Shown here one piece after another: positions 1 through 64,000 of a stretch of DNA of 64,000 nt. Each line of letters opens with the position of its first letter. The stretch's first letter is position 1. Under the pieces are notes generated by a model, which was not told the origin of the DNA, did not search any database, and saw only the letters and a program-made list of their open reading frames with translations. This DNA comes from Thalassovita aquimarina (lineage in GTDB: Bacteria > Pseudomonadota > Alphaproteobacteria > Rhodobacterales > Rhodobacteraceae). The position numbers were made by a program, and so were the translations under genes. The DNA is taken from positions 1-64,000 of the forward strand of contig NZ_JADMKU010000012.1 of the NCBI RefSeq assembly GCF_018219815.1. The letters are read 5' to 3'.

Positions 1-33
1 AGGTCAGACATTTTACCGCTCGTTTTTCGAACG

Positions 34-3000
34 GTGAATCACGCCACCCGGCGGAAATCAATGGGTCCTGACCCTAGTGCCGTGCTTCCAATCAATCAAA
101 GTGGTGTCCCAGTGAGTAACGAGCCAAAGCCAGAGTTCACGCAAAACGAGGCATTCGAAAAGTTTCATGAGATCTTTGCAGAACAGCAAAAATGGTCTTC
201 TCTTTCTGTAACTTTGGACGACGTGGCAAAAGAGAATAAGGCACTTGTTCGAGATTTGAGCGGTTACGATCCCCGGATCGCGGTTCCCTTAATTGCCAGC
301 CTCACGACAGTACCAAAATACCAATCAAACTGCCTTCGGTTAGAGTTGCTTGCAATGCTCGCATGGAGACACTGCAAGGGTAAGAAAAAGGCACACATAG
401 GCCAAGCCGTGCGTTGGTTTCACGCGATCGGAAAGTCACGAAGTGCTTATGGAGAAGACCCGGCAGAAGATGTTTTTACGTCGCTGGTGATTGGTGTTGA
501 TCGGGATTTTCGGATCATTGAAGGATTATGGGAATCCGCCGGGTTTTATACCCAGATGGTGTATGACGTTGTGCAAACGATGCCGAATGAAGGCCATTGG
601 GCAGAGATCAAAAGGTGCGTCGATGCCGTGCTAAGTATTTCAGATATCATCTGTCAGAATGCCGGCCTCTCACGCTATCAGATGGGGGACGACGATCCAC
701 AAAAATCCTTGTCTAGTCGTCACCTGCCGGGTCGAAACGCGCTGGTTGAAAGGGCTCGCATTCCGTTTGAAATGCTGGATGCAAGAGGCGTTCAACCCGA
801 CGACATCGCTCCATTCCTCATAGACCCTTGCTGTAAGGACGAAATCGGAAATCAGCGTGCCTCTCAAACAGCTCTACACTTCAAGCCTCTCGCTGTTCTT
901 GATCGAGAGGCAGTGACTGTCGTGCTTCCAACATGTTTGTCACTGGCTATGCGAGAATACGTGATTGGAGAGATTTTCACTCACGGCCTGGAGGATGCGT
1001 TTGACAAAATGCTGACCAACAGATTTTCGGGCCTTCTACATGACACACCTTTGCTGGGTGGCCCGAGAGACGCCCCTGTTTATTGGCGCAAGGTTGGTCA
1101 ACACCGTGTCTCTTCATTCGGCTTTCAATTTGACGAAGGTCACTTCATCTCTTTGCACTTCTTTGTGCCTAGCATTCGAACACATTCAGAAGGCGGATTT
1201 GCGGATATTTTTGAAGACGATGGAGGTTTAACCGATGCGCTTCAGGAAGACATGCTTGCGTCAATGGATCGCTTCGAAAAGGAAGAAGGCTTCCAAGCAG
1301 GGATGACACTTTTGATTGGTGGTGGCTGGGGCAAAGGCTACGCGACAAAGCACTTCGATGTGCATCGGGAAAACTGGCACTTCGAGTCCATCTCTATAGC
1401 TGACCTAGTTCGCGTCAGTTGGATGGCCGACATGAAGCCAGAGTATTTCTGGCGCATTCAGGACGGTTTGTCAGCGGTCGAGAGCAGAGGTGTACAAATC
1501 ATCAATCCAAATGGCGTCTTGAACCTTTTGGGATGGGTGCGCCGAAACGACGGTCATTTCGTACCACATGCACAACTGCCGCCGGACCCGATTACACCTG
1601 ATCGGCCCCTTATGCTCAATCCACCATTAAATATGCTTAGGACCGTCCGAGCGGAAGCCGATAGTGGTTATGACAAGCATAGTGCCCGCGATGAGGCTGG
1701 AAAACACCATGTTATTCAGAGGCCATCCCCAGACCCGTTCTTCGAAAGCGAAGGTTCAAGGAAGCTTTACGCGTCCATGACAGACGTGCGCGATGGCACG
1801 CTCACATCCTGCTACGAAGGGGTTGCACGGCTTTGGCTTGGCATAGAAACACCAAACATCTCCGACAAGAACGTCGAATACCGACTCTGGGAGATGGCTG
1901 GCGAATGGCTGCATCGGATTGGTTCGGTCGTTGATAAAGAGTATCCCGACCAAATCGGTATCGCTCCGATGCGGGCGAACCTTGTTTTCTTGGATGCTGT
2001 TGTTCCTGATGGAGATAAAGCAAAGCCGGACCGGTCAGAATTGGAAAAACTATGGTCTGTTGCAGTCTCGCACGAAAAGCGGTGTGCGACAGTTACTTTT
2101 GAAGCTGGCTTCATAGATGGTTTTAGAGTTGCTGAAAACATCGCTGAGCGTACGGTCGTCAGAGCGATGCTGACGGGTTTTCTTGAGTTGATCTTAGGTG
2201 AACTTCCAGACGGTATGCTCGATGAGTTCGAGAAGACTGTGGTTCCGAATGACGATGCGAGAAGCTTTCATTTCTTCCAGTCGCAGGGATTTATGGACTA
2301 TGTACGCCAACTTCTACCAAAGAAAGTTGTATCGGTTGACGAAGTTGACGATGGCATTGCCAAGCTTGGTCTTGCTTGGCGCGTCAGAACCCCCGCTGAT
2401 GGGGCGAAAGTCGAGGGCAGAAAGGAATGTACATCCTTTCTGAATAGTGTCGTTTCTTGCTTGGTAGACGACATTAGTGAGGAACTTCAGTTGCTGCCTC
2501 GTCGTTCATTTCTAAACATGCTCGTGCAAAATATTGAAAAAGCGAATGCCGAAGAAGACCACTGGCGGAGGACATCCGCAGCCATTTTGGGACTACATGG
2601 TCGGACCCCGGAAACACTTCGCAAGTACGTGCATCAGACTTCGAAGTTTGCCGCTGCGGGTATCGCAAGCAGGGTGTTGGCGGAAATGAGTGTTTGTATG
2701 TGCCCGATTGACGGCACAGTGCAACCATCAGCACTATCACTCTCCAGGCTTGTGTCGAGAACACTTTTGGTCGTGCGTCTAGGGGGGTTATCTGATGCAA
2801 TTAGGTATAACGCGCTCCAACCTGAATTGACCCTTTCAGCGCTTGGGGACATCCTTTTCAAGAACGACTTTGGCGACTTGGTTGTTGAGCCACTGCTTGA
2901 AAGAGTTTTAGGCGACCGCTTTGTTGAAATCGCACCAAGGCAAAAGCAGAACTATGAGGCGCCAGAGGTTGTTCCCGAGACAAAAGGCGCAATTGATCAG

Positions 3001-3924
3001 AAGTTTTGGGATATTTGGACTGCCGAGATGGGCTTCGACCTTGATCAAGCGCGCAACATCATAGGGAGCCTTGAAGACATCGCTGTTGAAAAACAGATGC
3101 CCACACTCGAATTGAGAAGATCAGAAGTCATCCAAGCGGTGGTCAGCGGTTCAGTTGATCAAAATGTGGCAGACGCCTTCTTGGAACAGTTTTGTCTTAA
3201 GCCACGAAAGAGATGGGATCGAGTGCCAAAAGGTTTCGATATCAAGGACATCTATCCGTGGCGATTTGGACGCAGATTGTCTTTTGTTGTGCGTCCTATC
3301 GTTCAGGTCGATGAGGCTGATGATCCTCTTCTTCTTATCCCCCCATACTCTTTGCGAAAGGGTTTTGCTTATCTCTTCGACGGAGCCCACTCAGGCAGTC
3401 TTGATCAGAGCTTTTTTCAAACAGGCGAGATGCGAAATGACTGGTGGGGGTCTGCGAATGAGGGTCAACAGTTTGAAGCGTCCGTTAAGGAAGAGCTTTC
3501 AAAAAACGGTTGGCATGTTGAAGGCAACGTGCCGCTAACCAAAATCCTAAACAGAAAGCTCGACATTGACTACGGCGACGTGGATGTTCTGGCTTGGCGT
3601 GCAGATATGCAGGAGGTCTTAATTGTCGAATGTAAAAACCTTCAGTCTGCTAGAAATTACTCTGAGATTGCGGCAATGCTGTCAGAGTACCAAGGCGAAA
3701 CGAAAGCTGGGAAACGGGACAAGCTGAAACGTCATTTGGACCGGGTAGACTTGCTATCCGCGAACAGTGTCGAACTTGGGCGCTACATAGGGAAAGATAG
3801 CGTTCAGGTAGTTTCATGTTTGTGCTGCCACGGCACAGTTCCGATGCAGTTTGCTAAAATCGAAACGCTTGAAAAAACGTGGGTCGGTTCGGTTTGTGAT
3901 CTGATAGCACGCAGCGGAAATTGA
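34..3924 (+). CDS. Large protein of unknown function with C-terminal PD-(D/E)XK nuclease-like domain (5' end uncertain)
   Basis: The protein has 1296 residues from a GTG at 34. The same frame stays open back to base 1, so the true start may lie upstream; an ATG at 61 is an alternative. I do not recognise residues 1-1100, which read as a mainly soluble, mixed helical protein without transmembrane runs. The last ~160 residues carry a restriction-endonuclease-fold signature: an early Glu (E1148 in QQFEAS), then Asp in GDVDVLAW (D1182/D1184), then ECK (E1199, K1201) after a hydrophobic strand. This order is typical of Mrr/NERD-like PD-(D/E)XK domains. A CLCCHG motif lies near the C-terminus. Base composition is much more AT-rich than the core genes after 6 kb, suggesting recent acquisition. 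A role in defence or DNA processing is inference from the domain and island context. Confidence 0.75.
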   Translation: MNHATRRKSMGPDPSAVLPINQSGVPVSNEPKPEFTQNEAFEKFHEIFAEQQKWSSLSVTLDDVAKENKALVRDLSGYDPRIAVPLIASLTTVPKYQSNCLRLELLAMLAWRHCKGKKKAHIGQAVRWFHAIGKSRSAYGEDPAEDVFTSLVIGVDRDFRIIEGLWESAGFYTQMVYDVVQTMPNEGHWAEIKRCVDAVLSISDIICQNAGLSRYQMGDDDPQKSLSSRHLPGRNALVERARIPFEMLDARGVQPDDIAPFLIDPCCKDEIGNQRASQTALHFKPLAVLDREAVTVVLPTCLSLAMREYVIGEIFTHGLEDAFDKMLTNRFSGLLHDTPLLGGPRDAPVYWRKVGQHRVSSFGFQFDEGHFISLHFFVPSIRTHSEGGFADIFEDDGGLTDALQEDMLASMDRFEKEEGFQAGMTLLIGGGWGKGYATKHFDVHRENWHFESISIADLVRVSWMADMKPEYFWRIQDGLSAVESRGVQIINPNGVLNLLGWVRRNDGHFVPHAQLPPDPITPDRPLMLNPPLNMLRTVRAEADSGYDKHSARDEAGKHHVIQRPSPDPFFESEGSRKLYASMTDVRDGTLTSCYEGVARLWLGIETPNISDKNVEYRLWEMAGEWLHRIGSVVDKEYPDQIGIAPMRANLVFLDAVVPDGDKAKPDRSELEKLWSVAVSHEKRCATVTFEAGFIDGFRVAENIAERTVVRAMLTGFLELILGELPDGMLDEFEKTVVPNDDARSFHFFQSQGFMDYVRQLLPKKVVSVDEVDDGIAKLGLAWRVRTPADGAKVEGRKECTSFLNSVVSCLVDDISEELQLLPRRSFLNMLVQNIEKANAEEDHWRRTSAAILGLHGRTPETLRKYVHQTSKFAAAGIASRVLAEMSVCMCPIDGTVQPSALSLSRLVSRTLLVVRLGGLSDAIRYNALQPELTLSALGDILFKNDFGDLVVEPLLERVLGDRFVEIAPRQKQNYEAPEVVPETKGAIDQKFWDIWTAEMGFDLDQARNIIGSLEDIAVEKQMPTLELRRSEVIQAVVSGSVDQNVADAFLEQFCLKPRKRWDRVPKGFDIKDIYPWRFGRRLSFVVRPIVQVDEADDPLLLIPPYSLRKGFAYLFDGAHSGSLDQSFFQTGEMRNDWWGSANEGQQFEASVKEELSKNGWHVEGNVPLTKILNRKLDIDYGDVDVLAWRADMQEVLIVECKNLQSARNYSEIAAMLSEYQGETKAGKRDKLKRHLDRVDLLSANSVELGRYIGKDSVQVVSCLCCHGTVPMQFAKIETLEKTWVGSVCDLIARSGN

Positions 3925-4031
3925 ACCCATTCACGGTCGACTTCGGATTTCAAAGGGGCTCCCAAATGTCCTCTTCGTCATGCTTTTGATTGTTGTTTTC
4001 GAGAGCAGCGAAAGTCGGCTTTCCGCCTTCT

Positions 4032-4373
4032 TCACCCTTCCTTCAGCGCTTCGATTTGCCTGATGGCAATGCGTAGCTGATCATCCTTCAGGCTGCGCAA
4101 CAGTGTGGCCGCTTCGGCCTCAAGTTTCAGGCGGTTCGGGCTAACCTTGTCCTCGATCTTTCCGGCGGGGAAGAACTCGCGCAACGGCCGGTCGAGTGCT
4201 TCCGACAGCGCCATCAGGGTCTCGATGGTCGGCAGGCTTTTCGCTCGCTCGATGTTGGAAATGGCTTCGCTGGTGCGCTCGACGCGAGCCCCCAGTTCCT
4301 CCTGGGTCAGCTTAGCTTCCTTACGAAAGCTGCGCAGTTGCCCGGCCAAATAGGTCTTCAGAACGTGTTCCAT
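4032..4373 (-). CDS. XRE-family helix-turn-helix transcriptional regulator
   Basis: This 113-residue protein starts with a Cro/C1-type DNA-binding domain at residues ~8-65. LTQEELGARV followed by TSEAISNIERAKSLP is the classic helix-turn-helix. A short C-terminal helical region (residues ~75-113) probably dimerises it. It is divergent from the RNase H-like gene at 4501. A 12-base direct repeat sits close to both start codons, so it probably regulates itself and its neighbour. No clear ribosome binding site precedes the ATG, which may mean a leaderless message. The family assignment is secure; the targets are inferred. Confidence 0.85.
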   Translation of the reverse strand: MEHVLKTYLAGQLRSFRKEAKLTQEELGARVERTSEAISNIERAKSLPTIETLMALSEALDRPLREFFPAGKIEDKVSPNRLKLEAEAATLLRSLKDDQLRIAIRQIEALKEG

Positions 4374-4377
4374 CGCC

Positions 4378-4490
4378 CGAACTAGGCTTCGGACGGCAAG
4401 CCGATAAACCGAGTGAGCTTTGAAAAGTTTTGATAATTAGGAGCAGACTTCGTATTTGGGAAGATAACGGAGTTTTCTCGAACTAGGCTT
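4378..4490. repeat. Direct repeat CGAACTAGGCTT, two copies in a divergent intergenic region
   Basis: CGAACTAGGCTT occurs at 4378-4389 and again at 4479-4490. The first copy lies 4 bases outside the XRE start codon and the second 10 bases before the GTG of the RNase H-like gene. The positions suggest a regulatory site read by the XRE protein, placed over each translation start region. The repeat is directly visible; its function is inferred. Confidence 0.5.
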
Positions 4491-4500
4491 TGTCCATTTG

Positions 4501-5115
4501 GTGAGTTTCGAAGACAATATCGTCATTGGTGCTGTTGATGTCGGCGCTCCCAAGAACATCGGCTGGGCTGTGCTTGGCGGCGGGGATTTGGAGCACGGTT
4601 TGAATCTGGATGACTTCGTGGCTCGCTTTGCTGAGCGTTCGAAGGGGCAGCCGTCTGCGCTGGGGTTCGAGGCACCCTTGTTCATTCCGCATGGACGGCC
4701 AGTTGAGAAACTGACGGGGCAGCGTAACGGCGAGAACGGACGGCCATGGTCAGCAGGAGCAGGTGCAACAGTCACCACGATTGGACTGGCTATTGTCTGC
4801 CATGTGCTGAGCGAGCTCCGTTCGCTTCAGCCAGATCGGCGGGCCATCCTTGATTGGCGTCAATGGCCCAAGGGCGATGACATCCTTTTGTTCGAAGCCT
4901 TTGTTAGCGGCGACAATCACGCCGGCCCCGGTGAACATTGGAAGGATGCTCTGAATGCGGCAGAAGGGTTCAGAGTTGCGCTGAACGACCTGGATGCGGC
5001 CAACGCAGTGCTGGAACCAGACGTGTTGTCCCTCGTCGGCGCCTGCATGTTGCGGACCGGGTGGAGCGATCACGTCGCTTTGCTTGAGGAAAGCTGCCTG
5101 GTGATCCGGCCCTGA
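4501..5115 (+). CDS. Hypothetical protein, possible RNase H-fold (DUF429-like)
   Basis: The protein has 204 residues from GTG 4501; TTG 4498 is an in-frame alternative. I cannot name a family with certainty. The N-terminal strand VIGAVDVGAPKNIGWAV puts an Asp in the first beta strand of a likely RNase H/actin-like fold. It is followed by GFEAPLFIP (Glu after a strand), LLFEAF (Glu), and a C-terminal helix with WKDALNAA (Asp). That order of acidic residues is what RNase H-like nucleases and DUF429 proteins show. Function is unknown. It is divergent from the XRE gene with a shared repeat, and its composition is intermediate between island and core. It could be a cargo nuclease or an accessory protein. 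Confidence 0.65.
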   Translation: MSFEDNIVIGAVDVGAPKNIGWAVLGGGDLEHGLNLDDFVARFAERSKGQPSALGFEAPLFIPHGRPVEKLTGQRNGENGRPWSAGAGATVTTIGLAIVCHVLSELRSLQPDRRAILDWRQWPKGDDILLFEAFVSGDNHAGPGEHWKDALNAAEGFRVALNDLDAANAVLEPDVLSLVGACMLRTGWSDHVALLEESCLVIRP

Positions 5116-5342
5116 TTAGGATTCGAAAGCCGCACTGCGCCTGAAAAATCTGCCTCGGTGTGTTGTGCCGCTGTTCGGCGCTCGCTAGGTTCTCCGCAGG
5201 GACATCCGGTTTAAAGAAGTCTGATCATCGAACTGATCGCAATTAACGAACCGATGGCCACTATTTCTCTTGCCTTCCTGTTGGAACTGGACAGCTAACC
5301 CGCCCGCGGTTTTGATGGTGAGGCGCAACATGGGGCCGAGAA

Positions 5343-5897
5343 ATGACAGACGACGCATGGATACAGACCATCAGTGGGCGCAAGTTCCCCGTCGGTGAAC
5401 CCGACCCGGAGCAGATCGACATTGAGGACATCGCCCACGCATTGTCTCTGTTGGTCAGGTTCAACGGGCATTGCACGCGGTTCTATTCGGTGGCGGAACA
5501 CAGCGTCCATGTTTCCCATGAGGTCGCTCCTGAACTGGCCCTGATTGGGCTCCTTCATGATGCCGCCGAAGCTTACCTTGGGGACGTTCCTTCCCCGCTC
5601 AAGAAGCAACTTTCTCAGTTCAGTGAATTTGAGCACAAGATGGAGTTGGCTATCGGCGAATGTTTTGGGGTCGACGCCAGCCTATTCAGTTGTAAAGAGC
5701 TCAAGCGGGCCGACATCTAAATGCTGTTGGATGAGAAGGCCGCACTGATGGTCGCCGAGCTTGAGCCTTGGCCGCCGAACGCGCCTTTAGTTAAGGAACC
5801 AGACCGAATTCAATGTTGGGAGCCGGACAATGCTAAAGAGGCTTTCCTGGCACGTTTTGTGGATCTCACTGCTGAATACGGTCACCAGAACAAGTGA
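5343..5897 (+). pseudogene. HD-domain phosphohydrolase (YfbR-like) interrupted by an in-frame TAA
   Basis: Residues 1-125 form a recognisable HD hydrolase of the small nucleotidase/phage type, with VAEHSVHVSHE (His ligands) and LLHDAAEAYLGD (HD pair). TAA at 5718-5720 follows KRADI, whose Asp would be the last metal ligand. The same frame then continues open for 58 codons (5721-5894) to TGA at 5895, coding a helix plus LEPWPPNAPLVK and FLARFVDLTAEYG, which reads as the natural C-terminus. One base change in codon 126 would restore a 184-residue protein. The metal-binding core is complete before the stop, so residual activity is possible, but the C-terminal packing would be lost. A sequencing error is the other explanation. 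Confidence 0.75.
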
Positions 5898-6002
5898 CCG
5901 AGCAGTGACCGGGGACTGTATGCAAAACGGTGACTGGATAGTCTGAAGGTAAGCGAATACCTCGCAACCCCTTCGAAAATATTCATAATATGGGTGGGGA
6001 TT

Positions 6003-6078
<76 letters not shown>

Positions 6079-6122
6079 AAATCTCAGACCGTTCCGGCCT
6101 GTGCGCCGCTACTTAGGCAATG

Positions 6123-6158
6123 CTGCGGGCGGGATCAAGCGGAAAATTCCGCCCGCAG
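6123..6158 (-). terminator. Hairpin after the FYDLN gene, possible terminator
   Basis: CTGCGGGCGG at 6123-6132 pairs perfectly with CCGCCCGCAG at 6149-6158 around a 16-base loop. It lies just past the minus-strand stop at 6170 and before the tRNA promoter region. There is no clear T tract, so termination is only a suggestion. Confidence 0.4.
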
Positions 6159-6169
6159 ACATGTTTTTG

Positions 6170-6490
6170 TTATTCGTCGTCTTCGGCCGGAACATCGGCC
6201 AGTTCGTCCAGCGAAACGTTGTCGTCTTCGTCTTCGTCCAGCAGGTCGTCGTCCAGATCGACATCGACATCGGCGTCATCCACCAGATCGGTATCGGCGT
6301 CCGCGTCGACGGCCTTGGCCTTCTTGGTGGCGGCGTCTTCGGCGTCGGCTGCGATCATGCGGCTCTTGCCGCTGTCCAGTTCGAGCACTTCACCGGTATA
6401 GGGGCTGACGATCGGGTCTTTGTTCAGGTCGTAAAACCGCTTGCCGGTGGTCGGGCAAACGCGTTTTACACCCCATTCTTCCTTGGCCAT
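6170..6490 (-). CDS. TIGR02300-type FYDLN acidic domain protein
   Basis: This 106-residue protein starts at the ATG (minus) at 6490, preceded by AAAGGA; the ORF extends upstream but lacks conserved sequence there. The N-terminus MAKEEWGVKRVCPTTGKRF runs into the diagnostic FYDLNKDPIVSPYTG segment, known from small alphaproteobacterial proteins of unknown role. The C-terminal half is almost entirely Asp/Glu (residues ~65-106), a highly acidic disordered tail. The tail explains the long shadow frames on the opposite strand. No function is established for the family. Confidence 0.9.
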   Translation of the reverse strand: MAKEEWGVKRVCPTTGKRFYDLNKDPIVSPYTGEVLELDSGKSRMIAADAEDAATKKAKAVDADADTDLVDDADVDVDLDDDLLDEDEDDNVSLDELADVPAEDDE

Positions 6491-6606
6491 TTGCGGTCCT
6501 TTCAAATCTTGTGGTCTTGTCGACGATCTGCGCCAACTGCCATAACGGGCCATGGGTGTCAAAGGCTTTAAAGGATAGCATGCGCGTGATTTCGAACAAA
6601 GGCGAT

Positions 6607-7299
6607 ATGGGGCAACATATTCTTGATGGCAACCCCCCGGTTCGCGTGCATTTCCGCCGTTCCGCGAGGGCGCGGCGGTTGTCCTTGCGGGTGTCGGGGC
6701 TGGATGCCAAGGTCACGCTGACCCTGCCGCGCGGCATTCCGGCGTCGGAGGGAATCGCCTTTGCCGAGGAAAAGGCCGACTGGCTGCGCCTGCAATTGCG
6801 TGACCGGCCCGCGCTGGAACCCGTGGGGCTTGGCACCAGCCTGCCGGTGGAGGGGCGTTATCTGAACGTCGTGGCGGGAGCCGGGCGTGGCGTTGTCTGG
6901 GGCGACGGGGAAATCCGGGTGCCGGGCGATCCCGCAACCGCGGGGCGGCGGATCGCCGGGATTCTGAAACAGCTGGCGCGCGCGCGGCTGGCCGGGGCGT
7001 CGGATCGCTACAGCATCGCCCTGGGGCGCGAATATGCCCGGATATCGATGCGCGATACGCGGTCGCGCTGGGGATCGTGTTCGTCGGCCGGGGCGCTGAT
7101 GTATTCCTGGCGCCTGATCATGGCGCCGCCCGGGGTGCTGGAGTACGTCGCGGCGCACGAGGTCGCGCATCTGCGTCACATGAACCATTCGGCCCGGTTC
7201 TGGGAGGAGGTGGAAAACCTCTATGGAGATTACGAGGCGCCGCGCCTGTGGTTGCGCGAAAACGGGTCCGAACTGCATCGCTACCGGTTTGGTGATTGA
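6607..7299 (+). CDS. YgjP-like (DUF45) zinc metallopeptidase
   Basis: The protein has 230 residues from ATG 6607; ATG 6580 is an alternative start with a similar ribosome binding site. The N-terminus RRSARARRLSLRV and the block DTRSRWGSCSSAGALMYSW are typical of the SprT/YgjP M48-related family. The zinc site is HEVAH (H184, E185, H188) with a third ligand in the following LRHMNHSARFW. It is a predicted cytosolic zinc peptidase whose substrate is not known. It overlaps nothing and is divergent from the FYDLN gene, so the 116 bases between the two starts probably hold both promoters. Confidence 0.88.
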   Translation: MGQHILDGNPPVRVHFRRSARARRLSLRVSGLDAKVTLTLPRGIPASEGIAFAEEKADWLRLQLRDRPALEPVGLGTSLPVEGRYLNVVAGAGRGVVWGDGEIRVPGDPATAGRRIAGILKQLARARLAGASDRYSIALGREYARISMRDTRSRWGSCSSAGALMYSWRLIMAPPGVLEYVAAHEVAHLRHMNHSARFWEEVENLYGDYEAPRLWLRENGSELHRYRFGD

Positions 7300-7330
7300 C
7301 CGCGGCCGATTTTGTGATCACAAGTGACGC

Positions 7331-7981
7331 ATGTTGATCTCGTCACGCACCGAATCCACCCCGAGCGCCGCTCATGACCGGGTCTATCGCGGCCTGCGCA
7401 GCAGAATCATGCATGGCGAGATCGAACCCGCCCAGGCGTTGACGCTGCGCGGCATCGGCAAGGAATTCGACGTTTCGATGACGCCGGCGCGCGAAGCCCT
7501 GCGGCGGCTGGTCGCCGAGGGCGCTCTGACGCTGTCGACGAGCGGGCGGGTGTCGACGCCCGAGCTGAGCAACGAGAGGATCGAGGAGCTGGCCGCGCTG
7601 CGGTCGCTGATCGAGGTGGAACTGGCCAGCCGGGCGCTGCCGCGGGCGCATATGGCGCTGATCGAACGGTTGCAGACGATCAACAGTTCGGTGGCCGAAA
7701 TGGTCGCGCGGCAGGATGCGGTGGGCTACATCCGCACCAACCTGGAATTTCACCGCACGCTGTACCTGCGGGCGCAGGCGCCGGCGATGCTGGCGATGGC
7801 CGAAACCGTCTGGCTGCAACTGGGGCCGACGATGCGGGCGCTCTATGGTCGGTTGCGGCGCAAGGAGCCGCCGCATTACCACCGGCTGATCATTGCCGCG
7901 TTGCGCGCCGGCGACGAACCGGGGCTGCGGCTGGCGGTGCGTTCGGACGTGACCCAGGGTCTGAAGATGTTGGCCGGGTAG
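7331..7981 (+). CDS. GntR-family transcriptional regulator (FCD type)
   Basis: The protein has 216 residues. A winged helix-turn-helix occupies residues ~15-80, with MTPAREALRRLVAEGAL as the recognition region. An all-helical FCD ligand-binding domain follows (residues ~85-210), with the metal/ligand-type residues in LEFHRTLYLRA and the later histidines in PPHYHRLI. It is followed 7 bases later by the antiporter gene at 7989, so the two are probably cotranscribed. The effector is unknown. The FadR/FCD type often senses an organic acid. Confidence 0.9.
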   Translation: MLISSRTESTPSAAHDRVYRGLRSRIMHGEIEPAQALTLRGIGKEFDVSMTPAREALRRLVAEGALTLSTSGRVSTPELSNERIEELAALRSLIEVELASRALPRAHMALIERLQTINSSVAEMVARQDAVGYIRTNLEFHRTLYLRAQAPAMLAMAETVWLQLGPTMRALYGRLRRKEPPHYHRLIIAALRAGDEPGLRLAVRSDVTQGLKMLAG

Positions 7982-7988
7982 GCGCGTG

Positions 7989-9173
7989 ATGCAGGGCGTG
8001 CAGATGGACATGGCGCAGGTTCTGGTCGTCCTCGGGGCGCTGTTCCTGGTCGGACTGGCAGCAGACGAGATCGGGCAGCGGACCCATTTGCCGCGTGTGA
8101 CCTTGCTGCTTTCCTGCGGCGTTCTGGTCGGTGGGGCGGGGTTGGACCTGATCCCGCAGGAGGTGCGGGACTGGTATGAATTCCTGTCCGCGATGGCGCT
8201 GACCATGGTGGCCTTCCTGCTTGGCGGCGGCATGACGCCGGAAAACCTGCGTTCCAATGGCCGCGCGATCATGAGCGTTTCGCTGGTGGTGGTGCTGTCG
8301 ACGGTGACCTGCGTCGCCGGTGGGCTGTGGCTGGTCGGGATCGATCCGGCGCTGGCGCTGGTTTGCGGCGCGATCGCCTGCGCCACCGATCCCGCCGCGA
8401 CCGAGGACACCATTCGCCAGTCCGGCGCCAAGGGCGGTTTCCCCGACACGCTGCGCGGTATCGTGGCGATCGACGATGCCTGGGGGATGATCGCCTTCAG
8501 CCTAGCGGTCGTCGTGGCAAAGGCGCTGTCGCAGGGCGCGATGGATGGCGCGCTGCTGTACGATGCGGGGTGGGAAATCGGCGGTGCGCTGGTGCTGGGC
8601 GTAGTGATCGGCTGGCCTGCCGCGATGCTGACCGGACGGGTCAGAAAGGGCGAGCCGCTGCAATCCGAGGCCTTGGGCATCGTGTTTCTGACCGCCGGGA
8701 TTTCGCTGTGGCTGGAGGTGTCGTTCCTGTTGACCGGCATGGTGGTCGGCGCGGTCATCGCCAGCCGGGCGAAACATCACGATTACGCCTTTCACGAAAT
8801 CGAACACATCCGCTGGCCGTTCATGATCCTGTTCTTCGTTCTCGCCGGGGCGTCGCTGGATCTGTCCAACCTCGCCGGGATCGGGGTGATCGGCGCGGGC
8901 TATTTCCTGCTGCGGATCGCGGCGCGGGTGGTCGGTGGCGTGATCGGCGGCGCGGTCGGCGGGGTGCCGCGATCGCAGCGCCCCTGGTTCGGGTTGGCGC
9001 TGCTGCCGCAGGCGGGGGTCGCCGTCGGCATGGCGCTGGTCGCGGCGCAGGAATTCCCGGCATATGCCGAGGTTCTGCTGACGCTGGTGATCGGCACCAC
9101 GGTTCTGTTCGAACTGGTCGGACCGCTGACGACGATGGTGGCGCTGCAACGGGCCGAGGGGCGCGAAGAGTGA
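7989..9173 (+). CDS. Cation:proton antiporter (CPA family, Na+/H+ exchanger domain)
   Basis: The protein has 394 residues from ATG 7989 (GTG 7986 directly before it is possible). It is a membrane protein with about 12 hydrophobic segments. CATDPAATEDT and AIDDAWGMIAFS match the two broken-helix motifs of cation/proton antiporters, and the acidic pair in the second is the probable ion-binding site. It would exchange Na+ or K+ for protons across the inner membrane. It lies directly behind the GntR gene and ends 86 bases before sppA. Ion specificity cannot be read from the sequence. Confidence 0.88.
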   Translation: MQGVQMDMAQVLVVLGALFLVGLAADEIGQRTHLPRVTLLLSCGVLVGGAGLDLIPQEVRDWYEFLSAMALTMVAFLLGGGMTPENLRSNGRAIMSVSLVVVLSTVTCVAGGLWLVGIDPALALVCGAIACATDPAATEDTIRQSGAKGGFPDTLRGIVAIDDAWGMIAFSLAVVVAKALSQGAMDGALLYDAGWEIGGALVLGVVIGWPAAMLTGRVRKGEPLQSEALGIVFLTAGISLWLEVSFLLTGMVVGAVIASRAKHHDYAFHEIEHIRWPFMILFFVLAGASLDLSNLAGIGVIGAGYFLLRIAARVVGGVIGGAVGGVPRSQRPWFGLALLPQAGVAVGMALVAAQEFPAYAEVLLTLVIGTTVLFELVGPLTTMVALQRAEGREE

Positions 9174-9259
9174 TCCTCTGGCTGGTTTCGCGCTATTTTG
9201 GTCACGAAATGCGGGGCCGGACGGGGCTGCGCCTTGTCTGCCCTGCAACCGGTGTCTAA

Positions 9260-10066
9260 ATGGGCCTTATGAGTTTGAAGCTGCCCTTTCTGAAATCCCG
9301 TCCGCGCGTGGCCGTCATCCGTTTGCAGGGGATGATCGCAACCGGACCGCGCGCGCCTTTGAACGACGCGGCCCTGGCGCCGATGATCGAAAAGGCGTTT
9401 CGCAAGGGTAAGCCGGCGGCGGTGGCTCTGATCATCAACTCGCCCGGCGGATCGCCGGTGCAATCGGCGCTGATCGCGGACCGCATCCGCCGCCTGTCGC
9501 AGGAAAAGAACATCCCCGTCCATGCCTTCGTCGAAGACGTGGCGGCCTCGGGCGGCTATTGGCTGGCCGCGGCGGCGGACGATATCCATGCCGATCCGGC
9601 GTCGATCGTCGGGTCCATCGGGGTGATTTCCGCCGGTTTCGGCGCGCATGATTTCATCAGCCGCCACGGTATCGAGCGCCGCGTCTATACCTCGGTCAAG
9701 TCGAAATCCATGCTGGACCCGTTCCAGCCGGAAAAACCCGAGGACGTGGCGCGGCTGAAGGAAATTCTCGGCGACATGCACACGGTTTTCGAAGCCTATG
9801 TCAGGGATCGCCGGGGCGACAAGCTCCAGAACGATCCCGACCTGTTCAGCGGCCGTGTCTGGATGGGGCAGAAGGCGATGGAACTGGGCCTGGTCGACGG
9901 GTTGGCCCGGGCCGAGCCCAGGCTGAAGGAGCTCTACGGCGACAAGGTTCGGTTCATCCGCTACGACCGCCGCCGCGGCATCATGCAGCGGTTCGGCCTG
10001 TCGTTGATGGGCGACGCCGTGAACGCGATCGAGGAACGGGCCGCTTACGCGCGCTTTGGGCTCTGA
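9260..10066 (+). CDS. sppA: S49-family peptidase (SppA/SohB-like signal peptide peptidase)
   Basis: The protein has 268 residues, the short single-domain form. ClpP-like crotonase-fold blocks are visible: INSPGGSPVQSA, then VAASGGYWLA with the nucleophile Ser97, then SVKSKSML with the general base Lys149. The 52-residue spacing matches Ser/Lys dyad SppA enzymes. It probably degrades leftover signal peptides or small membrane proteins. There is no clear N-terminal transmembrane helix, unusual for SppA but seen in short alphaproteobacterial forms. The next ORF begins 1 base after the stop and encodes a membrane-anchored zinc-ribbon peptide. Confidence 0.88.
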   Translation: MGLMSLKLPFLKSRPRVAVIRLQGMIATGPRAPLNDAALAPMIEKAFRKGKPAAVALIINSPGGSPVQSALIADRIRRLSQEKNIPVHAFVEDVAASGGYWLAAAADDIHADPASIVGSIGVISAGFGAHDFISRHGIERRVYTSVKSKSMLDPFQPEKPEDVARLKEILGDMHTVFEAYVRDRRGDKLQNDPDLFSGRVWMGQKAMELGLVDGLARAEPRLKELYGDKVRFIRYDRRRGIMQRFGLSLMGDAVNAIEERAAYARFGL

Positions 10067-10067
10067 C

Positions 10068-10235
10068 ATGATTTTCAAGATCATTTCCCTTTTTCTTGTC
10101 GGTATGGCGGTTCTGGCGATGTTCGGAAAATTCCGGTTTCCCGGACAGCGTCGTCTGAACGCAGCGAAATGTCCGCGCTGCGGGCGCTTCAAGATCGGCA
10201 AGGGCCCGTGCCCCTGCGAAAAGGGGAAACGCTGA
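10068..10235 (+). CDS. Small membrane-anchored zinc-ribbon-like protein (55 residues)
   Basis: The ATG at 10068 opens a 55-codon frame ending with TGA at 10235. Residues 1-20 (MIFKIISLFLVGMAVLAMFG) form one transmembrane segment, followed by a basic stretch and then CPRCG (Cys35, Cys38) and CPC (Cys48, Cys50), a likely four-cysteine zinc site. It sits 1 base after sppA and 2 bases before the Ca2+/Na+ antiporter ATG, so the three genes form a tight operon. Spacing, the hydrophobic segment and paired cysteines support a real gene. No function is known. Confidence 0.75.
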   Translation: MIFKIISLFLVGMAVLAMFGKFRFPGQRRLNAAKCPRCGRFKIGKGPCPCEKGKR

Positions 10236-10237
10236 AC

Positions 10238-11185
10238 ATGGCTGAATGGCTTTATGCCTCCCTCGGGCTGGTGATCCTGCTGCTGGCCGGCGATGCGCTG
10301 GTCAAGGGCGCGGTCAACCTAAGCCTGCGGATCGGGATCCCGGCGCTGATCGTCAGCCTGACCATCGTGGCCTTCGGCACCTCGGCGCCCGAATTGCTGA
10401 TTTCGATCACCGCCGCGATGGAAGGTGTGCCGGGCATCGCGCTTGGCAACGTGGTGGGATCGAACACCGCGAATATCCTGATGGTGCTGGGGATTCCGGC
10501 GCTGCTGGCGCGGATGCACACCAGCGAATGCGACAGCCGCGAAAGTTTCCTGCTGATGATCGGCGCCTCGGTCCTGTTCATCGCGCTGTGTTTCATCGGC
10601 CGGTTCACCTGGATCAGCGGCCTGGTGCTGCTGGCGGCCCTGAGCGGCGTGTTGTTCCATTCCTTCCACAAGGCGCGGGCGCATATGGCGATGGGGGAAG
10701 AGGACGAACTGGAAGACCCCGAAGGCGCCGATCCCGACATGCCGTGGTGGAAGATCACGCTTTATATCGTGCTGGGGCTGATCGGGCTGCCGCTGGGCGC
10801 GGACCTGCTGCTGGACAGCGCGGTGACGATCGCGCGGATGTTCGACATTTCCGAAACCGTGATCGGGTTGACCATGGTCGCGGTGGGCACTTCGCTGCCG
10901 GAACTGGCGACCACCGTGATGGCGGCGCTGCGGCGTCAGGCCGACGTGGCCTTGGGTAACGTGATCGGGTCGAACATGTTCAACCTTCTGGCGATCATCG
11001 GCGTGGCGTCCCTGGTCAGCCCGATCCCGGTCGACCCGGCCTTCCTGCGGTTTGACCTGTGGGTGATGCTGGGGGCGTCTTTGCTGCTGATCCCGTTCGT
11101 GTTTTTCAAGATCGATATCACCCGGTCCTGGGGTGTTTTGTTGTCGGCGGCTTACGCAGGTTATATCGTTCTGGTTCTGAACTGA
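10238..11185 (+). CDS. yrbG: Calcium/sodium antiporter (YrbG family, CaCA)
   Basis: The protein has 315 residues from ATG 10238; the frame is open upstream, but that part overlaps the small zinc-ribbon gene. Two inverted alpha repeats are clear: FGTSAPELLISI with ALGNVVGSNTANIL near residues 45-90, and VGTSLPELATTV with ALGNVIGSNMFNLL near residues 210-250. They form the ion-binding site in the membrane of K+-independent Na+/Ca2+ exchangers. An acidic loop (EEDELEDPEGADPD, residues ~153-166) lies between the halves. It exports Ca2+ or imports it in exchange for Na+ or H+. Confidence 0.92.
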   Translation: MAEWLYASLGLVILLLAGDALVKGAVNLSLRIGIPALIVSLTIVAFGTSAPELLISITAAMEGVPGIALGNVVGSNTANILMVLGIPALLARMHTSECDSRESFLLMIGASVLFIALCFIGRFTWISGLVLLAALSGVLFHSFHKARAHMAMGEEDELEDPEGADPDMPWWKITLYIVLGLIGLPLGADLLLDSAVTIARMFDISETVIGLTMVAVGTSLPELATTVMAALRRQADVALGNVIGSNMFNLLAIIGVASLVSPIPVDPAFLRFDLWVMLGASLLLIPFVFFKIDITRSWGVLLSAAYAGYIVLVLN

Positions 11186-11206
11186 TCCGATCGCAGGGGG
11201 CATCGA

Positions 11207-11989
11207 ATGGCAGTTGCATTGGTCACGGGGGCGGGAAAACGCCTGGGGCGGTCGATGGCGGCCTATCTGGCCGGGCGCGGTTTCGACGTGGCGGTGCATT
11301 ACGGCAGTTCCGTGCACGACGCGCAAAGCCTGATCGACGATATCCGCGCCATGGGCCGCAAGGCGGTCGGGTTCCAGGCCGACCTGCTGTCCGAGGCGGA
11401 TACCCAGGCGCTGTTCCCGAAGGTCCTCGATGCTTTCGACGGCCCGGTGACCTGCCTGGTGAACAACGCCTCGGTGTTCGAACATGACCGGCTGGAAACC
11501 GCGACCCGCAAAAGCTGGGACCGGCATTTCGAATCCAATCTGCGCGCGCCTTTCGTCCTGACCCAGGCAATGGCGGCGCAGATACCCGATCCGGTGATGG
11601 ATGACATGGACGAACCGGTGGCGCAGGGCGTCGTGGTAAACATGATCGACCAGCGGGTGCGCAAGCTGACGCCGGAATTCATGACCTATACTCTGGCCAA
11701 GATGGGGCTTTGGGCCTTTACCCAGACCGCGGCGCAGGGATTGGCCCCGAGGCTGCGCGTGAACGCCATCGGGCCGGGCCCGACATTGAAGGGCGCGCGC
11801 CAGTCCGAAATCCATTTCAAGGGGCAGCGCAACGCCACGATTCTGGGCCGCGGTTCGAACCCATCCGATGTGAATGCGGCGCTTGGATTTTTCCTAGATT
11901 CGCCAGCGGTTACCGGGCAACTGATATGTACCGATGGTGGTCAGCACCTGGGCTGGCAGACGCCTGACGTGTTGGGTGTCGAGGAGTAA
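11207..11989 (+). CDS. SDR-family oxidoreductase (FolM/pteridine-reductase-like)
   Basis: The protein has 260 residues. The Rossmann motif TGAGKRLGRSMA (residues 7-18) prefers NADPH by its basic residue, the NNAS motif is at ~86, and the catalytic YTLAK lies near 165. The 'GKRLG' form of the glycine motif and the overall layout are those of the pteridine reductase/FolM branch of short-chain dehydrogenases, so it may reduce dihydromonapterin or dihydrofolate. It begins 21 bases after the antiporter stop. The precise substrate is an inference from family resemblance. Confidence 0.8.
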   Translation: MAVALVTGAGKRLGRSMAAYLAGRGFDVAVHYGSSVHDAQSLIDDIRAMGRKAVGFQADLLSEADTQALFPKVLDAFDGPVTCLVNNASVFEHDRLETATRKSWDRHFESNLRAPFVLTQAMAAQIPDPVMDDMDEPVAQGVVVNMIDQRVRKLTPEFMTYTLAKMGLWAFTQTAAQGLAPRLRVNAIGPGPTLKGARQSEIHFKGQRNATILGRGSNPSDVNAALGFFLDSPAVTGQLICTDGGQHLGWQTPDVLGVEE

Positions 11990-12174
11990 ACCGGGCCTTG
12001 CGCCTGAAGTTGTGCACCGGTCACTGTCCTGTCACAGTAGTGTTACAAAATATGTAATTCTTTCAAATACTTGTCCGAGACGTCAAAAAATATCGTGCAA
12101 TATCAATGTGTTGCGATAGTGCCTATTTTTTATGCAAATCGTTGAACCGGGTTAAAAACAAGGAGAATTTCCAC
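11990..12174. other. AT-rich intergenic region upstream of uvrC
   Basis: These 185 bases are strikingly AT-rich compared with both neighbours, with runs such as CAAAAAATAT and TATTTTTTATG. They probably contain the promoter for the leader ORF and uvrC. I cannot fix a -35/-10 pair with confidence. Just downstream, inside the leader ORF, is a perfect DnaA-box-like TTATCCACA at 12198-12206. Confidence 0.5.
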
Positions 12175-12282
12175 ATGCCCGGAAGTTATCGGCAGAGTTA
12201 TCCACAGAAACGGTGGAAAGCTTTTCTCTTGCCCTTTGATACCAAAGATTGCAGCGGCCGCCTGAGAATCATATCTGGTTAA
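12175..12282 (+). CDS. Candidate leader ORF of 35 residues upstream of uvrC
   Basis: The ATG at 12175 follows a strong Shine-Dalgarno AAGGAG at 12160-12165 (9-base spacing) and reads 35 codons to TAA at 12280-12282, ending one base before the uvrC ATG. The peptide begins [14 protein letters not shown] and has no recognised family. uvrC itself lacks a convincing ribosome binding site, so translation of uvrC may be coupled to this ORF. Against it being a real gene are its short length and lack of known relatives. A perfect DnaA-box match lies within its codons. Confidence 0.45.
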
Positions 12283-12283
12283 C

Positions 12284-14149
12284 ATGCCTGATCCGACACC
12301 CGAATCGCTGACCGGCCACGCGCTGATTCAGTCCTATCTGAAGACCCTGGATGCCTCGCCCGGCGTGTATCGGATGCTGGATGCGCAGGCGCGGGTTCTC
12401 TATGTCGGCAAGGCGCGGAACCTGAAGGCGCGGGTGTCGAACTATGCCCGTCCGACCGGCCATTCGGGGCGGATCGCGCGGATGATTTCCGAAACCGCTT
12501 CGATGATGTTCCTGACCACGCGGACGGAAACCGAGGCGCTGCTGCTGGAACAGAACCTGATCAAGCAGTTGAAGCCGCATTACAACGTGCTGTTGAGGGA
12601 TGACAAATCCTTCCCCAACATATTGGTGACCGGCGATCACCCGTTTCCGCAGATCAAGAAACACCGCGGCGCGAAGAAACAGAAAGGCAGCTATTACGGC
12701 CCCTTCGCCAGCGCGGGCGCGGTGAACCGGACGCTGAACCAGCTGCAGCGGGTGTTCCAGCTGCGCAACTGTTCCGACGCGATGTTTTCCAGCCGGTCGC
12801 GGCCCTGCCTGTTGTACCAGATCAAGCGCTGTTCGGGTCCCTGCGTCGGCAAGATCAGCGAGGCCGACTATGCCGCCACGGTGGCCGACGCCAAACGGTT
12901 CCTGTCGGGCAAGTCGACCGATATCCAGGAGAAGCTGGCGGCGGAAATGATGACGGCCAGCGACGCGATGAATTTCGAACGCGCCGCCGCCTTGCGCGAC
13001 CGGATCAAGGCGCTGACCCAGGTGCAGACGGTGCAGGGGATCAACCCGCGCACCGTGACCGAGGCCGATATCGTCGCGCTGCATTTGGAAAAGGGTCAGG
13101 CCTGCGTGCAGGTGTTCTTCATCCGCGCCGGGCAGAACTGGGGCAACCGCGATTTCTATCCCCGGGTCGGGGCCGAGATCGAGGCGCCCGAGGTGCTGGA
13201 GGCGTTCCTTGGCCAGTTCTACGACAGCAAGGACCCGCCGCGCCAGATCATCCTGTCGCATCCGATTGAAAACGCCGACCTGATGGAACAGGCATTGAGC
13301 CAGAAGCTTGGCCGCAAGGTCGAACTTCTGGTGCCGAAACGGGGCGAAAAGGCCGAACTGGTCGCCGGGGCCGCGCGCAACGCCCGCGAAAGCCTGGCCC
13401 GCAAAATGTCGGAAAGCGCGACGCAGGCGAAGCTGCTGGCGGGGCTGGGCGAAGCCTTCGGCCTCGACGGGGCGCCGCAGCGGATCGAGGTTTACGACAA
13501 CAGCCATATCCAGGGCACCAACGCGGTGGGCGGCATGATCGTCGCCGGGCCGGACGGGTTCATGAAGAACCAGTACCGCAAGTTCAACATCAAGGGCGAA
13601 GACCTGACCCCGGGCGACGATTTCGGCATGATGAAAGAGGTGCTGACCCGTCGCTTCAAGCGCCTGCTGAAAGAAGACCCGGACCGTGACAAGGGACTGT
13701 GGCCCGACCTTCTGCTGATCGATGGCGGTGCCGGGCAGGTCTCGGCCGTCTACGAGATCATGGAGGAATTCGGGGTCGAGGATATCCCGATGGTGGGCGT
13801 CGCCAAGGGCGTCGACCGCGATCACGGCAAGGAGGAATTCCACCGCCCCGGCGGCAGGCCCTTTGCGCTGAAGATGAACGATCCGGTGCTGTATTTCATC
13901 CAGCGCCTGCGCGACGAGGCGCACCGTTTTGCCATCGGTACCCACCGGGCCAAGCGGGCCAAGACGATCGGTGCCACGCCGCTGGACGATGTGCCGGGGG
14001 TGGGGGCGACGCGCAAGCGCGCGCTGCTGGCGCATTTCGGATCGGCCAAGGCGGTCAGCCGCGCGGCGTTGGCGGACCTGAAGGCGGTCGACGGCATTTC
14101 CGGTGCCCTGGCCGAAACCATCTACGATTTCTTCCACGAAAAAGGCTGA
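12284..14149 (+). CDS. uvrC: UvrABC system protein C, excinuclease subunit
   Basis: This 621-residue, full-length UvrC makes the dual incisions around DNA lesions in nucleotide excision repair. The N-terminal GIY-YIG nuclease is seen as [19 protein letters not shown] (residues ~24-42). A UVR helical hairpin for UvrB binding lies around residues 205-240 ([18 protein letters not shown]). The RNase H-like second nuclease contains [16 protein letters not shown] and [12 protein letters not shown], and the C-terminus carries the helix-hairpin-helix pair ([30 protein letters not shown]). The start follows a possible leader ORF by one base. The pgsA/moaD/moaE order downstream is shared with related Rhodobacterales. 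Confidence 0.97.
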
Positions 14150-14332
14150 CGGGCGCAGGATCCCGAAGGCATGTTGCCGCTTCGCGCTTTTTTGCGCCGG
14201 CGGGCGTCGTTCACGTTGATTAAAACGAAACGGTAAAATAGCTTCAAATATAAGCATGTGTTTTGGTCAAGCCGATCGCCGTCCGGTTCGACGGTGGGCC
14301 GGATCGATTTGGGTCGGAGGAAGACTGATCGG

Positions 14333-14836
14333 ATGATGAAGTGTTTCGGTGGTCTGTCACGGGTGATGCCTCTGGTCATTGCGGGTCTGTACGCATCGCT
14401 TGCCGTCGCGCAGGAGGACGGCAGCCAGAGGATCAGCCTGTCCGGTGCGCTGGCCGAAGGGCAGGAAGGAAGCGCTACGATAAGCGAAATCGAGGCGGCG
14501 GGACTGCACGAGTTCACCCTGTTCAATCCCTATGATCAGCGTGAAGACCTGTACGCAGGCGTTTTCATTTCGGATCTGGTTGAAAAGTTTGGTGCCGAAG
14601 GGGCGCGGTCGGTCACGCTGATCGCACTCGACGACTACACGATAGATTTCAGCCGGGAGGAGTGGGATGATTTCGGCATCGTTCTGTCTACGCGCATGAA
14701 CGGCGATTACTTCGGCTTTGACATGAAAGGCCCGATGCGCGTCGTATTCCCCGATTATGACGGCGCCAAACTCGAATATCAGGAAACACTGCCCAAATGG
14801 ATTTGGATGATCACCCGGATCGAATTCAAAAAGTGA
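14333..14836 (+). CDS. Secreted protein resembling an oxidoreductase molybdopterin-binding domain
   Basis: The protein has 167 residues from ATG 14333; the open frame upstream is not coding-like. A signal peptide is evident (hydrophobic MPLVIAGLYASLAVAQ with cleavage after AVA). The mature part follows the pattern of small SUOX-fold domains: ISLSGALAEGQ, FTLFNPYDQ, GVFISDLVEKFGAEG, LIALDDYTIDF, FGFDMKGPMRVVFP. Such proteins often sit next to sensor kinases or cyclases and may act as periplasmic sensors. The usual cofactor cysteine is not seen, so cofactor binding is doubtful. The hybrid kinase gene overlaps its end by 40 bases, pointing to a joint function. Confidence 0.7.
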   Translation: MMKCFGGLSRVMPLVIAGLYASLAVAQEDGSQRISLSGALAEGQEGSATISEIEAAGLHEFTLFNPYDQREDLYAGVFISDLVEKFGAEGARSVTLIALDDYTIDFSREEWDDFGIVLSTRMNGDYFGFDMKGPMRVVFPDYDGAKLEYQETLPKWIWMITRIEFKK

Positions 14837-17019
14837 CCCGATTCTGGAATGCCAGATACATTGTCGTCATCCTTCTGGGGATTGCCGCTGTCGCCGGCTA
14901 TGCGACCTACGAATATCGCAACGGGCATCTGAGCCAGGAGAATTCCCGCCGCGTCGTCCAGATCATCAATTCTGCGCGCCTGACCTTCAAGATCGACAAG
15001 CTGAGCGGCAGGGCGCAGGAAGCCTATCAAAACGCGGTGCTGACGCAGAACGAGGCGGGCCTGGACGAGGCCTTGAACTATCTGCTTGGCGCAAAGGGCT
15101 TTGTGAACAGCCCCTACCTGTACCGGTACGAAGAGTTGCAGGTGGTGATCGGCCATATCGAGGAGAGCCGGCGCTTGATAGAAGAAGCGGGGCTTTCGCC
15201 AAGCCCCGAGCAGTTGGCCGAACTGCGCCGCAGGGTCGCACAGATCGACCGGATTACCGCGCAATACGAACAGGGCATCTATTCGGCCTACATGACCGAA
15301 TACAGCAAGGGGCAGACAGAGAACCTCAAGGCGTCTCTTGGCATGCGGACATTGCTGGTGGCGCTGCTGGTGGCGCTGGTCGTCTTCGGGGTCATCGCTC
15401 TGTTCTTGCGGGCCGAACAGGTGCAGCATAACAAGCGGGTCGAGGCCGAATATGCCAGCAAGGCGAAATCGGCCTTCCTGGCGAATATGAGCCACGAAAT
15501 CCGGACGCCGATAAACGGCATCGTCGGCATGATCGAGCTGTTGCAGAAAACCACCGAACTGAACGACGACCAGAGGCGGATGATCGAGGTTGTCCGCGAT
15601 TCTTCGTATTTCCTGATGCGGATCATCGACGACATTCTGGATGCGTCGAAGATCGAGGCGGGCAAGCTCGAGATCGAAAGAACCGAATTTGCGCTGATCG
15701 AAGCGGTCGAAAAGGCCGCGGAATCGCTGGCATTGCAGGCGCAAAAGAGCAATGTGCAGTTCCTGATCGTTGTGGACGCGGATGTGCCGGACTGGGTCGA
15801 AGGCGATCCCTTGCGGTTGCGCCAGATTCTGCTGAACCTTCTCAGTAACGCGATCAAGTTTTCCAATTGGGGCGAAACCGAAGACAAGCGGGGCTTCGTC
15901 CAGCTTTGGGTCGACCGCGACAGCGAAGAGGGCTTCATCCGGTTCCGGGTGATCGACCACGGCATCGGCATGACCGACGAAACGATAAGGACCGTGTTCA
16001 GGCCGTTCCAGCAGGCCGAGCAATCCACGACCCGCCGCTTCGGCGGGACCGGGCTTGGCCTCGTGATCACCCGCAACCTGATCGACCTGATGGGCGGCGA
16101 GCTTGAGGTGAAGAGCAAAGTCGGCCGGGGCACGACCTTCACGGTTCGCCTGCCGTTTGCCCGGAAGGACGGCGGGGCAGGTACGGCCCGGATCGAAGGG
16201 ACCAAGCTGATCCTGCAGATGGACAAGCCGATCTATAACGAACGGATCGCCCGTTTTTATGAATATCGCGGGGCCGATGTTATCGTGCCGAACAGTCGAG
16301 AAGAGCTGTTGGCTGCCGCTGCCGAAGCGGATGACGAAGCGGTGCTGATGCTGGCGCTTGAAACGCTGGAAGAAAACCTTGATCTTGTCGACCGGGTCAT
16401 CGAATGCAATCCGGACTGCAACATTCTGGTGCTCGACCCGACCCGCGAAAATCCGAAGGGGCTGATCAAGAAGCGGCTCTATATTTCCTACCGGTTCCCG
16501 ATGCAGTTGACGGACACCGTGCGCGGCATCGCCATGCTGACCGGCCGGATTGCGCGCGATGCCGTGAACGGGGAGGCGCCGTCCGCCGCCCTGTCCGCCA
16601 AGGCGCGGATGCCAAATCCGGGGCCGGTGCTGGTCGTCGAAGACAATCCGCTGAACATGGCCGTTCTGTCCCGGCAGTTGGAATTGCTGGGCGTCGGTTT
16701 CGAAACCGCGACGAACGGTGCGGAAGGGTTTTCGAAGTGGCGGGAAAACGGTTTCGACATGGTGCTGACCGATTGCCAGATGCCGGTGATGGACGGGTTG
16801 GAAATGACGCGGAAAATACGCGCTTTCGAGGCCGACGGCGGCGACCGGAAAACCGCGATCATCGCGATTTCGGCCAGCGCCCTGAAAGAAGAGGCCGAGC
16901 GCAGTTTCGAGGCCGGGGTCAGCGATTACCTGACCAAGCCGGTGCAGACCGCGGCATTGGAACAGGCGTTGCGGAAATGGCATCGCCGAAGCGGTTCCGA
17001 ACCGCCACTCGACGCCTGA
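14797..17019 (+). CDS. Hybrid sensor histidine kinase/response regulator
   Basis: The protein has 740 residues. A transmembrane helix at ~18-36 and another at ~183-205 flank a ~145-residue periplasmic helical sensor domain. The HisKA dimerisation helix holds the phosphoacceptor His233 in ANMSHEIRTPINGI. The HATPase domain follows with NLLSNAIKFS (N box), DHGIGM (G1) and FGGTGLGLVI (G2). A degenerate receiver-like segment lies at ~465-590, then a C-terminal receiver begins at ~609 with VVEDNPLNM, acceptor Asp659 in LTDCQMPVMDG and Lys in YLTKPV. There is no HPt domain, so an external phosphotransfer partner is expected. The start overlaps the secreted domain gene by 40 bases. Confidence 0.92.
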   Translation: MDLDDHPDRIQKVTRFWNARYIVVILLGIAAVAGYATYEYRNGHLSQENSRRVVQIINSARLTFKIDKLSGRAQEAYQNAVLTQNEAGLDEALNYLLGAKGFVNSPYLYRYEELQVVIGHIEESRRLIEEAGLSPSPEQLAELRRRVAQIDRITAQYEQGIYSAYMTEYSKGQTENLKASLGMRTLLVALLVALVVFGVIALFLRAEQVQHNKRVEAEYASKAKSAFLANMSHEIRTPINGIVGMIELLQKTTELNDDQRRMIEVVRDSSYFLMRIIDDILDASKIEAGKLEIERTEFALIEAVEKAAESLALQAQKSNVQFLIVVDADVPDWVEGDPLRLRQILLNLLSNAIKFSNWGETEDKRGFVQLWVDRDSEEGFIRFRVIDHGIGMTDETIRTVFRPFQQAEQSTTRRFGGTGLGLVITRNLIDLMGGELEVKSKVGRGTTFTVRLPFARKDGGAGTARIEGTKLILQMDKPIYNERIARFYEYRGADVIVPNSREELLAAAAEADDEAVLMLALETLEENLDLVDRVIECNPDCNILVLDPTRENPKGLIKKRLYISYRFPMQLTDTVRGIAMLTGRIARDAVNGEAPSAALSAKARMPNPGPVLVVEDNPLNMAVLSRQLELLGVGFETATNGAEGFSKWRENGFDMVLTDCQMPVMDGLEMTRKIRAFEADGGDRKTAIIAISASALKEEAERSFEAGVSDYLTKPVQTAALEQALRKWHRRSGSEPPLDA

Positions 17020-17120
17020 GACGCGGCGCGAAACGTCTGGGCATTGCCGCGAAGCACGGTTGCCGGTCCGGCCCCGCACGGGGGTGGGCGTGACGCACCG
17101 GTGAACTTCTTTGTCCCTGG

Positions 17121-17450
17121 TCAGGCCGTCTGAACAGACCCCAGAAGCCCGCCGTCGACGACACGGCGGACAAAGGGCGCCATCCCTTCGGGGCCGGATT
17201 CGCGGTCCTTGATATGGATGCAGACATCCGGGCGTTTCATCGCGATCACGCTGATCAGGTCGCCGCGCATCTCGTCGTCAAGGCTGCCGCCCATGATGAC
17301 GCAGCAGATGTCGGGTTCGGTGTCCAGTTGCCGGATCACTTCGCCATGATCATGCGCGCCGAGCCAGCGGATCGGCAGGTGGTCCAGTTCCCTGGCCACA
17401 TCGCCGATGACATTGGGCAGTTTGCCCACCAGAAGCACTACGGGATTCAT
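17121..17450 (-). CDS. Small hypothetical protein, receiver-like fold
   Basis: The protein has 109 residues starting at the ATG at 17450, directly preceded by a very strong AAGGAGGAGGAA. It begins MNPVVLLVGKLPNVIGDVARELD and alternates beta strands and helices like a degenerate response-regulator receiver: strand VVLLVG, then CCVIMGG in place of the phosphorylation strand, and VCIHIKD. No conserved phosphoacceptor Asp is evident. It runs convergent to the hybrid kinase and divergent from pgsA. The function is unknown. Involvement in the kinase pathway is possible from position only. Confidence 0.7.
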   Translation of the reverse strand: MNPVVLLVGKLPNVIGDVARELDHLPIRWLGAHDHGEVIRQLDTEPDICCVIMGGSLDDEMRGDLISVIAMKRPDVCIHIKDRESGPEGMAPFVRRVVDGGLLGSVQTA

Positions 17451-17582
17451 TTCCTCCTCCTTACCTGTCCCGGGGCGGATAGGTTTTTCCATCGGGTCGG
17501 CCCCGGGATAAACCCATCATAGCACAGAATGTGGTGAAACGCCTGCTTCCCCCCGGTCGGAAGACAGGCTATTCAAGGCGTT

Positions 17583-18245
17583 ATGAACTGGACGATCCCC
17601 AATATCCTGACCGTTATCCGGCTTGCCGCCGCGCCCGGCGTGGCCGTGATGTTCCTGTATTTCGCCCGGCCCTATGCCGATTGGTTCGCGCTGCTGCTGT
17701 TCATCGGTGCGGCGGTGACCGATTGGTTCGACGGCTACCTAGCCCGGCTTTGGGGGCAGGAAAGCAAGATCGGCGCGATGCTCGACCCGATCGCGGACAA
17801 GGCGATGGTGGTGATCGCGCTGATGGTAATCGTGGGCTATTCGTCGATGTCGCCCTGGCTGGTGCTGCCGGCGACCTTCATCCTGTTCCGCGAAATCTTC
17901 GTGTCGGGCCTGCGCGAATATCTGGGCGATACCGCCGGCACGCTGAAAGTGACCAAGCTGGCCAAGTGGAAAACCACTCTCCAGATGTTTGCCATCGCGA
18001 CCCTGTTTGCCCACGGCGTGTTCGAGCACTATTTCGGAATGAGCAGCCTTGGCATGGATGCGGGCATCGTCGAAGACATCCTTGCCGGGCGCGAAGAAGA
18101 CGTTGTTGGCCTGGGCTGGAAAATGCGCGGCATGATCTGGTCCGCCAATCTGGGGCTTGTCCTGCTCTGGGTCGCGGCTCTGCTGACGCTGATCACCGGG
18201 TATGACTATTTCCGCAAGGCCCTGCCGCATCTGAAGGACGACTGA
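17583..18245 (+). CDS. pgsA: CDP-diacylglycerol-glycerol-3-phosphate 3-phosphatidyltransferase
   Basis: This 220-residue inner-membrane enzyme makes phosphatidylglycerol phosphate, the committed step to phosphatidylglycerol. The CDP-alcohol phosphotransferase motif DWFDGYLARLWG, then GAMLDPIADK is complete, with the four catalytic aspartates. N-terminal WTIPNILTVIRLAAAPG is typical of PgsA. It is slightly longer than usual because of an insertion between later helices (residues ~150-185). moaD starts one base after its stop, so the three genes pgsA, moaD and moaE form one transcript. Confidence 0.95.
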   Translation: MNWTIPNILTVIRLAAAPGVAVMFLYFARPYADWFALLLFIGAAVTDWFDGYLARLWGQESKIGAMLDPIADKAMVVIALMVIVGYSSMSPWLVLPATFILFREIFVSGLREYLGDTAGTLKVTKLAKWKTTLQMFAIATLFAHGVFEHYFGMSSLGMDAGIVEDILAGREEDVVGLGWKMRGMIWSANLGLVLLWVAALLTLITGYDYFRKALPHLKDD

Positions 18246-18246
18246 C

Positions 18247-18492
18247 ATGGACGTTTTGTATTTCGCCTGGGTTCGCGAACGTATCGGCATCCCGCGGGAA
18301 AAGGTCGAAACCTCGGCCGCGACGGTGGCCGATCTGGTCGCGGAACTGCGCACCCGCGAAGAACGCTACGAGGTGGCCTTTTCCGACCTCAGCGCGCTGC
18401 GCGTCGCGGTCGATCAGGAACTGACCGATTTCGACGCATCGCTGGATGGCGCGCGGGAAGTGGCTTTCTTCCCGCCCATGACCGGGGGCTGA
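18247..18492 (+). CDS. moaD: Molybdopterin synthase small subunit
   Basis: This 81-residue ubiquitin-like protein starts MDVLYFAWVRERIG and ends in the essential Gly-Gly (PPMTGG), which is thiocarboxylated to donate sulfur for the molybdopterin dithiolene. The core VADLVAEL and the segment before the tail, FFPPMTGG, are diagnostic. It begins one base after pgsA and ends one base before moaE, implying translational coupling and one operon. Confidence 0.95.
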   Translation: MDVLYFAWVRERIGIPREKVETSAATVADLVAELRTREERYEVAFSDLSALRVAVDQELTDFDASLDGAREVAFFPPMTGG

Positions 18493-18493
18493 A

Positions 18494-18937
18494 ATGATTA
18501 TCCGGGTACAGTCCGAACCGTTCGATCTTGGCGCGGAAACCAACGCCTTCGCCGATGCGCAGAATGGCATGGGCGCGGTGGTGACCTTCACCGGCATCGT
18601 GCGCGACCTGCCGGGTGAAGGTCTGGACCGGATGGAAATCGAACATTATCCCGGCATGACCGAAAAGGCGCTTGAGAAGATCGCGCAACAGGCGTCGGAG
18701 CGGTGGGACCTGGGCGACGTTCTGATCATCCACCGCTATGGGAACCTGAAGGCGGATGACCGGATCATGATGGTGGCGACATCGTCGCGCCACCGTGTCC
18801 ATGCCTTCGAGGCGGCGGAATTCCTGATGGATTATCTGAAATCCCGCGCCCCGTTCTGGAAAAAGGAATTCACCGCCTCGGGCGCCGAATGGGTCGCCGC
18901 CAAGGATGCGGACGAAGCGGCGCTGGACCGCTGGTGA
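18494..18937 (+). CDS. moaE: Molybdopterin synthase catalytic subunit
   Basis: This 147-residue large subunit of molybdopterin synthase forms a heterotetramer with MoaD. The MoaE signatures are visible: GAVVTFTGIVRDLPGEG near residue 28, EHYPGMTEKALEKI, HRYGNLKADDRIMMVATSS, and the catalytic basic segment RAPFWKKEF near the C-terminus. It probably supplies the cofactor used by molybdoenzymes elsewhere. It ends head-on against the ferredoxin gene with adjacent stop codons. Confidence 0.95.
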   Translation: MIIRVQSEPFDLGAETNAFADAQNGMGAVVTFTGIVRDLPGEGLDRMEIEHYPGMTEKALEKIAQQASERWDLGDVLIIHRYGNLKADDRIMMVATSSRHRVHAFEAAEFLMDYLKSRAPFWKKEFTASGAEWVAAKDADEAALDRW

Positions 18938-19252
18938 TCAGACTTCCGGCACGATCAGTACCAGACCGTCGAGATCGCCGCGCGCGGTGATCTGGCAGGA
19001 CAGGCGCGAATTGTCCTGCCGGGGGGCTTCGGCCGCGTCGAGCATGGCGTCTTCGAAATCGTCCGCCGTTCCGGTTTTGCCGGCCCATGCCGCTTCGACA
19101 TAGACGTGGCAGGTGGCGCAGCTGAGATTGCCGCCGCATTCGCCGATCACGTTCGGCACGTTGTTGGCGACGGCGGCCTCCATCATGTTCAGCCCGTCAT
19201 CGACATCAGCGGTGATTTCGCCGCCATCGGGCAGTTTCCAGGTCACTTTCAT
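18938..19252 (-). CDS. [2Fe-2S] ferredoxin, putidaredoxin type
   Basis: The protein has 104 residues from the ATG at 19252, which has GAGG nine bases upstream; the ATG at 19258 has too short a spacing. The cluster ligands follow the C-x5-C-x2-C pattern in CGGNLSCATC plus a distal Cys in RLSCQI, as in adrenodoxin/putidaredoxin-type proteins that pass electrons to P450s. It is the third gene of a P450, GS-like, ferredoxin operon and is the obvious electron donor to that P450. No ferredoxin reductase gene is present in the window, so it must be supplied from elsewhere. Confidence 0.92.
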   Translation of the reverse strand: MKVTWKLPDGGEITADVDDGLNMMEAAVANNVPNVIGECGGNLSCATCHVYVEAAWAGKTGTADDFEDAMLDAAEAPRQDNSRLSCQITARGDLDGLVLIVPEV

Positions 19253-19263
19253 CGGCATGTTCC

Positions 19264-20553
19264 TCAGACGAACCAGACATAGAAGTCGCGCAATTGGTCG
19301 CCTTCCAGATCCTTGGTTTTCTTGACTTCCTTTTCCTTCATGAAGACGTGGTTGGCGACCAGTTCCGCCCCCACCGCGTCGCCCAGCACCGTGTCGGTCT
19401 TCAGATCGGCAATCGCGCCCTTCAGGGTAACGGCGGCGCTGTCCTTGGCGTCCCAGTTTTCGAACCCGTCGCCGGTTTCGATCGGTCCCAGATCGTATTT
19501 GTTCACCACGCCCAGACGCGCGGCCTGCAGCACCGCGGCGGTGGCGGTATAGGGATTGGCCGAGGCATCGGCGGTGCGGTGTTCCAGCCGCGCCTTGGCG
19601 CCGCCTTCGGAGGATATCCGCGTGGTCACGTTGCGATGGTCGCCGCCCCAGTTGCACCAGAATCCCGACAGCGATCCCGGCTGCAGCCGCTGGTAGGAAT
19701 TGGCGGTGGGCGCGATCAGCCCGGCCAGCCCCTTGTGATGGTGCATCAGTCCCGCAACGCAGCCGCGCGCCAGGTCGTTCATGCGCTCCGGCCCGCCCTT
19801 TTCGCCGCTCGACAGCGCGTTGCCGCCGGCTTCGTCCAGGAAGGAGAAATTCACATGCAGCCCCGATCCGCTGGCCTCGGCGATCGGTTTGGGCAGGAAG
19901 GACAGAACGATGCCGTGTTCCAGCGCTATCTCGCGCGCCATCAGGCGGAACAGCACGATATCGTCCACCGCCCTGACCGCTTCGTCGAAGGTCAGCGTGT
20001 ATTCGAATTGCGGGCTGTCATATTCGGCGGTGATCATGTCGAGCCGGAAGCCCAGTTCGTCCGCCTTTTCCCAGATCGCGTCGTTGAACCGCATCGGGTC
20101 GGTGAAGTTGCCGGTGCCGTAGACATGCGCGCCGGGGGTGTCATAGGGCACAAGCCGGCCGTTTTCATCGGCGACCAGCGCATAGGCCTCCAGTTCCAGC
20201 CCGACCTTGGGCGTCAGCCCCAGTGCCTGCCAATCCTTCACGGCCCGTTTCAGCGCCTGCCGTCCGCACAAGGGCAGGGGCTGTCCGTCGGTGTCGTACA
20301 GGTCGCCCACCACGATCTTGGTGGCCCGTTCCCAGCTGTCGCGGATTTCCTCGCCGTGCCAGTGCAGTTCCATGTCCGGCAGGCCCTGCATCATCATCGC
20401 GCCGGGCGCGTCGAGCAGATCCTTGTCGTAATGCACCCCGAAGGTGGACCGGCAGAACCGGGTCGTGCCATCGCCGATCTTCGATCCGGGCAGGTATTTG
20501 CCCCGCATGATCGACAGGTGATCGCAAAATAACGCGCGCAGGCGTGTGTTCAT
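19264..20553 (-). CDS. Glutamine synthetase-like gamma-glutamyl ligase
   Basis: The protein has 429 residues, shorter than ammonia-assimilating GS type I. The catalytic barrel is clear: GLELEAYALV (metal Glu), EYDSPQFEYTL, ASGSGLHVNFSF (ATP/metal His), NSYQRLQPGSLSG, then LEHRTADASANPYT. The usual NPYKRL is NSYQRL here, and the Tyr/Arg that select ammonia differ, as in PuuA/IpuC-type enzymes. These attach glutamate to an amine using ATP. Placed between a P450 and its ferredoxin, it probably tags an amine substrate as a gamma-glutamylamide. It starts 10 bases after the P450 stop. Confidence 0.88.
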   Translation of the reverse strand: MNTRLRALFCDHLSIMRGKYLPGSKIGDGTTRFCRSTFGVHYDKDLLDAPGAMMMQGLPDMELHWHGEEIRDSWERATKIVVGDLYDTDGQPLPLCGRQALKRAVKDWQALGLTPKVGLELEAYALVADENGRLVPYDTPGAHVYGTGNFTDPMRFNDAIWEKADELGFRLDMITAEYDSPQFEYTLTFDEAVRAVDDIVLFRLMAREIALEHGIVLSFLPKPIAEASGSGLHVNFSFLDEAGGNALSSGEKGGPERMNDLARGCVAGLMHHHKGLAGLIAPTANSYQRLQPGSLSGFWCNWGGDHRNVTTRISSEGGAKARLEHRTADASANPYTATAAVLQAARLGVVNKYDLGPIETGDGFENWDAKDSAAVTLKGAIADLKTDTVLGDAVGAELVANHVFMKEKEVKKTKDLEGDQLRDFYVWFV

Positions 20554-20563
20554 CGTTGGCTCC

Positions 20564-21820
20564 CTATTTGGCGACTACCTTGACCGGCAGTTCCTTGATC
20601 CCGCCCACGAAATTCGAGCGCAGGAATTTATGCGGGCCGTTGGCCTCTATTGATCTGATCCGCTTGGCGAGTTCCGGGAACAGCACACGGACCTCCAGCC
20701 GGGCCAGCCACATGCCCAGACAAACATGCGGGCCGCCCTGGCCAAAGGACAAATGTTTGTTGGGCGTGCGTTTCAGGTTCACCCGGAAGGGATCGTCGAA
20801 CACGGTTTCATCGCGGTTGGCCGAGGACCACCAGTACAGCACCTTGTCGCCTTCCCGGATGGTCTTGCCGTGCATTTCGACGTCCCTAGTGGCGGTGCGG
20901 CGGAAATAGAGCGCGGGCGTGGCCCAGCGGATGATTTCATCCGGCGCGGTGTCCCAGATGTCTTCGGTTTGCATCTGGGCCAGCAATTCGGGCTGGTGGC
21001 ACATCGCCTGAATGCCTGCGGCGATGGAATAGCGGGTGGTGTCGTTGCCGGCGGCGACCAGCAGGCAGAAGAAGTTGCGGAATTCTTCTTCGGTGATCAC
21101 GCTGCCATCCTTGGCCGGTTGCAGGATCAGGTGCAGGACGCCGCTGGTGTCGCCGGCCGCGTCCTTCCTCGCCATCAGCTCCTTGGCATAGTTGTAAAGC
21201 TCGGCCCCCGCGGGCGAATTGAACGGCATCAGGCGGAATTCGTCCGTCGTCATCTTGTCGAGCACGTGATCGGTGAAATCCGGGTCGGTATTGGCGATCA
21301 GCGCATCGCCCTTTTCCACCAGCCAAGGCAGGTCTTCCTCGGGCAGGCCAAGGATCCGGCCCAGCATCCGCATCGGCAATTGCCGCGCGATGTCCTTGGT
21401 GGCGTCGAAGCTGCCCTTTTCCAGCGCCACGTCGAGGATGTCGTCGCAAAGCGCGCGGATATCGTTCTCGAATTCGGCGATGACCGGCTTGGAAAACGCC
21501 TTGGCCACCTTGATCCGGGTCATCATGTGTTCCGGCGGGTCGGTTTCCTGGAAGGTGCGCCGGGCGAGGTATTCCTCGTAGGTCTGGTCCTCCATCCGGA
21601 TGCCGCGGGCAGAGGAGAAAATCTGCGGCTGGCGGTTCATTTCGGAAATGTCGGCATGGCGGGTGATCGACCAGAACCCTTCGCCGCCGTCCCAGTCTGT
21701 CCAGTGCACCGGGTCGTCGCGGCGCAGCCGGGCAAAGGTGTTGTGCGGCGCGCCGGTCACAAAGGTATCGTGGCTGGTCAGGTCGGCGAAACCGTCGTCG
21801 GTGGGGGTCCAGACCGTCAT
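20564..21820 (-). CDS. Cytochrome P450
   Basis: The protein has 418 residues; three consecutive ATGs (21826, 21823, 21820) follow AGAGG and the last has the best spacing. Hallmarks: I-helix AGNDTTRYSIAAG for oxygen activation, DEIIRWATP (ExxR), and the heme-binding loop FGQGGPHVCLGMW with the axial Cys. It is a soluble class I bacterial enzyme needing a ferredoxin, which is encoded two genes downstream. It leads the operon with the GS-like ligase, so a hydroxylation or N-dealkylation of a glutamylated or free amine is the likely reaction. The substrate is unknown. Confidence 0.95.
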   Translation of the reverse strand: MTVWTPTDDGFADLTSHDTFVTGAPHNTFARLRRDDPVHWTDWDGGEGFWSITRHADISEMNRQPQIFSSARGIRMEDQTYEEYLARRTFQETDPPEHMMTRIKVAKAFSKPVIAEFENDIRALCDDILDVALEKGSFDATKDIARQLPMRMLGRILGLPEEDLPWLVEKGDALIANTDPDFTDHVLDKMTTDEFRLMPFNSPAGAELYNYAKELMARKDAAGDTSGVLHLILQPAKDGSVITEEEFRNFFCLLVAAGNDTTRYSIAAGIQAMCHQPELLAQMQTEDIWDTAPDEIIRWATPALYFRRTATRDVEMHGKTIREGDKVLYWWSSANRDETVFDDPFRVNLKRTPNKHLSFGQGGPHVCLGMWLARLEVRVLFPELAKRIRSIEANGPHKFLRSNFVGGIKELPVKVVAK

Positions 21821-21837
21821 CATCATACCTCTTGTTG

Positions 21838-21849
21838 TTAACTTGTTAC
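21838..21849. promoter_or_regulatory. Operator-like TTAACTTGTTAC in the divergent P450/amidotransferase promoter
   Basis: The 82-base AT-rich gap between the P450 ATG and the amidotransferase ATG contains TTAACTTGTTAC. It matches 10 of 12 bases of the perfect palindrome TTAACATGTTAA upstream of the decarboxylase operon at 25532. A common regulator, most simply the GntR protein encoded at 22674, is inferred. Confidence 0.45.
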
Positions 21850-21902
21850 GTATATTAAAAAGCGCTATAAATATGTAAAGAAAAATCTCAGGCGGGACCG
21901 GA

Positions 21903-22610
21903 ATGCGTATCGCGATCTTGATGACGAACACCGATGAAAGCGAATTTGCCGAACAGCATCAGAAGGATGGTGAAAAATTCACCGCCCTTTTGCAGCTCGC
22001 CCGGCCGGACTGGCGGACGCAGGTCTTCGCGGTCAAAGACGGGATCTTTCCCGAATTGCTCGAAGGTTTCGATGGTGTGCTGATCACCGGCAGCCCGGCC
22101 TCGGTTCATGACTGCGATCCCTGGGTGGGGCGGCTCTTGGACCTGATCCGCGAAATCGTGGCAAAGGGCCTGCCGCTGTTCGGCGCCTGTTTCGGCCATC
22201 AGGCGATCGCGCTGGCGCTTGGCGGCAAGGTCGAACGGAACCCCGGAGGCTGGGTGTTCGGCCGGACCGAAACCGAAGTGACCGACCGCGCCGCGTGGAT
22301 GCAAGGGTTGCCCGACCGGATCGGTCTCTATGCCGCCCATGTCGAACAGGTCACGAAACTGCCCGACGGCGCCCGCATCCTGAGCGCAAACGCCGAGTGC
22401 GCCGCCGGCGCCTTCGCCATCGGCGACCGGGTCTACACCACCCAGTACCACCCGGAAATGACCCCCAATTTCATCGCCGCCCTGACTGAGGAAATGCAGG
22501 GCAAGCTGCCCGGGGACGTGCTGGCAAAGGCCCGCGCCTCGCTCTCCGCCCGCGCCGACACCGAAGCCTTCGCCGAAAGCCTGGCGCTGTTCTTCGAACA
22601 GGCGCAATAA
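21903..22610 (+). CDS. Class I glutamine amidotransferase-like hydrolase (possible gamma-glutamyl-amide hydrolase)
   Basis: The protein has 235 residues and a stand-alone GATase1 fold. The catalytic triad is intact: Cys96 in FGACFGHQAIA, and His183 and Glu185 in QYHPEMT. Such stand-alone domains in amine pathways (PuuD, AtdA2 relatives) hydrolyse or transfer gamma-glutamyl groups. The gene is divergent from the P450 and GS-like operon across a short shared promoter. Together with the GS-like ligase it would form the attach and release steps of a gamma-glutamylation route. The pathway role is inference; the fold is certain. Confidence 0.85.
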   Translation: MRIAILMTNTDESEFAEQHQKDGEKFTALLQLARPDWRTQVFAVKDGIFPELLEGFDGVLITGSPASVHDCDPWVGRLLDLIREIVAKGLPLFGACFGHQAIALALGGKVERNPGGWVFGRTETEVTDRAAWMQGLPDRIGLYAAHVEQVTKLPDGARILSANAECAAGAFAIGDRVYTTQYHPEMTPNFIAALTEEMQGKLPGDVLAKARASLSARADTEAFAESLALFFEQAQ

Positions 22611-22673
22611 CCGCTTTTTCTTGGCAGAAATACCCGCGGGGGAGCCCCGCAGGGGCGGGGGCGGCAGCCCCCT

Positions 22674-23324
22674 TCACCCCAGTGCGGCCAGAAGATCCAG
22701 CGCGGTCACATGGTCGAAATGCACATGCGCCTCCATCGCGGCCTCGGCTTCTGCCGATTTGCGCGCGGTGATCAGGTCGGCGATCTGCCGGTGTTCGCGG
22801 GCCGAGGCCGCGATCACCCCGGCATAGTGATAACGCGCCCGGTAGTAGGCCATCAGCTTGCGCGCGTTCATCTTGATCATGTCCAGCAGGAAGGGATTGC
22901 CCGCCGCTTCGGCTACTACCCGGTGGAAATCGAGGTTGAGCTGGTAATACTGGTCCGGTTCCGCGTCGCCCAGCCGCGCGGCATGGTCCTCGCAGGCGAC
23001 CACCGCCGCTTCTAGCGCGGCGCGGTGGCTGGGCGACAGGCGGCGCGCGGCCAGTCCCGCCGCCTGGCCTTCCAGCTTGGCGTGGACCTCGAGGATGGCG
23101 AGGAATTCCTCCAGCGTCGGCTTGAACACCACCGCGCCCTTGCGCGGGGTGCGGCGGATCAGGCCGGCGGTTTCCAGCTGGATCAACGCCTCGCGCACCG
23201 GGGTGCGCGACACGTTGTGGGTGTTGATCAGGGTCTGTTCCTCGATCACGCCGCCGGGATTCAGCGCGCCGCTTTCGATCGCGTCGAGGATCGCGGTGAT
23301 GATCGTGTCGGTCTGCCCCGCCAT
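22674..23324 (-). CDS. GntR-family transcriptional regulator (FCD type)
   Basis: The protein has 216 residues: an N-terminal winged helix-turn-helix (residues ~5-70, with NTHNVSRTPVREALIQLETAGLI) and an FCD helical ligand domain (LNLDFHRVVAEAAGNP, later MEAHVHFDHV). It is the last gene of the decarboxylase-aldolase-GntR unit, 7 bases after the aldolase stop. It probably regulates its own operon and the P450/amidotransferase pair through TTAACATGTTAA-like palindromes. The effector would be an amine or acid of the pathway; it is not known. Confidence 0.9.
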   Translation of the reverse strand: MAGQTDTIITAILDAIESGALNPGGVIEEQTLINTHNVSRTPVREALIQLETAGLIRRTPRKGAVVFKPTLEEFLAILEVHAKLEGQAAGLAARRLSPSHRAALEAAVVACEDHAARLGDAEPDQYYQLNLDFHRVVAEAAGNPFLLDMIKMNARKLMAYYRARYHYAGVIAASAREHRQIADLITARKSAEAEAAMEAHVHFDHVTALDLLAALG

Positions 23325-23331
23325 CCGTCTG

Positions 23332-24096
23332 TTATTTCCACTGCGCCATGGTTGCCCGCGCCGCCTTGGCCAGCATGACGACGTCGATGCCCACGGCCAG
23401 GAACTGCGCGCCCCAGTCGCGGTATTCGGATGCCACGGCCTGATCCACCGCCAGGATGCCGGCGGCCTTGTCCGACGCCGCGATTTTGCCCAGGCAGTCC
23501 TTGATCACCGCGCGCACCTCGTCATGGCCGCTCTGGCCCGAATGACCCAGATCGGCGGCCAGGTCGGACGGGCCGATGAAGACACCGTCGACGCCCTCGA
23601 CGGCGAGGATCGCATCGAGGTTTTCCACCCCCTTGCGGGTTTCGACCTGCAGTAGCAGGCAGATCTGTGCGTTGGCGGTCTGGATGTAATCGGGAATGTC
23701 GGAAAAGCGCGAAGCGCGGGCCAATGCTGCGCCCGATCCACGAATGCCCTCGGGCGGGTAGCGGCAGGCACGGACCAGATCGCGGGCCTGCTCGGCGGTT
23801 TCCACCATCGGGATCAGCAGCGTCTGCGCGCCGACGTCCAGCGCCTGCTTGATCAGCCACTCGTTGCCGATGGGCAGGCGCACCACGCCCTCGGAATGTT
23901 TGCCGTCGAGGATCTGCAGCTGGTGCATTATGCTGCGCAGGTCGTTGGGCGCGTGTTCGCCGTCGATCACCAGCCAGTCGAAATTCGCGGTGGCGAGGAT
24001 TTCGGTCGCATAAGGATCGGCAAACCCGGCCCAGCAGCCGTACTGCATGTCGCCCCGCTTCAGCGCGGCCTTGAAGGTGTTGAGTGGTGCGGGCAT
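23332..24096 (-). CDS. HpcH/HpaI-family aldolase
   Basis: The protein has 254 residues. It has the class II pyruvate aldolase barrel: FDWLVIDGEHAPND at ~40-53 (catalytic acid), VRLPIGNEW, LLQVETRKGVENLDAI (metal Glu), GVDGVFIGPSDLAADLGH (metal Asp). The family splits or makes 2-keto-4-hydroxy acids from aromatic catabolism using a divalent metal. It overlaps neither neighbour but lies one base from the decarboxylase stop, so the two are cotranslated. The acceptor aldehyde is unknown. Confidence 0.9.
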   Translation of the reverse strand: MPAPLNTFKAALKRGDMQYGCWAGFADPYATEILATANFDWLVIDGEHAPNDLRSIMHQLQILDGKHSEGVVRLPIGNEWLIKQALDVGAQTLLIPMVETAEQARDLVRACRYPPEGIRGSGAALARASRFSDIPDYIQTANAQICLLLQVETRKGVENLDAILAVEGVDGVFIGPSDLAADLGHSGQSGHDEVRAVIKDCLGKIAASDKAAGILAVDQAVASEYRDWGAQFLAVGIDVVMLAKAARATMAQWK

Positions 24097-24097
24097 G

Positions 24098-25513
24098 TCA
24101 GGCGTCCTTCAGTCGGTTGGCGGTTTCCACGATCACGTCGAAAGCGGTGTCGATATCGTCTTGGGTACAATCAAATTGCCCGGCCTGGAAGCGGATCACC
24201 AGTTTGCCGTCGGTGCGGGTCTGGGTCAGGTAGATGCGGCCACCGTCGTTGATCGCGTTGATCAGCGCCAGCGTGGCGTCGTCCGCGTCCTGCCCTTCGG
24301 GCGTGAAGCGGAAGGTGAACAGCGACAGAACCGGGTCGGTGACGATTTCGATATCGGGCACCGCGCGCAGCCTTTCGGCCAATCCTTGCGACCACGTCAC
24401 GTGGTTGCGGATCATCCGGCGCAGCCCGTCCAGGCCATAGGCGCGGATCAGGAACCACAATTTCAGCGCCCGGAACCGGCGGCCCAGCGGCACAGACCAT
24501 TCGGAATAGTTGATGATCCCGTCGGCGCCGTGGGTTTTAAGGTATTCCGGCTGGATCGCGAGCGTGCGGGTCAGGTCCTCGGGCGATTTGACGAAATGGG
24601 CCGACAGGTCGAACTGGGTGCCCAGCCATTTATGCGGGTTGAAGACGATGGAATCGGCGGCTTCCACCCCTTGCCACAACTCGCGGTATTCGGGGCAGAT
24701 CATCGCCGCCCCGGCCCAGGCCGCGTCGACATGGGTATAGAGGTCGTATTTCTTCGCCACCGCGATGGTGGCGGCGATGTCATCGCAGGCGCCGGTGCCG
24801 GTGCCGCCGGTGCAGGCGACCACGCCCGCGGGCAGGTAACCGGCCTCGATATCGGCCTTGATCGCGTCTTCCAGCGCTGCCGTATCCATCGACCGCAGCG
24901 GCCCCCGGGTGGGAATGCGCACCAGGTTGGCCTGGCCGATCCCGGCGATCCAGATCGCCCGGTCGACCGAGGTATGAACCTCGTTCGAACAATAGACCCG
25001 CAGCGGTTTCTGACCCGGCAGCCCGTTGGCGTTGCCGTCCCAGTTCAGCACGCGTTCGCGCATCACCAGCACGGCGGCAAGGGTGGCCGAGGACGCGCTG
25101 TCCTGGATGACGCCGGAAAAGCCGGTGGGCAGGCCCAGCGACTGGCGCAGCCAGTCCATCATGCGGGTTTCCATCTCGGTCGCGGCGGGCGAGGTCTGCC
25201 ACAGCATGCATTGCGGCGCCATCGCGGTGACAAGGTTGTCGGCCAGAACCGCGGCGGGCGAGGCGTTGGAGGGGAAATAGGCGAAGAAGCGGGGATGCTG
25301 CCAATGGGTGATGCCGGGCATCACGATGGATTCGAAATCGGCGACGATATCCTCGATCGGCTGCGGTGCGTCGGGGGGCGATGCGGGCAGTTGCGCCATC
25401 ACCTCGCCCGGCTTGGTCTGCGCCCGCACCGGCCGGTCGCGCAGGCCCGCGTGGTACTTGGCCGCCCAATCTGCCGCCCATTTGCCCCATTTGGGGAATT
25501 CGCTCCACCGCAT
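24098..25513 (-). CDS. PLP-dependent decarboxylase, aromatic-L-amino-acid type
   Basis: The protein has 471 residues, the size and architecture of group II decarboxylases (DOPA, phenylalanine, tyrosine, tryptophan). N-terminal HPRFFAYFPSNASPAAVLADN is typical. HVDAAWAG carries the PLP-pairing Asp263 and NPHKWLG carries the Schiff-base Lys295. The DEGEN-like SEWSVPLGRRFRALKLWF follows. It would produce an aromatic amine, or in some relatives an aldehyde. It leads the operon with an aldolase and GntR gene. A palindromic operator lies 19 bases upstream of the ATG. The specific amino acid cannot be assigned. Confidence 0.88.
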   Translation of the reverse strand: MRWSEFPKWGKWAADWAAKYHAGLRDRPVRAQTKPGEVMAQLPASPPDAPQPIEDIVADFESIVMPGITHWQHPRFFAYFPSNASPAAVLADNLVTAMAPQCMLWQTSPAATEMETRMMDWLRQSLGLPTGFSGVIQDSASSATLAAVLVMRERVLNWDGNANGLPGQKPLRVYCSNEVHTSVDRAIWIAGIGQANLVRIPTRGPLRSMDTAALEDAIKADIEAGYLPAGVVACTGGTGTGACDDIAATIAVAKKYDLYTHVDAAWAGAAMICPEYRELWQGVEAADSIVFNPHKWLGTQFDLSAHFVKSPEDLTRTLAIQPEYLKTHGADGIINYSEWSVPLGRRFRALKLWFLIRAYGLDGLRRMIRNHVTWSQGLAERLRAVPDIEIVTDPVLSLFTFRFTPEGQDADDATLALINAINDGGRIYLTQTRTDGKLVIRFQAGQFDCTQDDIDTAFDVIVETANRLKDA

Positions 25514-25531
25514 GATTGCCTCCTCTTTATA

Positions 25532-25551
25532 TTAACATGTTAATTAACATG
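25532..25551. promoter_or_regulatory. Overlapping palindromes upstream of the decarboxylase operon
   Basis: TTAACATGTTAA (25532-25543) is a perfect 12-base palindrome, overlapping CATGTTAATTAACATG (25536-25551), a perfect 16-base palindrome. It sits about 20 bases before the decarboxylase start, where a repressor would block transcription. A related TTAACTTGTTAC lies upstream of the P450 gene. GntR-type binding is inferred; the symmetry is seen. Confidence 0.65.
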
Positions 25552-25605
25552 CGTGCCGTATTTGCGGCAAGGGCAATCGAACACCGGTCTGGGGGAAGGT
25601 CAAGA

Positions 25606-25636
25606 ATCAAAGAAGCGGCCCCCGAGAGGGCCGCTT
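25606..25636 (-). terminator. Terminator after the DUF2783 gene
   Basis: AAGCGGCCC (25613-25621) pairs with GGGCCGCTT (25628-25636) around CCGAGA. Read on the minus strand it is followed by a T-rich CTTTGATTCTT. It lies 23 bases beyond the DUF2783 stop and would end the FAD/DUF2783 transcript. Confidence 0.65.
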
Positions 25637-25658
25637 CCGACTTTTCTACCGACGAGGA

Positions 25659-25868
25659 TCAACCGGGTTGATGTGTCGATTCCTTCGCAGCCTTCAGCGC
25701 CGCGACCAGCACCTCGCGATCGCCGATCTGGTTGGCCAGGATCAGGATCAGCCGGGCGTTCAGAGCGTCGCTTTCGGCCTTGCTCAGCCCTTCGTGGACG
25801 GCCAGCAGGTCAGCATAGAAGTCATCGGCATTGTCGATATTCGGCGTCAGGGTCAGGGTCAGGGACAT
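25659..25868 (-). CDS. DUF2783 small protein
   Basis: The protein has 69 residues from the ATG at 25868, with AAGGAG 7 bases upstream. It begins MSLTLTLTPNIDNADDFYADLL and continues as two helices (LSKAESDALNARLILILANQIGD). It matches my recollection of DUF2783 proteins found next to FAD monooxygenases in homogentisate clusters of Rhodobacterales. The gene is 4 bases after the FAD gene stop, so the two are translated together. Its role is unknown; a small accessory subunit of the monooxygenase is plausible. Confidence 0.75.
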   Translation of the reverse strand: MSLTLTLTPNIDNADDFYADLLAVHEGLSKAESDALNARLILILANQIGDREVLVAALKAAKESTHQPG

Positions 25869-25872
25869 CTGT

Positions 25873-27483
25873 TCACTCCTTGCCAATGGCGCGGCGGATC
25901 GCGGCGCGGGTTGCGGTTTCGTCGAATTTTTCCCAGCGGGCGGCGACGTGCTGATCCGGGCGGATCAGGTAGACGGCGGTTTCCGCCTCGCCCAGGTACC
26001 GTTCGGCCAGCGCCGGGTCGAGCGCTTCGCTGTAAAGCGACAGGCTGCCCACCTTGATGCCGCTTTCTTCCAGCTCCGCCGGGACGTCGGTGTTGATCGT
26101 CAGCAGGGTGAAGTCGTTGCCCAGCCGGTGCAGCAGGAAACCTTCGTCCAGCGGCGCATCGGGGCAGGGCGATCCGGGGCGCGTGCGGGCTGGACCGCCG
26201 GGCAGCGCATCCGGCGTGTTCAGCGCCGATCTGTCATAGGTGCAGGGCACCGACAAGCGGCCCGAGTTCACCAACGGGCGGGCGAATTCGTAATGTTCCG
26301 ACAGGTCCAGAACGGCATCGCGGAACAGACGGCTGGTTTCCGATTTCGGCGTGATGAAATCGGTCGAACGCGACGAATTGAGGATGTTTTCATCGGCGCC
26401 GTGGATCCGTTCGACATCGTAGCTGTCGAGCAGGCTCTCCGGGGCGAGACCTTCCATCACCAGTTTCAGTTTCCAGATCAGGTTGTCTGTATCCTGAAGC
26501 CCGGAATTCGCACCGCGGGCGCCGAAGGGCGACACCTGATGCGCCGCGTCGCCGGCAAAGATCACCCGGTTGTGACGGAACTGTTCCATCCGGCGGCACT
26601 GGAAGGTGTAGATCGACACCCATTCCAGGTCGAATTTGACATCCTCGCCCAGCATCGCCTTGAGCCGGGGAATGACGTTTTCGGGTTTCTTTTCCTCTTC
26701 CTTGTCGATGTCCCAGCCCAGCTGCAGGTCGATGCGCCAGACCCCGTCGGGCTGCTTGTGCAGAAGCGCCGACTGCCCCTTGTTGAAGGGCGGGTCGAAC
26801 CAGAACCAGCGTTCGGTCGGGAAGTCGGCCTCCATGATCACGTCGGCGATAAGGAAGTTGTCCTCGAAGACGCGGCCGACGAAATCCAGCCCCATCATCG
26901 CGCGGATCGGCGACGCGGCGCCGTCGCAGGCGATCAGCCAGTCGGCTTCAAGCGTGTACTGGCCTTCGGGCGTGTCGATCAGGATCTCGGTGTGATCGCC
27001 CTTGTCCGTGACCTTCAGAACCTTGTTGCCGCCGCGGATTTCGATCGGCGCGCCTTCGGCTTCCAGTTCGCGGGCGCGGTTCACCAGGTATTCTTCGAAA
27101 TAGTATTGCTGCAGGTTGATGAAGGCGGGGAATTCGTGGCCGGTTTCCGGCAGCAAGTTGAATTCATAGACCTTGCGGTCGTCGAAGAACACCTTGCCGG
27201 TGTCCCACACCACGCCCTTGTCGACCATCGGGTGGCCGCAGCCAAGCCGGTCGAGGATTTCCAGTGGCCGCTTGGCGAAACAGATCGCCCGGCTGCCGAA
27301 GCTGACCTTGTCGTTGTCGTCGACGACGATCGCCTCGATCCCCTGCTGCGCCAGGTCGATGGCGGCGGCCAGCCCGATCGGGCCCGCGCCCACCACCACG
27401 ACCTTGCGCCGCACCGGCTTTGCCGCGTCCTGATCGGCGCTGCGGGCATAGGGGTAGAGGGGGATTTCGAAAATCTTGTTCAT
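25873..27483 (-). CDS. FAD-dependent aromatic monooxygenase
   Basis: The protein has 536 residues from MNKIFEIPLYPYARS; the frame is open further upstream but without conserved sequence. It belongs to the PHBH/MhpA flavoprotein hydroxylases: dinucleotide motif VVVVGAGPIGLAAAIDLA (~30-47), WLIACDGAASPIR (DG motif), and AGDAAHQVSPFGARGANSG (GD motif). A C-terminal thioredoxin-like domain (LLTINTDVPAEL) is partly visible. Adjacent to hmgA and fahA, it may hydroxylate a phenylacetate or related aromatic to feed homogentisate. The substrate is inferred. Confidence 0.88.
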   Translation of the reverse strand: MNKIFEIPLYPYARSADQDAAKPVRRKVVVVGAGPIGLAAAIDLAQQGIEAIVVDDNDKVSFGSRAICFAKRPLEILDRLGCGHPMVDKGVVWDTGKVFFDDRKVYEFNLLPETGHEFPAFINLQQYYFEEYLVNRARELEAEGAPIEIRGGNKVLKVTDKGDHTEILIDTPEGQYTLEADWLIACDGAASPIRAMMGLDFVGRVFEDNFLIADVIMEADFPTERWFWFDPPFNKGQSALLHKQPDGVWRIDLQLGWDIDKEEEKKPENVIPRLKAMLGEDVKFDLEWVSIYTFQCRRMEQFRHNRVIFAGDAAHQVSPFGARGANSGLQDTDNLIWKLKLVMEGLAPESLLDSYDVERIHGADENILNSSRSTDFITPKSETSRLFRDAVLDLSEHYEFARPLVNSGRLSVPCTYDRSALNTPDALPGGPARTRPGSPCPDAPLDEGFLLHRLGNDFTLLTINTDVPAELEESGIKVGSLSLYSEALDPALAERYLGEAETAVYLIRPDQHVAARWEKFDETATRAAIRRAIGKE

Positions 27484-27601
27484 CTGGTTCCTCCCAGCTG
27501 CAAACAAATCTCTGCTGTTCCCCTCGGGCGTCCGCCCAAGGGGGTGCGGGATGAACCCGCCGGACCGCCCCGTTGCCGGGGCGATCCCATGACCTTTGGG
27601 A

Positions 27602-28552
27602 TCAGCCCTGCAGGGCCTCCCACATTTCCAGATCGCGCTGCGCGGTCCAGATCCGCGGCGTGTCGATGCCGCGCGCTTCGTCATAGGCGCGCGCCACGTT
27701 GAACGGCAGGCAATGTTCGTAGATCGCGTAGTCGCTGAACTTCGGATCGCATTCGGCGCGCACCGCGTCCCAGGCTTCCTTCAGAGACCCGCCGCGCGCG
27801 GCGACCTTGGCGGCCGGGCGGTAGGTGCTTTCTACGAAATCGCGGGTATTCTCGATCGCGGCGTTGACCATTTCCCGGCCCACAAGCGCGTCGCCGCGGC
27901 CCGGCGCGATGGCGTCGACATCGAACCACTTGATCGCGTCCAGGGTGTCGCCCCAGTCGTTGAAATGGCCGTCGCCGCAGTAGCAGGCCGAATGGTATTC
28001 GACGATATCGCCGGTGAACATCACGTTCTGATCGGGCACGTGGATCACGATGTCGCCCGCGGTATGGGCGCGGCCCAGATGCATCAGGTCGACACGGCGG
28101 TTGCCCAGATAGACGGTCATCGAATCGCTGAACGTGGTGGTCGGCCAGGTCAGGCCGGGGATGCTTTCATGGCCTTCGAACAGGCGCGGGAAGCGCTGGA
28201 ATTCGCTGTCCCAGTCTTCCTGCCCGCGTTCCACCACCATCGAACGGGCGGTGTCGGACATCAGGATCTGTTGCGCGCCGAAAGCCGACGCGCCCAGCAC
28301 GCGGACCGCGTGGTAATGGGTCAGCGCGACGTGGGTGATCGGTTTGTCGGTCACGCTGCGGACGCATTCGATCACCTTGTTGGCCAGCCGCGGGGTGGCC
28401 TGTGCCTCGACGATCATCACGCTGTCGTCACCGATGATCACGCCCGAGTTCGGATCGCCCTCGGCGGTGAAGGCGTAGAGCCCTTCGCCGACTTCGGTGA
28501 AGCTGATGGTTTTTTCGGTCATGTCCCCCTGGGACGCGAATGCCTTTGCCAT
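27602..28552 (-). CDS. MBL-fold metallo-hydrolase with altered metal motif
   Basis: The protein has 316 residues, beta-lactamase fold. The central motif normally HxHxDH reads THYHAVRVLG here, so the two residues after the second His (Asp and His) are replaced. The later ligands are present: HLGRAHTAGDIV and MFTGDIVEYH. One metal site should therefore be weakened or lost. It lies between fahA and the FAD monooxygenase in the same direction, 12 bases after the fahA stop, and probably hydrolyses a pathway ester or lactone. Function is unproven. Confidence 0.85.
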   Translation of the reverse strand: MAKAFASQGDMTEKTISFTEVGEGLYAFTAEGDPNSGVIIGDDSVMIVEAQATPRLANKVIECVRSVTDKPITHVALTHYHAVRVLGASAFGAQQILMSDTARSMVVERGQEDWDSEFQRFPRLFEGHESIPGLTWPTTTFSDSMTVYLGNRRVDLMHLGRAHTAGDIVIHVPDQNVMFTGDIVEYHSACYCGDGHFNDWGDTLDAIKWFDVDAIAPGRGDALVGREMVNAAIENTRDFVESTYRPAAKVAARGGSLKEAWDAVRAECDPKFSDYAIYEHCLPFNVARAYDEARGIDTPRIWTAQRDLEMWEALQG

Positions 28553-28564
28553 TTTGCTGTTCCT

Positions 28565-29821
28565 TTAGCGTTTGTAAGGGTCGTCGAGGGCGGGCAGAAC
28601 CTTGCCCACGCAATCGCCGAAGCCGATGGTGTAGCCATCGCCCTTTGCCGCGCCTTTCAGCGTCAGCGTGTCATTGTCTTCGATGAAGTTGCGGGTTTCG
28701 CCCGATGCCAGTTCGAGCGGTTCCTTGCCGCCCCAGCTGAGTTCCAGAAGCGAGCCGCGGCTTTCCTTGGTCGGGCCCGAAATGGTGCCCGAGCCGAGCA
28801 GGTCGCCGGTGTTCATCGGGCATCCGCTCGTGGTGTGATGCGCGAGTTGCTGCGCAGCGGAATAGTACATTTCCTTGTAGTTGGTCCGCGCGATGGTGCT
28901 TTCGGAACCGCCTTCGGGCCGCAGCGTGACTTCGAGGTCGATGTCATAGAGCATCGGGCCGCAATCCTTCAGGTGGTCGAGCAGTTCGACCTCGCGCGCG
29001 GGGGTGTCGCAGCGGAACGGGTTCAGTGCTGCCTTGGTCACGATCCAGGGGCTGATCGTGGTCGCCGTCGCCTTGGCCTGGAACGGCCCCAGCGGCTGGT
29101 ATTCCCAGGCTTGGATGTCGCGCGCCGACCAGTCGTTCAGCAGCACGTAGCCGAAGATGTTGTCGTCGGCTTCCTGCACGGTGATCGGACCGTCGGACGC
29201 GGTACCGACGATGGCGCCCACTTCCAGTTCGATGTCGAAGCGGGCACAGGGGGCGAAACGCGGCGCGGCGTCATTGGGGCCCTTCAGCTGGCCCCAGGGG
29301 CGGCGCACATCGGTGCCCGAGACGACGACCGACGAGGCCCGGCCGTTATAGCCGATCGGGATATGCAGCCAGTTCGGCGGCAGCGCGTTTTCGGGGCCGC
29401 GGAACATGGTGCCGACGTTGAAGGCGTGGTTCTTGCCGGCATAGAAATCGGTGTATTCCGACACCAGGAAGGGCATGTGCATGGTGGCATCGGATTGCGC
29501 CACCAGCATGTCCTTTGCGGCGTCCTGATCGGCGCTGCCCTCGGACAGGATCGCGGTCAGGCGGGCGCGCAGTTCGGCCCATTTGTCGGCCCCCAGTTCC
29601 ATCACTTCGTTCCAGAACGGAACATCGAAAACGGAACCGACGCCGAGGTCGATCAGACCGGATTCTTCGGCGGCGGCGCAGTCGAAGATCATGTCGCCGA
29701 TGGCGACGCCGCAGTGCGGATCGTCGTCGGAGACGGAAAACACGCCATAGGGCAGGTTGTTGAGCGGGAAGGGATGGTTGGCGTCGTTGGCGCTGTCCAC
29801 CCAGGATTTCATCAGGGTCAT
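28565..29821 (-). CDS. fahA: Fumarylacetoacetase
   Basis: The protein has 418 residues from the ATG at 29821 after AAGGAAA; upstream codons are not conserved. It hydrolyses fumarylacetoacetate to fumarate and acetoacetate, the last step of homogentisate breakdown. Family signatures: the N-terminal domain NNLPYGVFSVSDDDPHCGVAIGD (broken as NNLPYGVFS, then HCGVAIGD), the metal site Asp in EYTDFYAGKNHAFNVGTMFRG, GIVGTASDG-like core VGAIVGTASDG, and LNDWSARDIQAWEYQPLGPF. It lies 49 bases after the hmgA stop. No maleylacetoacetate isomerase gene is adjacent. Confidence 0.95.
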   Translation of the reverse strand: MTLMKSWVDSANDANHPFPLNNLPYGVFSVSDDDPHCGVAIGDMIFDCAAAEESGLIDLGVGSVFDVPFWNEVMELGADKWAELRARLTAILSEGSADQDAAKDMLVAQSDATMHMPFLVSEYTDFYAGKNHAFNVGTMFRGPENALPPNWLHIPIGYNGRASSVVVSGTDVRRPWGQLKGPNDAAPRFAPCARFDIELEVGAIVGTASDGPITVQEADDNIFGYVLLNDWSARDIQAWEYQPLGPFQAKATATTISPWIVTKAALNPFRCDTPAREVELLDHLKDCGPMLYDIDLEVTLRPEGGSESTIARTNYKEMYYSAAQQLAHHTTSGCPMNTGDLLGSGTISGPTKESRGSLLELSWGGKEPLELASGETRNFIEDNDTLTLKGAAKGDGYTIGFGDCVGKVLPALDDPYKR

Positions 29822-29870
29822 TCGCGTTTCCTTTTCGCGCGGGCGGTGGGGCATCCCCCACCGGCCACGA

Positions 29871-31226
29871 TTATTTCTTGCCGGGTGTGCCGTCGAATTT
29901 CTTTTCGAGATCGGTCCAGCAGTCGATGTAGTCGTCCTGCAGCGGCGCCTCGTTCGCGGCGAAGCCGGTCAGGTGCTGCGGGAAGCGGGTTTCGAACATG
30001 AAGGACATGGTGTTGTCCAGCTTCTCGGGCCCCAGGTCGGCATTCGACGCGCCCTCGAAGGCGTTCTTGTCCGGCCCGTGCGGCAACATCATGTTGTGCA
30101 GGCTCATGCCGCCGGGAACGAAGCCCTGCGGCTTGGCGTCATACTGGCCGTAAATGTTGCCCATCAGTTCCGACATGATGTTCTTGTGATACCACGGCGG
30201 ACGGAACGTGTCTTCGGCCACCATCCAGCGTTCGCGGAACAGCACGAAATCGATGTTCGCGGTGCCCGGCACGCCCGAGGGCGCGGTCAGCACGGTGAAG
30301 ATCGACGGGTCGGGATGGTCGAACAGGATCGCGCCGACCGGGCAGTAGTTGCGCAGGTCGTATTTGTACGGCGCGTAATTGCCGTGCCATGCGACGACGT
30401 CGAGCGGCGACTGGCCGATCTTGGTCTGATGGAACTGGCCGCACCACTTCACGGTCACGGTCGAAGGCACCTCGCGGTCTTCATAGGCCGCCACCGGCGC
30501 CTTGAAGTCGCGCGGGTTGGCCATGCAGTTGGCGCCGATCGGGCCGCGGCCCGGCAGTTCGAATTTCTGGCCGTAGTTTTCGCAGACGAAGCCGCGGCAG
30601 GGGCCTTCCAGAACCTCGACCCGGTACACCAGGCCGCGCGGGATGATGGCGATTTCCTTCGGTTCCAGGTCGATGATGCCCAGTTCGGTGGCGAAACGCA
30701 GCCGGCCTTCCTGCGGCACGACCAGAAGTTCGGAATCGGCCGAGAAGAAATATTCGTCCTGCATCGAGGCGGTGACCAGATAGACATGGCTGGCCATGCC
30801 GACCTGGGTGTTGACGTCGCCGGCGGTGGTCATGGTGCGCATGCCGGTGAGCCATGTCAGGTCCTCGCCGCTATGGGCGACCGGATTCCAGCGGTATTGT
30901 CCCAGCGAGGCGACGTCGGGATCGACATTGGGCGCCGATTTCCAATAGGGCAGGTCGATCTTTTCGTAGCGGTGCGAATGCTTTACCGACGGCCGGATGC
31001 GATAACACCAGGTCCGTTCGGGTGGGTTGGCGGTGAAAGCTGTTCCCGAAAGCTGTTCACCATAAAGGCCGTAATTGCATTTCTGCGGGCTGTTCATGCC
31101 CTGCGGCAGTGCATCGGGCAGCGCTTCGGTCTCGAAATCGTTGCCGAAGCCCGGCATGTATCCCGGGGTGGTCCCGTGCGGCGTCGGAGCCTGCACGAAA
31201 CCATGCGGTTTCATCTGCTGATTCAT
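29871..31226 (-). CDS. hmgA: Homogentisate 1,2-dioxygenase
   Basis: The protein has 451 residues, full length. It opens the ring of homogentisate using non-heme Fe(II). Motifs: the N-terminal [15 protein letters not shown], then [16 protein letters not shown], and the iron site [14 protein letters not shown] (His, Glu) followed by [10 protein letters not shown] (His). It is first in the hmgA, fahA, MBL, FAD, DUF2783 series and is divergent from the MarR gene at 31296, with a palindrome between the two starts. Confidence 0.97.
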
Positions 31227-31252
31227 GGCGCGTTCTCCTTTTCGCTTGTGCT

Positions 31253-31277
31253 GTTAATAGTTGATTTTGTAACTAAC
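31253..31277. promoter_or_regulatory. Imperfect palindrome between hmgA and marR
   Basis: GTTAATAGTT (31253-31262) faces AACTAAC (31271-31277), with arms AGTT/AACT around 8 bases and partial extension on both sides. It sits between the divergent hmgA (31226) and MarR (31296) starts and would suit a MarR dimer. Function is inferred from position. Confidence 0.45.
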
Positions 31278-31295
31278 AACCGATGGAGGCCGGAA

Positions 31296-31742
31296 ATGAC
31301 CGAAAAACATGACTTCGATTTGCAAAATTTTCTGCCTTACCTGCTGAATCAGGCGGCAGAGGAAAGCAGCCTTGCGTTCCAGCAGGTTTACAAGGACCGC
31401 TACGGCATGTTGCGTACCGAATGGCGGGTGCTGTTTCATCTTGGCATCTATGGCCGGATGACGGCAAAGGAAATCGGCCAGCGGTCGAAAATGCACAAGA
31501 CCAAGATCAGCCGGGCGGTGGCGCGTCTGGGCGAACGCCGCTTCCTGACCCGGCAGCAGGATGACAGGGACCGGCGGCTGGAATACCTGGAACTGACCAA
31601 TCTGGGGCAGACGGCCTATCGCGACCTGCTGGGGGTGGCGAAAACCTATGATGCGAAACTGTCGGCCAGCCTGAGCGCGGAAGAGGACAGGGTGCTGCGC
31701 AGTGTGCTGCGCAAGCTGGCCAGTTTCGATACGGCCGACTAG
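31296..31742 (+). CDS. MarR-family transcriptional regulator
   Basis: The protein has 148 residues from ATG 31296 with GGAGG 6 bases upstream; the long open frame before it is antisense to hmgA. The winged helix-turn-helix is MTAKEIGQRSKMHKTKISRAVARLGERRFLTR (helix-turn-helix then recognition helix, read in two parts: AKEIGQRSKMHKTKI and SRAVARLGERRFLT). The wing is QQDDRDRRLEYLELT. Divergence from hmgA and the shared palindrome suggest it senses an aromatic such as homogentisate and controls the pathway. Confidence 0.9.
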   Translation: MTEKHDFDLQNFLPYLLNQAAEESSLAFQQVYKDRYGMLRTEWRVLFHLGIYGRMTAKEIGQRSKMHKTKISRAVARLGERRFLTRQQDDRDRRLEYLELTNLGQTAYRDLLGVAKTYDAKLSASLSAEEDRVLRSVLRKLASFDTAD

Positions 31743-31796
31743 GGGCTGCGGGTATCCCGGCAGCCGCTGTTGCGGTCCGTGTTTGGGTCGTGCGTG

Positions 31797-32606
31797 TTAG
31801 AAATTCGGTTCGACACCGGGCAGGTCCAGCGCCTTGATCAGGTCGCGCAATTCCTGCCGCGCCGCGACGTTGGAAATGTTCAGGCTGGTCACGCCGATAT
31901 CCTTCAGATCCAGCAGGGTCAACCCGCGCGGGAACAGTTCGCGGAAAATGACCCGTTCGTTGAACCCCGGCGCGACGCGGAAGCCGATCCGCTTGGCAAG
32001 GTTGTCCAGCGCCTTGCCCATCTTTTCCTTGTTCACCATGTGCTGGGCGCCCAGACGGTTGCGCAGTACGATCCAGTCGATCGGCTTCAGCCCTGCCTGC
32101 GCCCTGAGTTGCCGCGCGTTCCACACCATTTCGGAATAGACCGAGGGTCCAAGGATTTTCTTGCCGTCCTCGTCGATCTTGGCCAGCAGGTCGAAATCGA
32201 CGAAACTGTCGTTCAGCGGCGTCACCAGGGTATCCGCTAGCGAATGCGCCACTTGGCTGAGCCGCGTATGCGACCCGGGGCAGTCGATCATGATGAAATC
32301 GTGGCCGGGTTCCAGCGAAGCGATGGCCGCGGACAGGCGTTGATCATACGGATTTTCACCGGGCTTCAGCTGTGCCGGATCGGCCTGGGGCAGGTCATGA
32401 TAATCGGGGCTGGGCAGGTCCAGGCCCGATTTTTCCATGAACTTCTTGCGGTTTTCGACATAGCGGCCGAAGGATTTCTGGCGCAGGTCGAGGTCGAGCA
32501 CGCCAACCTTGAAGCCCATCCGGGCCAGAGCCGTGGCGATATGCATTGAAACGGTGGATTTTCCCGCGCCGCCCTTCTCGTTCCCGACGACAATAATATG
32601 CGCCAT
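31797..32606 (-). CDS. mipZ: ParA/MinD-type ATPase, MipZ-like division-site regulator
   Basis: The protein has 269 residues from MAHIIVVGNEKGGAGKST; the longer ORF upstream adds no conserved sequence. The deviant Walker A is GGAGKST at ~12-18; GVLDLDLRQKS is the switch region; FIMIDCPGSHTRLS is Walker B. MipZ binds DNA near origins through ParB and inhibits FtsZ away from midcell in alphaproteobacteria. Length and the conserved RQKSFGRYVENR favour MipZ over ParA proper. It is a single gene upstream of rpmE with no ParB in the window. Confidence 0.85.
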   Translation of the reverse strand: MAHIIVVGNEKGGAGKSTVSMHIATALARMGFKVGVLDLDLRQKSFGRYVENRKKFMEKSGLDLPSPDYHDLPQADPAQLKPGENPYDQRLSAAIASLEPGHDFIMIDCPGSHTRLSQVAHSLADTLVTPLNDSFVDFDLLAKIDEDGKKILGPSVYSEMVWNARQLRAQAGLKPIDWIVLRNRLGAQHMVNKEKMGKALDNLAKRIGFRVAPGFNERVIFRELFPRGLTLLDLKDIGVTSLNISNVAARQELRDLIKALDLPGVEPNF

Positions 32607-32992
32607 TGAAAGATGTCCCCTATACCTGCCTTGTTCCGGCCGCTTTGCCACAGGATATGGTTGCCGCGGTCATTTGCAAAGCCTTGTTGATCCGTTTGGA
32701 CGGCTTCAATGACATCTGTTGCAGAAATATGGAAGGGGTCGCGAGAGCGCGGCAAAACCTGCTTGGGGGCATCCGGGATCGTATACTTGGAATTGGGTCG
32801 GTCCAGAGGTGAAAATCGGGATGGCTTGGCCTGTCTGCCAATGCGCATTCGCGGGTTTCCGGCCGGGGCGACGGGGAGGAAACTGCGGATTTCAAGCCTG
32901 AAACCAATCTCGCCCGAGAAGGATCGGGACCATCGTTCACAAAAAAAGCCCCGCCGTTTGGCGGGGCTTTTCTTTGTCGATGCGGAAAGGGA
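32607..32992. other. Intergenic region between mipZ and rpmE
   Basis: This 386-base gap contains the rpmE terminator at 32943-32973 and presumably the mipZ promoter. I see no convincing open reading frame or RNA structure besides the terminator. Frames in it lack coding features. Confidence 0.6.
32943..32973 (-). terminator. Rho-independent terminator of the rplS-rpmE transcript
   Basis: On the minus strand AAAAGCCCCGCC pairs with GGCGGGGCTTTT around AAAC, followed by more T. It lies 20 bases after the rpmE stop, so it ends the ribosomal protein transcript. Confidence 0.9.
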
Positions 32993-33214
32993 TCAGAAGC
33001 CCAGACCTGCATATTTGTTCTTGAACTTGGACACGCGGCCGCCGGCGTCCAGCAGGCGCGAGGTGCCGCCGGTCCATGCGGGGTGCACGGTCGGGTCGAT
33101 GTCCAGCGCCAGGGTGTCGCCTTCGGCGCCCCAGGTCGAGCGCATGGTCAACATGGTGCCGTCGGTCATCTTCACTTCGATGAAGTGATATTCGGGGTGG
33201 ATACCTTCTTTCAT
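32993..33214 (-). CDS. rpmE: 50S ribosomal protein L31 (zinc-free form)
   Basis: The 73-residue protein starts [19 protein letters not shown]. The L31 core [24 protein letters not shown] and the C-terminal KFKNKYAG are clear. It has no cysteines, so it is the C-minus form that does not bind zinc, normal for alphaproteobacteria. It follows rplS by 11 bases and is followed by a strong terminator. Confidence 0.96.
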
Positions 33215-33225
33215 CGTTCCGCTCC

Positions 33226-33609
33226 TTACGCTTCTGCGCCCGACTTGGGCTTGTAGTTGGCAACCTCTGCGATACGGGCGGATTTACCGCGGCGCGAACG
33301 CAGGTAGTACAGTTTGGCGCGACGGACGCGGCCACGGCGGACAACTTCGATGGATTCGATGTTGGTCGAGTAGAGCGGGAACACACGTTCCACGCCTTCG
33401 CCGAAGGAAATCTTGCGGACGGTGAACGAACCCGCGATGCCCGAACCGTTCTTGCGGCTGATGCAGACGCCTTCGTAGTTCTGCACACGGGTGCGCGACC
33501 CTTCGGTCACCTTGTAGCCGACGCGGATGGTGTCACCGGCTTTGAAATCGGGGATGGTTTTCCCCAGGGCGGCGATTTGTTCCGCCTCCAGCTGTGCGAT
33601 CAGATCCAT
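33226..33609 (-). CDS. rplS: 50S ribosomal protein L19
   Basis: The protein has 127 residues. The L19 signature [20 protein letters not shown] and the [18 protein letters not shown] segment (read as [10 protein letters not shown]) are present. It bridges the subunits of the ribosome. It usually follows trmD directly; here a yegP-like gene and a small unknown gene lie between. A 308-base gap separates it from yegP, so it likely has its own promoter. Confidence 0.97.
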
Positions 33610-33917
33610 CTGATCTTCTCCTATCTTGCTTGCGGTTGCCCCGCAAAGGTGATGTCCGTCCTCAGAGCTCTCGGCCTTCGACCGGGTCCGCCTGTTCCGA
33701 TTACCGGGGCGCCCGCCAGAGTTCAGGTCGTGTTTCTTATTCCGCTGCCGGGGCGATCCGTCGTGGATGCCGAAGAAGCACCCGGAAAAATACCCAACAG
33801 GCCCGCAGGCCGATTCCGACCGCGAACGGGCGGTGTATAGGGGGAGGGGGCAAAAGGATCAAGGCCTTTCTGCCCTTGGACAGAAAGGCCTTGGGGTGGT
33901 TTCGTGGGCGGTTCGGA
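33610..33917. other. Leader region of rplS and yegP terminator
   Basis: This 308-base gap between the rplS start and the yegP stop holds a hairpin at 33861-33892 and probably the rplS promoter and 5' leader. No ORF in it looks coding. A structured ribosomal protein leader is possible, but I cannot define one. Confidence 0.5.
33861..33892 (-). terminator. Hairpin after the yegP-like gene
   Basis: AAGGCCTTTCTG (33861-33872) pairs perfectly with CAGAAAGGCCTT (33881-33892), 12 base pairs around an 8-base loop. On the minus strand it follows the yegP stop by 25 bases and is followed by GATCCTTTTG. It is a probable terminator, weak in T residues. Confidence 0.6.
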
Positions 33918-34253
33918 TCAGGCGGTCAGGTCTTTGACGTCCGCGTCCGGCGCGTTCTTCTTGACCGACTCGATGCCGTTGTCGCGGCCCGCTTCGCTTT
34001 CATAGCTTTCCGAGGTGCCGATCACTTGGCCGTTGGTGGCCTTGAGGTTGAACATGTGCTTGCCCGCCTTGGTTTCCTTGCGCTCGTAACGCGCGTCCTC
34101 GGGGGCGTTTTTCTTGACCGACTCGATGCCGTTCTCGGCGCTGGCGCGCTGTTTGTAGCCTTCGCTGGCCAGGATGATTTCGCCATTGCCCGCCTTCAGG
34201 CGGAAGCGGAATTCACCGGCCTTGTCGGTGTAGAGTTCGAATTTGCCAGCCAC
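33918..34253 (-). CDS. yegP: YegP-family DUF1508 protein
   Basis: The protein has 111 residues made of two ~50-residue tandem DUF1508 repeats. Both copies have the pattern FELYTDKAGEFRFRLKAGNGEII / YERKETKAGKHMFNLKATNGQV followed by SEGYKQRASAENGIESVKKNAP or SESYESEAGRDNGIESVKKNAP. The known function is obscure. It is placed between trmD and rplS in the minus-strand translation block, unlike the classical gene order. Confidence 0.92.
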   Translation of the reverse strand: MAGKFELYTDKAGEFRFRLKAGNGEIILASEGYKQRASAENGIESVKKNAPEDARYERKETKAGKHMFNLKATNGQVIGTSESYESEAGRDNGIESVKKNAPDADVKDLTA

Positions 34254-34356
34254 TGCTCAATCTCCTTCAATGAAAGTCGTCTGCTCGAACTATTCACCAC
34301 CGGAGGGCGGGCTGCAATATTTTGTTATGCTTTCCTACCTCGTGGCCAGGTCCGCC

Positions 34357-34674
34357 TCAGCCCTCCCAACGGCGGAAAAGACCGAAGTCCAATGGGTCAA
34401 GTCGGCCAAGCGGTTCTTCTGTGACAACAAACTCCACATCAAGCCTGTCGAGATTCTGCGAAAGGCCCGAGTCGAAGTTCACGGCAACGATCTCTCCGAT
34501 CTCTCTTTCGTCGTCGGTGGGGTCTTCGGACATATAGAACCGAAACTTCGCCTGTCTCTCGCCATAGGAGAAGGCAATCAGTCTCATATTGGGCGTGACC
34601 TCGCCGCTGATAGCCCTGATTGCCAAAACAATTATGTCATCCGGAACGGAATTCGTTGTCTCGGTCGGTTTCAT
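34357..34674 (-). CDS. Small hypothetical protein, fold unknown
   Basis: The protein has 105 residues starting MKPTETTNSVPDDIIVLA from the ATG at 34674, preceded by GGAGGAGA. It has a helix, then a sheet pattern: MRLIAFSYGERQAKFRFYM, SEDPTDDEREIGEIVAVNF, LDVEFVVTEEPLGRLDPLDF. The layout is reminiscent of small immunity proteins but I cannot assign a family. It lies 64 bases downstream of trmD and upstream of yegP, all on the minus strand. A role in translation cannot be claimed. Confidence 0.7.
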   Translation of the reverse strand: MKPTETTNSVPDDIIVLAIRAISGEVTPNMRLIAFSYGERQAKFRFYMSEDPTDDEREIGEIVAVNFDSGLSQNLDRLDVEFVVTEEPLGRLDPLDFGLFRRWEG

Positions 34675-34738
34675 CGTCTCTCCTCCGCGCGATCTGGCGC
34701 TGGCGCAGCCTCCATTCAGAGCAGATATCGGCGAAGCC

Positions 34739-35572
34739 TCATCTCTCACCGCGTTTCTTGCAATAGGCATCCCACATGTCGGGGCGGCGATCTTGGGTCA
34801 GCTTCTCGGACATCTCGTGGCGCCATTCCTCGATCTTGCCGTGATGGCCCGACATCAGCACCTCGGGAATCTCCATCCCCTTCCATTCGGCGGGGCGGGT
34901 GTATTGCGGGTGTTCCAGCAATCCGTTGGAATGGCTTTCCTCCTCGATGCTTTCGGCATTGCCCAGCACCGAGGGCAGCAGACGCACCGTGGCGTCGATC
35001 ATCGCCTGCGCCGCGATCTCGCCGCCAGTGAGGACGAAATCGCCCAAGGAGATCTCCTGGATGTCGTAGTGATCCAGCACCCGCTGATCGACCCCTTCGA
35101 ACCGGCCGCAGAGCAGCGTTACGCCATCGAATTGCGACCAGTCCCGCGCCATCGCCTGATCGAAGCGCCGACCGCGCGGCGACAGGTAGACCAGCGGCCA
35201 GCGCCCGCGCGTTCCCGTCATCGTGTGGTCGATCGCGTTGCCCAGAACGTCGGCGCGCAGAACCATTCCGGCGCCACCGCCGGCGGGGGTGTCATCGACG
35301 TTGCGATGCTTGCCGATACCGTAGTCGCGCAGGTCGGTGGTTTCGAGCTGCCACTTGCCGTCCTTCAGCGCCTTGCCGGTCAGGCTTTCGCCCAGAACGC
35401 CGGGGAAGGCCTGCGGGAACAGCGTGATGATCCGCGCGGTCCAGACGCCGGCCAGAACCGGGTTATGGGTCATCAGCGCCTGCGGCTTGCGCGACAGCTT
35501 GATGGATTTGCGGCCGTGGGATTTCGCCGGAGCGGATTGGGCAGGATTGGATTTGGAGGGCGCATCACTCAT
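34739..35572 (-). CDS. trmD: tRNA (guanine37-N1)-methyltransferase
   Basis: The protein has 277 residues from the ATG at 35572. The SPOUT fold is clear: ITLFPQAFPGVLG, DTPAGGGAGMVLRADVL, LVYLSPRGRRFDQ, LLCGRFEGVDQRVLDHY, EISLGDFVLTGGE. The trefoil knot binds S-adenosylmethionine and methylates G37 next to the anticodon to prevent frameshifting. A Ser/Lys-rich N-terminal extension of ~33 residues precedes the conserved start region (MTHNPVLAG). rimM lies upstream but is separated by a pseudogene on the other strand. Confidence 0.95.
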   Translation of the reverse strand: MSDAPSKSNPAQSAPAKSHGRKSIKLSRKPQALMTHNPVLAGVWTARIITLFPQAFPGVLGESLTGKALKDGKWQLETTDLRDYGIGKHRNVDDTPAGGGAGMVLRADVLGNAIDHTMTGTRGRWPLVYLSPRGRRFDQAMARDWSQFDGVTLLCGRFEGVDQRVLDHYDIQEISLGDFVLTGGEIAAQAMIDATVRLLPSVLGNAESIEEESHSNGLLEHPQYTRPAEWKGMEIPEVLMSGHHGKIEEWRHEMSEKLTQDRRPDMWDAYCKKRGER

Positions 35573-35660
35573 ATCGCTGTGCTTGCCGCCCCTGAGGGGG
35601 CTTTGCAATAGTAATTTACAGCTTTCGATCTAGAATGAAGGCGAGAGACAGGAGAACGGC

Positions 35661-36613
35661 ATGAGACATGATGGCTTGGCCAGACCGGCAGGTTTGGCGC
35701 CGTCGGATATTGCAGAGATTCTTGGGCTGCTTCCTGCGGATATGACGATCCATCTGATCAAGGAGGCGCGGCAAGCCGTCGGCAGGCGGCAAGTCTTTCG
35801 GGTCTCGGTGCCGGGGCGGACCAGCTTGATCGTGAAATCCGAACCAGCCGTGTCGGAGGCTGAGTTCGCCCACGTGGTGGAGAATTACCAGGCGCTTTCG
35901 GCCGCTTTGGGAGAGACCGGGGCGAACCGGATCGTGCCGCTGCTGCACTGCCGGGACGCCGGGCGCGTGCTGGTCATGGAGTATGTTTCCGGCTTGACGG
36001 CCTTTGCCCGGCTTGAAGCGGCCGAGTTGGGAATGGACGACAGGACGGAGGTGCTGCGGCGGTGCGGTGCTTGGCTGGCGCAAGCGCATGCGGCGACCGA
36101 GAGTGAGGTAATGACGTTTGACGGGGCTGCCTTGCTGCGCCGCACCCGTCGCCTGGCGCGCGCGGTGCGCAATGGCAAGCGTGATGTAGTCTTTGCCAAG
36201 CGGTTTCTTGGTCTCTGCGCGTTGATACATCGTCTTGTGCATGCCGCGGAGAGCGGGGCGCAGCGCTTGGTCCGGCTTCATGGTGATCCGCAGCCGCGCA
36301 ATTCGACGTAGCGCGGTTGATGAGCCGTCTGGCCTATGCTTTTGGCCTGTCCGAGGCAGGGCCGGAGCCCGGTCGCGGGTTCGCCGGGCTCGGCGTCTCC
36401 GACTGGCTGGCTCTGGAAGAAGGTTATGGCCGGCCGGTGAGCAGCGATCCGGTTTTTGCCGTCTATCTCGCGCAACAAATGCTCACGGATTGGGTGGCGT
36501 TGCCGTCTGAGCGCGAGGCGCGTTCGCTGCCTGAGCAGCGCAGGGCAAGGGCGCTCAGGGGCATGCTGGGCGCGCTCCAGTCGCAGGAAGGGCGCGCCGC
36601 CGCCTCAGAATAG
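35661..36613 (+). pseudogene. Aminoglycoside-phosphotransferase-family kinase, broken by internal deletion and frameshift
   Basis: The N-terminal lobe is intact (IHLIKEARQAVGRRQVFRVSV, VMEYVSGL hinge, LAQAHAATE). The catalytic loop reads LHGDPQPRN and then breaks with TAG at 36309. A different frame (36302 onward) reads FDVARLMSRLAYAFG and continues to 36613, matching the C-terminal helices normally ~30 residues later. The expected metal-binding Asp strand is missing, so a deletion joined the two parts out of frame. The product would be inactive as a kinase. It sits on the opposite strand between rimM and trmD and overlaps the rimM end by 9 bases. Confidence 0.8.
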
Positions 36614-37117
36614 CCCCTCGGGCGGGTCGGTGACGATGCGGCCCTTGGCCAGATCCACGGTCGGTACCGCCTCGAGCGTGAAGGGCAGCAGCACGGTCGT
36701 TTTCAATCCCGGCCCGTGGATTTCCAGCAGGTCGCCGGCACCGTGGTTCAGCACCGATTTCACGCTGCCCAGCTTCGTGCCGCCGGTGTCGAAAACCTCC
36801 AGCCCGATCAGGTCGGCATGGTAGTATTCGCCGTCGGGCAGCGATGGCAGCCGGTCGCGCGGCACGTAGAGCTTGACGCCTTTCAGCGCGTCGGCTTCTT
36901 CCTTGCTGGTGACGGTGGACAGCCGTACCGACAACCCGTTCTTGATCGGGCGGATGATGCCGACATCGAAGCTGCGGCTGCCGTCTTCGGTGGTCAGGGG
37001 ATTGTAATCCTCGATCGCCTCGGGGTCGGCGGTATAGCTTTTCAGCCGCACTTCGCCATGCACGCCATAAGCGCCCGCGATGGCGCCGACACAGATCAGA
37101 TCGTCGGGATTGTCCAT
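36605..37117 (-). CDS. rimM: Ribosome maturation factor RimM
   Basis: The protein has 170 residues from [27 protein letters not shown], with AAAGGA upstream. The RimM N-terminal barrel and the C-terminal PRC barrel ([29 protein letters not shown]) are present. It helps 30S maturation and binds S19. In other bacteria it lies between rpsP and trmD; here bluB and a hydrolase separate it from rpsP. Confidence 0.95.
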
Positions 37118-37198
37118 GTTTCGGGGTGTCCTTTGCCGTTTCGCTATTGTGATAGCGTTTTGCAGGGACGGGGGCAATTCGGCTGATCGTGTCAGCGG

Positions 37199-37906
37199 CT
37201 AACCTTTCAGTCTTTCGCTCAGGAAGCGTGTCAGACTTTCCCAGGACCGGTCTGCGGCACGGGGGCTGTAGAACATTCCCTGTTCCGGTGCTTGCGCCGC
37301 GGGATTGGTGAACGCGTGCCCCGTATGGCCGAAGGCGAGGACCTGCCAATCCTGACAATGGTGGGTCAGTTCCCCGGTCAGGGCCAGAAGGTCGTCGGGT
37401 TTAGCCAGCGGATCGTCCCAGCCATGCAGGATCAGAACCGAGGGCTTGATGTCATGGATTTCTGCAGGCGGATCATAGACGCCGTGGATCGACACCGCCG
37501 CCTGCAATCCGGCCCCGCTGCGGGCCAGATCGAGTACGCATTTTCCGCCGAAGCAATAGCCCATCGCGCCCAGCCGCCCGTTGACCATCGGCAGCGACCC
37601 CAACGCGTCAAGGGCACAGTTCATCCGGCGCGTCAGAAGTGGACGGTCGTCGTTCAACTGTCCCATCAGCGCGAAAGCTTCCTCGGTCGACCCGGCGCGT
37701 TTACCGTCGCCGTAGTAATCGACCGCAAGAACCGCATAGCCCAATGCCGCGAGTTCCTCGGCACGGGCGATTTCAAACGGGCCAAGCCCGCCGAAGGCCG
37801 GGGCGATCAGCACGCCCGGTTGGCTGTCGCCATGGGCGGGATCCCAGACCAGACGGCCGATGAATTCGGTTTCTCCATTCGAATAATGATGCGGAGTGCT
37901 GTGCAT
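37199..37906 (-). CDS. Dienelactone hydrolase family protein
   Basis: The protein has 235 residues, alpha/beta hydrolase fold. The nucleophile is the Cys in GYCFGGKCVL, with Asp in LHGWDDPLAKPDD and His in FGHTGHAFTNP completing the triad. A variant with a Ser or Cys nucleophile hydrolyses enol-lactones or other esters. It starts divergent from nothing: the next gene is bluB, on the same strand. No catabolic partner lies next to it, so the substrate is unknown. Confidence 0.88.
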   Translation of the reverse strand: MHSTPHHYSNGETEFIGRLVWDPAHGDSQPGVLIAPAFGGLGPFEIARAEELAALGYAVLAVDYYGDGKRAGSTEEAFALMGQLNDDRPLLTRRMNCALDALGSLPMVNGRLGAMGYCFGGKCVLDLARSGAGLQAAVSIHGVYDPPAEIHDIKPSVLILHGWDDPLAKPDDLLALTGELTHHCQDWQVLAFGHTGHAFTNPAAQAPEQGMFYSPRAADRSWESLTRFLSERLKG

Positions 37907-38031
37907 TGGATGTCCCTGACTTGCGGCGTTTCGGCAAGGTTAGTGCCGCTTGATCCCGTGGCAATACCGATCGGGAAATTCGTTCAGGGGCTGGCAGGCG
38001 TTGGGACGCGCCCGGGTGTCTCTAAGAACGT

Positions 38032-38661
38032 TCAGCGCGTCTCAATCGGCAGATGCCCGCGCCGCGCGTCCCAGCCGGCCTGTTCCAGTTCCGGCGTGTC
38101 GCTTGTTTCTTCGGGCCAGCCGACGCAGAGGTACCCGACCAGCGTCCAGTCGTCCGGCGCGTCGAGGTCGCGGCACAGCTTCCCGGGATCGAGGATCGAC
38201 ACCCAGCCCACGCCGATACCGCGCGCCCGCGCCGCCAGCCAGAACAGGTTGATCGCCGAAACGACGGAGTAGCGCCGGGTTTCCGGCATCGTGGCCGCAC
38301 CCAGCCCGGCACCCTTGCCGGTGGAGCCGTCGCAGAACACGGCCAATTGCACCGGGGCGTTTTCCATCCCGGTCAGTTTCAACCCGGCATAGAGTTTCGC
38401 CTTGTCGCCGTCATAGCCCGCCAGGGCCTCGGCATTGGCGGCTTTGAAATTCTCAAGGGCGGCGTGCCGGGCGGTTTCGCTTTGCACCCGGATCACCCGC
38501 CAGGGTTCCGACAGCCCCACCGAGGGGGCCATCAGAAACGCGTCGAGGCATTGCCGCAGCAATGCCTCGTCCACGGGATCGGTACGGAAGCGGCGCACGT
38601 CGCGCCGCCACCGCATCAGATCGGCAAGGTCGCGTTGAAAAGAGGTCGGAAAGGCCTGCAT
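38032..38661 (-). CDS. bluB: 5,6-dimethylbenzimidazole synthase
   Basis: The protein has 209 residues of the flavin-destroying nitroreductase-like BluB family, which converts FMNH2 to the lower ligand of vitamin B12 in an aerobic reaction. Typical segments are RWRRDVRRFRTDPVDE near the start, APSVGLSEPWRVIRV, and GVGWVSILDPGKLC toward the end. It lies 17 bases after the rpsP stop (both on the minus strand), so it is probably cotranscribed. No cobalamin riboswitch fits in that gap. Confidence 0.93.
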   Translation of the reverse strand: MQAFPTSFQRDLADLMRWRRDVRRFRTDPVDEALLRQCLDAFLMAPSVGLSEPWRVIRVQSETARHAALENFKAANAEALAGYDGDKAKLYAGLKLTGMENAPVQLAVFCDGSTGKGAGLGAATMPETRRYSVVSAINLFWLAARARGIGVGWVSILDPGKLCRDLDAPDDWTLVGYLCVGWPEETSDTPELEQAGWDARRGHLPIETR

Positions 38662-38678
38662 TCCAACGCTCCCCGTGC

Positions 38679-39059
38679 TTACTCTTCAGCCGCTGCTTCT
38701 TCGGCCGGGGCTTCTGCAGCTTCGGCGGCCTTGGCGGCCTTTTCCTCGGCGCGGTCCTGGGCTTTCTTGCCGGGGACGGCTTTCTTGGGGTTGTTGCGCT
38801 CGGTCTTCGCCAGGGTGCCGGCGGCTTCTAGGAAACGTGCAACACGGTCGGTCGGCTGCGCGCCCTGATCCAGCCAGAACTGGATGCGTTCCATGTCGAG
38901 CTTCACGCGCTCTTCGCTGTCTTTCGGCAGCAGCGGGTTGTAGGTGCCCAGCTTTTCGATGAAGCGGCCGTCGCGCGGCATGCGCGAGTCGGCTGCGACA
39001 ACACGGTAGAACGGGCGCTTTTTCGACCCACCACGGGCCAGACGGATTTTCATAGCCAT
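38679..39059 (-). CDS. rpsP: 30S ribosomal protein S16
   Basis: The protein has 126 residues. The conserved N-terminal [19 protein letters not shown] is followed by [16 protein letters not shown] and [21 protein letters not shown]-terminal Ala/Glu-rich tail of ~30 residues is a common alphaproteobacterial extension. It precedes the bluB gene and follows the chorismate mutase gene with a 43-base gap. Confidence 0.97.
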
Positions 39060-39102
39060 TTTGTTTTCTCCTTCAGATGGCGTTGACCGGTCTTGGGACC
39101 GG

Positions 39103-39399
39103 TTATTCCTGATGTTTCTTATGGTGCTGAATGACTTCAGCGATGATGAAGTTCAGAAACTTCTTGGCGAAATCGGGGTCCAGGTCAGCCCGGTTTGCCA
39201 AATCTTCAAGCCGCGCGATCTGCTTGGCCTCGCGGGCCGGATCGGACGGGGGAAGGTCGTGTTCGGCCTTGAGACGGCCCACCGCCTGGGTGTGCTTGAA
39301 CCGCTCGCCCAGAGTATAGACGAGAATCGCATCCAGACGGTCGATGCTTTCGCGGTGTTCCTTCAGGATTTCCGCGGCGCGGGTAGCGGCGTCAGTCAA
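39103..39399 (-). CDS. Chorismate mutase, AroQ type
   Basis: The protein has 98 residues, the short all-helical chorismate mutase. The motif [19 protein letters not shown] holds the active-site Arg and Asp of helix 1, and [22 protein letters not shown] has the Lys and Arg of the central helices. It turns chorismate to prephenate for phenylalanine/tyrosine synthesis; prephenate dehydratase is encoded at 50781. Its start overlaps the preceding GNAT gene by 8 bases. Confidence 0.92.
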
Positions 39400-39994
39400 G
39401 GGCGAATCCTTTCGGTTTGAACAGCGGGTCGGCGTAATTGGCGATTTCCATCGCGATGCCGTGGGAAATCTGGGTGTCCTTCAGCTGCGCGGGCGAGGGG
39501 TGGCGATAGACCACGTCATGGCCGTCGACGGTCGCGGCCTGCGGGTCCTTCTTGGCGCCCAGCCGTTCGGCCAGACGGATCGAATCGAGGTTCTTGGGGT
39601 CCAGATAGGACACCGCGGTTTCCCAGCCCAGCGTATTGTAGAGGTATTTGCGCACCGCGTCGGTCGCTTCCAGCGCATAGCCGCGCCCGGCGGTTTCCGG
39701 CCAGATGATCCAGGCCAGTTCCGGTTCCGGCCATTTCGCCGGTTTCCAGCCGCCCGCCATGCCCAGCGGTTTGTCGGTTTCCTTGTCGTGGATCATCCAC
39801 ATGCCGAAGCCGCGGATCTGCCAATGGCCGATTTCGGCGGCATAGAGCATCCAGGTTTCATAATCGTTCAGCGGCCCGCCCATGAACCGGGCGCGGTAGC
39901 TGGCGAAGGTCGATTTGAAGTTCGGGTAGTCCTTGGCCTCGGGTCCGCGCAGGACCAAGCGCTTGGTTTCCAGGACGGGGATGTCGATGGTCAT
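39392..39994 (-). CDS. GNAT-family N-acetyltransferase (first of three in tandem)
   Basis: The protein has 200 residues from MTIDIPVLETKRLVLRGPEAKD. It is a RimJ/RimL-like GNAT, with LVLRGPE, acetyl-CoA loop GLAWIIWPETAGRGYALEA-like (LAWIIWPETAGRGY) and SYLDPKNLDSIRLAERLGA. It may acetylate a ribosomal protein or small molecule. The gene overlaps the next GNAT gene by 4 bases and the chorismate mutase by 8, so they are one operon. Confidence 0.9.
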   Translation of the reverse strand: MTIDIPVLETKRLVLRGPEAKDYPNFKSTFASYRARFMGGPLNDYETWMLYAAEIGHWQIRGFGMWMIHDKETDKPLGMAGGWKPAKWPEPELAWIIWPETAGRGYALEATDAVRKYLYNTLGWETAVSYLDPKNLDSIRLAERLGAKKDPQAATVDGHDVVYRHPSPAQLKDTQISHGIAMEIANYADPLFKPKGFALD

Positions 39995-40515
39995 CGCGCG
40001 CCCTCCGTTTCCGGATAGCGGTAGACGTGGCAAGCATGGCCCAGCACTTCGCCCTCGCGCTCGAACCGCGCGCCCAGCCGTTCGGCCAGCGCCTTGGATC
40101 GGGTGTTGGCCGGGTCGATATAGCTGATCGGGGCGGTCAGGCCGAAATGACGCGCGCCGTATTCGCGCGCGGCCAACGCCGCCTCATAGGCGTATCCCTT
40201 GCCCTCATGGCCGGTATACAGGTGCCAGCCCAGTTCCGGTTCGTCCCAGCCTTCGGGGTTCAGGTGGCCGACGCCGCCCACGGGTTGCCCGCTGACGCGC
40301 TCTTCGACCAGCCACATGCCGTAACCGCGCAGCAGCCAATGCCCCAGCACGCCCGAGATCACCCGCCAGCTTTCGCCCCGGCTTTTGGGGCCGCCCACGA
40401 AATGACTGCGGTCGCTTTCGAAGAATTCGGCGATCACGTCCAGATCGCTTTCGCGCATTTCGCGCAGGATCAGGCGTTCGGTTTCAACGGTGGGGATGTT
40501 CAGCGACAGGCTCAT
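39991..40515 (-). CDS. GNAT-family N-acetyltransferase (second of three in tandem)
   Basis: The protein has 174 residues: ETERLILREMRESDLD, then LGWHLYTGHEGKGYAYEA (acetyl-CoA loop, split by GKGY), SYIDPANTRSKALAERLGA. It is a close paralogue of its two neighbours and overlaps both by 4 bases (ATGA junctions). Tandem duplication is likely. The substrate is unknown. Confidence 0.9.
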   Translation of the reverse strand: MSLSLNIPTVETERLILREMRESDLDVIAEFFESDRSHFVGGPKSRGESWRVISGVLGHWLLRGYGMWLVEERVSGQPVGGVGHLNPEGWDEPELGWHLYTGHEGKGYAYEAALAAREYGARHFGLTAPISYIDPANTRSKALAERLGARFEREGEVLGHACHVYRYPETEGAR

Positions 40516-41069
40516 GCGTAGGCCTCCACCGATCCGTCCTTGTCCAGCGCGTCGGGACCGGGGTGGCGATAAAGGATGTCTTCGCCCATGTGGACGTTGG
40601 TGTAGGTGCGTTCAGCCCAGGCGCCCAGCCGTTCGGCCAGCGCGATGGAGCGTGCGTTCGACGGCACGATGTTCGAGGTCAGCGTGGTAAATCCCAGCCC
40701 GTCGGGCGCATAGGCCCATTCGCGGGCGCGCAGGGCAGCCTCATAGGCGATGCCCTTGCCCTCGAACCCGTCGAACACGACCCAGCCCAGTTCCGGTTCC
40801 GGCCAGCCATCGGGGTTCCAGATGCCGCAGATGCCTGCGGTCTTGCCCGTCGCCTTTTCCTCGATCGCGAAATAGCCGTAGCCGCGGATATGCCAATGCC
40901 CCACCATCAGCCCGAACCAGCGCCACGCGTCGTGTCGGTCGGGGGAGGCCCCGAAACCGGCCGCGCGTTCCTGATCGCACAGGAAGGCGATCACCGGCTC
41001 GGCATCCCGGTGTTCGGGGCCGCGCAGGATCAAGCGCTCGGTTTCAAGGGTGGGGGCCTGGGTCAGCAT
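40512..41069 (-). CDS. GNAT-family N-acetyltransferase (third of three in tandem)
   Basis: The protein has 185 residues from MLTQAPTLETERLILRGPEHRD. Loop EGKGIAYEAALR and SNIVPSNARSIALAERLGA match its two paralogues. It lies 4 bases downstream of ffh, its start coupled to the end of ffh, and overlaps the next GNAT gene. Same fold and unknown substrate. Its place in a secretion/translation block is an observation only. Confidence 0.9.
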   Translation of the reverse strand: MLTQAPTLETERLILRGPEHRDAEPVIAFLCDQERAAGFGASPDRHDAWRWFGLMVGHWHIRGYGYFAIEEKATGKTAGICGIWNPDGWPEPELGWVVFDGFEGKGIAYEAALRAREWAYAPDGLGFTTLTSNIVPSNARSIALAERLGAWAERTYTNVHMGEDILYRHPGPDALDKDGSVEAYA

Positions 41070-41073
41070 CGGT

Positions 41074-42597
41074 TTACTTCTTCTTGCCCAGACCGCTGAG
41101 CCCGCCGGGCAGGCCCATGCCACCGCCAAGACCCGGCAGACCGCCGGGCAGGCCCTTGCCGCCGCCCATCGCCTTGGCCGCCGCTTCCAGCGCCTTGGGG
41201 TCCATCTGCGACGGGTCCATGCCGGCCATGTCGGCGGGCATGCCGCCCTTGCCGAACATGCCTTTCATGGCCTGTTTCAGCATGCCGCCTTTGCCCATCT
41301 TGCCCATCTTCTTCATCATGTCGGCCATCTGCCGATGCATTTTCAGCAGCTTGTTCAGGTCGCTGACATCCTGCCCGGCGCCCTTGGCGATGCGTTTCTT
41401 GCGGCTGGCCTGCAACAGCTTGGGATTGGCGCGTTCCTTCTTGGTCATCGACTGGATCAGCGCGATCTGGCGGGTGATGATCTTGTCGTCGAACCCGGCT
41501 TCCTGCACCTGCTTGGCCATCTTGCCCATGCCCGGCATCATGCCCATGATGCCTTCCATGCCGCCCATCTTCATCATCTGTTCCAGCTGCATCTTCAGGT
41601 CGTTCATGTTGAACTGACCCTTCTGGAACCGCTTCATCATCCGTTCGGCCTGTTCGGCCTCGATGGTTTCCTGCGCCTTTTCGACCAGGGCCACGATGTC
41701 GCCCATGCCGAGGATGCGGCCGGCGATACGTTCCGGTTCGAACGTTTCCAGCGCGTCCATCTTTTCGCCGAGACCGACATATTTGATCGGCTTGCCGGTG
41801 ACGGCGCGCATCGACAGCGCGGCGCCACCGCGCCCGTCGCCGTCCATCCGGGTCAGAACGACGCCGGAGATGCCGACCTTGGCATCGAATTCCTCAGCCA
41901 CCTCGACGGCGACCTGACCGGTCAGCCCGTCGACCACCAGCAGGGTTTCGCGCGGGTTGACTTCGTTGCGGACCTGTTCGACCTCGTCCATCAGGACTTC
42001 GTCGATATGCAGCCGGCCGGCGGTGTCGAGCATGTAGACGTCATAGCCGCCCATCGTCGCCTGCTGCTTGGCGCGCTTGGCGATGTCGACCGGTTTCTGA
42101 CCGGGCACGATCGGCAGGGTGTCGACGCCGATCTGGGCGCCCAGAACCGCCAGCTGATCCATAGCCGCCGGGCGGTAGACGTCGAGCGAGGCGAGCAGCA
42201 CCCGCTTGCCGTCCTTTTCCTTCAGCCGCTTGGCCAGCTTACCGGTGGTGGTGGTTTTACCCGACCCCTGCAAACCGACCATCAGGATCGGCGCCGGCGG
42301 GTTGTCGACCTTCAGCGCGCCGGGTTCGCCTTCGCCGGCCAGAACGTCGATCAGCGCGTCATGCACGATTTTGACGACCTGCTGGCCGGGGGTGACCGAT
42401 TTGGTCACCGCCTGGCCGGTGGCCTGTTCCTGCACCTTCTTGACGAAATCGCGGGCGACGGGCAGCGATACGTCTGCTTCGAGCAGCGCCACGCGGACTT
42501 CGCGCAGGGCGGTTTTGACGTCGTCTTCGGACAGCGCGCCCTGTTTCGTCAGGCGGTCAAAGACTCCGCCCAGGCGTTCGGATAGATTTTCAAACAT
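41074..42597 (-). CDS. ffh: Signal recognition particle protein Ffh
   Basis: The protein has 507 residues. The NG GTPase domain shows GLQGSGKTTTTGKLAKRL (P-loop), DTAGRLHID and TRMDGDGRGGAA. The C-terminal M domain is methionine-rich (MMKMGGMEGIMGMMPGM) and binds signal sequences and 4.5S RNA. A Gly/Pro/Met tail follows. It targets membrane proteins cotranslationally. No SRP RNA gene is seen in the window. Confidence 0.97.
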   Translation of the reverse strand: MFENLSERLGGVFDRLTKQGALSEDDVKTALREVRVALLEADVSLPVARDFVKKVQEQATGQAVTKSVTPGQQVVKIVHDALIDVLAGEGEPGALKVDNPPAPILMVGLQGSGKTTTTGKLAKRLKEKDGKRVLLASLDVYRPAAMDQLAVLGAQIGVDTLPIVPGQKPVDIAKRAKQQATMGGYDVYMLDTAGRLHIDEVLMDEVEQVRNEVNPRETLLVVDGLTGQVAVEVAEEFDAKVGISGVVLTRMDGDGRGGAALSMRAVTGKPIKYVGLGEKMDALETFEPERIAGRILGMGDIVALVEKAQETIEAEQAERMMKRFQKGQFNMNDLKMQLEQMMKMGGMEGIMGMMPGMGKMAKQVQEAGFDDKIITRQIALIQSMTKKERANPKLLQASRKKRIAKGAGQDVSDLNKLLKMHRQMADMMKKMGKMGKGGMLKQAMKGMFGKGGMPADMAGMDPSQMDPKALEAAAKAMGGGKGLPGGLPGLGGGMGLPGGLSGLGKKK

Positions 42598-42801
42598 TCC
42601 CGCGGCTCCTTTAACCCCGTTTCACTTGGTTCTACAGGTAGGTAGAACCGGCCCAAATGCCAACTGCCCCCGTGGGCGCGACGCGCTGACGGGGGGCGAT
42701 CCTTGCACAATGCAAAGGACCGGAAGCATGACAGACTCCCGGAATTGAGGCTGCGTTTAGATGCGGGGGGCGCCAGAGTCAAGTTTCACAGTTGAAAACC
42801 G

Positions 42802-44025
42802 CTAGGCGGATGGGGCCGCGGATCTGGCGATCATCATCCCGTTCAGCCGCCACATGCCCCAAGCCAGCGGAATCGCCGCCAACCCGCCAATGACATAGGC
42901 CAGCGGTTCATCGGAAAAGTTTTCGAAGAACTGGGTATAGGCATGAATCGCGCCAAAAGTCATCGCGGCGTTGAACAGGCCGCGTTTGTTGCGGTGCGCG
43001 GCCCAGAACACGATCGCCACGAGCGTGATGGCCCACAGCACCGAGAAGACGTTTGCGGAAATCTCCAGCGTCGAGGCGCGAAAGGCTTCCTTCGCGGCCA
43101 AGTAGCGATCCGACTGGCTTGGGTAGCTGTCGGGGCCCGTGTCGGAGAAATCGAAATATTCGGGCCCCCAGATCGTTTCCCCCACCACATCGCCCCAGAG
43201 CGACCCGACCAATGCGGACATGTTGGCCACCACGAAGGCAAGGATCGCGAGAATACCGGTATGGCGCGCCAGCCGTTGCGGGCTGGGGGCCGCGACCCAG
43301 AGACAGAGCGCGATCAGCGCCGTCATTTGCAGGATCGAAAGCGTCGGTTCAGGTGAATAGAACACGTATGCGGCATGAAAGTAGGCGGTCCCGGTATCCA
43401 GCGCCTGGGCGAAGGGAATGATGGATAGCGCAGTGATCAGCCGGATGTCGGTGAACCAGCCCGCCGCCGCGATCGCGGCGAAGGCATAGAGGAAGAAGGC
43501 GGCCTTGCCCGCGCCGAACAGGTCGTGCTGATCCAGCAGGAACCCAAGCCCGAAAAGGTGCAGCGCGACTCCCATCAGCAGGATGGCCCCGACCACGAAA
43601 CCGGCAGCGGCGCTTTCGCGGGTCAGGGCATATCCGGACAGGCCGGTGGTGACCGCCCCCGCGGCCGTCATGATCCATCCCGCACTGTCTTCGTAATGGC
43701 TCAGCAATTCGGCGGCGCCGCCCCCGATCAACATGCCGGCGCCGATCAGGGCGGCCGCATTGCCGAACATGCGGAACATGTCGGCGCCACGCGACAGGAT
43801 GGCGATCCCTCCTGCCAGCAGCGCCGACCCCAGCAGCAGTACCGCGATCGGATCGGCCAGCCAGAAGACGAACCCGGCCGTCGCAGCCAAGATGCCAAGG
43901 CAGAGCACCGTGTTCACGGCGAGTGAAATCATCGCGTCGCGGGCGCGCCGTTTGATCTCCTTGGCCTGGTCGGTGGTGATGACGCCATCCGCCACCAATT
44001 CTTCGGTATCTGCAACGACAAACAT
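42802..44025 (-). CDS. Multi-pass membrane protein, DUF2157-like
   Basis: The protein has 407 residues with about ten transmembrane segments. A soluble N-terminus (VVADTEELVADGVITTDQAKEIKRR) precedes paired helices such as LGILAATAGFVFWL and VLLLGSALLAGGIAIL. The pattern of an N-terminal helical segment before membrane helices resembles DUF2157 proteins. Function unknown. It is monocistronic on the minus strand, between ffh and the azoreductase, with a 204-base gap before ffh. Confidence 0.7.
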   Translation of the reverse strand: MFVVADTEELVADGVITTDQAKEIKRRARDAMISLAVNTVLCLGILAATAGFVFWLADPIAVLLLGSALLAGGIAILSRGADMFRMFGNAAALIGAGMLIGGGAAELLSHYEDSAGWIMTAAGAVTTGLSGYALTRESAAAGFVVGAILLMGVALHLFGLGFLLDQHDLFGAGKAAFFLYAFAAIAAAGWFTDIRLITALSIIPFAQALDTGTAYFHAAYVFYSPEPTLSILQMTALIALCLWVAAPSPQRLARHTGILAILAFVVANMSALVGSLWGDVVGETIWGPEYFDFSDTGPDSYPSQSDRYLAAKEAFRASTLEISANVFSVLWAITLVAIVFWAAHRNKRGLFNAAMTFGAIHAYTQFFENFSDEPLAYVIGGLAAIPLAWGMWRLNGMMIARSAAPSA

Positions 44026-44328
44026 GTGACCGGTCTTATTGCGGCTAGGGGTGTTGTGGAACGATAGGCAAGATCGGCAACCTTAGATAGTCAGGAATCC
44101 CGGACGTCGGGCCGCGCGGGGGAACGATGCCGGATGTATGGAAGCAGATGGGTGCGGTGCCGGCGATCGTGCATCCGCACCGGCGGCTGCAGCATCTGCG
44201 CGGGCAGGGCGCGCGCTGGAGCGCACGACGCTGGAAGGGGATTGGTGGATGGAGGGGCGCGCCCCCATGGCGGCGCTCAGCCGCGTCGGCAAGCCCGTTT
44301 TGCCGGGCTTGCCGTTTTGCGGGGCGGA
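44026..44328. other. Intergenic region before azoR stop
   Basis: This 303-base gap holds a possible terminator (GGCAAGCCCG at 44288-44297 pairing with CGGGCTTGCC at 44304-44313) for azoR. Frames in it run into the azoR coding strand from the opposite side and do not look coding. Confidence 0.5.
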
Positions 44329-44925
44329 TTACGCCGCCAGTCCGGCGATGCCGTCATTGGCCGCCTTCACCGAGCTTTCGGCGTCGATGGCGAAGTGGTC
44401 GGAGGCGACGAATTGCACATCGGTGATGCCGAAGAAGCCCAGGATGTGGCGCATGTAGGCCGAGGCGAAGTCGATCTCCGACCCCATCCGGGTGCCGTTC
44501 GAGGCATAGGCGATGATTGCGCGGGTGCCTTGGATTAGCCCTTCCGGCCCGTCTTCGGTATAGCGAAAGGTGACGCCGGGCTGCGCCAGCAGGTCGATCC
44601 AGGTTTTCAGCTGGCTGGGCACGTTGAAATTGTAGACCGGCAGACCGATCACGATGGTGTCGGCATTCCGGACCTCGGCGATCAGACGGTCGGACAGCGC
44701 CGCGATGTCGGTCTGTTCGGGGCTGCGGTCTTCGGCCGGGACCGAGATCGCGGCGAACCAGGCGGCATCGGTTTCCGGCAGCGGATGCGCGGCCAGATCA
44801 CGATAGGTCACCGACGATTCGGGATGGGCAGCGCGCAGACGGGCGACGATGTCGCTGGTCAGGGATTTGGACATCGAACCTTCGGGTTTGATGCTGGTGT
44901 CGATATGCAGAATGGAATGGGTCAT
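44329..44925 (-). CDS. azoR: FMN-dependent NADH-azoreductase
   Basis: The protein has 198 residues from MTHSILHIDTSIK; AGGACA lies upstream. Flavodoxin-like fold: HIDTSIKPEGSMSKSLT binds the FMN phosphate, GLPVYNFNVPSQLKTWIDL, and ASNGTRMGS. AzoR reduces quinones and azo bonds with NADH. It is divergent from the small secreted protein gene, whose promoter region has an inverted repeat at 45167-45184. Confidence 0.92.
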   Translation of the reverse strand: MTHSILHIDTSIKPEGSMSKSLTSDIVARLRAAHPESSVTYRDLAAHPLPETDAAWFAAISVPAEDRSPEQTDIAALSDRLIAEVRNADTIVIGLPVYNFNVPSQLKTWIDLLAQPGVTFRYTEDGPEGLIQGTRAIIAYASNGTRMGSEIDFASAYMRHILGFFGITDVQFVASDHFAIDAESSVKAANDGIAGLAA

Positions 44926-45166
44926 GTCAGTTGTCCTGTTTCCGGTGTGTGTTTCGCCGCCAATAAATACGAGTGTGCGAAATCCGTGGGAATTGCGAAA
45001 AAATGCATTGAAAGCGTGCGCAAATGCATAGATCGAGCGATTCTCGGCGACGCGCGTAGAGGAAAGGGCGGCCGCGCCGACCGGATTCGGGACCGGTCTG
45101 TCCAGGGGGGTATGAGGGTGGCCGAATGAGCAACTGCCCGGGTTCTGTGCGATCGGCGCAAAGGTG

Positions 45167-45184
45167 TATTGCAATAGTGCAATA
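45167..45184. promoter_or_regulatory. Inverted repeat TATTGCA-N4-TGCAATA
   Basis: Perfect 7-base arms (TATTGCA at 45167-45173 and TGCAATA at 45178-45184) flank ATAG. It is 37 bases before the TTGACA of the small protein promoter and 242 bases from azoR. It looks like an operator for a dimeric regulator. Which gene it controls is not known. Confidence 0.5.
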
Positions 45185-45220
45185 GTTTGTGGGCTAGCGA
45201 AAATTGTACCCTGCTTGTTA

Positions 45221-45250
45221 TTGACAACTCCCACCTCCGAAGGGTTATTT
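45221..45250 (+). promoter_or_regulatory. Promoter of the small secreted protein gene
   Basis: Consensus -35 TTGACA at 45221-45226 is followed after 17-18 bases by GTTATTT (best as TTATTT at 45245). A start about 34 bases before the ATG fits. The -10 match is modest. Confidence 0.5.
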
Positions 45251-45283
45251 GGGGCGAGGTTTTATTCTAGAAGGGGGTTTCCC

Positions 45284-45496
45284 ATGAAATTTACGACTGT
45301 TGCGGTTGCCGCACTCCTCGCACTTTCGCCGCTCGCAGCTACTGCTGGCAGCCCGGTTGCTGCTCCTGAGGATGATGATGTCCTGGCCCCGCCGCCGGTT
45401 GGCAGCTTCGGCCTGGGTGGCGGCGCGGTCGCCATTGCCGCAGTGGCTGCTGCAGCGGCTCTGGCTGCTTCGAGCTCGTCGACTACGACCGAATAA
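45284..45496 (+). CDS. Small secreted protein with glycine/alanine-rich hydrophobic C-terminus
   Basis: The protein has 70 residues from ATG 45284 after AGAAGGGGG. A signal peptide (MKFTTVAVAALLALSPLAATAG) is followed by an acidic Pro-rich stretch (APEDDDVLAPPP), then a hydrophobic GGGAVAIAAVAAAAALAA segment and a Ser/Thr tail SSSSTTTE. It resembles small YjbE-like secreted proteins in style only. A promoter and a strong terminator flank it, so it is expressed as a single gene. Function unknown. Confidence 0.75.
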   Translation: MKFTTVAVAALLALSPLAATAGSPVAAPEDDDVLAPPPVGSFGLGGGAVAIAAVAAAAALAASSSSTTTE

Positions 45497-45516
45497 GTCG
45501 TTCGACATAGAGAATC

Positions 45517-45550
45517 GAAAAAGCGCGCCCGCTCTGGGTGCGCTTTTTTT
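45517..45550 (+). terminator. Rho-independent terminator of the small secreted protein
   Basis: AAAAGCGCGCCC pairs with GGGTGCGCTTTT (one G-U pair) around GCTCT, followed by a T run. It lies 20 bases after the stop codon. Confidence 0.88.
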
Positions 45551-45634
45551 ATCCGCAAGTGGTTGTGATCGCCTGGGTGATGGTGTCACCTGCCGGGCAC
45601 AGCCGGGGCAATGATCTGATCGGGACGGTCTTCC

Positions 45635-46510
45635 ATGGAAAACTGGGATGAAATCCGCACCGCCTACCAAGTGGCGCGTATGGGAACGGTCAGCGGCGCG
45701 GCCGAGGTTCTGGGCGTGCACCACGCCACGGTGATCCGACATATCGATGCGTTGGAGGCCCAGCTTGGCGTCAAGCTGTTCCAGCGTCATGCGCGCGGCT
45801 ACACCCCGACCGAGGCCGGGCAGGACCTGATGCGGGTGGCGCAGGCCACCGACGATCAGTTCAACCAATTGTCAGGGCGCATCAAGGGGCAGGGCGACGA
45901 GGTGTCGGGCGAACTGGTCGTCACTTCGCTCTCCGCTGTGTCGCCGCTGCTGATGCCGGTGATGGCCGATTTCCGGCTCGCCTATCCCGACGTCATCCTG
46001 CGCTTTCTAACCGGTGACCGCCTGTTCCGGCTGGAATACGGCGAAGCGCATGTCGCGATCCGCGCCGGTCGCGCACCGGAAGAACCCGACAACGTGGTTC
46101 AGCCGCTGCTGGAACAACGCACCGCGCTTTACGCGACGCAGTCCTACATCGACAGAATGGGGATGCCCGATTGCCCGTCCGACTTCGAGGGGCACCTGTT
46201 TGTCGGATCGGACAACCGCGATTCCCGCGCCCCCTATTTCAAATGGCTGTGGGAAAGCGTGCCGGAGGAAAACATCATCTTCCGCAGCGTCGACCCGCGT
46301 GCCCTTGTCTTTGCCGTGTTGCAGGGGATTGGCATCGGTTTCTTGCCCGAATGGGAAGCGTCGAAACATGACGAGCTGGTCGAGATTTGCACCGACCGCG
46401 ACGACTGGCGCAGCGCATTGTGGCTGGTGACCCATGTCGACCTGCATCGCACCACCAAGGTCCAGGCCTTCGTCAAATTCCTGAAGGAACGGGCCAAGGA
46501 GTGGCAATGA
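45635..46510 (+). CDS. LysR-family transcriptional regulator
   Basis: The protein has 291 residues. The N-terminal helix-turn-helix is GTVSGAAEVLGVHHATVIRH with IDALEAQLGVKLFQRHARGYTPTEAG. The periplasmic-binding-like effector domain follows (residues ~90-290). The EamA transporter gene starts 1 base after its stop, so the regulator and transporter form one transcript and probably act together. Confidence 0.9.
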   Translation: MENWDEIRTAYQVARMGTVSGAAEVLGVHHATVIRHIDALEAQLGVKLFQRHARGYTPTEAGQDLMRVAQATDDQFNQLSGRIKGQGDEVSGELVVTSLSAVSPLLMPVMADFRLAYPDVILRFLTGDRLFRLEYGEAHVAIRAGRAPEEPDNVVQPLLEQRTALYATQSYIDRMGMPDCPSDFEGHLFVGSDNRDSRAPYFKWLWESVPEENIIFRSVDPRALVFAVLQGIGIGFLPEWEASKHDELVEICTDRDDWRSALWLVTHVDLHRTTKVQAFVKFLKERAKEWQ

Positions 46511-46511
46511 C

Positions 46512-47393
46512 GTGACGCAGGCTGCCCGCGGCCATCTGGCCATGCTGATGTTCTCGGCCCTCGTGGCCGGGTCGTTTTCGCTTGGCTCGCTGGCGATGGA
46601 TCACATCACGCCGATGGCGCTGAATGCCGTCCGATTCGCCATCGCCGCCCTGCTGGTCGGCGCGGCGGGGGGGCTGAGCACCGGCATTCCGCGCAGTACC
46701 TTCCGGGCGCCCTGGCGCTACCTCGTGCTCGGCGGGGTTTTCGCCACCTACTTCGTGCTGATGTTTTACGGGCTGAAGACCGCGCAGCCGGTTTCGGCCG
46801 CGGCGGTGTTCACCCTGACCCCGATCATGAGCGCGCTGGCGGGTTTTGTCCTGCTGCGGCAGGTGACCACCTCGCGCATGGCGCTGGCGCTGAGCATCGG
46901 CGGGGCGGGCGCGCTTTGGGTCATCTTCCGCGCCGACGTGGCCGCGTTGCTACGGTTCCAGGTCGGGCAGGGCGAGGTGATCTATTTCTGGGGCTGTGCC
47001 GCCCATGCGATCTATATCCCGATGGTGCGGATGCTGAACCGGGGCGAATCGGCGATGGCCTTCACTTTCGGCACACTTCTGGCGTGCTGCGGCGCGATCA
47101 CCATTGTCGGCTGGGGCGACATAACGGCGACCGACTGGACCGCGCTGCCGGGGGTCGTCTGGGCCGCCATTCTTTACACGGCGGTTTTCGCCAGCGCGAT
47201 GACCTTCGTTCTGGCGCAGTATGCAACGCTCCGGCTGCCGGCGGCGAAGGTCATGGCCTATACCTACCTGACCCCCAGCTGGGTGCTGATCTGGGAACTT
47301 GCGCTTGGTCACGGCGTGCCGACGGTCTGGGTGCTGGGGGGCGTGATACTGACGGTGGTGGCGTTGCTGCTGTTGCTGCGCAACGAACACTAG
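46512..47393 (+). CDS. EamA/DMT-family transporter
   Basis: The protein has 293 residues from GTG 46512, with ten transmembrane helices in two EamA repeats (LMFSALVAGSFSLGSLA near the start, AAILYTAVFASAMTFVLAQYA in the second half). Such carriers export amino acids or metabolites. It is coupled to the LysR gene just upstream. Substrate unknown. GTG is the only close start. Confidence 0.87.
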   Translation: MTQAARGHLAMLMFSALVAGSFSLGSLAMDHITPMALNAVRFAIAALLVGAAGGLSTGIPRSTFRAPWRYLVLGGVFATYFVLMFYGLKTAQPVSAAAVFTLTPIMSALAGFVLLRQVTTSRMALALSIGGAGALWVIFRADVAALLRFQVGQGEVIYFWGCAAHAIYIPMVRMLNRGESAMAFTFGTLLACCGAITIVGWGDITATDWTALPGVVWAAILYTAVFASAMTFVLAQYATLRLPAAKVMAYTYLTPSWVLIWELALGHGVPTVWVLGGVILTVVALLLLLRNEH

Positions 47394-47496
47394 CGTTACG
47401 GCGGCAATCGCATCCGGGAGAGGGCAGACATTGCAGTCGGCCCGCCGGCGCGTTGCCGGCCTTTCCCGTCGCGTTGCCGGTTTACAGGGCGCGGTT

Positions 47497-47835
47497 CTAG
47501 CCTTCGCCTTCGCCCAGTTCGCGTTCCAGAAACCGTTCGAATGCATCGAGGTTGATCGCTTCGAACTGGCCGAAGCCCTGCATCCAGATACTTGCATCGC
47601 GCAACGCATCGGGTTCCAGCTTGCACCATTTCACCCGGCCACGCTTTTCCTGGCTGATAAGCCCGGCATTGGCCAAGATCACCAGGTGCTTTGAAATCGC
47701 CGCCAGAGACATCTCGAACGGGGCGGCCACGTCGGTCACCGCCATGTCGTCCTCCAGCAGCATCGACAGGATCCGCCGACGGGTCGGATCGGCCAGCGCG
47801 GCGAATACGGTGTCTAGGTCGGCGGGTGTGCTCAT
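47497..47835 (-). CDS. ArsR-family winged helix regulator
   Basis: The protein has 112 residues. ArsR/SmtB-type fold: FAALADPTRRRILSMLLEDD, then VTDVAAPFEMSLAAISKHLVILANAGLI (helix-turn-helix, split: VAAPFEMSLAAISKHL). There are no metal-binding Cys pairs of the ArsR kind, so it is probably an organic-signal sensor like the START-domain-linked type. No partner SRPBCC gene is adjacent. Confidence 0.88.
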   Translation of the reverse strand: MSTPADLDTVFAALADPTRRRILSMLLEDDMAVTDVAAPFEMSLAAISKHLVILANAGLISQEKRGRVKWCKLEPDALRDASIWMQGFGQFEAINLDAFERFLERELGEGEG

Positions 47836-48028
47836 GCGCCTTGCCTAGGCGCGCCCAGCGCGGCGGTCAACTGCGCTCAAGCAAAGATCAACCGGATGGT
47901 TGAATATGGGTTTTCGCCCCCGATGGCGCTAACAGGCATATCCGGGCGCGCCGTCTGTATTCTTGCGTTGCCAAAAATAATCGTTAAAACAATGTGTTAT
48001 CAATGTCGGGGCGGCGCGTTTTGCGCGC

Positions 48029-48057
48029 TTGACTCGGTGCCCCCCACGGCATAGCAA
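48029..48057 (+). promoter_or_regulatory. Possible promoter of the ATP synthase F0 operon
   Basis: TTGACT at 48029-48034 and TAGCAA at 48052-48057 are spaced by 17 bases, 31 bases before the atpI start. The -10 match is poor, so this is a weak proposal. Confidence 0.3.
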
Positions 48058-48087
48058 GTCGGCGACTATCCGCAGGGGGTTTTGCGC

Positions 48088-48417
48088 GTGACCGATCCCG
48101 ACCAAAAGCAGCAGCTCAAGCAGCTTGAGGACAAGATCGCAGCGGCCAAGAAGGCCCAGGCACCCAAGCCCCGCGCGGACGAACACTATTCGATGGCCAA
48201 TCAGGCCTGGCGCATGGTGATCGAAATGGTTTCCGGTCTCGGGATCGGGTTTGGCATAGGATACGGGCTGGACAGCCTGTTCGGGACGATCCCGATCTTC
48301 CTTGTCATTTTCACATTGCTGGGCTTGGCGGCGGGGATCAAGACGATGATCCGTACCTCCAGGGAAATCCAGGAACAGACATTGGCCGAAGAGGCCGAGA
48401 AGGACGAGAGGGCATAG
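48088..48417 (+). CDS. atpI: ATP synthase protein I
   Basis: The protein has 109 residues from GTG 48088. An N-terminal charged helix ([21 protein letters not shown]) is followed by two transmembrane helices ([22 protein letters not shown] and [17 protein letters not shown]). AtpI helps assemble the c-ring. It leads the F0 operon atpI-B-E-F'-F. The F1 genes are not in the window. Confidence 0.9.
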
Positions 48418-48419
48418 AC

Positions 48420-49178
48420 GTGGCAAGCGAAGCACATGGCGCTGAAACCGGTGGTCTGGTTTTCCACCCGATGGATCAGTTCATCGTCAAGCCGCTGTTC
48501 GGCGGCGACACGATCGAGTGGTACACCATCACCAACGTGACCCTGTGGATGGCCATCGCCGTTCTGGCCGTGATCGCGATGATGGTGCTGGGCACCTCGC
48601 GCCGCGCCATGATCCCGTCGCGCAGCCAGTCGGTGGGCGAACTGGCCTACGGCTTCGTCTACAAGATGGTCGAAGACGTCGCCGGCAAGGACGCGCTGAA
48701 GTTCTTCCCCTACATCATGACGCTGTTCATGTTCATTGTTTTCGCCAACTTCCTTGGCCTGATCCCGATGAGCTTCACCACCACCTCGCATTTCGCCGTC
48801 ACCGTGGTGCTGGCGCTGCTGGTCTTCCTGACCGTGACCATCGTTGGTTTCGTCAAGAACGGTGTTGGTTTCCTCGGCCTGTTCTGGGTCAGCTCGGCAC
48901 CGCTGGCGCTGCGCCCGATCCTGGCCGTGATCGAACTGATTTCCTACTTCGTGCGCCCCGTCAGCCACAGCATTCGTCTTGCTGGCAACGTGATGGCAGG
49001 CCACGCGGTGATCAAGGTTTTCGCCGGTTTCGCAGCGATCGCTGTCGTCAGCCCGGTTTCGGTGGTCGCGATCACCGCCATGTACGGTCTCGAGGTCCTG
49101 GTGGCCTTCATCCAGGCCTACGTGTTCACCATTCTGACCTGCGTGTATCTGAAGGATGCGCTGCATCCGTCGCACTAA
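48420..49178 (+). CDS. atpB: ATP synthase F0 subunit a
   Basis: The protein has 252 residues from GTG 48420. Membrane helices include [19 protein letters not shown] and the conserved ion-channel helix [19 protein letters not shown] with the essential Arg, plus [20 protein letters not shown]. It forms the proton half-channels facing the c-ring. It starts 2 bases after the atpI stop. Confidence 0.96.
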
Positions 49179-49231
49179 GGTCAAACCCAAGAACTCTATC
49201 TATCCAACTTCCAATCGTAAGGAGATACATC

Positions 49232-49456
49232 ATGGAAGGCGATCTGGCACACATCGGCGCAGGCCTGGCAGCAATCGGTTCGGGCGCAGCCGCAATCGGT
49301 GTTGGCAACGTTGCAGGTAACTACCTGGCAGGCGCTCTGCGCAACCCGTCGGCAGCCGCGTCGCAGACCGCGACCCTGTTCATCGGCATCGCGTTTGCAG
49401 AAGCTCTGGGGATCTTCTCGTTCCTCGTCGCTCTGCTGCTGATGTTCGCCGTCTAA
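49232..49456 (+). CDS. atpE: ATP synthase F0 subunit c
   Basis: The protein has 74 residues: two transmembrane helices, with [19 protein letters not shown] in the first, a polar loop with LRNPSAA, and the proton-binding Glu in [12 protein letters not shown] of the second. The strong AAGGAG ribosome binding site 7 bases before the ATG fits its high copy number. It forms the rotating ring of the proton turbine. Confidence 0.97.
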
Positions 49457-49536
49457 TCCTTACGGAACACATCCTTACGGCCGGGTGGGCGCAGCGCGCC
49501 CGCCCGGTGTAACCGGAAGTTCCCAAGGAGGACGTC

Positions 49537-50103
49537 ATGGCGACTGAAACGCACGAAGCCGCAGAACACGCCGCTGAGGCCGCCCAAGCGGCGCATGAAG
49601 CAGCTGCTTCTGCACCGGGCATGCCGCAGCTGGATTTTACGAACTGGGGCAACCAGATTTTCTGGCTTCTGGTCACGCTGGTCGTGATCTATTTCGTCCT
49701 GTCGCGCATCGCGCTGCCCCGCATTGCTGCGGTTCTGGCCGAGCGTCAGGGGACCATCACAAATGACATCGCCAAGGCTGAAGAGCTGAAGGCGAAAGCG
49801 GTCGAAGCGGAAGAGGCTTACAACAAGGCTCTGGCCGAGGCACGTGCCGAGGCGCAGCGCATCGCCGCAGAAACCAAGGCCGCAATGCAAGCTGAACTTG
49901 ACGCGGCGACCGCCAAGGCCGACGCCGATATTGCTGTCAAGCTGACCGAAAGCGAAAAAGCCATCGGAGAAATCCGCGCCAGTGCGCTGGACAGCATCAA
50001 GGATGTTGCCAACGATACCGCCGCTGAAATCATCGCCGCCCTGGGCAGCGAAGCCGATGCCAAAACCGTCGACGCAGCCGTGGCTGCCCGGATCAAGGGG
50101 TAA
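49537..50103 (+). CDS. atpF': ATP synthase F0 subunit b'
   Basis: The protein has 188 residues. One transmembrane helix ([19 protein letters not shown]) after an Ala/Glu-rich N-terminus, then a long coiled coil ([23 protein letters not shown]). This is the second, divergent stalk subunit found in alphaproteobacteria and phototrophs, forming a b/b' heterodimer. AAGGAGGA precedes it. Confidence 0.93.
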
Positions 50104-50108
50104 GGGAT

Positions 50109-50666
50109 ATGCGTAAACTGGCAATTCTTTTCGCCCTGACCGCGGCCAGCCCCGCCTTCGCGGCTTCGGGTCCGTTCTTCTCGCTGCACAACACGAACTT
50201 CATCGTGTTGCTGGCGTTCATCCTGTTTCTTGCGGTTCTGGTCTATTTCAAAGTGCCGGGGCTGCTGGGTGGAATGCTGGACAAGCGCGCCGAAGGCATC
50301 AAGTCGGAACTGGACGAAGCCCGCGCCCTGCGTGAAGAGGCACAGGCTGTCCTGGCCTCCTACGAGCGCAAGCAGCAGGAAGTTCAGGAACAGGCCGATC
50401 GTATCGTGGCGCATGCCAAGGACGAGGCCGCCATCTTCGCCGAACAGGCCAAGGCCGAACTGGAAAAAACCATTGCTCGCCGATTGCAGGCAGCACAGGA
50501 CCAGATCGCGTCGGCCGAAGCATCCGCTGTCAAGGATGTTCGGGATGCAGCGATCGGGATCGCCATTGGCGCAGCCAATGACGTGATCGCCAAGAAGATG
50601 ACCGCAGCCGCAGGCAACAAGCTGATCGACGCGGCGATCGCGGAAGTGGACGCCAAGCTGCACTAA
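50109..50666 (+). CDS. atpF: ATP synthase F0 subunit b
   Basis: The protein has 185 residues. The N-terminus MRKLAILFALTAASPAFA looks like a cleavable signal, then the membrane helix NFIVLLAFILFLAVLVYF, then the coiled-coil stalk with LDEARALREEAQAVLASYERK. It connects F0 to F1 as the stator. Starts 5 bases after atpF' and is the last gene before a strong terminator. Confidence 0.93.
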   Translation: MRKLAILFALTAASPAFAASGPFFSLHNTNFIVLLAFILFLAVLVYFKVPGLLGGMLDKRAEGIKSELDEARALREEAQAVLASYERKQQEVQEQADRIVAHAKDEAAIFAEQAKAELEKTIARRLQAAQDQIASAEASAVKDVRDAAIGIAIGAANDVIAKKMTAAAGNKLIDAAIAEVDAKLH

Positions 50667-50693
50667 TAAGCCGCTTCGCAATCCATCAGAATC

Positions 50694-50722
50694 AAAACAC
50701 CCCGCCATTGGCGGGGTGTTTT
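50694..50722 (+). terminator. Rho-independent terminator of the F0 operon
   Basis: AAAACACCCCGCC pairs perfectly with GGCGGGGTGTTTT around ATT. It lies 27 bases after the atpF stop. It can work for both strands, so it also ends the convergent pheA transcript. Confidence 0.92.
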
Positions 50723-50780
50723 CGTTTCGGAGGAGCCGCCGGCGTTTGCCGGCCGTCCGGATGCAGGCGTCGTGCCGGGC

Positions 50781-51614
50781 TCAGTGGTGGCGCTGTTCGG
50801 CCGGGTAGACGCCCAAGATCTTCAGGTGGGTGGTGAAGTATTCCAGTTCTTCCAGCGCCAGCTTGACGTTCGGATCGTCGGGATGGCCCTCGACATCGGC
50901 ATAGAACTGGGTCGCAGTGAAGGACCCCCCGACCATGTAGCTTTCCAGCTTGGTCATGTTCACGCCGTTGGTGGCAAACCCGCCCATTGCCTTGTAAAGC
51001 GCTGCGGGAATGTTGCGCACCTGGAACACGAAGGTTGTGACCATCCCCCTGTCGCCGCGTCGGTCGTGATTGGGGTCGCGCGACATGACAAGGAAACGCG
51101 TGGTGTTGTGGCCATGATCCTCGATATCGCGCGCCAGAACGTTCAGCCCGTAGATATCGGCGGCCAATTCAGAGGCCAGAACCCCAAGATCGGTGGCGCC
51201 GCTTGCTGCCAGGTCCGCCGCTGCGCCAGCGCTGTCGGCGTAGGCCTCGCCGTGAATGCCGTGCAGCTTCAGGAAATTCGCGCTTTGCGGCAACAGAACC
51301 AGATGCGCGCGCACCGTCTTGATCTGATCCAGTGTAACGCCGGGATTCGCCATCAGGGCGATCCGCACCCGCACGAAGGTTTCGTCGACGATATGCAGGC
51401 CGCTTTCCGGCAGCAGACGGTGGATATCGGCGACCCGGCCATAAGTGGAGTTCTCGATCGGAAGCATGGCAAGCTCGGCCTCGCCGCTGCGGACCGCGCC
51501 GATCACGTCTTCGAAGGTGCGGCAGGGCAATGCTTCCATATCGGGGCGGGCCTGGTGGCAGGCTTCGTGGGAATAGGCGCCGGGTTCGCCCTGGAATGCA
51601 ATCCGCTTGGTCAT
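50781..51614 (-). CDS. pheA: Prephenate dehydratase
   Basis: The protein has 277 residues. The PDT domain spans MTKRIAFQGEPGAYSHEA to NTTRFLVMSRD (Thr-Arg motif). The ACT regulatory domain follows (FQVRNIPAALYKAMGGFATNG, then LESYMVGGSFTATQFYADVEG) and senses phenylalanine. It makes phenylpyruvate. No chorismate mutase domain is fused, which fits the separate AroQ at 39103. It runs convergent to the ATP synthase operon. Confidence 0.95.
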   Translation of the reverse strand: MTKRIAFQGEPGAYSHEACHQARPDMEALPCRTFEDVIGAVRSGEAELAMLPIENSTYGRVADIHRLLPESGLHIVDETFVRVRIALMANPGVTLDQIKTVRAHLVLLPQSANFLKLHGIHGEAYADSAGAAADLAASGATDLGVLASELAADIYGLNVLARDIEDHGHNTTRFLVMSRDPNHDRRGDRGMVTTFVFQVRNIPAALYKAMGGFATNGVNMTKLESYMVGGSFTATQFYADVEGHPDDPNVKLALEELEYFTTHLKILGVYPAEQRHH

Positions 51615-51733
51615 ATGTTGTTTTTCCTGTCACTTTGCGCCACTTAGGCGTCTGGTCGCGCAAACTACACCTTGCACAAGACAAGGGGAAGCGGATACAT
51701 ACGCGCCGACAGACACGAAACGGATGGGCTCCC

Positions 51734-52258
51734 ATGCTTGATACGATGACCCTTACGAAGGCTGGTGGCGCGCTCTGCGGCACGCTCCTGGTGTTCCTGC
51801 TCGGCAATTGGGCGGCAGAGACGCTTTATTCGATGGAAGGCGGCCACGGCGAAGGCCATGAACAGGCCTATGTCATTGATACCGGCGAATCCGAAGGCGA
51901 AGGCGGCGCGGCCGTTGAGGAAGGCCCCAGCTTCGAAGAACTGCTGGCCGAAGCTGATGTCGACAAGGGCGCCAAAGTCTTTTCGAAGTGCAAGGCCTGC
52001 CATAAGCTTGAGGAAGGCGCGAACGCGACCGGCCCGAGCCTTTACGGCGTCGTCGGCCGGAATGTCGGGGCGATGGAGGGTTTCGGCTATTCGGGTAAGC
52101 TGGTTGCAGTCGCCGATGTCTGGACACCGGAAAACCTGGACCACTTCCTGGCCGACCCGAAAGGCTTCGCGCCCGGCACCAAGATGTCGTTCTCGGGCCT
52201 GAAGAAGATCACGGACCGCGCCAACCTGGTGGCCTATCTGGACAGCCTGGACGACTAA
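51734..52258 (+). CDS. Membrane-anchored cytochrome c
   Basis: The protein has 174 residues from ATG 51734. An uncleaved N-terminal anchor (GALCGTLLVFLLGNWAAETL) is followed by a Glu/Gly-rich linker (residues ~35-65) and a class I c-type domain. Heme binds covalently at CKACH (Cys86, Cys89, His90), with Met151 in GTKMSF as the sixth ligand. It matches CycM/c552-type electron carriers between bc1 and oxidases. It is divergent from pheA, with its own terminator behind. Confidence 0.93.
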   Translation: MLDTMTLTKAGGALCGTLLVFLLGNWAAETLYSMEGGHGEGHEQAYVIDTGESEGEGGAAVEEGPSFEELLAEADVDKGAKVFSKCKACHKLEEGANATGPSLYGVVGRNVGAMEGFGYSGKLVAVADVWTPENLDHFLADPKGFAPGTKMSFSGLKKITDRANLVAYLDSLDD

Positions 52259-52285
52259 GTCCGACCGCTGCCGAGATGAGCTTTG

Positions 52286-52316
52286 AAGCCGTTGCCCGCC
52301 CGGGCGGCGGCTTTTT
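52286..52316 (+). terminator. Terminator after the cytochrome c gene
   Basis: GCCGTTGCCCG and CGGGCGGCGGC form a GC-rich stem (with G-U pairs), followed by CTTTTTCTTT. It lies 28 bases after the stop codon. Confidence 0.8.
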
Positions 52317-52427
52317 CTTTGGCGAATGGAGGAATTCACGGATTGTTCAGGAATTCTTGTCTTGAACCTCTCTGCGGTCCCTATAGCTTGGCTGGAAAAC
52401 AAAGAAATCCCCGCAGGAGCGACCGAG

Positions 52428-54341
52428 ATGATCCGAACCCGCCGTGAAGAAGCGAAACGATCCGCCCTGAAAGCCGCCCCGCTGCCGAACCTGCGGCACG
52501 CGCTGACGATGATGTTGGTGTTGTGCCTGACGCTCTTGGCGCTGCCGCTGCGGGCAGAGGAGAAGATTATCCGTTCGCATGGCATTTCCGCCTTCGGGGA
52601 TCTTAAATATGACGCCGGATTTTCCCATTTCGATTACGTCAATCCCGACGCGCCCAAGGGCGGAGAATTTTCGACCTGGGCCTTCGGAACGTTCGACAGC
52701 CTGTCGCCCTATGTCCTGAAGGGCAACGCGGCTGCGCTATCCTCGGTGTTCTTCGACAGCCTGCTGACCGGGAACCTGGATGAACCGGACGCTGCCTATG
52801 GCCTCGTCGCCGATTGGCTGGAATATCCAGAAAGCCGCGAATGGGTGACTTTTCACATCCGGCCCGAAGCGCGTTTCTGGGACGGCACCGCCATCACCGC
52901 GCAGGACGTGGTGTTTTCCTTTGAGGTGCTGCGCGACAAGGGCGTGCCGGTCTACAAGGTCCTGCTGAAGGACATCCAGAATGTCGAGGCGCTGGACGAC
53001 GCCACGGTTAAATACACCTTCGACCCGGACGGCCCGCTGCGCGAACTGGTCACGACCGTCGGCGGCCTGCCGATCTTTTCCAAGGCCTACTACGCAACCC
53101 GGGATTTCGCCGAATCCACGCTGGAGCCGCCACTGGGATCGGGGGCCTACGAATTGCTGGCGGTCGATCCGGGCCGGTCGGTCAGCTACAAGCGGCGCGA
53201 CGATTACTGGGCCAAGGACCTGAACGTGAATGTCGGTCAGAACAATTTCGATGTCCTGACCGTGGAATACTACACCGATTACACCTCGGCTTTCGAAGCG
53301 TTCAAGGGCGGCGCCTATAGCTACCGCGAGGAATTCCTGTCGCTGCTGTGGGGGACGGCCTATGATTTCCCGGCGATCGAGAAGGGTTGGGTGAAGGTGG
53401 AAACGCTGCCCGATGGCCGGCCGGCGGGGACGCAGGGCTGGTGGTTCAATTTGCGCCGACCGATCTTTGCCGACCCGCGCGTGCGGGAAGCGATTTCGAT
53501 GGCGTTCAACTTCGAATGGTCGAACGAAAGCCTGTTCTACGGGCTGTACGAGCGCACCGACAGTTTCTGGGAAAACTCGGACATGCAGGCCGAAGGCATG
53601 CCGTCGGAGGCCGAACTGGCGCTGCTGGAGCCGCTGCGCGAATTCGTGCCGGAAACCGTGTTCACCGAACCGGCCTTCGTGCCCGCCGTGTCCAAGCCCG
53701 ACAAAGTGGCCGACCGCCGGGTGTTGCGCCGGGCCGGAAAGCTGCTGGAGGATGCCGGGTGGACCGTGGGCGACGACGGCATCCGGGTGAACGCCAAGGG
53801 CGAACGGCTCAGAGTCGAGATGCTGAACGACAGCCCGTCTTTTGAGCGCATCTTCAATCCATTTGTCGAGAACCTGAAGCGGCTGGGGGTTGAAGCCGTC
53901 TACAACCGTATCGACAATGCGCAGCTGCAGGAGCGCGAGAAGAATTTCGAATTCGACATCACCGTGCGCCGCTATTCGATGTCGCAGACGCCGGGCAACG
54001 AACTGCGCGGTATCTTCGGATCGGAAACCGCCGATGTGCAGGGCTCCAACAACATCGCCGGGGTGCAGAACGAAGCGGTCGATGCGCTGATCAGGGTGAT
54101 CGAAAACGCCAAGTCGCGCGAAGAACTGACAACGGCGGTCAAGGCGCTGGACCGGGTTTTACGGGCGATGCATATCTGGGTGCCGCAATGGTACAAGCCG
54201 GTGCATAACATCGCCTATTTCGACATGTATGACCGTCCCTACACCGATACCCCGCCGAAAACCGCATTGGGGGAAATGGGTCTGTGGTGGTTCAACCCAG
54301 AAAAATATCAGGCGTTGAAAGACGCCGGGGCAATCCGGTAA
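52428..54341 (+). CDS. yejA: Periplasmic peptide-binding protein (YejA-like)
   Basis: The protein has 637 residues from MIRTRREEAKRSALKAAPLPN (ATG 52428, with AGGAG upstream); the upstream frame is not conserved. A long basic n-region precedes the hydrophobic segment LTMMLVLCLTLLALPLRAEE. Class C solute-binding protein: YVNPDAPKGGEFSTWAFGTFDS (DAPKGG), FHIRPEARFWDGTAITAQDV, FDITVRRYSMSQTPGNEL. It feeds oligopeptides or peptide antibiotics such as microcin C to the YejBEF transporter. Confidence 0.9.
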   Translation: MIRTRREEAKRSALKAAPLPNLRHALTMMLVLCLTLLALPLRAEEKIIRSHGISAFGDLKYDAGFSHFDYVNPDAPKGGEFSTWAFGTFDSLSPYVLKGNAAALSSVFFDSLLTGNLDEPDAAYGLVADWLEYPESREWVTFHIRPEARFWDGTAITAQDVVFSFEVLRDKGVPVYKVLLKDIQNVEALDDATVKYTFDPDGPLRELVTTVGGLPIFSKAYYATRDFAESTLEPPLGSGAYELLAVDPGRSVSYKRRDDYWAKDLNVNVGQNNFDVLTVEYYTDYTSAFEAFKGGAYSYREEFLSLLWGTAYDFPAIEKGWVKVETLPDGRPAGTQGWWFNLRRPIFADPRVREAISMAFNFEWSNESLFYGLYERTDSFWENSDMQAEGMPSEAELALLEPLREFVPETVFTEPAFVPAVSKPDKVADRRVLRRAGKLLEDAGWTVGDDGIRVNAKGERLRVEMLNDSPSFERIFNPFVENLKRLGVEAVYNRIDNAQLQEREKNFEFDITVRRYSMSQTPGNELRGIFGSETADVQGSNNIAGVQNEAVDALIRVIENAKSREELTTAVKALDRVLRAMHIWVPQWYKPVHNIAYFDMYDRPYTDTPPKTALGEMGLWWFNPEKYQALKDAGAIR

Positions 54342-54350
54342 GGCAGCAAC

Positions 54351-55439
54351 ATGGGAGCCTATATTCTTCGCCGCCTGTTGCTGGTGATTCCGACGCTGAT
54401 CGGGATCATGGTGATCAACTTCACGCTGGTGCAGTTCGTGCCGGGCGGACCGGTCGAACAGATCATCGCCCAGGTCCGGGGACAGGGCGACGTTTTCGAA
54501 GGCATTGCCGGGGGCGGTGATGCCGGGGCAGGCACGGGCGCCGCTGCATCGGATAGCGAATATGCCGGCGCGCGCGGGTTGCCGCCGGAATTCATCGCCG
54601 AACTGGAAAAGGAATTCGGTTTCGACAAGCCGCCGCTGCAGCGGTTCTTCAACATGATGTGGAATTATATGCGGCTGGATTTCGGCGAAAGCTATTTCCG
54701 GTCGATCAGCGTGACCGATCTGGTGCTGGAAAAGATGCCGGTGTCGATCACGCTGGGCCTGTGGTCGACCCTGATCGCCTATGCCATTTCGATCCCGCTT
54801 GGCATCCGCAAGGCGGTGCAGGATGGCGGGCGGTTTGATACCTGGACCAGCGGGGTGATCATCGTCGCCTATGCGATCCCAGGCTTCCTGTTCGCGATCC
54901 TGCTTCTGGTGCTGTTCGCGGGCGGCAGTTACTGGCAGGTCTTCCCGCTCAGGGGGCTGACCTCGGACAACTGGGACCAGCTTTCGGTCGTCGGTAAGGT
55001 GATCGACTATTTCTGGCATATTGCGCTGCCGGTTTTCGCCTCGACCATCGCGGCTTTTGCGACGCTGACGCTGCTGACCAAGAACAGCTTCCTCGACGAG
55101 ATCAAGAAACACTATGTCATGACCGCCCGCGCCAAGGGCTTGACCGAACGGCGGGTGCTTTACGGTCATGTGTTCCGCAATGCGATGCTGATCGTGATTG
55201 CGGGCTTCCCTGCGGTGTTCATCGGTGTGTTCTTCGGCGGATCGCTGATCATCGAAACGATCTTCAGCCTCGACGGGCTGGGCCGTCTGGGATTCGAGGC
55301 GGCGGTGGCCCGCGATTACCCGGTGATCTTCGGCACGCTGTTCATCTTCGGCTTGATCGGTCTGGTGGTCGGGATCCTGTCGGACCTGATGTATGTCTTT
55401 GTCGATCCGCGCATCGATTTCGAGAAGAGGGAAGGCTGA
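54351..55439 (+). CDS. yejB: ABC transporter permease (YejB-like)
   Basis: The protein has 362 residues, starting [19 protein letters not shown]. The long periplasmic insertion with a Gly/Ala-rich stretch ([20 protein letters not shown]) is typical of YejB. The cytoplasmic EAA loop is [21 protein letters not shown], and six hydrophobic helices are visible. It overlaps yejE by 1 base. Imports peptides across the inner membrane. Confidence 0.92.
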
Positions 55440-56545
55440 TGGCATTGTCCCCGCTCAATCAACGCCGCTGGAACAATTTCAAGCGCAACCGCCGCGCCTT
55501 CTGGTCGCTGATCGTGTTCGCGATCCTGTTCGGCCTGTCGCTGTTTGCCGAATTCATCGCCAATGACAAACCGATCCTGGTGAAATATCGCGGCGATTTC
55601 TATGCGCCGATTTTCCGCTTCTATCCCGAAACCGCCTTCGGCGGCGATTTCCAGACCGAAGCGGCCTATCGCGACCCCGAGGTGCAGTGCCTGATCGCGT
55701 CGGGCGGCCTGGAAGACTGTTTCGACGATCCCGATGGCATGATCGAGGCGATCGCGGCAGGGACCTTCGCGGCCGATGGGTTTGAACGCGGCTGGGCGCT
55801 GTGGCCGCCGATCCCCTACAGTTACCAGACCACGGTGGACCGGCCCGGTGCGGCGCCCCTGCCGCCGAACGAGATGAACTGGCTAGGCACCGACGATACC
55901 AAGCGCGACGTGGTGGCGCGTGTGATCTATGGCTTCCGGCTGTCGATCCTGTTCACCCTGATCGTCACCTCGCTGGCCAGCGTGGTGGGCATCGTCGCCG
56001 GCGCGTTGCAGGGGTATTTCGGCGGCTGGCTCGACCTGATTTTCCAGCGTCTGATCGAGATCTGGAGCGCGACGCCGGCGCTTTACGTCATCATCATCCT
56101 GTTCGCGATCCTGGGCCGTGGTTTCTGGCTTCTGGTGCTGATCACCGTGCTGTTCGGATGGACCGCGCTGGTCGGCGTGGTGCGGGCCGAATTCCTGCGC
56201 GCGCGGAACCTGGAATACGTGCGCGCGGCCAAGGCCCTTGGCGTGTCGAACCGGGTGATCATGTTCCGCCACATGCTGCCCAACGCGATGGTGGCGACAC
56301 TGACCATGCTGCCCTTCATCGTAACCGGCACCATCGCCACGCTCGCCGGCCTCGATTTCCTCGGCTTTGGCCTGCCGTCCTCGGCGCCCTCCTTGGGCGA
56401 ACTGACCCTTCAGGCGAAACAGAACCTGCAGGCGCCGTGGCTTGCCTTCACCGCCTTCACCGTGTTCGCCGTGATGCTGTCGCTGCTGGTGTTTATTTTT
56501 GAGGGCGTGCGGGATGCGTTTGATCCGAGGAAGACGTTTCAATGA
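55439..56545 (+). CDS. yejE: ABC transporter permease (YejE-like)
   Basis: The protein has 368 residues. The N-terminal NNFKRNRRAFWSLIVFAIL and a large periplasmic loop with RGDFYAPIFRFYPETAFGG are characteristic of YejE. The EAA loop is EYVRAAKALGVSNRVIMFRH. It pairs with YejB. Its stop overlaps the small membrane gene start by 4 bases. Confidence 0.92.
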   Translation: MALSPLNQRRWNNFKRNRRAFWSLIVFAILFGLSLFAEFIANDKPILVKYRGDFYAPIFRFYPETAFGGDFQTEAAYRDPEVQCLIASGGLEDCFDDPDGMIEAIAAGTFAADGFERGWALWPPIPYSYQTTVDRPGAAPLPPNEMNWLGTDDTKRDVVARVIYGFRLSILFTLIVTSLASVVGIVAGALQGYFGGWLDLIFQRLIEIWSATPALYVIIILFAILGRGFWLLVLITVLFGWTALVGVVRAEFLRARNLEYVRAAKALGVSNRVIMFRHMLPNAMVATLTMLPFIVTGTIATLAGLDFLGFGLPSSAPSLGELTLQAKQNLQAPWLAFTAFTVFAVMLSLLVFIFEGVRDAFDPRKTFQ

Positions 56546-56850
56546 GTGCGCCCGTCTGTACCTCCAAATGGCAATGTACCCTGAACGGGCTGAGCGGAAC
56601 GGCGGTCGCCGTGTCCGTCATCATGCTGGGCTGGATCGCGTTCGGGCTTCTGGCAGCCGATTTGTCCGCGAGTAGCTTTGGCAAGCTGCTGTGGGTCTGG
56701 GCGGTGCCCTTTGGTCCGGTGGCGTTGTCGGTGCTCTATGCCGTCCTGATGCGTTGGCAGGCCCGCCCGCTGGGCTGGTTCGGGATATTCTTCACAATCG
56801 GTGGCGCGATCTGGGGCGTGATCATGCTGAATGCGATGAGGTCTTTATGA
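56542..56850 (+). CDS. Small membrane protein inserted in the yej operon
   Basis: The protein has 102 residues with three hydrophobic helices (SVIMLGWIAFGLLAAD, LLWVWAVPFGPVALSVLYAVLM, FGIFFTIGGAIWGVIML). It overlaps yejE by 4 bases and yejF by 4 bases, so it is part of the operon. The standard yejABEF order does not include such a gene. Function unknown; perhaps a modulating subunit. Confidence 0.75.
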   Translation: MSAPVCTSKWQCTLNGLSGTAVAVSVIMLGWIAFGLLAADLSASSFGKLLWVWAVPFGPVALSVLYAVLMRWQARPLGWFGIFFTIGGAIWGVIMLNAMRSL

Positions 56851-58436
56851 GCATTCTTGAGGTCAAGGACCTGACCGTCAGCTTCCGCCAGGACGGCAAG
56901 ACCAACGTGGCGGTCAAGGGCGTGTCGTTCAGCGTCGACCGGGGCGAAACCGTCGCGCTGGTGGGCGAATCCGGATCGGGAAAATCGGTCACGGCGCTGT
57001 CCACCGTGTCGCTCTTGGGCGACGTGGCACAGGTCGGCGGGTCGGTCACCTATGATGGGCAGCAAATGATCGCTGCGCCGGACCGGTTGCTGCGCCGGGT
57101 GCGGGGCAACGATATCAGCTTCATCTTCCAGGAACCGATGACGTCGCTGAACCCGCTGCACACGATCGAACGGCAGTTGACGGAATCGCTGGCGCTGCAC
57201 CAGTCGGTGGTGGGCGACAAAGCGCGCGTTCGGATTCTGGAGCTGCTGCAGAAGGTCGGCATCCGCGATGCAGAAAGCCGCCTTGGGGCCTATCCGCATC
57301 AGCTGTCCGGCGGGCAGCGGCAGAGGGTGATGATCGCCATGGCGCTGGCCAACAAACCCGATATCCTGATCGCCGACGAACCCACCACGGCGCTCGATGT
57401 GACGATTCAGGCGCAGATCCTCGAACTGCTGGCCGAGTTGAAGCAGACCGAGGACATGGGGCTGTTGTTCATCACCCACGATCTGGGCATCGTGCGGCGG
57501 ATTGCCGACAAGGTCTGCGTGATGAAGGATGGCGAGATCGTCGAATCCGGTCCCACGGTCGAGATTTTCGATGATCCGCAGCATCCCTATACCAGAAAGC
57601 TGTTGTCGGCCCGGCCGTCGGGCCAGCCGGTGGCGGTGCCGGAGAACGCGAAGGAACTGGTGAAGACCGATGGTCTGCGGGTCTGGTTCCCGATCCAGAA
57701 GGGTTTTTTCAAGAAAACGGTCGGCTACGTGAAGGCGGTGAACGACGCCACGATCAGCGTGCGCGAAGGCGAAACGCTGGGCATCGTCGGCGAAAGCGGG
57801 TCGGGAAAGACCACGCTGGCGCTGGCGATCATGCGGCTGATCGGGTCCGAGGGCGGCATCACCTTCGACGGTCAGGACGTGCGCGGCTGGTCGACGAAGC
57901 AATTACGCGCCCTGCGCAAGGAAATGCAGATCGTGTTCCAGGACCCGTTCGGCAGCCTGTCGCCGCGGATGACCTGCGAACAGATCATTGCCGAAGGTCT
58001 GGGCGTGCACGGCGTCGATCCGGGCCGGAACCGCCGCGACATGGTGTCGGAAGTGATGGCGGAAGTGGGGCTCGATCCCGCCACGATGCATCGCTATCCG
58101 CATGAATTTTCCGGCGGTCAGCGCCAGCGCATCGCGATTGCCCGCGCGATGATCCTTCGGCCCCGGCTTCTGGTGCTGGACGAACCCACCAGCGCGTTGG
58201 ACATGACCGTGCAGGTGCAGATCGTCGATCTGCTGCGGCAGCTGCAGGAAAAGCACGGGCTGGCCTATCTGTTCATCAGCCACGACCTGAACGTGGTGCG
58301 CGCGATGAGTCACAAGATGATCGTGATGAAACAGGGCGACGTGGTCGAGGCAGGACCGGCACAGGCGCTGTTCGACAATCCGCAAACGGACTATGCAAGG
58401 ACGCTGCTGGCGGCCGCGGTGGATTCCAGCCGCTAG
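56847..58436 (+). CDS. yejF: ABC transporter ATP-binding protein, duplicated (YejF-like)
   Basis: The protein has 529 residues from ATG 56847, with two full ATPase domains in one chain. First: GESGSGKSV (Walker A), LSGGQRQRV (signature), ILIADEPTTALD (Walker B). Second: GESGSGKTT, FSGGQRQRI, LLVLDEPTSALD. It powers YejBE. The last gene of the operon; no later partner. Confidence 0.95.
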   Translation: MSILEVKDLTVSFRQDGKTNVAVKGVSFSVDRGETVALVGESGSGKSVTALSTVSLLGDVAQVGGSVTYDGQQMIAAPDRLLRRVRGNDISFIFQEPMTSLNPLHTIERQLTESLALHQSVVGDKARVRILELLQKVGIRDAESRLGAYPHQLSGGQRQRVMIAMALANKPDILIADEPTTALDVTIQAQILELLAELKQTEDMGLLFITHDLGIVRRIADKVCVMKDGEIVESGPTVEIFDDPQHPYTRKLLSARPSGQPVAVPENAKELVKTDGLRVWFPIQKGFFKKTVGYVKAVNDATISVREGETLGIVGESGSGKTTLALAIMRLIGSEGGITFDGQDVRGWSTKQLRALRKEMQIVFQDPFGSLSPRMTCEQIIAEGLGVHGVDPGRNRRDMVSEVMAEVGLDPATMHRYPHEFSGGQRQRIAIARAMILRPRLLVLDEPTSALDMTVQVQIVDLLRQLQEKHGLAYLFISHDLNVVRAMSHKMIVMKQGDVVEAGPAQALFDNPQTDYARTLLAAAVDSSR

Positions 58437-58451
58437 GGAAATGGCCGCATT

Positions 58452-58476
58452 AAAAAACGGCCCGGAACAAGGCCGT
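58452..58476 (-). terminator. Terminator after the EEP-family gene
   Basis: Read on the minus strand ACGGCC pairs with GGCCGT around TTGTTCCG, followed by TTTTTAA. It is 32 bases past the stop of the endonuclease/phosphatase gene. Confidence 0.78.
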
Positions 58477-58507
58477 CAGGCCGCCGGGACAGTGCACTAT
58501 GGCCGGC

Positions 58508-59422
58508 TCAGATCCCTTCCAGCTCCACCACCACCGCTGCGTGATCGCTGGCATGGGGGCGGTGATACCCGACGCTGGGCAGATGCGGGCCTTGGTTGCG
58601 GCGGGTTTCCAGCCCCATGCCGCTGCGGATGATCCGGGGCACCGCATCGGGCCAGCGCCGGGCCAGGGCCGGGCTGGCCAACATGGCGTCGGGATGGCCG
58701 TAGAGATGTTCGAACGGGTTGTGCCAGGACCAGCGGTCTTCGCGCGGGATGCGGTCCAGCAGGTCGGTGGCGAAGCCGCCGCGCAGCGGTTCGATCGCCG
58801 CCGCGTGGTTTTCATTGCGGGCCGGTTCGTTCAGATCGCCGAGGATCATCCAAAGCCCTTGTGCGGGATCGGGAAAGGCGCGTTCGACCAGCATTTGCAG
58901 AGCGCGCGCCTCGGCCCGCCGGATCGCCCGGACCAGATCAGTGTCGGGGTACGGGGCCTTGAAATGGCAGATGAACAGCGTCAGCGGACCGATTTCGGTC
59001 TGCAGGACGTCGCGGCGGAATATCGGCTGATCGTCCGGCAACTGGTCGAAATGCAGGTCCAGGTCGGCGGGCGTCAGCTGCGCGTGCGATTGCGCCCGTG
59101 CCGGTTCGATGCGTGACATGATGCCGACGTCCAATCCGCGCCCGTCATTGCCCGGCAGGCAGATACGGTACGGATAGTCGGCGCCGAGCGGCGCGAGGTC
59201 GTACGCGTTGAAATGATCCAGCGTGGCCTGATCGAAAACCTCCTGCACCGCGATCACATCGGCATCGGCTTCGCGGATGACCTGCGCGGTCAGGGCACGG
59301 TCGGCGGGATCGAGCGCCTCGGCCTGCGGGCCGCGATCCTGCGGCACGTCACCGTCCCGCGCGCCATCCAGGTGGTTGCCGCGCAGGCGCATGTTTTGAA
59401 GGTTGAAGGTCGCGATCCGCAT
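58508..59422 (-). CDS. Endonuclease/exonuclease/phosphatase family protein
   Basis: The protein has 304 residues from MRIATFNLQNMRLRG (ATG at 59422). The fold's motifs: ATFNLQN (Mg-binding Asn), VIAVQEVFDQ (Glu), ILGDLNEPARNE (Asp, Asn) and ASDHAAVVVEL (catalytic Asp-His). These enzymes cut DNA or phosphoesters. The substrate cannot be deduced. There is no signal peptide, so cytosolic. Confidence 0.87.
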   Translation of the reverse strand: MRIATFNLQNMRLRGNHLDGARDGDVPQDRGPQAEALDPADRALTAQVIREADADVIAVQEVFDQATLDHFNAYDLAPLGADYPYRICLPGNDGRGLDVGIMSRIEPARAQSHAQLTPADLDLHFDQLPDDQPIFRRDVLQTEIGPLTLFICHFKAPYPDTDLVRAIRRAEARALQMLVERAFPDPAQGLWMILGDLNEPARNENHAAAIEPLRGGFATDLLDRIPREDRWSWHNPFEHLYGHPDAMLASPALARRWPDAVPRIIRSGMGLETRRNQGPHLPSVGYHRPHASDHAAVVVELEGI

Positions 59423-59442
59423 GGCGCATCCTAGCAGCAAGG

Positions 59443-59492
59443 GCGGCGTTTTCTGAGACGGAAAACGCCGCGAAATCCGATGCGGATTTCGC
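59443..59492. repeat. Two adjoining perfect hairpins after hemN
   Basis: GCGGCGTTTTC (59443-59453) pairs with GAAAACGCCGC (59461-59471), and GCGAAATCCG (59470-59479) pairs with CGGATTTCGC (59483-59492). The two stems share the bases GC at 59470-59471, so they compete slightly. They lie just past the hemN stop and before the EEP gene start, and could terminate the hemN transcript or protect RNA ends. Confidence 0.65.
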
Positions 59493-59506
59493 CCCTTTGA
59501 ACCGGG

Positions 59507-60862
59507 TCAGATCGCCGCGCTGTGCCCGGCCCTGGACAGGTCATAGGCGTCGAAGCTGCGCGCGATCATCCGGGTCAGCGGGCGCGCTTCGGGCGGGATG
59601 ACGAGATCCGGCCCGTCGCGTTCCAAGATGCCTGCGAAAGCCTCATCGGCGACCGCGAACATGGCTTCCAGCGTTTCGCGGCTGACATCGAAGCGATCGA
59701 GCAATTCATCGGTGTGAACGGTGAAATCGCACATCAGCATTTCGATGATCCGGCCGCGCAGCTTGTCCTCGGCGCTGAACTTGTGACCGCGCGAAGTCGA
59801 AAACTGCCCGTCACGGATCGCCGCTGTATGGCCGCCAGTCGACGGGTTGTTCTGCGCATACCCTTGCGGGAAACGGGAAATCGACGATGCGCCGACGCCA
59901 ATCAGCACGTCGGACTGATCGTCGGTATAGCCCTGGAAGTTGCGCCGCAGCTTTCCGGCTTTCTGGGCAATCGCCAGGCCGTCGCTCTTGGTCGCGAAAT
60001 GGTCGATGCCGATTTCGGCGTAATCATCCCACAGGAACAGGCGCCGCGCGGTCTCGAACAGGTCGAGCCGTTCTTCCGGCGTGGGCAGCGCCTCGGACGG
60101 GATCATCTGTTGCCGCTTGGCCATCCAGGGCACATGGGCATAACCGTAAAGTGCCACGCGGTCGGGGCTGAGCGACAGAAGCTTCTGCACGCTTTCGGTG
60201 ATCCGTTCGTTCGACTGATACGGCAGGCCGTAAAGAATGTCGGCGTTCAGGCTGTAGACGCCATGCGACCGGATCGCTTCGACAGCGTCGCGGGTGACGT
60301 CATAGCCCTGCAAACGCCCGATGGTGCGCTGAATCTCGTCGTCGAAATCCTGCACCCCGATCGAGGCCCGGTTCATCCCCGCCGCGGCCAGCGCGCCGAG
60401 CCGGGCGTCATCGATTTCGTTCGGGTCGATTTCGACCGAAAACTCGGCATCTTCGGCGAAGGGGGCGACATCGGCGATCGCGCCGGCCAGATCGGTCATC
60501 ATGCCCGGCGACAGCAAGGTCGGCGTGCCCCCGCCCCAGTGCAGGCGCGACAGTTTGACACCCTCGGGGAGAATCCCCTTCAGCATCGCCAGTTCGGCCT
60601 TCAGCGTTTCCAGGTAGGCGATGATCGGGGCTTCGCTCTGGGTGCCCTGAGTCCGGCAGGCACAGAACCAGCAGAGACGGCGGCAAAACGGCACATGGAC
60701 GTAAAGAGATATCTCTGATTTAGGTTTTACGCCTTTGATCCAATTGGAAAAATCAGAGGGAGAGGTGTCGCCCGAGAAATGGGGTGCAGTTGGGTAGCTG
60801 GTGTAGCGCGGTACTTTCGCGTCAAACAGTCCCAGTTTTGCAAGTTGCGTTTTCGTTTCCAT
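59507..60862 (-). CDS. hemN: Oxygen-independent coproporphyrinogen III oxidase
   Basis: The protein has 451 residues of the radical SAM family. The cluster motif is HVPFCRRLCWFCACRTQG (CxxxCxxC with a further Cys), and HWGGGTPTLLS is the GGGTP motif. The C-terminal HemN domain binds the porphyrinogen. It makes protoporphyrinogen without oxygen, so it is needed under low oxygen. An FNR box lies between it and the divergent fnrL gene. Confidence 0.95.
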   Translation of the reverse strand: METKTQLAKLGLFDAKVPRYTSYPTAPHFSGDTSPSDFSNWIKGVKPKSEISLYVHVPFCRRLCWFCACRTQGTQSEAPIIAYLETLKAELAMLKGILPEGVKLSRLHWGGGTPTLLSPGMMTDLAGAIADVAPFAEDAEFSVEIDPNEIDDARLGALAAAGMNRASIGVQDFDDEIQRTIGRLQGYDVTRDAVEAIRSHGVYSLNADILYGLPYQSNERITESVQKLLSLSPDRVALYGYAHVPWMAKRQQMIPSEALPTPEERLDLFETARRLFLWDDYAEIGIDHFATKSDGLAIAQKAGKLRRNFQGYTDDQSDVLIGVGASSISRFPQGYAQNNPSTGGHTAAIRDGQFSTSRGHKFSAEDKLRGRIIEMLMCDFTVHTDELLDRFDVSRETLEAMFAVADEAFAGILERDGPDLVIPPEARPLTRMIARSFDAYDLSRAGHSAAI

Positions 60863-60898
60863 GGCCCTAGCCTCTAGTAGAAACAGGATGGGTAAACT

Positions 60899-60912
60899 TT
60901 GACCCAGATCAA
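60899..60912. promoter_or_regulatory. FNR box TTGACCCAGATCAA
   Basis: TTGACCCAGATCAA matches the FNR consensus TTGAT-N4-ATCAA at 9 of 10 fixed positions. It lies 37 bases upstream of hemN and 18 bases before fnrL, so it can activate hemN and control or repress fnrL. Confidence 0.85.
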
Positions 60913-60929
60913 GCGCGCGGCGGTCCAGT

Positions 60930-61676
60930 ATGATGCAAGACGAGAAACTGAAAAGCCCTCATGATTGCGAGGATTGCCCGATCCGCCATCGTGCGGTTTG
61001 CGCACGTTGTGAAGCCGAGGAACTGGAACAACTGGAAGAGGTAAAGTATTACCGGAACTTCCAGGCGGGTCAGACCGTGATCTGGTCCGGTGACAAGATG
61101 GATTTCGTCGGTTCGGTGGTGTCCGGCATCGCCACGCTGACCCAGACGATGGAAGACGGGCGCACCCAGATGGTGGGGCTGCTTCTTCCCAGCGATTTCG
61201 TCGGCCGCCCCGGGCGCGAAGGATCCGCCTACGACGTGGTGGCGACCACCGACATGGTGATGTGCTGCTTCCGCAAGAAACCGTTCGAACAGCTGATGGA
61301 GCGGACGCCGCATATCGCGCAGCGGCTGCTCGAGATGACGCTGGACGAACTGGATGCGGCACGCGAATGGATGCTGGTTCTGGGGCGCAAGAACGCGCGC
61401 GAAAAGATCGCCAGCCTGCTGTCGATCATCGCCCGGCGCGATGCCACGCTGCACCTGCGCCCGACCGAGGGCGCGCTGGTCTTCGACCTGCCGCTGACGC
61501 GTGAGGCGATGGCCGATTATCTGGGCCTGACCCTGGAAACGGTCAGCCGGCAGATTTCGGCGCTCAAGCGTGACGGGGTGATCCTGCTTGAAGGTAAGCG
61601 CCATGTGACGGTGCCTGATGTCAGCCGCTTGATGGAAGAAGCGGGTGATGACAGCGACGGCGGCATGTTCGCCTGA
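60930..61676 (+). CDS. fnrL: FNR-family oxygen-sensing regulator FnrL
   Basis: The protein has 248 residues (ATG 60930 or 60933). The N-terminal cysteine cluster DCEDC, then VCARC (Cys13, 16, 24, 27) together with a central Cys in MVMCCFRKK binds the oxygen-labile [4Fe-4S]. The cyclic-nucleotide-like beta barrel is followed by the helix-turn-helix DYLGLTLETVSRQISALKR with the recognition residues E-TVSRQ typical of FNR. It activates respiration genes at low oxygen. It ends with a strong terminator. Confidence 0.95.
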   Translation: MMQDEKLKSPHDCEDCPIRHRAVCARCEAEELEQLEEVKYYRNFQAGQTVIWSGDKMDFVGSVVSGIATLTQTMEDGRTQMVGLLLPSDFVGRPGREGSAYDVVATTDMVMCCFRKKPFEQLMERTPHIAQRLLEMTLDELDAAREWMLVLGRKNAREKIASLLSIIARRDATLHLRPTEGALVFDLPLTREAMADYLGLTLETVSRQISALKRDGVILLEGKRHVTVPDVSRLMEEAGDDSDGGMFA

Positions 61677-61711
61677 CCTGAAGCGTCTGGGCTGCAACAT
61701 CCGAACGAAAC

Positions 61712-61738
61712 AAAGGCGGGCCCGGACCCGCCTTTTTC
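61712..61738 (+). terminator. Rho-independent terminator of fnrL
   Basis: AAAGGCGGG (61712-61720) pairs with CCCGCCTTT (61727-61735) around CCCGGA, then T-rich CTTTTT. It is 35 bases after the fnrL stop and before the convergent uspA stop. Confidence 0.88.
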
Positions 61739-61768
61739 TTTTTCGTTCCGGTTTTCGACGCGCTGATC

Positions 61769-62608
61769 TCAGTGCGCCATGAAGACCGGAAGCTGCGCCT
61801 TTTCCAGCATGTCGCGGGTGGCACCGCCCATGATCGCTTCGCGGAACCGCGAATGGCCATAAGCCCCCATCACCACCATGTCCGCGCCGGTATCGGTCGC
61901 GTGCCGCAGAATGACATCGGAAATCCGCGGCAGGGTTTTCGACAGCACGTCGATTTCCGTCCGGACGCCGTGGCGCGCGAGGAATTGCGACAGCAGGCCG
62001 CCGGGATCGGAACGATTTGGTCCGTGGGTGGGCGGGTCGATGACCACGACACGCACTGATTCCGCGTTTTCGAGGATCGGCAGGGCGGCGCGCACCGCCG
62101 CCATCGCCTCGTTGCTTTCGTTCCAGGCAATGATGATCCGCTTGGGATCGTCAACATTGCCGCCATCCACCGGCAGTACCATCGCTGGAACCTTGCCGTC
62201 GAACATGGCCGCCTCGACGATCGGTTCCAGTTCGGCACCGCGGTTTTCACCATAGGGTTGCGGCAGCACCGCCATGTCGGAGAACCGTGCATGGGCGGCG
62301 ACGTGACGCCCGATATCGGCCAGCTGCGCCACGCCCATTTCCGTGTTCCAGCGGATGCCGCTTTTCGTCAGCCTTTCCTTCACCTTGTCTTCGACTTCCT
62401 TGGCCTCTTCATGGGCCCGGGTGATCGTTTCCTGCAGCACCATCGCGTTCGCGCCGGCGTAGTAATACCCGGTTTGGGTCCGGTCCACACCGAGGCAGAG
62501 GACGTCGAGATGGGCATCACACGCATTGGCGAGAGCGATTCCCTTCTCGAGCACGGGCTCTACGAGGTCTGGATCGGTCAGCACCGAGAATAATGTTTTA
62601 TAGGCCAT
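61769..62608 (-). CDS. uspA: Universal stress protein, tandem UspA type
   Basis: The protein has 279 residues from MAYKTLFSVLTD (ATG at 62608 after AGAGGG). The second half has the ATP-binding-like motif ADMVVMGAYGHSRFREAIMGG of UspA; the first half is a degenerate copy. The gene sits between fnrL and ccoN and is divergent from ccoN, with two FNR boxes in the gap. It is probably induced at low oxygen. Confidence 0.92.
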   Translation of the reverse strand: MAYKTLFSVLTDPDLVEPVLEKGIALANACDAHLDVLCLGVDRTQTGYYYAGANAMVLQETITRAHEEAKEVEDKVKERLTKSGIRWNTEMGVAQLADIGRHVAAHARFSDMAVLPQPYGENRGAELEPIVEAAMFDGKVPAMVLPVDGGNVDDPKRIIIAWNESNEAMAAVRAALPILENAESVRVVVIDPPTHGPNRSDPGGLLSQFLARHGVRTEIDVLSKTLPRISDVILRHATDTGADMVVMGAYGHSRFREAIMGGATRDMLEKAQLPVFMAH

Positions 62609-62671
62609 AATTTCCCTCTTTGGTTCAGGACCGCATGAAGGGCACATTACGGGCGGCATTTCGATACGACT

Positions 62672-62685
62672 TTGATACGGGTCAA
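62672..62685. promoter_or_regulatory. FNR box TTGATACGGGTCAA (uspA-proximal)
   Basis: TTGATACGGGTCAA matches the FNR consensus at 9 of 10 fixed bases. It lies 64 bases upstream of the uspA ATG, a good distance for activation, and 146 bases before ccoN. Confidence 0.8.
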
Positions 62686-62724
62686 TAAAAATCCGATGGG
62701 CGTGACAAAAAGGCGAACCGGGTT

Positions 62725-62738
62725 TTGATGCAGATCAA
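62725..62738. promoter_or_regulatory. FNR box TTGATGCAGATCAA (ccoN-proximal)
   Basis: TTGATGCAGATCAA is a perfect match to TTGAT-N4-ATCAA. It lies 93 bases before ccoN, a usual position for activation of ccoNOQP by FnrL. Confidence 0.92.
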
Positions 62739-62831
62739 GGTAGTTCTTGCCCCCCAGGCGCATTAAACGCCCAGTCTGGAACCGCCCGCGCGGCATCCGA
62801 ATCGTGCGGGTCAGAGACGAAGGGACGAAAA

Positions 62832-64000
62832 ATGGTTAACTATATCAAGCTGATCGCGCTTGGTCTGGTCACGCTTCTGGCGTTGATCGCGGCCAATTAC
62901 GGACGCGATCTGGCCTATACGGTGAACGCGCTGGAAATCGCGCTGTTCTCGTTTGTGGCCTTTATATTCATCCTGCGACGCACGGACGAACCGGCGGGCA
63001 GGAATGTTTCCGGGGAATATATGGATGGCGTGGTCCGCTATGGCGTGATCGCCACCGCACTCTGGGGTGTCGTCGGGTTCCTGGTCGGGGTGACTATCGC
63101 ATTCCAGCTGGCCTTCCCGATGCTCAACTTCGAATGGGCCGAGGGCCTTGTCAATTTCGGCCGCATGCGCCCGCTGCACACGTCGGCGGTGATTTTCGCG
63201 TTCGGGGGCAACGCGCTGATCGCTACCTCGTTCTACGTGGTTCAGCGGACATCTGCGGCACGCCTGTGGGGCGGCAACCTCGCGTGGTTCGTGTTCTGGG
63301 GCTACCAGCTGGTGATCGTGCTGGCCGCGAGCGGCTATCTTCTGGGAGCAACCCAGTCGAAGGAATATGCCGAACCGGAATGGTATGTTGACTGGTGGCT
63401 GACCATTGTCTGGGTCGCCTATCTCGCCGTTTTCGTCGGCACCATCGTCAAGCGGAAGGAACCCCACATCTACGTGGCGAACTGGTTCTACCTGTCCTTC
63501 ATCATCACCGTCGCGATGCTGCATGTCGTGAACAACCTGGCGATCCCGGTCTCGGTCTTCGGATCGAAGTCGGTTCAGGTCTTCTCGGGGGTGCAGGACG
63601 CAATGACCCAGTGGTGGTACGGCCACAACGCCGTCGGCTTCTTCCTGACCGCGGGGTTCCTGGGCATGATGTACTACTTCGTGCCGAAACAGGCCGAACG
63701 CCCGGTCTATTCCTACAAGCTGTCGATCATCCACTTCTGGGCGCTGATCTTCATCTATATCTGGGCCGGTCCGCACCACCTGCACTATACCGCGCTGCCT
63801 GACTGGGCATCGACGCTGGGCATGGTGTTCTCGATCGTGCTGTGGATGCCCTCCTGGGGTGGCATGATCAACGGTCTGATGACCCTGTCGGGCGCCTGGG
63901 ACAAGCTGCGCACCGATCCGGTCATCCGGATGATGGTGATCTCGATCGGGTTCTACGGCATGTCGACATTCGAGGGTCCGATGATGTCGATCCGCGCGGT
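62832..64000 (+). CDS. ccoN: cbb3-type cytochrome c oxidase subunit I (3' end beyond the window)
   Basis: The first 389 residues run from ATG 62832 with no stop before 64000, so the gene continues. A heme-copper oxidase core is visible: [19 protein letters not shown] holds an axial heme His, [21 protein letters not shown] carries the copper-ligand His in YGHNAV, and [16 protein letters not shown] gives further Cu ligands. It is the catalytic subunit of the high-affinity oxidase used at low oxygen. FNR control is clear from the perfect box upstream. ccoO, ccoQ and ccoP should follow outside the window. Confidence 0.97.

Follow-up and report, generated by a model that had tools for sequence, protein, structure and literature searches.

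Organization of the Locus

The analysed stretch of Thalassovita aquimarina DNA (64,000 nucleotides; hereafter, the window) harbors, at 18938–22610, all four genes that the original prediction had placed together: a cytochrome P450, a [2Fe-2S] ferredoxin, a glutamine synthetase (GS)-like ligase and a divergent class I amidotransferase. Judged by their sequences, the four genes are real and apparently intact. The ferredoxin, a putative redox partner of the P450 (18938..19255, minus strand; Fer2, E 1.7e-9), contains Cys40, Cys46, Cys49 and Cys87 with the spacing C-x5-C-x2-C, and lies next to the putative gamma-glutamyl amine ligase of the GS type (19264..20553, minus strand; Gln-synt_C, E 1.8e-67, 228 bits). 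The P450 (20564..21820, minus strand) has the I-helix acid-threonine pair (AGNDTT, 257), the ExxR motif (EIIRW, 295) and the heme-cysteine motif FGQGGPHVCLG with Cys367 as the heme ligand, i.e., the sequence features of a competent P450; its best PDB match was CYP125MRCA, followed by CYP126, CYP125, and CYP124. Read from a GTG at 21931, the P450 ORF overlaps the amidotransferase gene. The start is likely to be at 21820–21826, as indicated by homologues (e.g., at loci L049 and L055) and by an AGAGG ahead of three in-frame ATGs. The amidotransferase-like hydrolase (21903..22610, plus strand; GATase, E 1.7e-21) contains the motifs GACFG (Cys) and YHPE (His-Glu).

The neighboring genes form a larger system of aromatic catabolism, which was absent from the original prediction. 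On the minus strand, a GntR/FCD regulator (22674..23324; domain match, present in 35 of 55 related loci) and an HpaI-like 4-hydroxy-2-oxoheptanedioate aldolase (23332..24096; TIGR02311, 359.9 bits, slightly under the cut-off of 368.8) lie beside an aromatic-L-amino-acid decarboxylase (AADC; 24098..25513), the best PDB match of which was DOPA decarboxylase (7xin, E 4.4e-107). Adjoining on the same strand is a homogentisate operon, comprising an FAD aromatic hydroxylase-like protein (25873..27486; PRK08132, 799 bits, cut-off 416), a metallo-beta-lactamase-fold protein (27602..28522; Lactamase_B, present in 12 of 55 loci), fumarylacetoacetase (28565..29821; TIGR01266, 512.6 bits, cut-off 375.3) and homogentisate 1,2-dioxygenase HmgA (29871..31226; HgmA_N, 5e-109; HgmA_C, 3.4e-71). 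A MarR-type regulator (31296..31742, plus strand; best NCBIfam match BilQ, below cut-off) is divergent from hmgA. No Rieske dioxygenase was found among the identified proteins of 18938–31226, the P450 and ferredoxin being present instead, and no Rfam family was matched in 17000–32500.

The remaining genes of the hpa (homoprotocatechuate) pathway are located on another contig, C44, along with a class III transaminase, a PuuC-like dehydrogenase and TctABC. The regulator encoded there scored above the HpaR equivalog cut-off (TIGR02337, 135.9 bits, cut-off 121.2) and shares 24% identity with the MarR-type regulator of the window. Two HpaD types, HpaE (790 vs. 638) and HpaH (384 vs. 352) of this genome were above cut-off; HpaF (73 vs. 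215), HpaG (158 vs. 276), and HpaI (360 vs. 369) were under it and were named partly by gene order. HpaB (PF03241) had no match in the genome. A search with a homologue of the transaminase (from locus L014) gave 5lh9, an "omega transaminase," as the best PDB match, followed by 6s54.

Class of the Ligase and Conservation of the Unit

The GS-like ligase scored under the equivalog cut-offs of PuuA (NF045547, 181.6 bits against 650), GlnA, and type III GS. DGSS and Glu327 are ammonia-site residues of GSI. Both were absent in the ligase, in 14 aligned homologues and in four paralogues of the same genome, and both were present in its GlnA; some homologue rows of this alignment are cut N-terminally and the DGSS columns align poorly, and the distant GS of L105 and L108, with matched stretches lacking the N-terminus, were omitted. 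Owing to the loss of these residues, retained in the GlnA of the same organism, the ligase fits an organic-amine glutamyl ligase of the GoaS/PuuA/AtdA1 kind by its sequence.

The P450 occurred alongside the GS homologue in all 55 related loci, and the amidotransferase and ferredoxin in 51 and 48 of them, respectively, with several loci ending at contig edges. A survey of the family covering 149 genomes of 148 genera, that of T. aquimarina included, identified the P450 in 34 genomes, all of which carried the GS (34/34), as against 2 of the 115 P450-negative genomes. Hence, the grouping of the four genes is not due to chance and represents a conserved unit. The P450 and GS also diverge in parallel (r 0.93 over 82 loci, relatedness not removed). 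Since the putative amine function is read from sequence, the ligase could be viewed as a normal GS of nitrogen assimilation that has come to lie next to an unrelated P450 through chance or general regulation; with the loss of DGSS and Glu327, the conservation of the unit and the parallel divergence all arguing against it, this explanation is very improbable.

The surroundings of the unit vary. A PuuC-like aldehyde dehydrogenase (ALDH) is next to it in 24 of 55 loci. In Ruegeria sp. TM1040 it adjoins paaABCD and not hpa, in Sagittula stellata GS-GAT-P450 lies near Rieske dioxygenase genes, and Rhodobacteraceae bacterium HIMB11 (L028) carries the unit as well. Genes of the taurine type, identified by eye, were considered as part of the set and rejected, being confined to one flank in eight loci, mostly of Aliiroseovarius.

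Co-occurrence With Aromatic Catabolism

Homoprotocatechuate dioxygenase was detected in 32 of the 34 P450 genomes of the survey and in 22 of the 115 P450-negative genomes. Similarly, the transaminase was found in 33/34 and 33/115, and AADC in 30/34 and 41/115, respectively. Of the two P450 genomes without either dioxygenase at the cut-offs, G003 has divergent hpa genes next to the unit and G095 a homogentisate operon, and in other genomes P450/GS is immediately beside hpa genes. A replacement of HpaBC by the P450 was considered and is not supported, as HpaB does not avoid P450 genomes: among dioxygenase-positive genomes it was present in 5 of 32 with the P450 and 5 of 22 without (p 0.72), showing no mutual exclusion, and 16 had neither P450/GS nor HpaB.

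Five loci from other alphaproteobacterial families and Actinomycetota combine P450 and GS with a LigB dioxygenase, an HpaE-like ALDH and an ADC-family protein, with an FAH-family protein in four of the five. No other ring hydroxylase was recognised inside the five clusters themselves; at the edges, the start of a second P450 is present in L110, and a Rieske-domain gene lies ∼11 kb away in L086.

A PRK06148-like protein, AT18 (under its cut-off), accompanies the unit together with an APH-type kinase in 12 of 55 loci, and was present in 18/34 P450 genomes compared to 29/115 others (p 0.003, threshold 1e-130). These genes would suit hydroxylation of the benzylic carbon by the P450 to an octopamine-type product, to be converted by the kinase and a class III phospho-lyase to arylacetaldehyde. 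AT18 is absent at 1e-130 in 16 of the 34 P450 genomes, including that of T. aquimarina, and such a route is considered improbable.

Operator-Like Palindromes and the Putative Regulator

An exact HpaR-type palindrome, TTAACATGTTAA, is present before AADC (25532..25543) and fits TTAA-N4-TTAA, the footprinted HpaR site (PMC7180172). The 4.33-Mb genome contains just one further exact copy, between hpaR and hpaF (C44, 216969). In the window, TTAACNNGTTA was matched just twice (expected 0.03), and the promoter between the P450 and the amidotransferase holds a variant of the HpaR-type operator, TTAACTTGTTA (21838..21848). This site (TTAA-CTTG-TTAC) differs from the palindrome at two positions and from TTAA-N4-TTAA at one. 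A promoter-like TTTACA-16-TAATAT of the P450-GS-ferredoxin operon, unique in the window (21852..21879, minus strand; expected 0.00), is located nearby, and a similar box was found in 33 of 64 homologous regions (0.2 in shuffles). The only other site in the genome with at most one mismatch, at position 56314 of contig C1, is ahead of a gene identified by eye as an MFS transporter and seems to have no connection with the others.

Related genomes showed the same pattern. With up to one mismatch allowed, 37 palindrome sites were present in 1.96 Mb of pathway loci as against 3 in one simulation, and 33 of the 37 were directly ahead of AADC, hpaR/F, hpaE, hpaD, P450/GAT or IclR/TctC genes. Thirty-three site-bearing loci comprised 7 with HpaR and no GntR, 15 with GntR and no HpaR, 5 with both and 6 with neither, the window being among the last six only because it had been left out of the table, as it does have GntR. 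GntR was present in 20/33 site loci vs. 25/74 others, and HpaR in 12/33 vs. 8/74. Locus content thus does not settle which of the two owns the palindrome; HpaR is favored as the candidate, owing to the fit to the published site and to the presence of the site at hpaR/hpaF in L077, which is free of the P450. Purified Serratia HpaR did not bind 4-HPA or 3,4-HPA (PMC10364317).

The P450/GS unit seems to be part of an HpaR-type regulon and of a route for aromatic compounds made up of AADC, hpa and homogentisate genes. The original prediction had suggested unspecified marine amines as the substrate source; with this membership, the probable substrate is instead a phenethylamine for which an aromatic amino acid is the source, with tyramine as the first candidate and dopamine or a related amine as the second. 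Another aromatic amine could meet the hpa/homogentisate genes, such as a methoxylated or N-methylated phenethylamine demethylated by the P450, or, by analogy with aniline dioxygenase, an aniline-type compound like an aminophenylacetate. The combination of GS, amidotransferase, oxygenase and ring cleavage follows the aniline-system plan (PMC11335346), and the Rieske dioxygenase genes near GS-GAT-P450 of Sagittula stellata would agree with it; the common palindrome and the co-occurrence link AADC with these genes, and this link favors an arylethylamine and makes the alternative unlikely.

Proposed Pathway

Gene content, motifs, co-occurrence and the common operator-like palindrome together suggest, tentatively, an HpaR-controlled route in which a phenethylamine-type amine is processed by glutamylation, the P450 and hpa ring cleavage; this falls somewhat short of an even prospect. 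AADC would convert an aromatic amino acid to the phenethylamine, or the amine might be imported. The ligase would join the amine to the gamma-carboxyl of glutamate at the expense of ATP, and the ferredoxin-fed P450 would hydroxylate the product of this step, with ring C3 as the likeliest position, converting gamma-glutamyl-tyramine to gamma-glutamyl-dopamine. The amidotransferase would cleave the gamma-glutamyl bond by hydrolysis, the C44 transaminase and PuuC-like dehydrogenase would convert the freed amine to 3,4-dihydroxyphenylacetate for degradation by HpaD, E, F, G, H, and I, and the homogentisate branch would receive monohydroxylated material. The enzyme reactions, HpaR binding and the substrate are our predictions. 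The originally proposed module of glutamylation, P450 oxidation and glutamate recovery thus survives as a reading of the DGSS/Glu327 loss and the conserved unit, with the reservation that recovery may not be obligate: by analogy with the aniline system, the amidotransferase might serve as a safety valve (PMC11335346). As counterpoints to the route, the transaminase and dehydrogenase could oxidise tyramine without glutamylation, the TM1040 unit is at paaABCD, the typical cargo of TctABC carriers is carboxylates, and the P450-promoter site is imperfect.

With the same amine and ligase, the P450 could alternatively hydroxylate the carbon adjoining the amide nitrogen, the carbinolamide giving arylacetaldehyde and glutamine, the PuuC-like dehydrogenase forming arylacetate, and the amidotransferase acting as safety valve or glutaminase. 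Any arylacetate product, and so hpa, homogentisate and paa neighbors alike, would be accounted for, as would the PuuC-like ALDH at the unit; a hydrolysing safety valve is known from the aniline system (PMC11335346). This chemistry is doubtful, as it has no need of the conserved transaminase and leaves the LigB-type clusters without another recognised catechol-making enzyme.

A more specific form of the ring-hydroxylation route is possible, though less probable than its being wrong by a fair distance: the P450 would act only on the gamma-glutamyl conjugate, glutamate serving as handle and shield, in an HpaBC-like, HpaR-controlled conversion of glutamyl-tyramine to glutamyl-dopamine in roughly one in four of the genera sampled from the family. 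This joint reading includes the LigB architecture of other Alphaproteobacteria and Actinomycetota, whose own LigB dioxygenase may open the ring of the catecholamine while glutamate is still attached.

Comparison With Known Systems and Implications

The aniline and 1-naphthylamine systems (AtdA1-A5, NpaA1-A5) likewise combine a GS-like ligase, a GAT-like hydrolase and an oxygenase, which acts after glutamylation and before catechol ring cleavage (PMC11335346). They differ in using a Rieske oxygenase in place of P450 and ferredoxin, and in acting on anilines via catechol, whereas the neighbors here suggest arylethylamines and homoprotocatechuate. In Pseudomonas putida U, tyramine and dopamine feed hpa (tyn-hpa catabolon; PMC7180172), and the hpa ring-cleavage genes, an HpaR above cut-off and TTAA-N4-TTAA sites are shared with the present system. 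Unlike there, hpaB is lacking here, the genes are spread over two loci, and the palindrome additionally stands ahead of AADC and, in variant form, ahead of the P450-GS operon. The cyclic-amine clusters (PipA, MorA), exemplified by Gulosibacter molinativorax, where a GS gene and the genes for the P450 and its ferredoxin parts have neighboring locus numbers, are similar by gene content (PMC9477822), but concern cyclic amines and Actinomycetota.

The Puu pathway for putrescine consists of PuuA, B, C, D, and E, of which PuuB is an FAD oxidase. Counterparts exist here for its ligase, its oxidation step, its ALDH (the one here being PuuC-like), its class I amidotransferase and its class III transaminase; however, the P450 replaces PuuB, the neighbors are aromatic ring-cleavage genes, and the ligase and ALDH score far under the PuuA and PuuC equivalog cut-offs.

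A literature search, with limited coverage of subscription journals, found no paper on the P450/GS/hpa combination. If the proposed route is correct, a P450-based member would join the glutamylation-dependent amine pathways, the conserved P450/GS pair, for which no description was found, would gain a function, and an HpaR regulon coupling amine activation with ring cleavage would be defined. By its best PDB match, the class III transaminase that accompanies the unit belongs with the omega-transaminases, the natural substrates of which are of interest. As the P450 is present in 34 of 149 family genomes and the unit in the seawater isolate HIMB11, the turnover of biogenic aromatic amines would become testable with named genes.

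Organization and Conservation of the Module

The ferredoxin, GS-like ligase and P450 genes (− strand) and the divergent amidotransferase gene (+ strand) were located at 18938–22610, where the original prediction had placed them, and appear intact. The likely P450 start codon is among three ATGs (21820–21826) rather than the GTG at 21931, which would leave a divergent promoter of ~80 bases between the P450 and amidotransferase genes.

A single scan of GTDB genomes with the window GS as query yielded 55 loci, nearly all labelled Rhodobacteraceae or genera of that group, the outliers being Limnohabitans (L055) and a gammaproteobacterium (L057). Gene counts are lower bounds, given flanks of no more than 10 kb and the shortness of some contigs: P450 was present in 55/55, the amidotransferase in 51, the ferredoxin in 48, GntR in 35, IclR in 33, TctC in 32, a class III transaminase (AT5) in 31, a PuuC-like ALDH in 24, an HpaI-like aldolase in 20, aromatic-L-amino-acid decarboxylase (AADC) in 19, a Tm-1-like protein in 16, and each of the homogentisate-operon genes FAH, MBL and FMO in 12. 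In L055, a malonyl-CoA synthase gene (17633–19177; PRK07514, 865 bits, above the cut-off of 558) comes after both the module and the gene of a Tct-type binding protein. In a family sample of 149 genomes from 148 genera, own genome counted, P450 (≤1e-100) was found in 34 and GS (≤1e-90) in 36, including all 34 with P450; eight of these GS (44–51% identical) constitute a divergent group. A close P450 (≤1e-110) occurred in five of 398 phylum genomes, namely, the own genome, one further family member and three from elsewhere in the phylum.

The window ligase belongs to the GS family and scored far under the equivalog cut-offs for GlnA, type III GS and gamma-glutamylputrescine synthetase. The GS residues DGSS and Glu327 serve ammonium. 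GlnA of the same genome carries DGSS and GFEAP (Glu327), and both are absent from the window ligase, 14 homologues and four other paralogues of the genome. These features are consistent with an organic-amine ligase; they do not name the amine.

Association With Aromatic Pathway Genes

Upstream of the module are genes for GntR, an HpaI-like aldolase and an AADC closest to DOPA/tyrosine decarboxylases, followed by an FAD hydroxylase (FMO), a metallo-beta-lactamase-fold protein (MBL), fumarylacetoacetase (FAH) and HmgA. A small ORF of ~70 aa (25659–25868, − strand) lies between AADC and the FAD hydroxylase; an ORF cluster of that kind (window ORF 25659–25886) was found in 11 loci.

Another contig of the genome (C44) carries AT5, IclR, TctC, TctB and TctA (IclR and Tct named by eye; no NCBIfam model matched TctC), a PuuC-like ALDH (559 bits, below the PuuC cut-off of 850) and a Tm-1-like protein. 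Also on C44 are HpaR, HpaE and HpaH, which scored above their cut-offs, HpaF and HpaG, which scored below, and two 3,4-dihydroxyphenylacetate dioxygenases (TIGR02298, 411 bits; TIGR02295, 422 bits), both of which exceeded theirs. Such blocks immediately adjoin P450/GS in other genomes, with hpa genes directly beside P450/GS in L015, L018, L021, L024, L025, L026, L061, L066/L067, L070, L072, L075, L079, L084 and L087/L088. L077 lacks P450/GS and has AADC, Tm-1, ALDH and Tct along with the hpa block.

Tandem unrelated 3,4-dihydroxyphenylacetate dioxygenases of LigB and glyoxalase type were also observed in L064 (3–806 and 829–1809), both exceeding their curated cut-offs. The Tm-1-like protein, a frequent pathway companion, falls above cut-off in the PRK02399 group ("hypothetical protein") at L063 15197–16441. 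In Ruegeria sp. TM1040 (L085 13607–16321), the module adjoins paaABCD for phenylacetate degradation. A PRK06148-like class III enzyme (AT18) and an APH-type kinase, which together resemble a kinase/phospho-lyase system acting on an amino alcohol, stand beside Tct/ALDH genes in L009, L013, L014, L021, L026–L029, L031, L038, L054 and L056.

Across the 149 genomes (Fisher test, phylogeny not removed), either homoprotocatechuate dioxygenase was present in 32/34 genomes with P450 vs 22/115 without (p 8e-16; weak HpaD matches in G039 and G143 excluded beforehand), AT5 in 33/34 vs 33/115 (p 1e-13) and AADC in 30/34 vs 41/115 (p 4e-8). HpaB was not tied to P450 in this sample (5/34 vs 12/115, p 0.54, kinship likewise ignored).

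In a second architecture, P450 and GS accompany a LigB dioxygenase (56–60% identical to that of L110) in L110 and L111, from other families of the class, and on plasmids of Novosphingobium (L086), Streptomyces canus (L104) and Embleya (L107). All five have an HpaE-like ALDH (47–65%) and an ADC-family protein (53–64%), and all save L107, within the stretch compared, an FAH-family protein (72–79%); L110 further carries AADC, ferredoxin and the ferredoxin's reductase. Ring hydroxylation by the P450 is the preferred prediction, mainly because no other ring hydroxylase was recognised inside these five clusters; the start of a second P450 lies at the L110 edge, and a Rieske-domain gene ~11 kb off in L086. 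Distant GS-amidotransferase-P450 triads in Sagittula stellata (L105 5920–9227) and Novosphingobium sp. KACC 22771 (L108), with P450s 37–38% identical, are a third version of the module; genes for salicylyl-CoA hydroxylase and ring-hydroxylating dioxygenase lie close to the former.

Proposed Route and Known Designs

In the main model, a phenethylamine-type amine would be channelled through glutamylation into hpa by AADC, the ligase, P450 with ferredoxin, the amidotransferase, the transaminase, ALDH and the hpa enzymes; TctABC, the Tm-1-like protein, IclR and an HAD protein would fall outside these steps. Counting against this route are the lack of HpaB avoidance in P450 genomes and the paa genes beside the TM1040 module. 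Direct transamination of the amine, without glutamylation, would be simpler. For the glutamylation route, the closest designs are Puu, the aniline system and cyclic-amine P450/GS clusters. The Puu pathway uses an FAD oxidase where a P450 is present here. The aniline system has a Rieske oxygenase in place of the P450 (PMC11335346), and the cyclic-amine clusters are described in PMC9477822. No account of the P450/GS/hpa combination was found in full-text literature searches. In Pseudomonas putida U, hpa is fed by tyramine and dopamine (PMC7180172).

A Shared Palindrome and Predicted Regulon

The palindrome TTAACNNGTTA occurs at only two places in the 64-kb window (expected 0.03), at 21838 in the P450/amidotransferase promoter, beside TTTACA-16-TAATAT, and at 25532, 19 bases 5′ of AADC. 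C44 carries the identical TTAACATGTTAA in the hpaR–hpaF interval, and this exact 12-mer is found in the 4.33-Mb genome only there and before AADC; one further site with one mismatch is 5′ of an MFS transporter gene. In 1.96 Mb of loci, many from related species and with L047/L078 being the same stretch, the number of sites with ≤1 mismatch was 37, vs 3 in one composition-matched simulation. The 37 were positioned at AADC (11), hpaR/hpaF (10; eight by script, L021 and L026 added separately), P450/amidotransferase (8), hpaE (2), hpaD (1) and IclR/TctC (1); four were not placed, two of which (L067, L068) are ~115–120 bases 5′ of Tct genes running in the same direction as GS. Among 64 distinct P450/amidotransferase regions, a site with ≤2 mismatches was present in 33 (shuffles 0.6) and absent from 31, and one with ≤1 mismatch was present in 7 (shuffles 0.05). 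Owing to these shared sites and the HpaR site TTAA-N4-TTAA described in PMC7180172, the P450-GS-ferredoxin, AADC-HpaI and hpa genes very probably constitute one predicted HpaR-type regulon.
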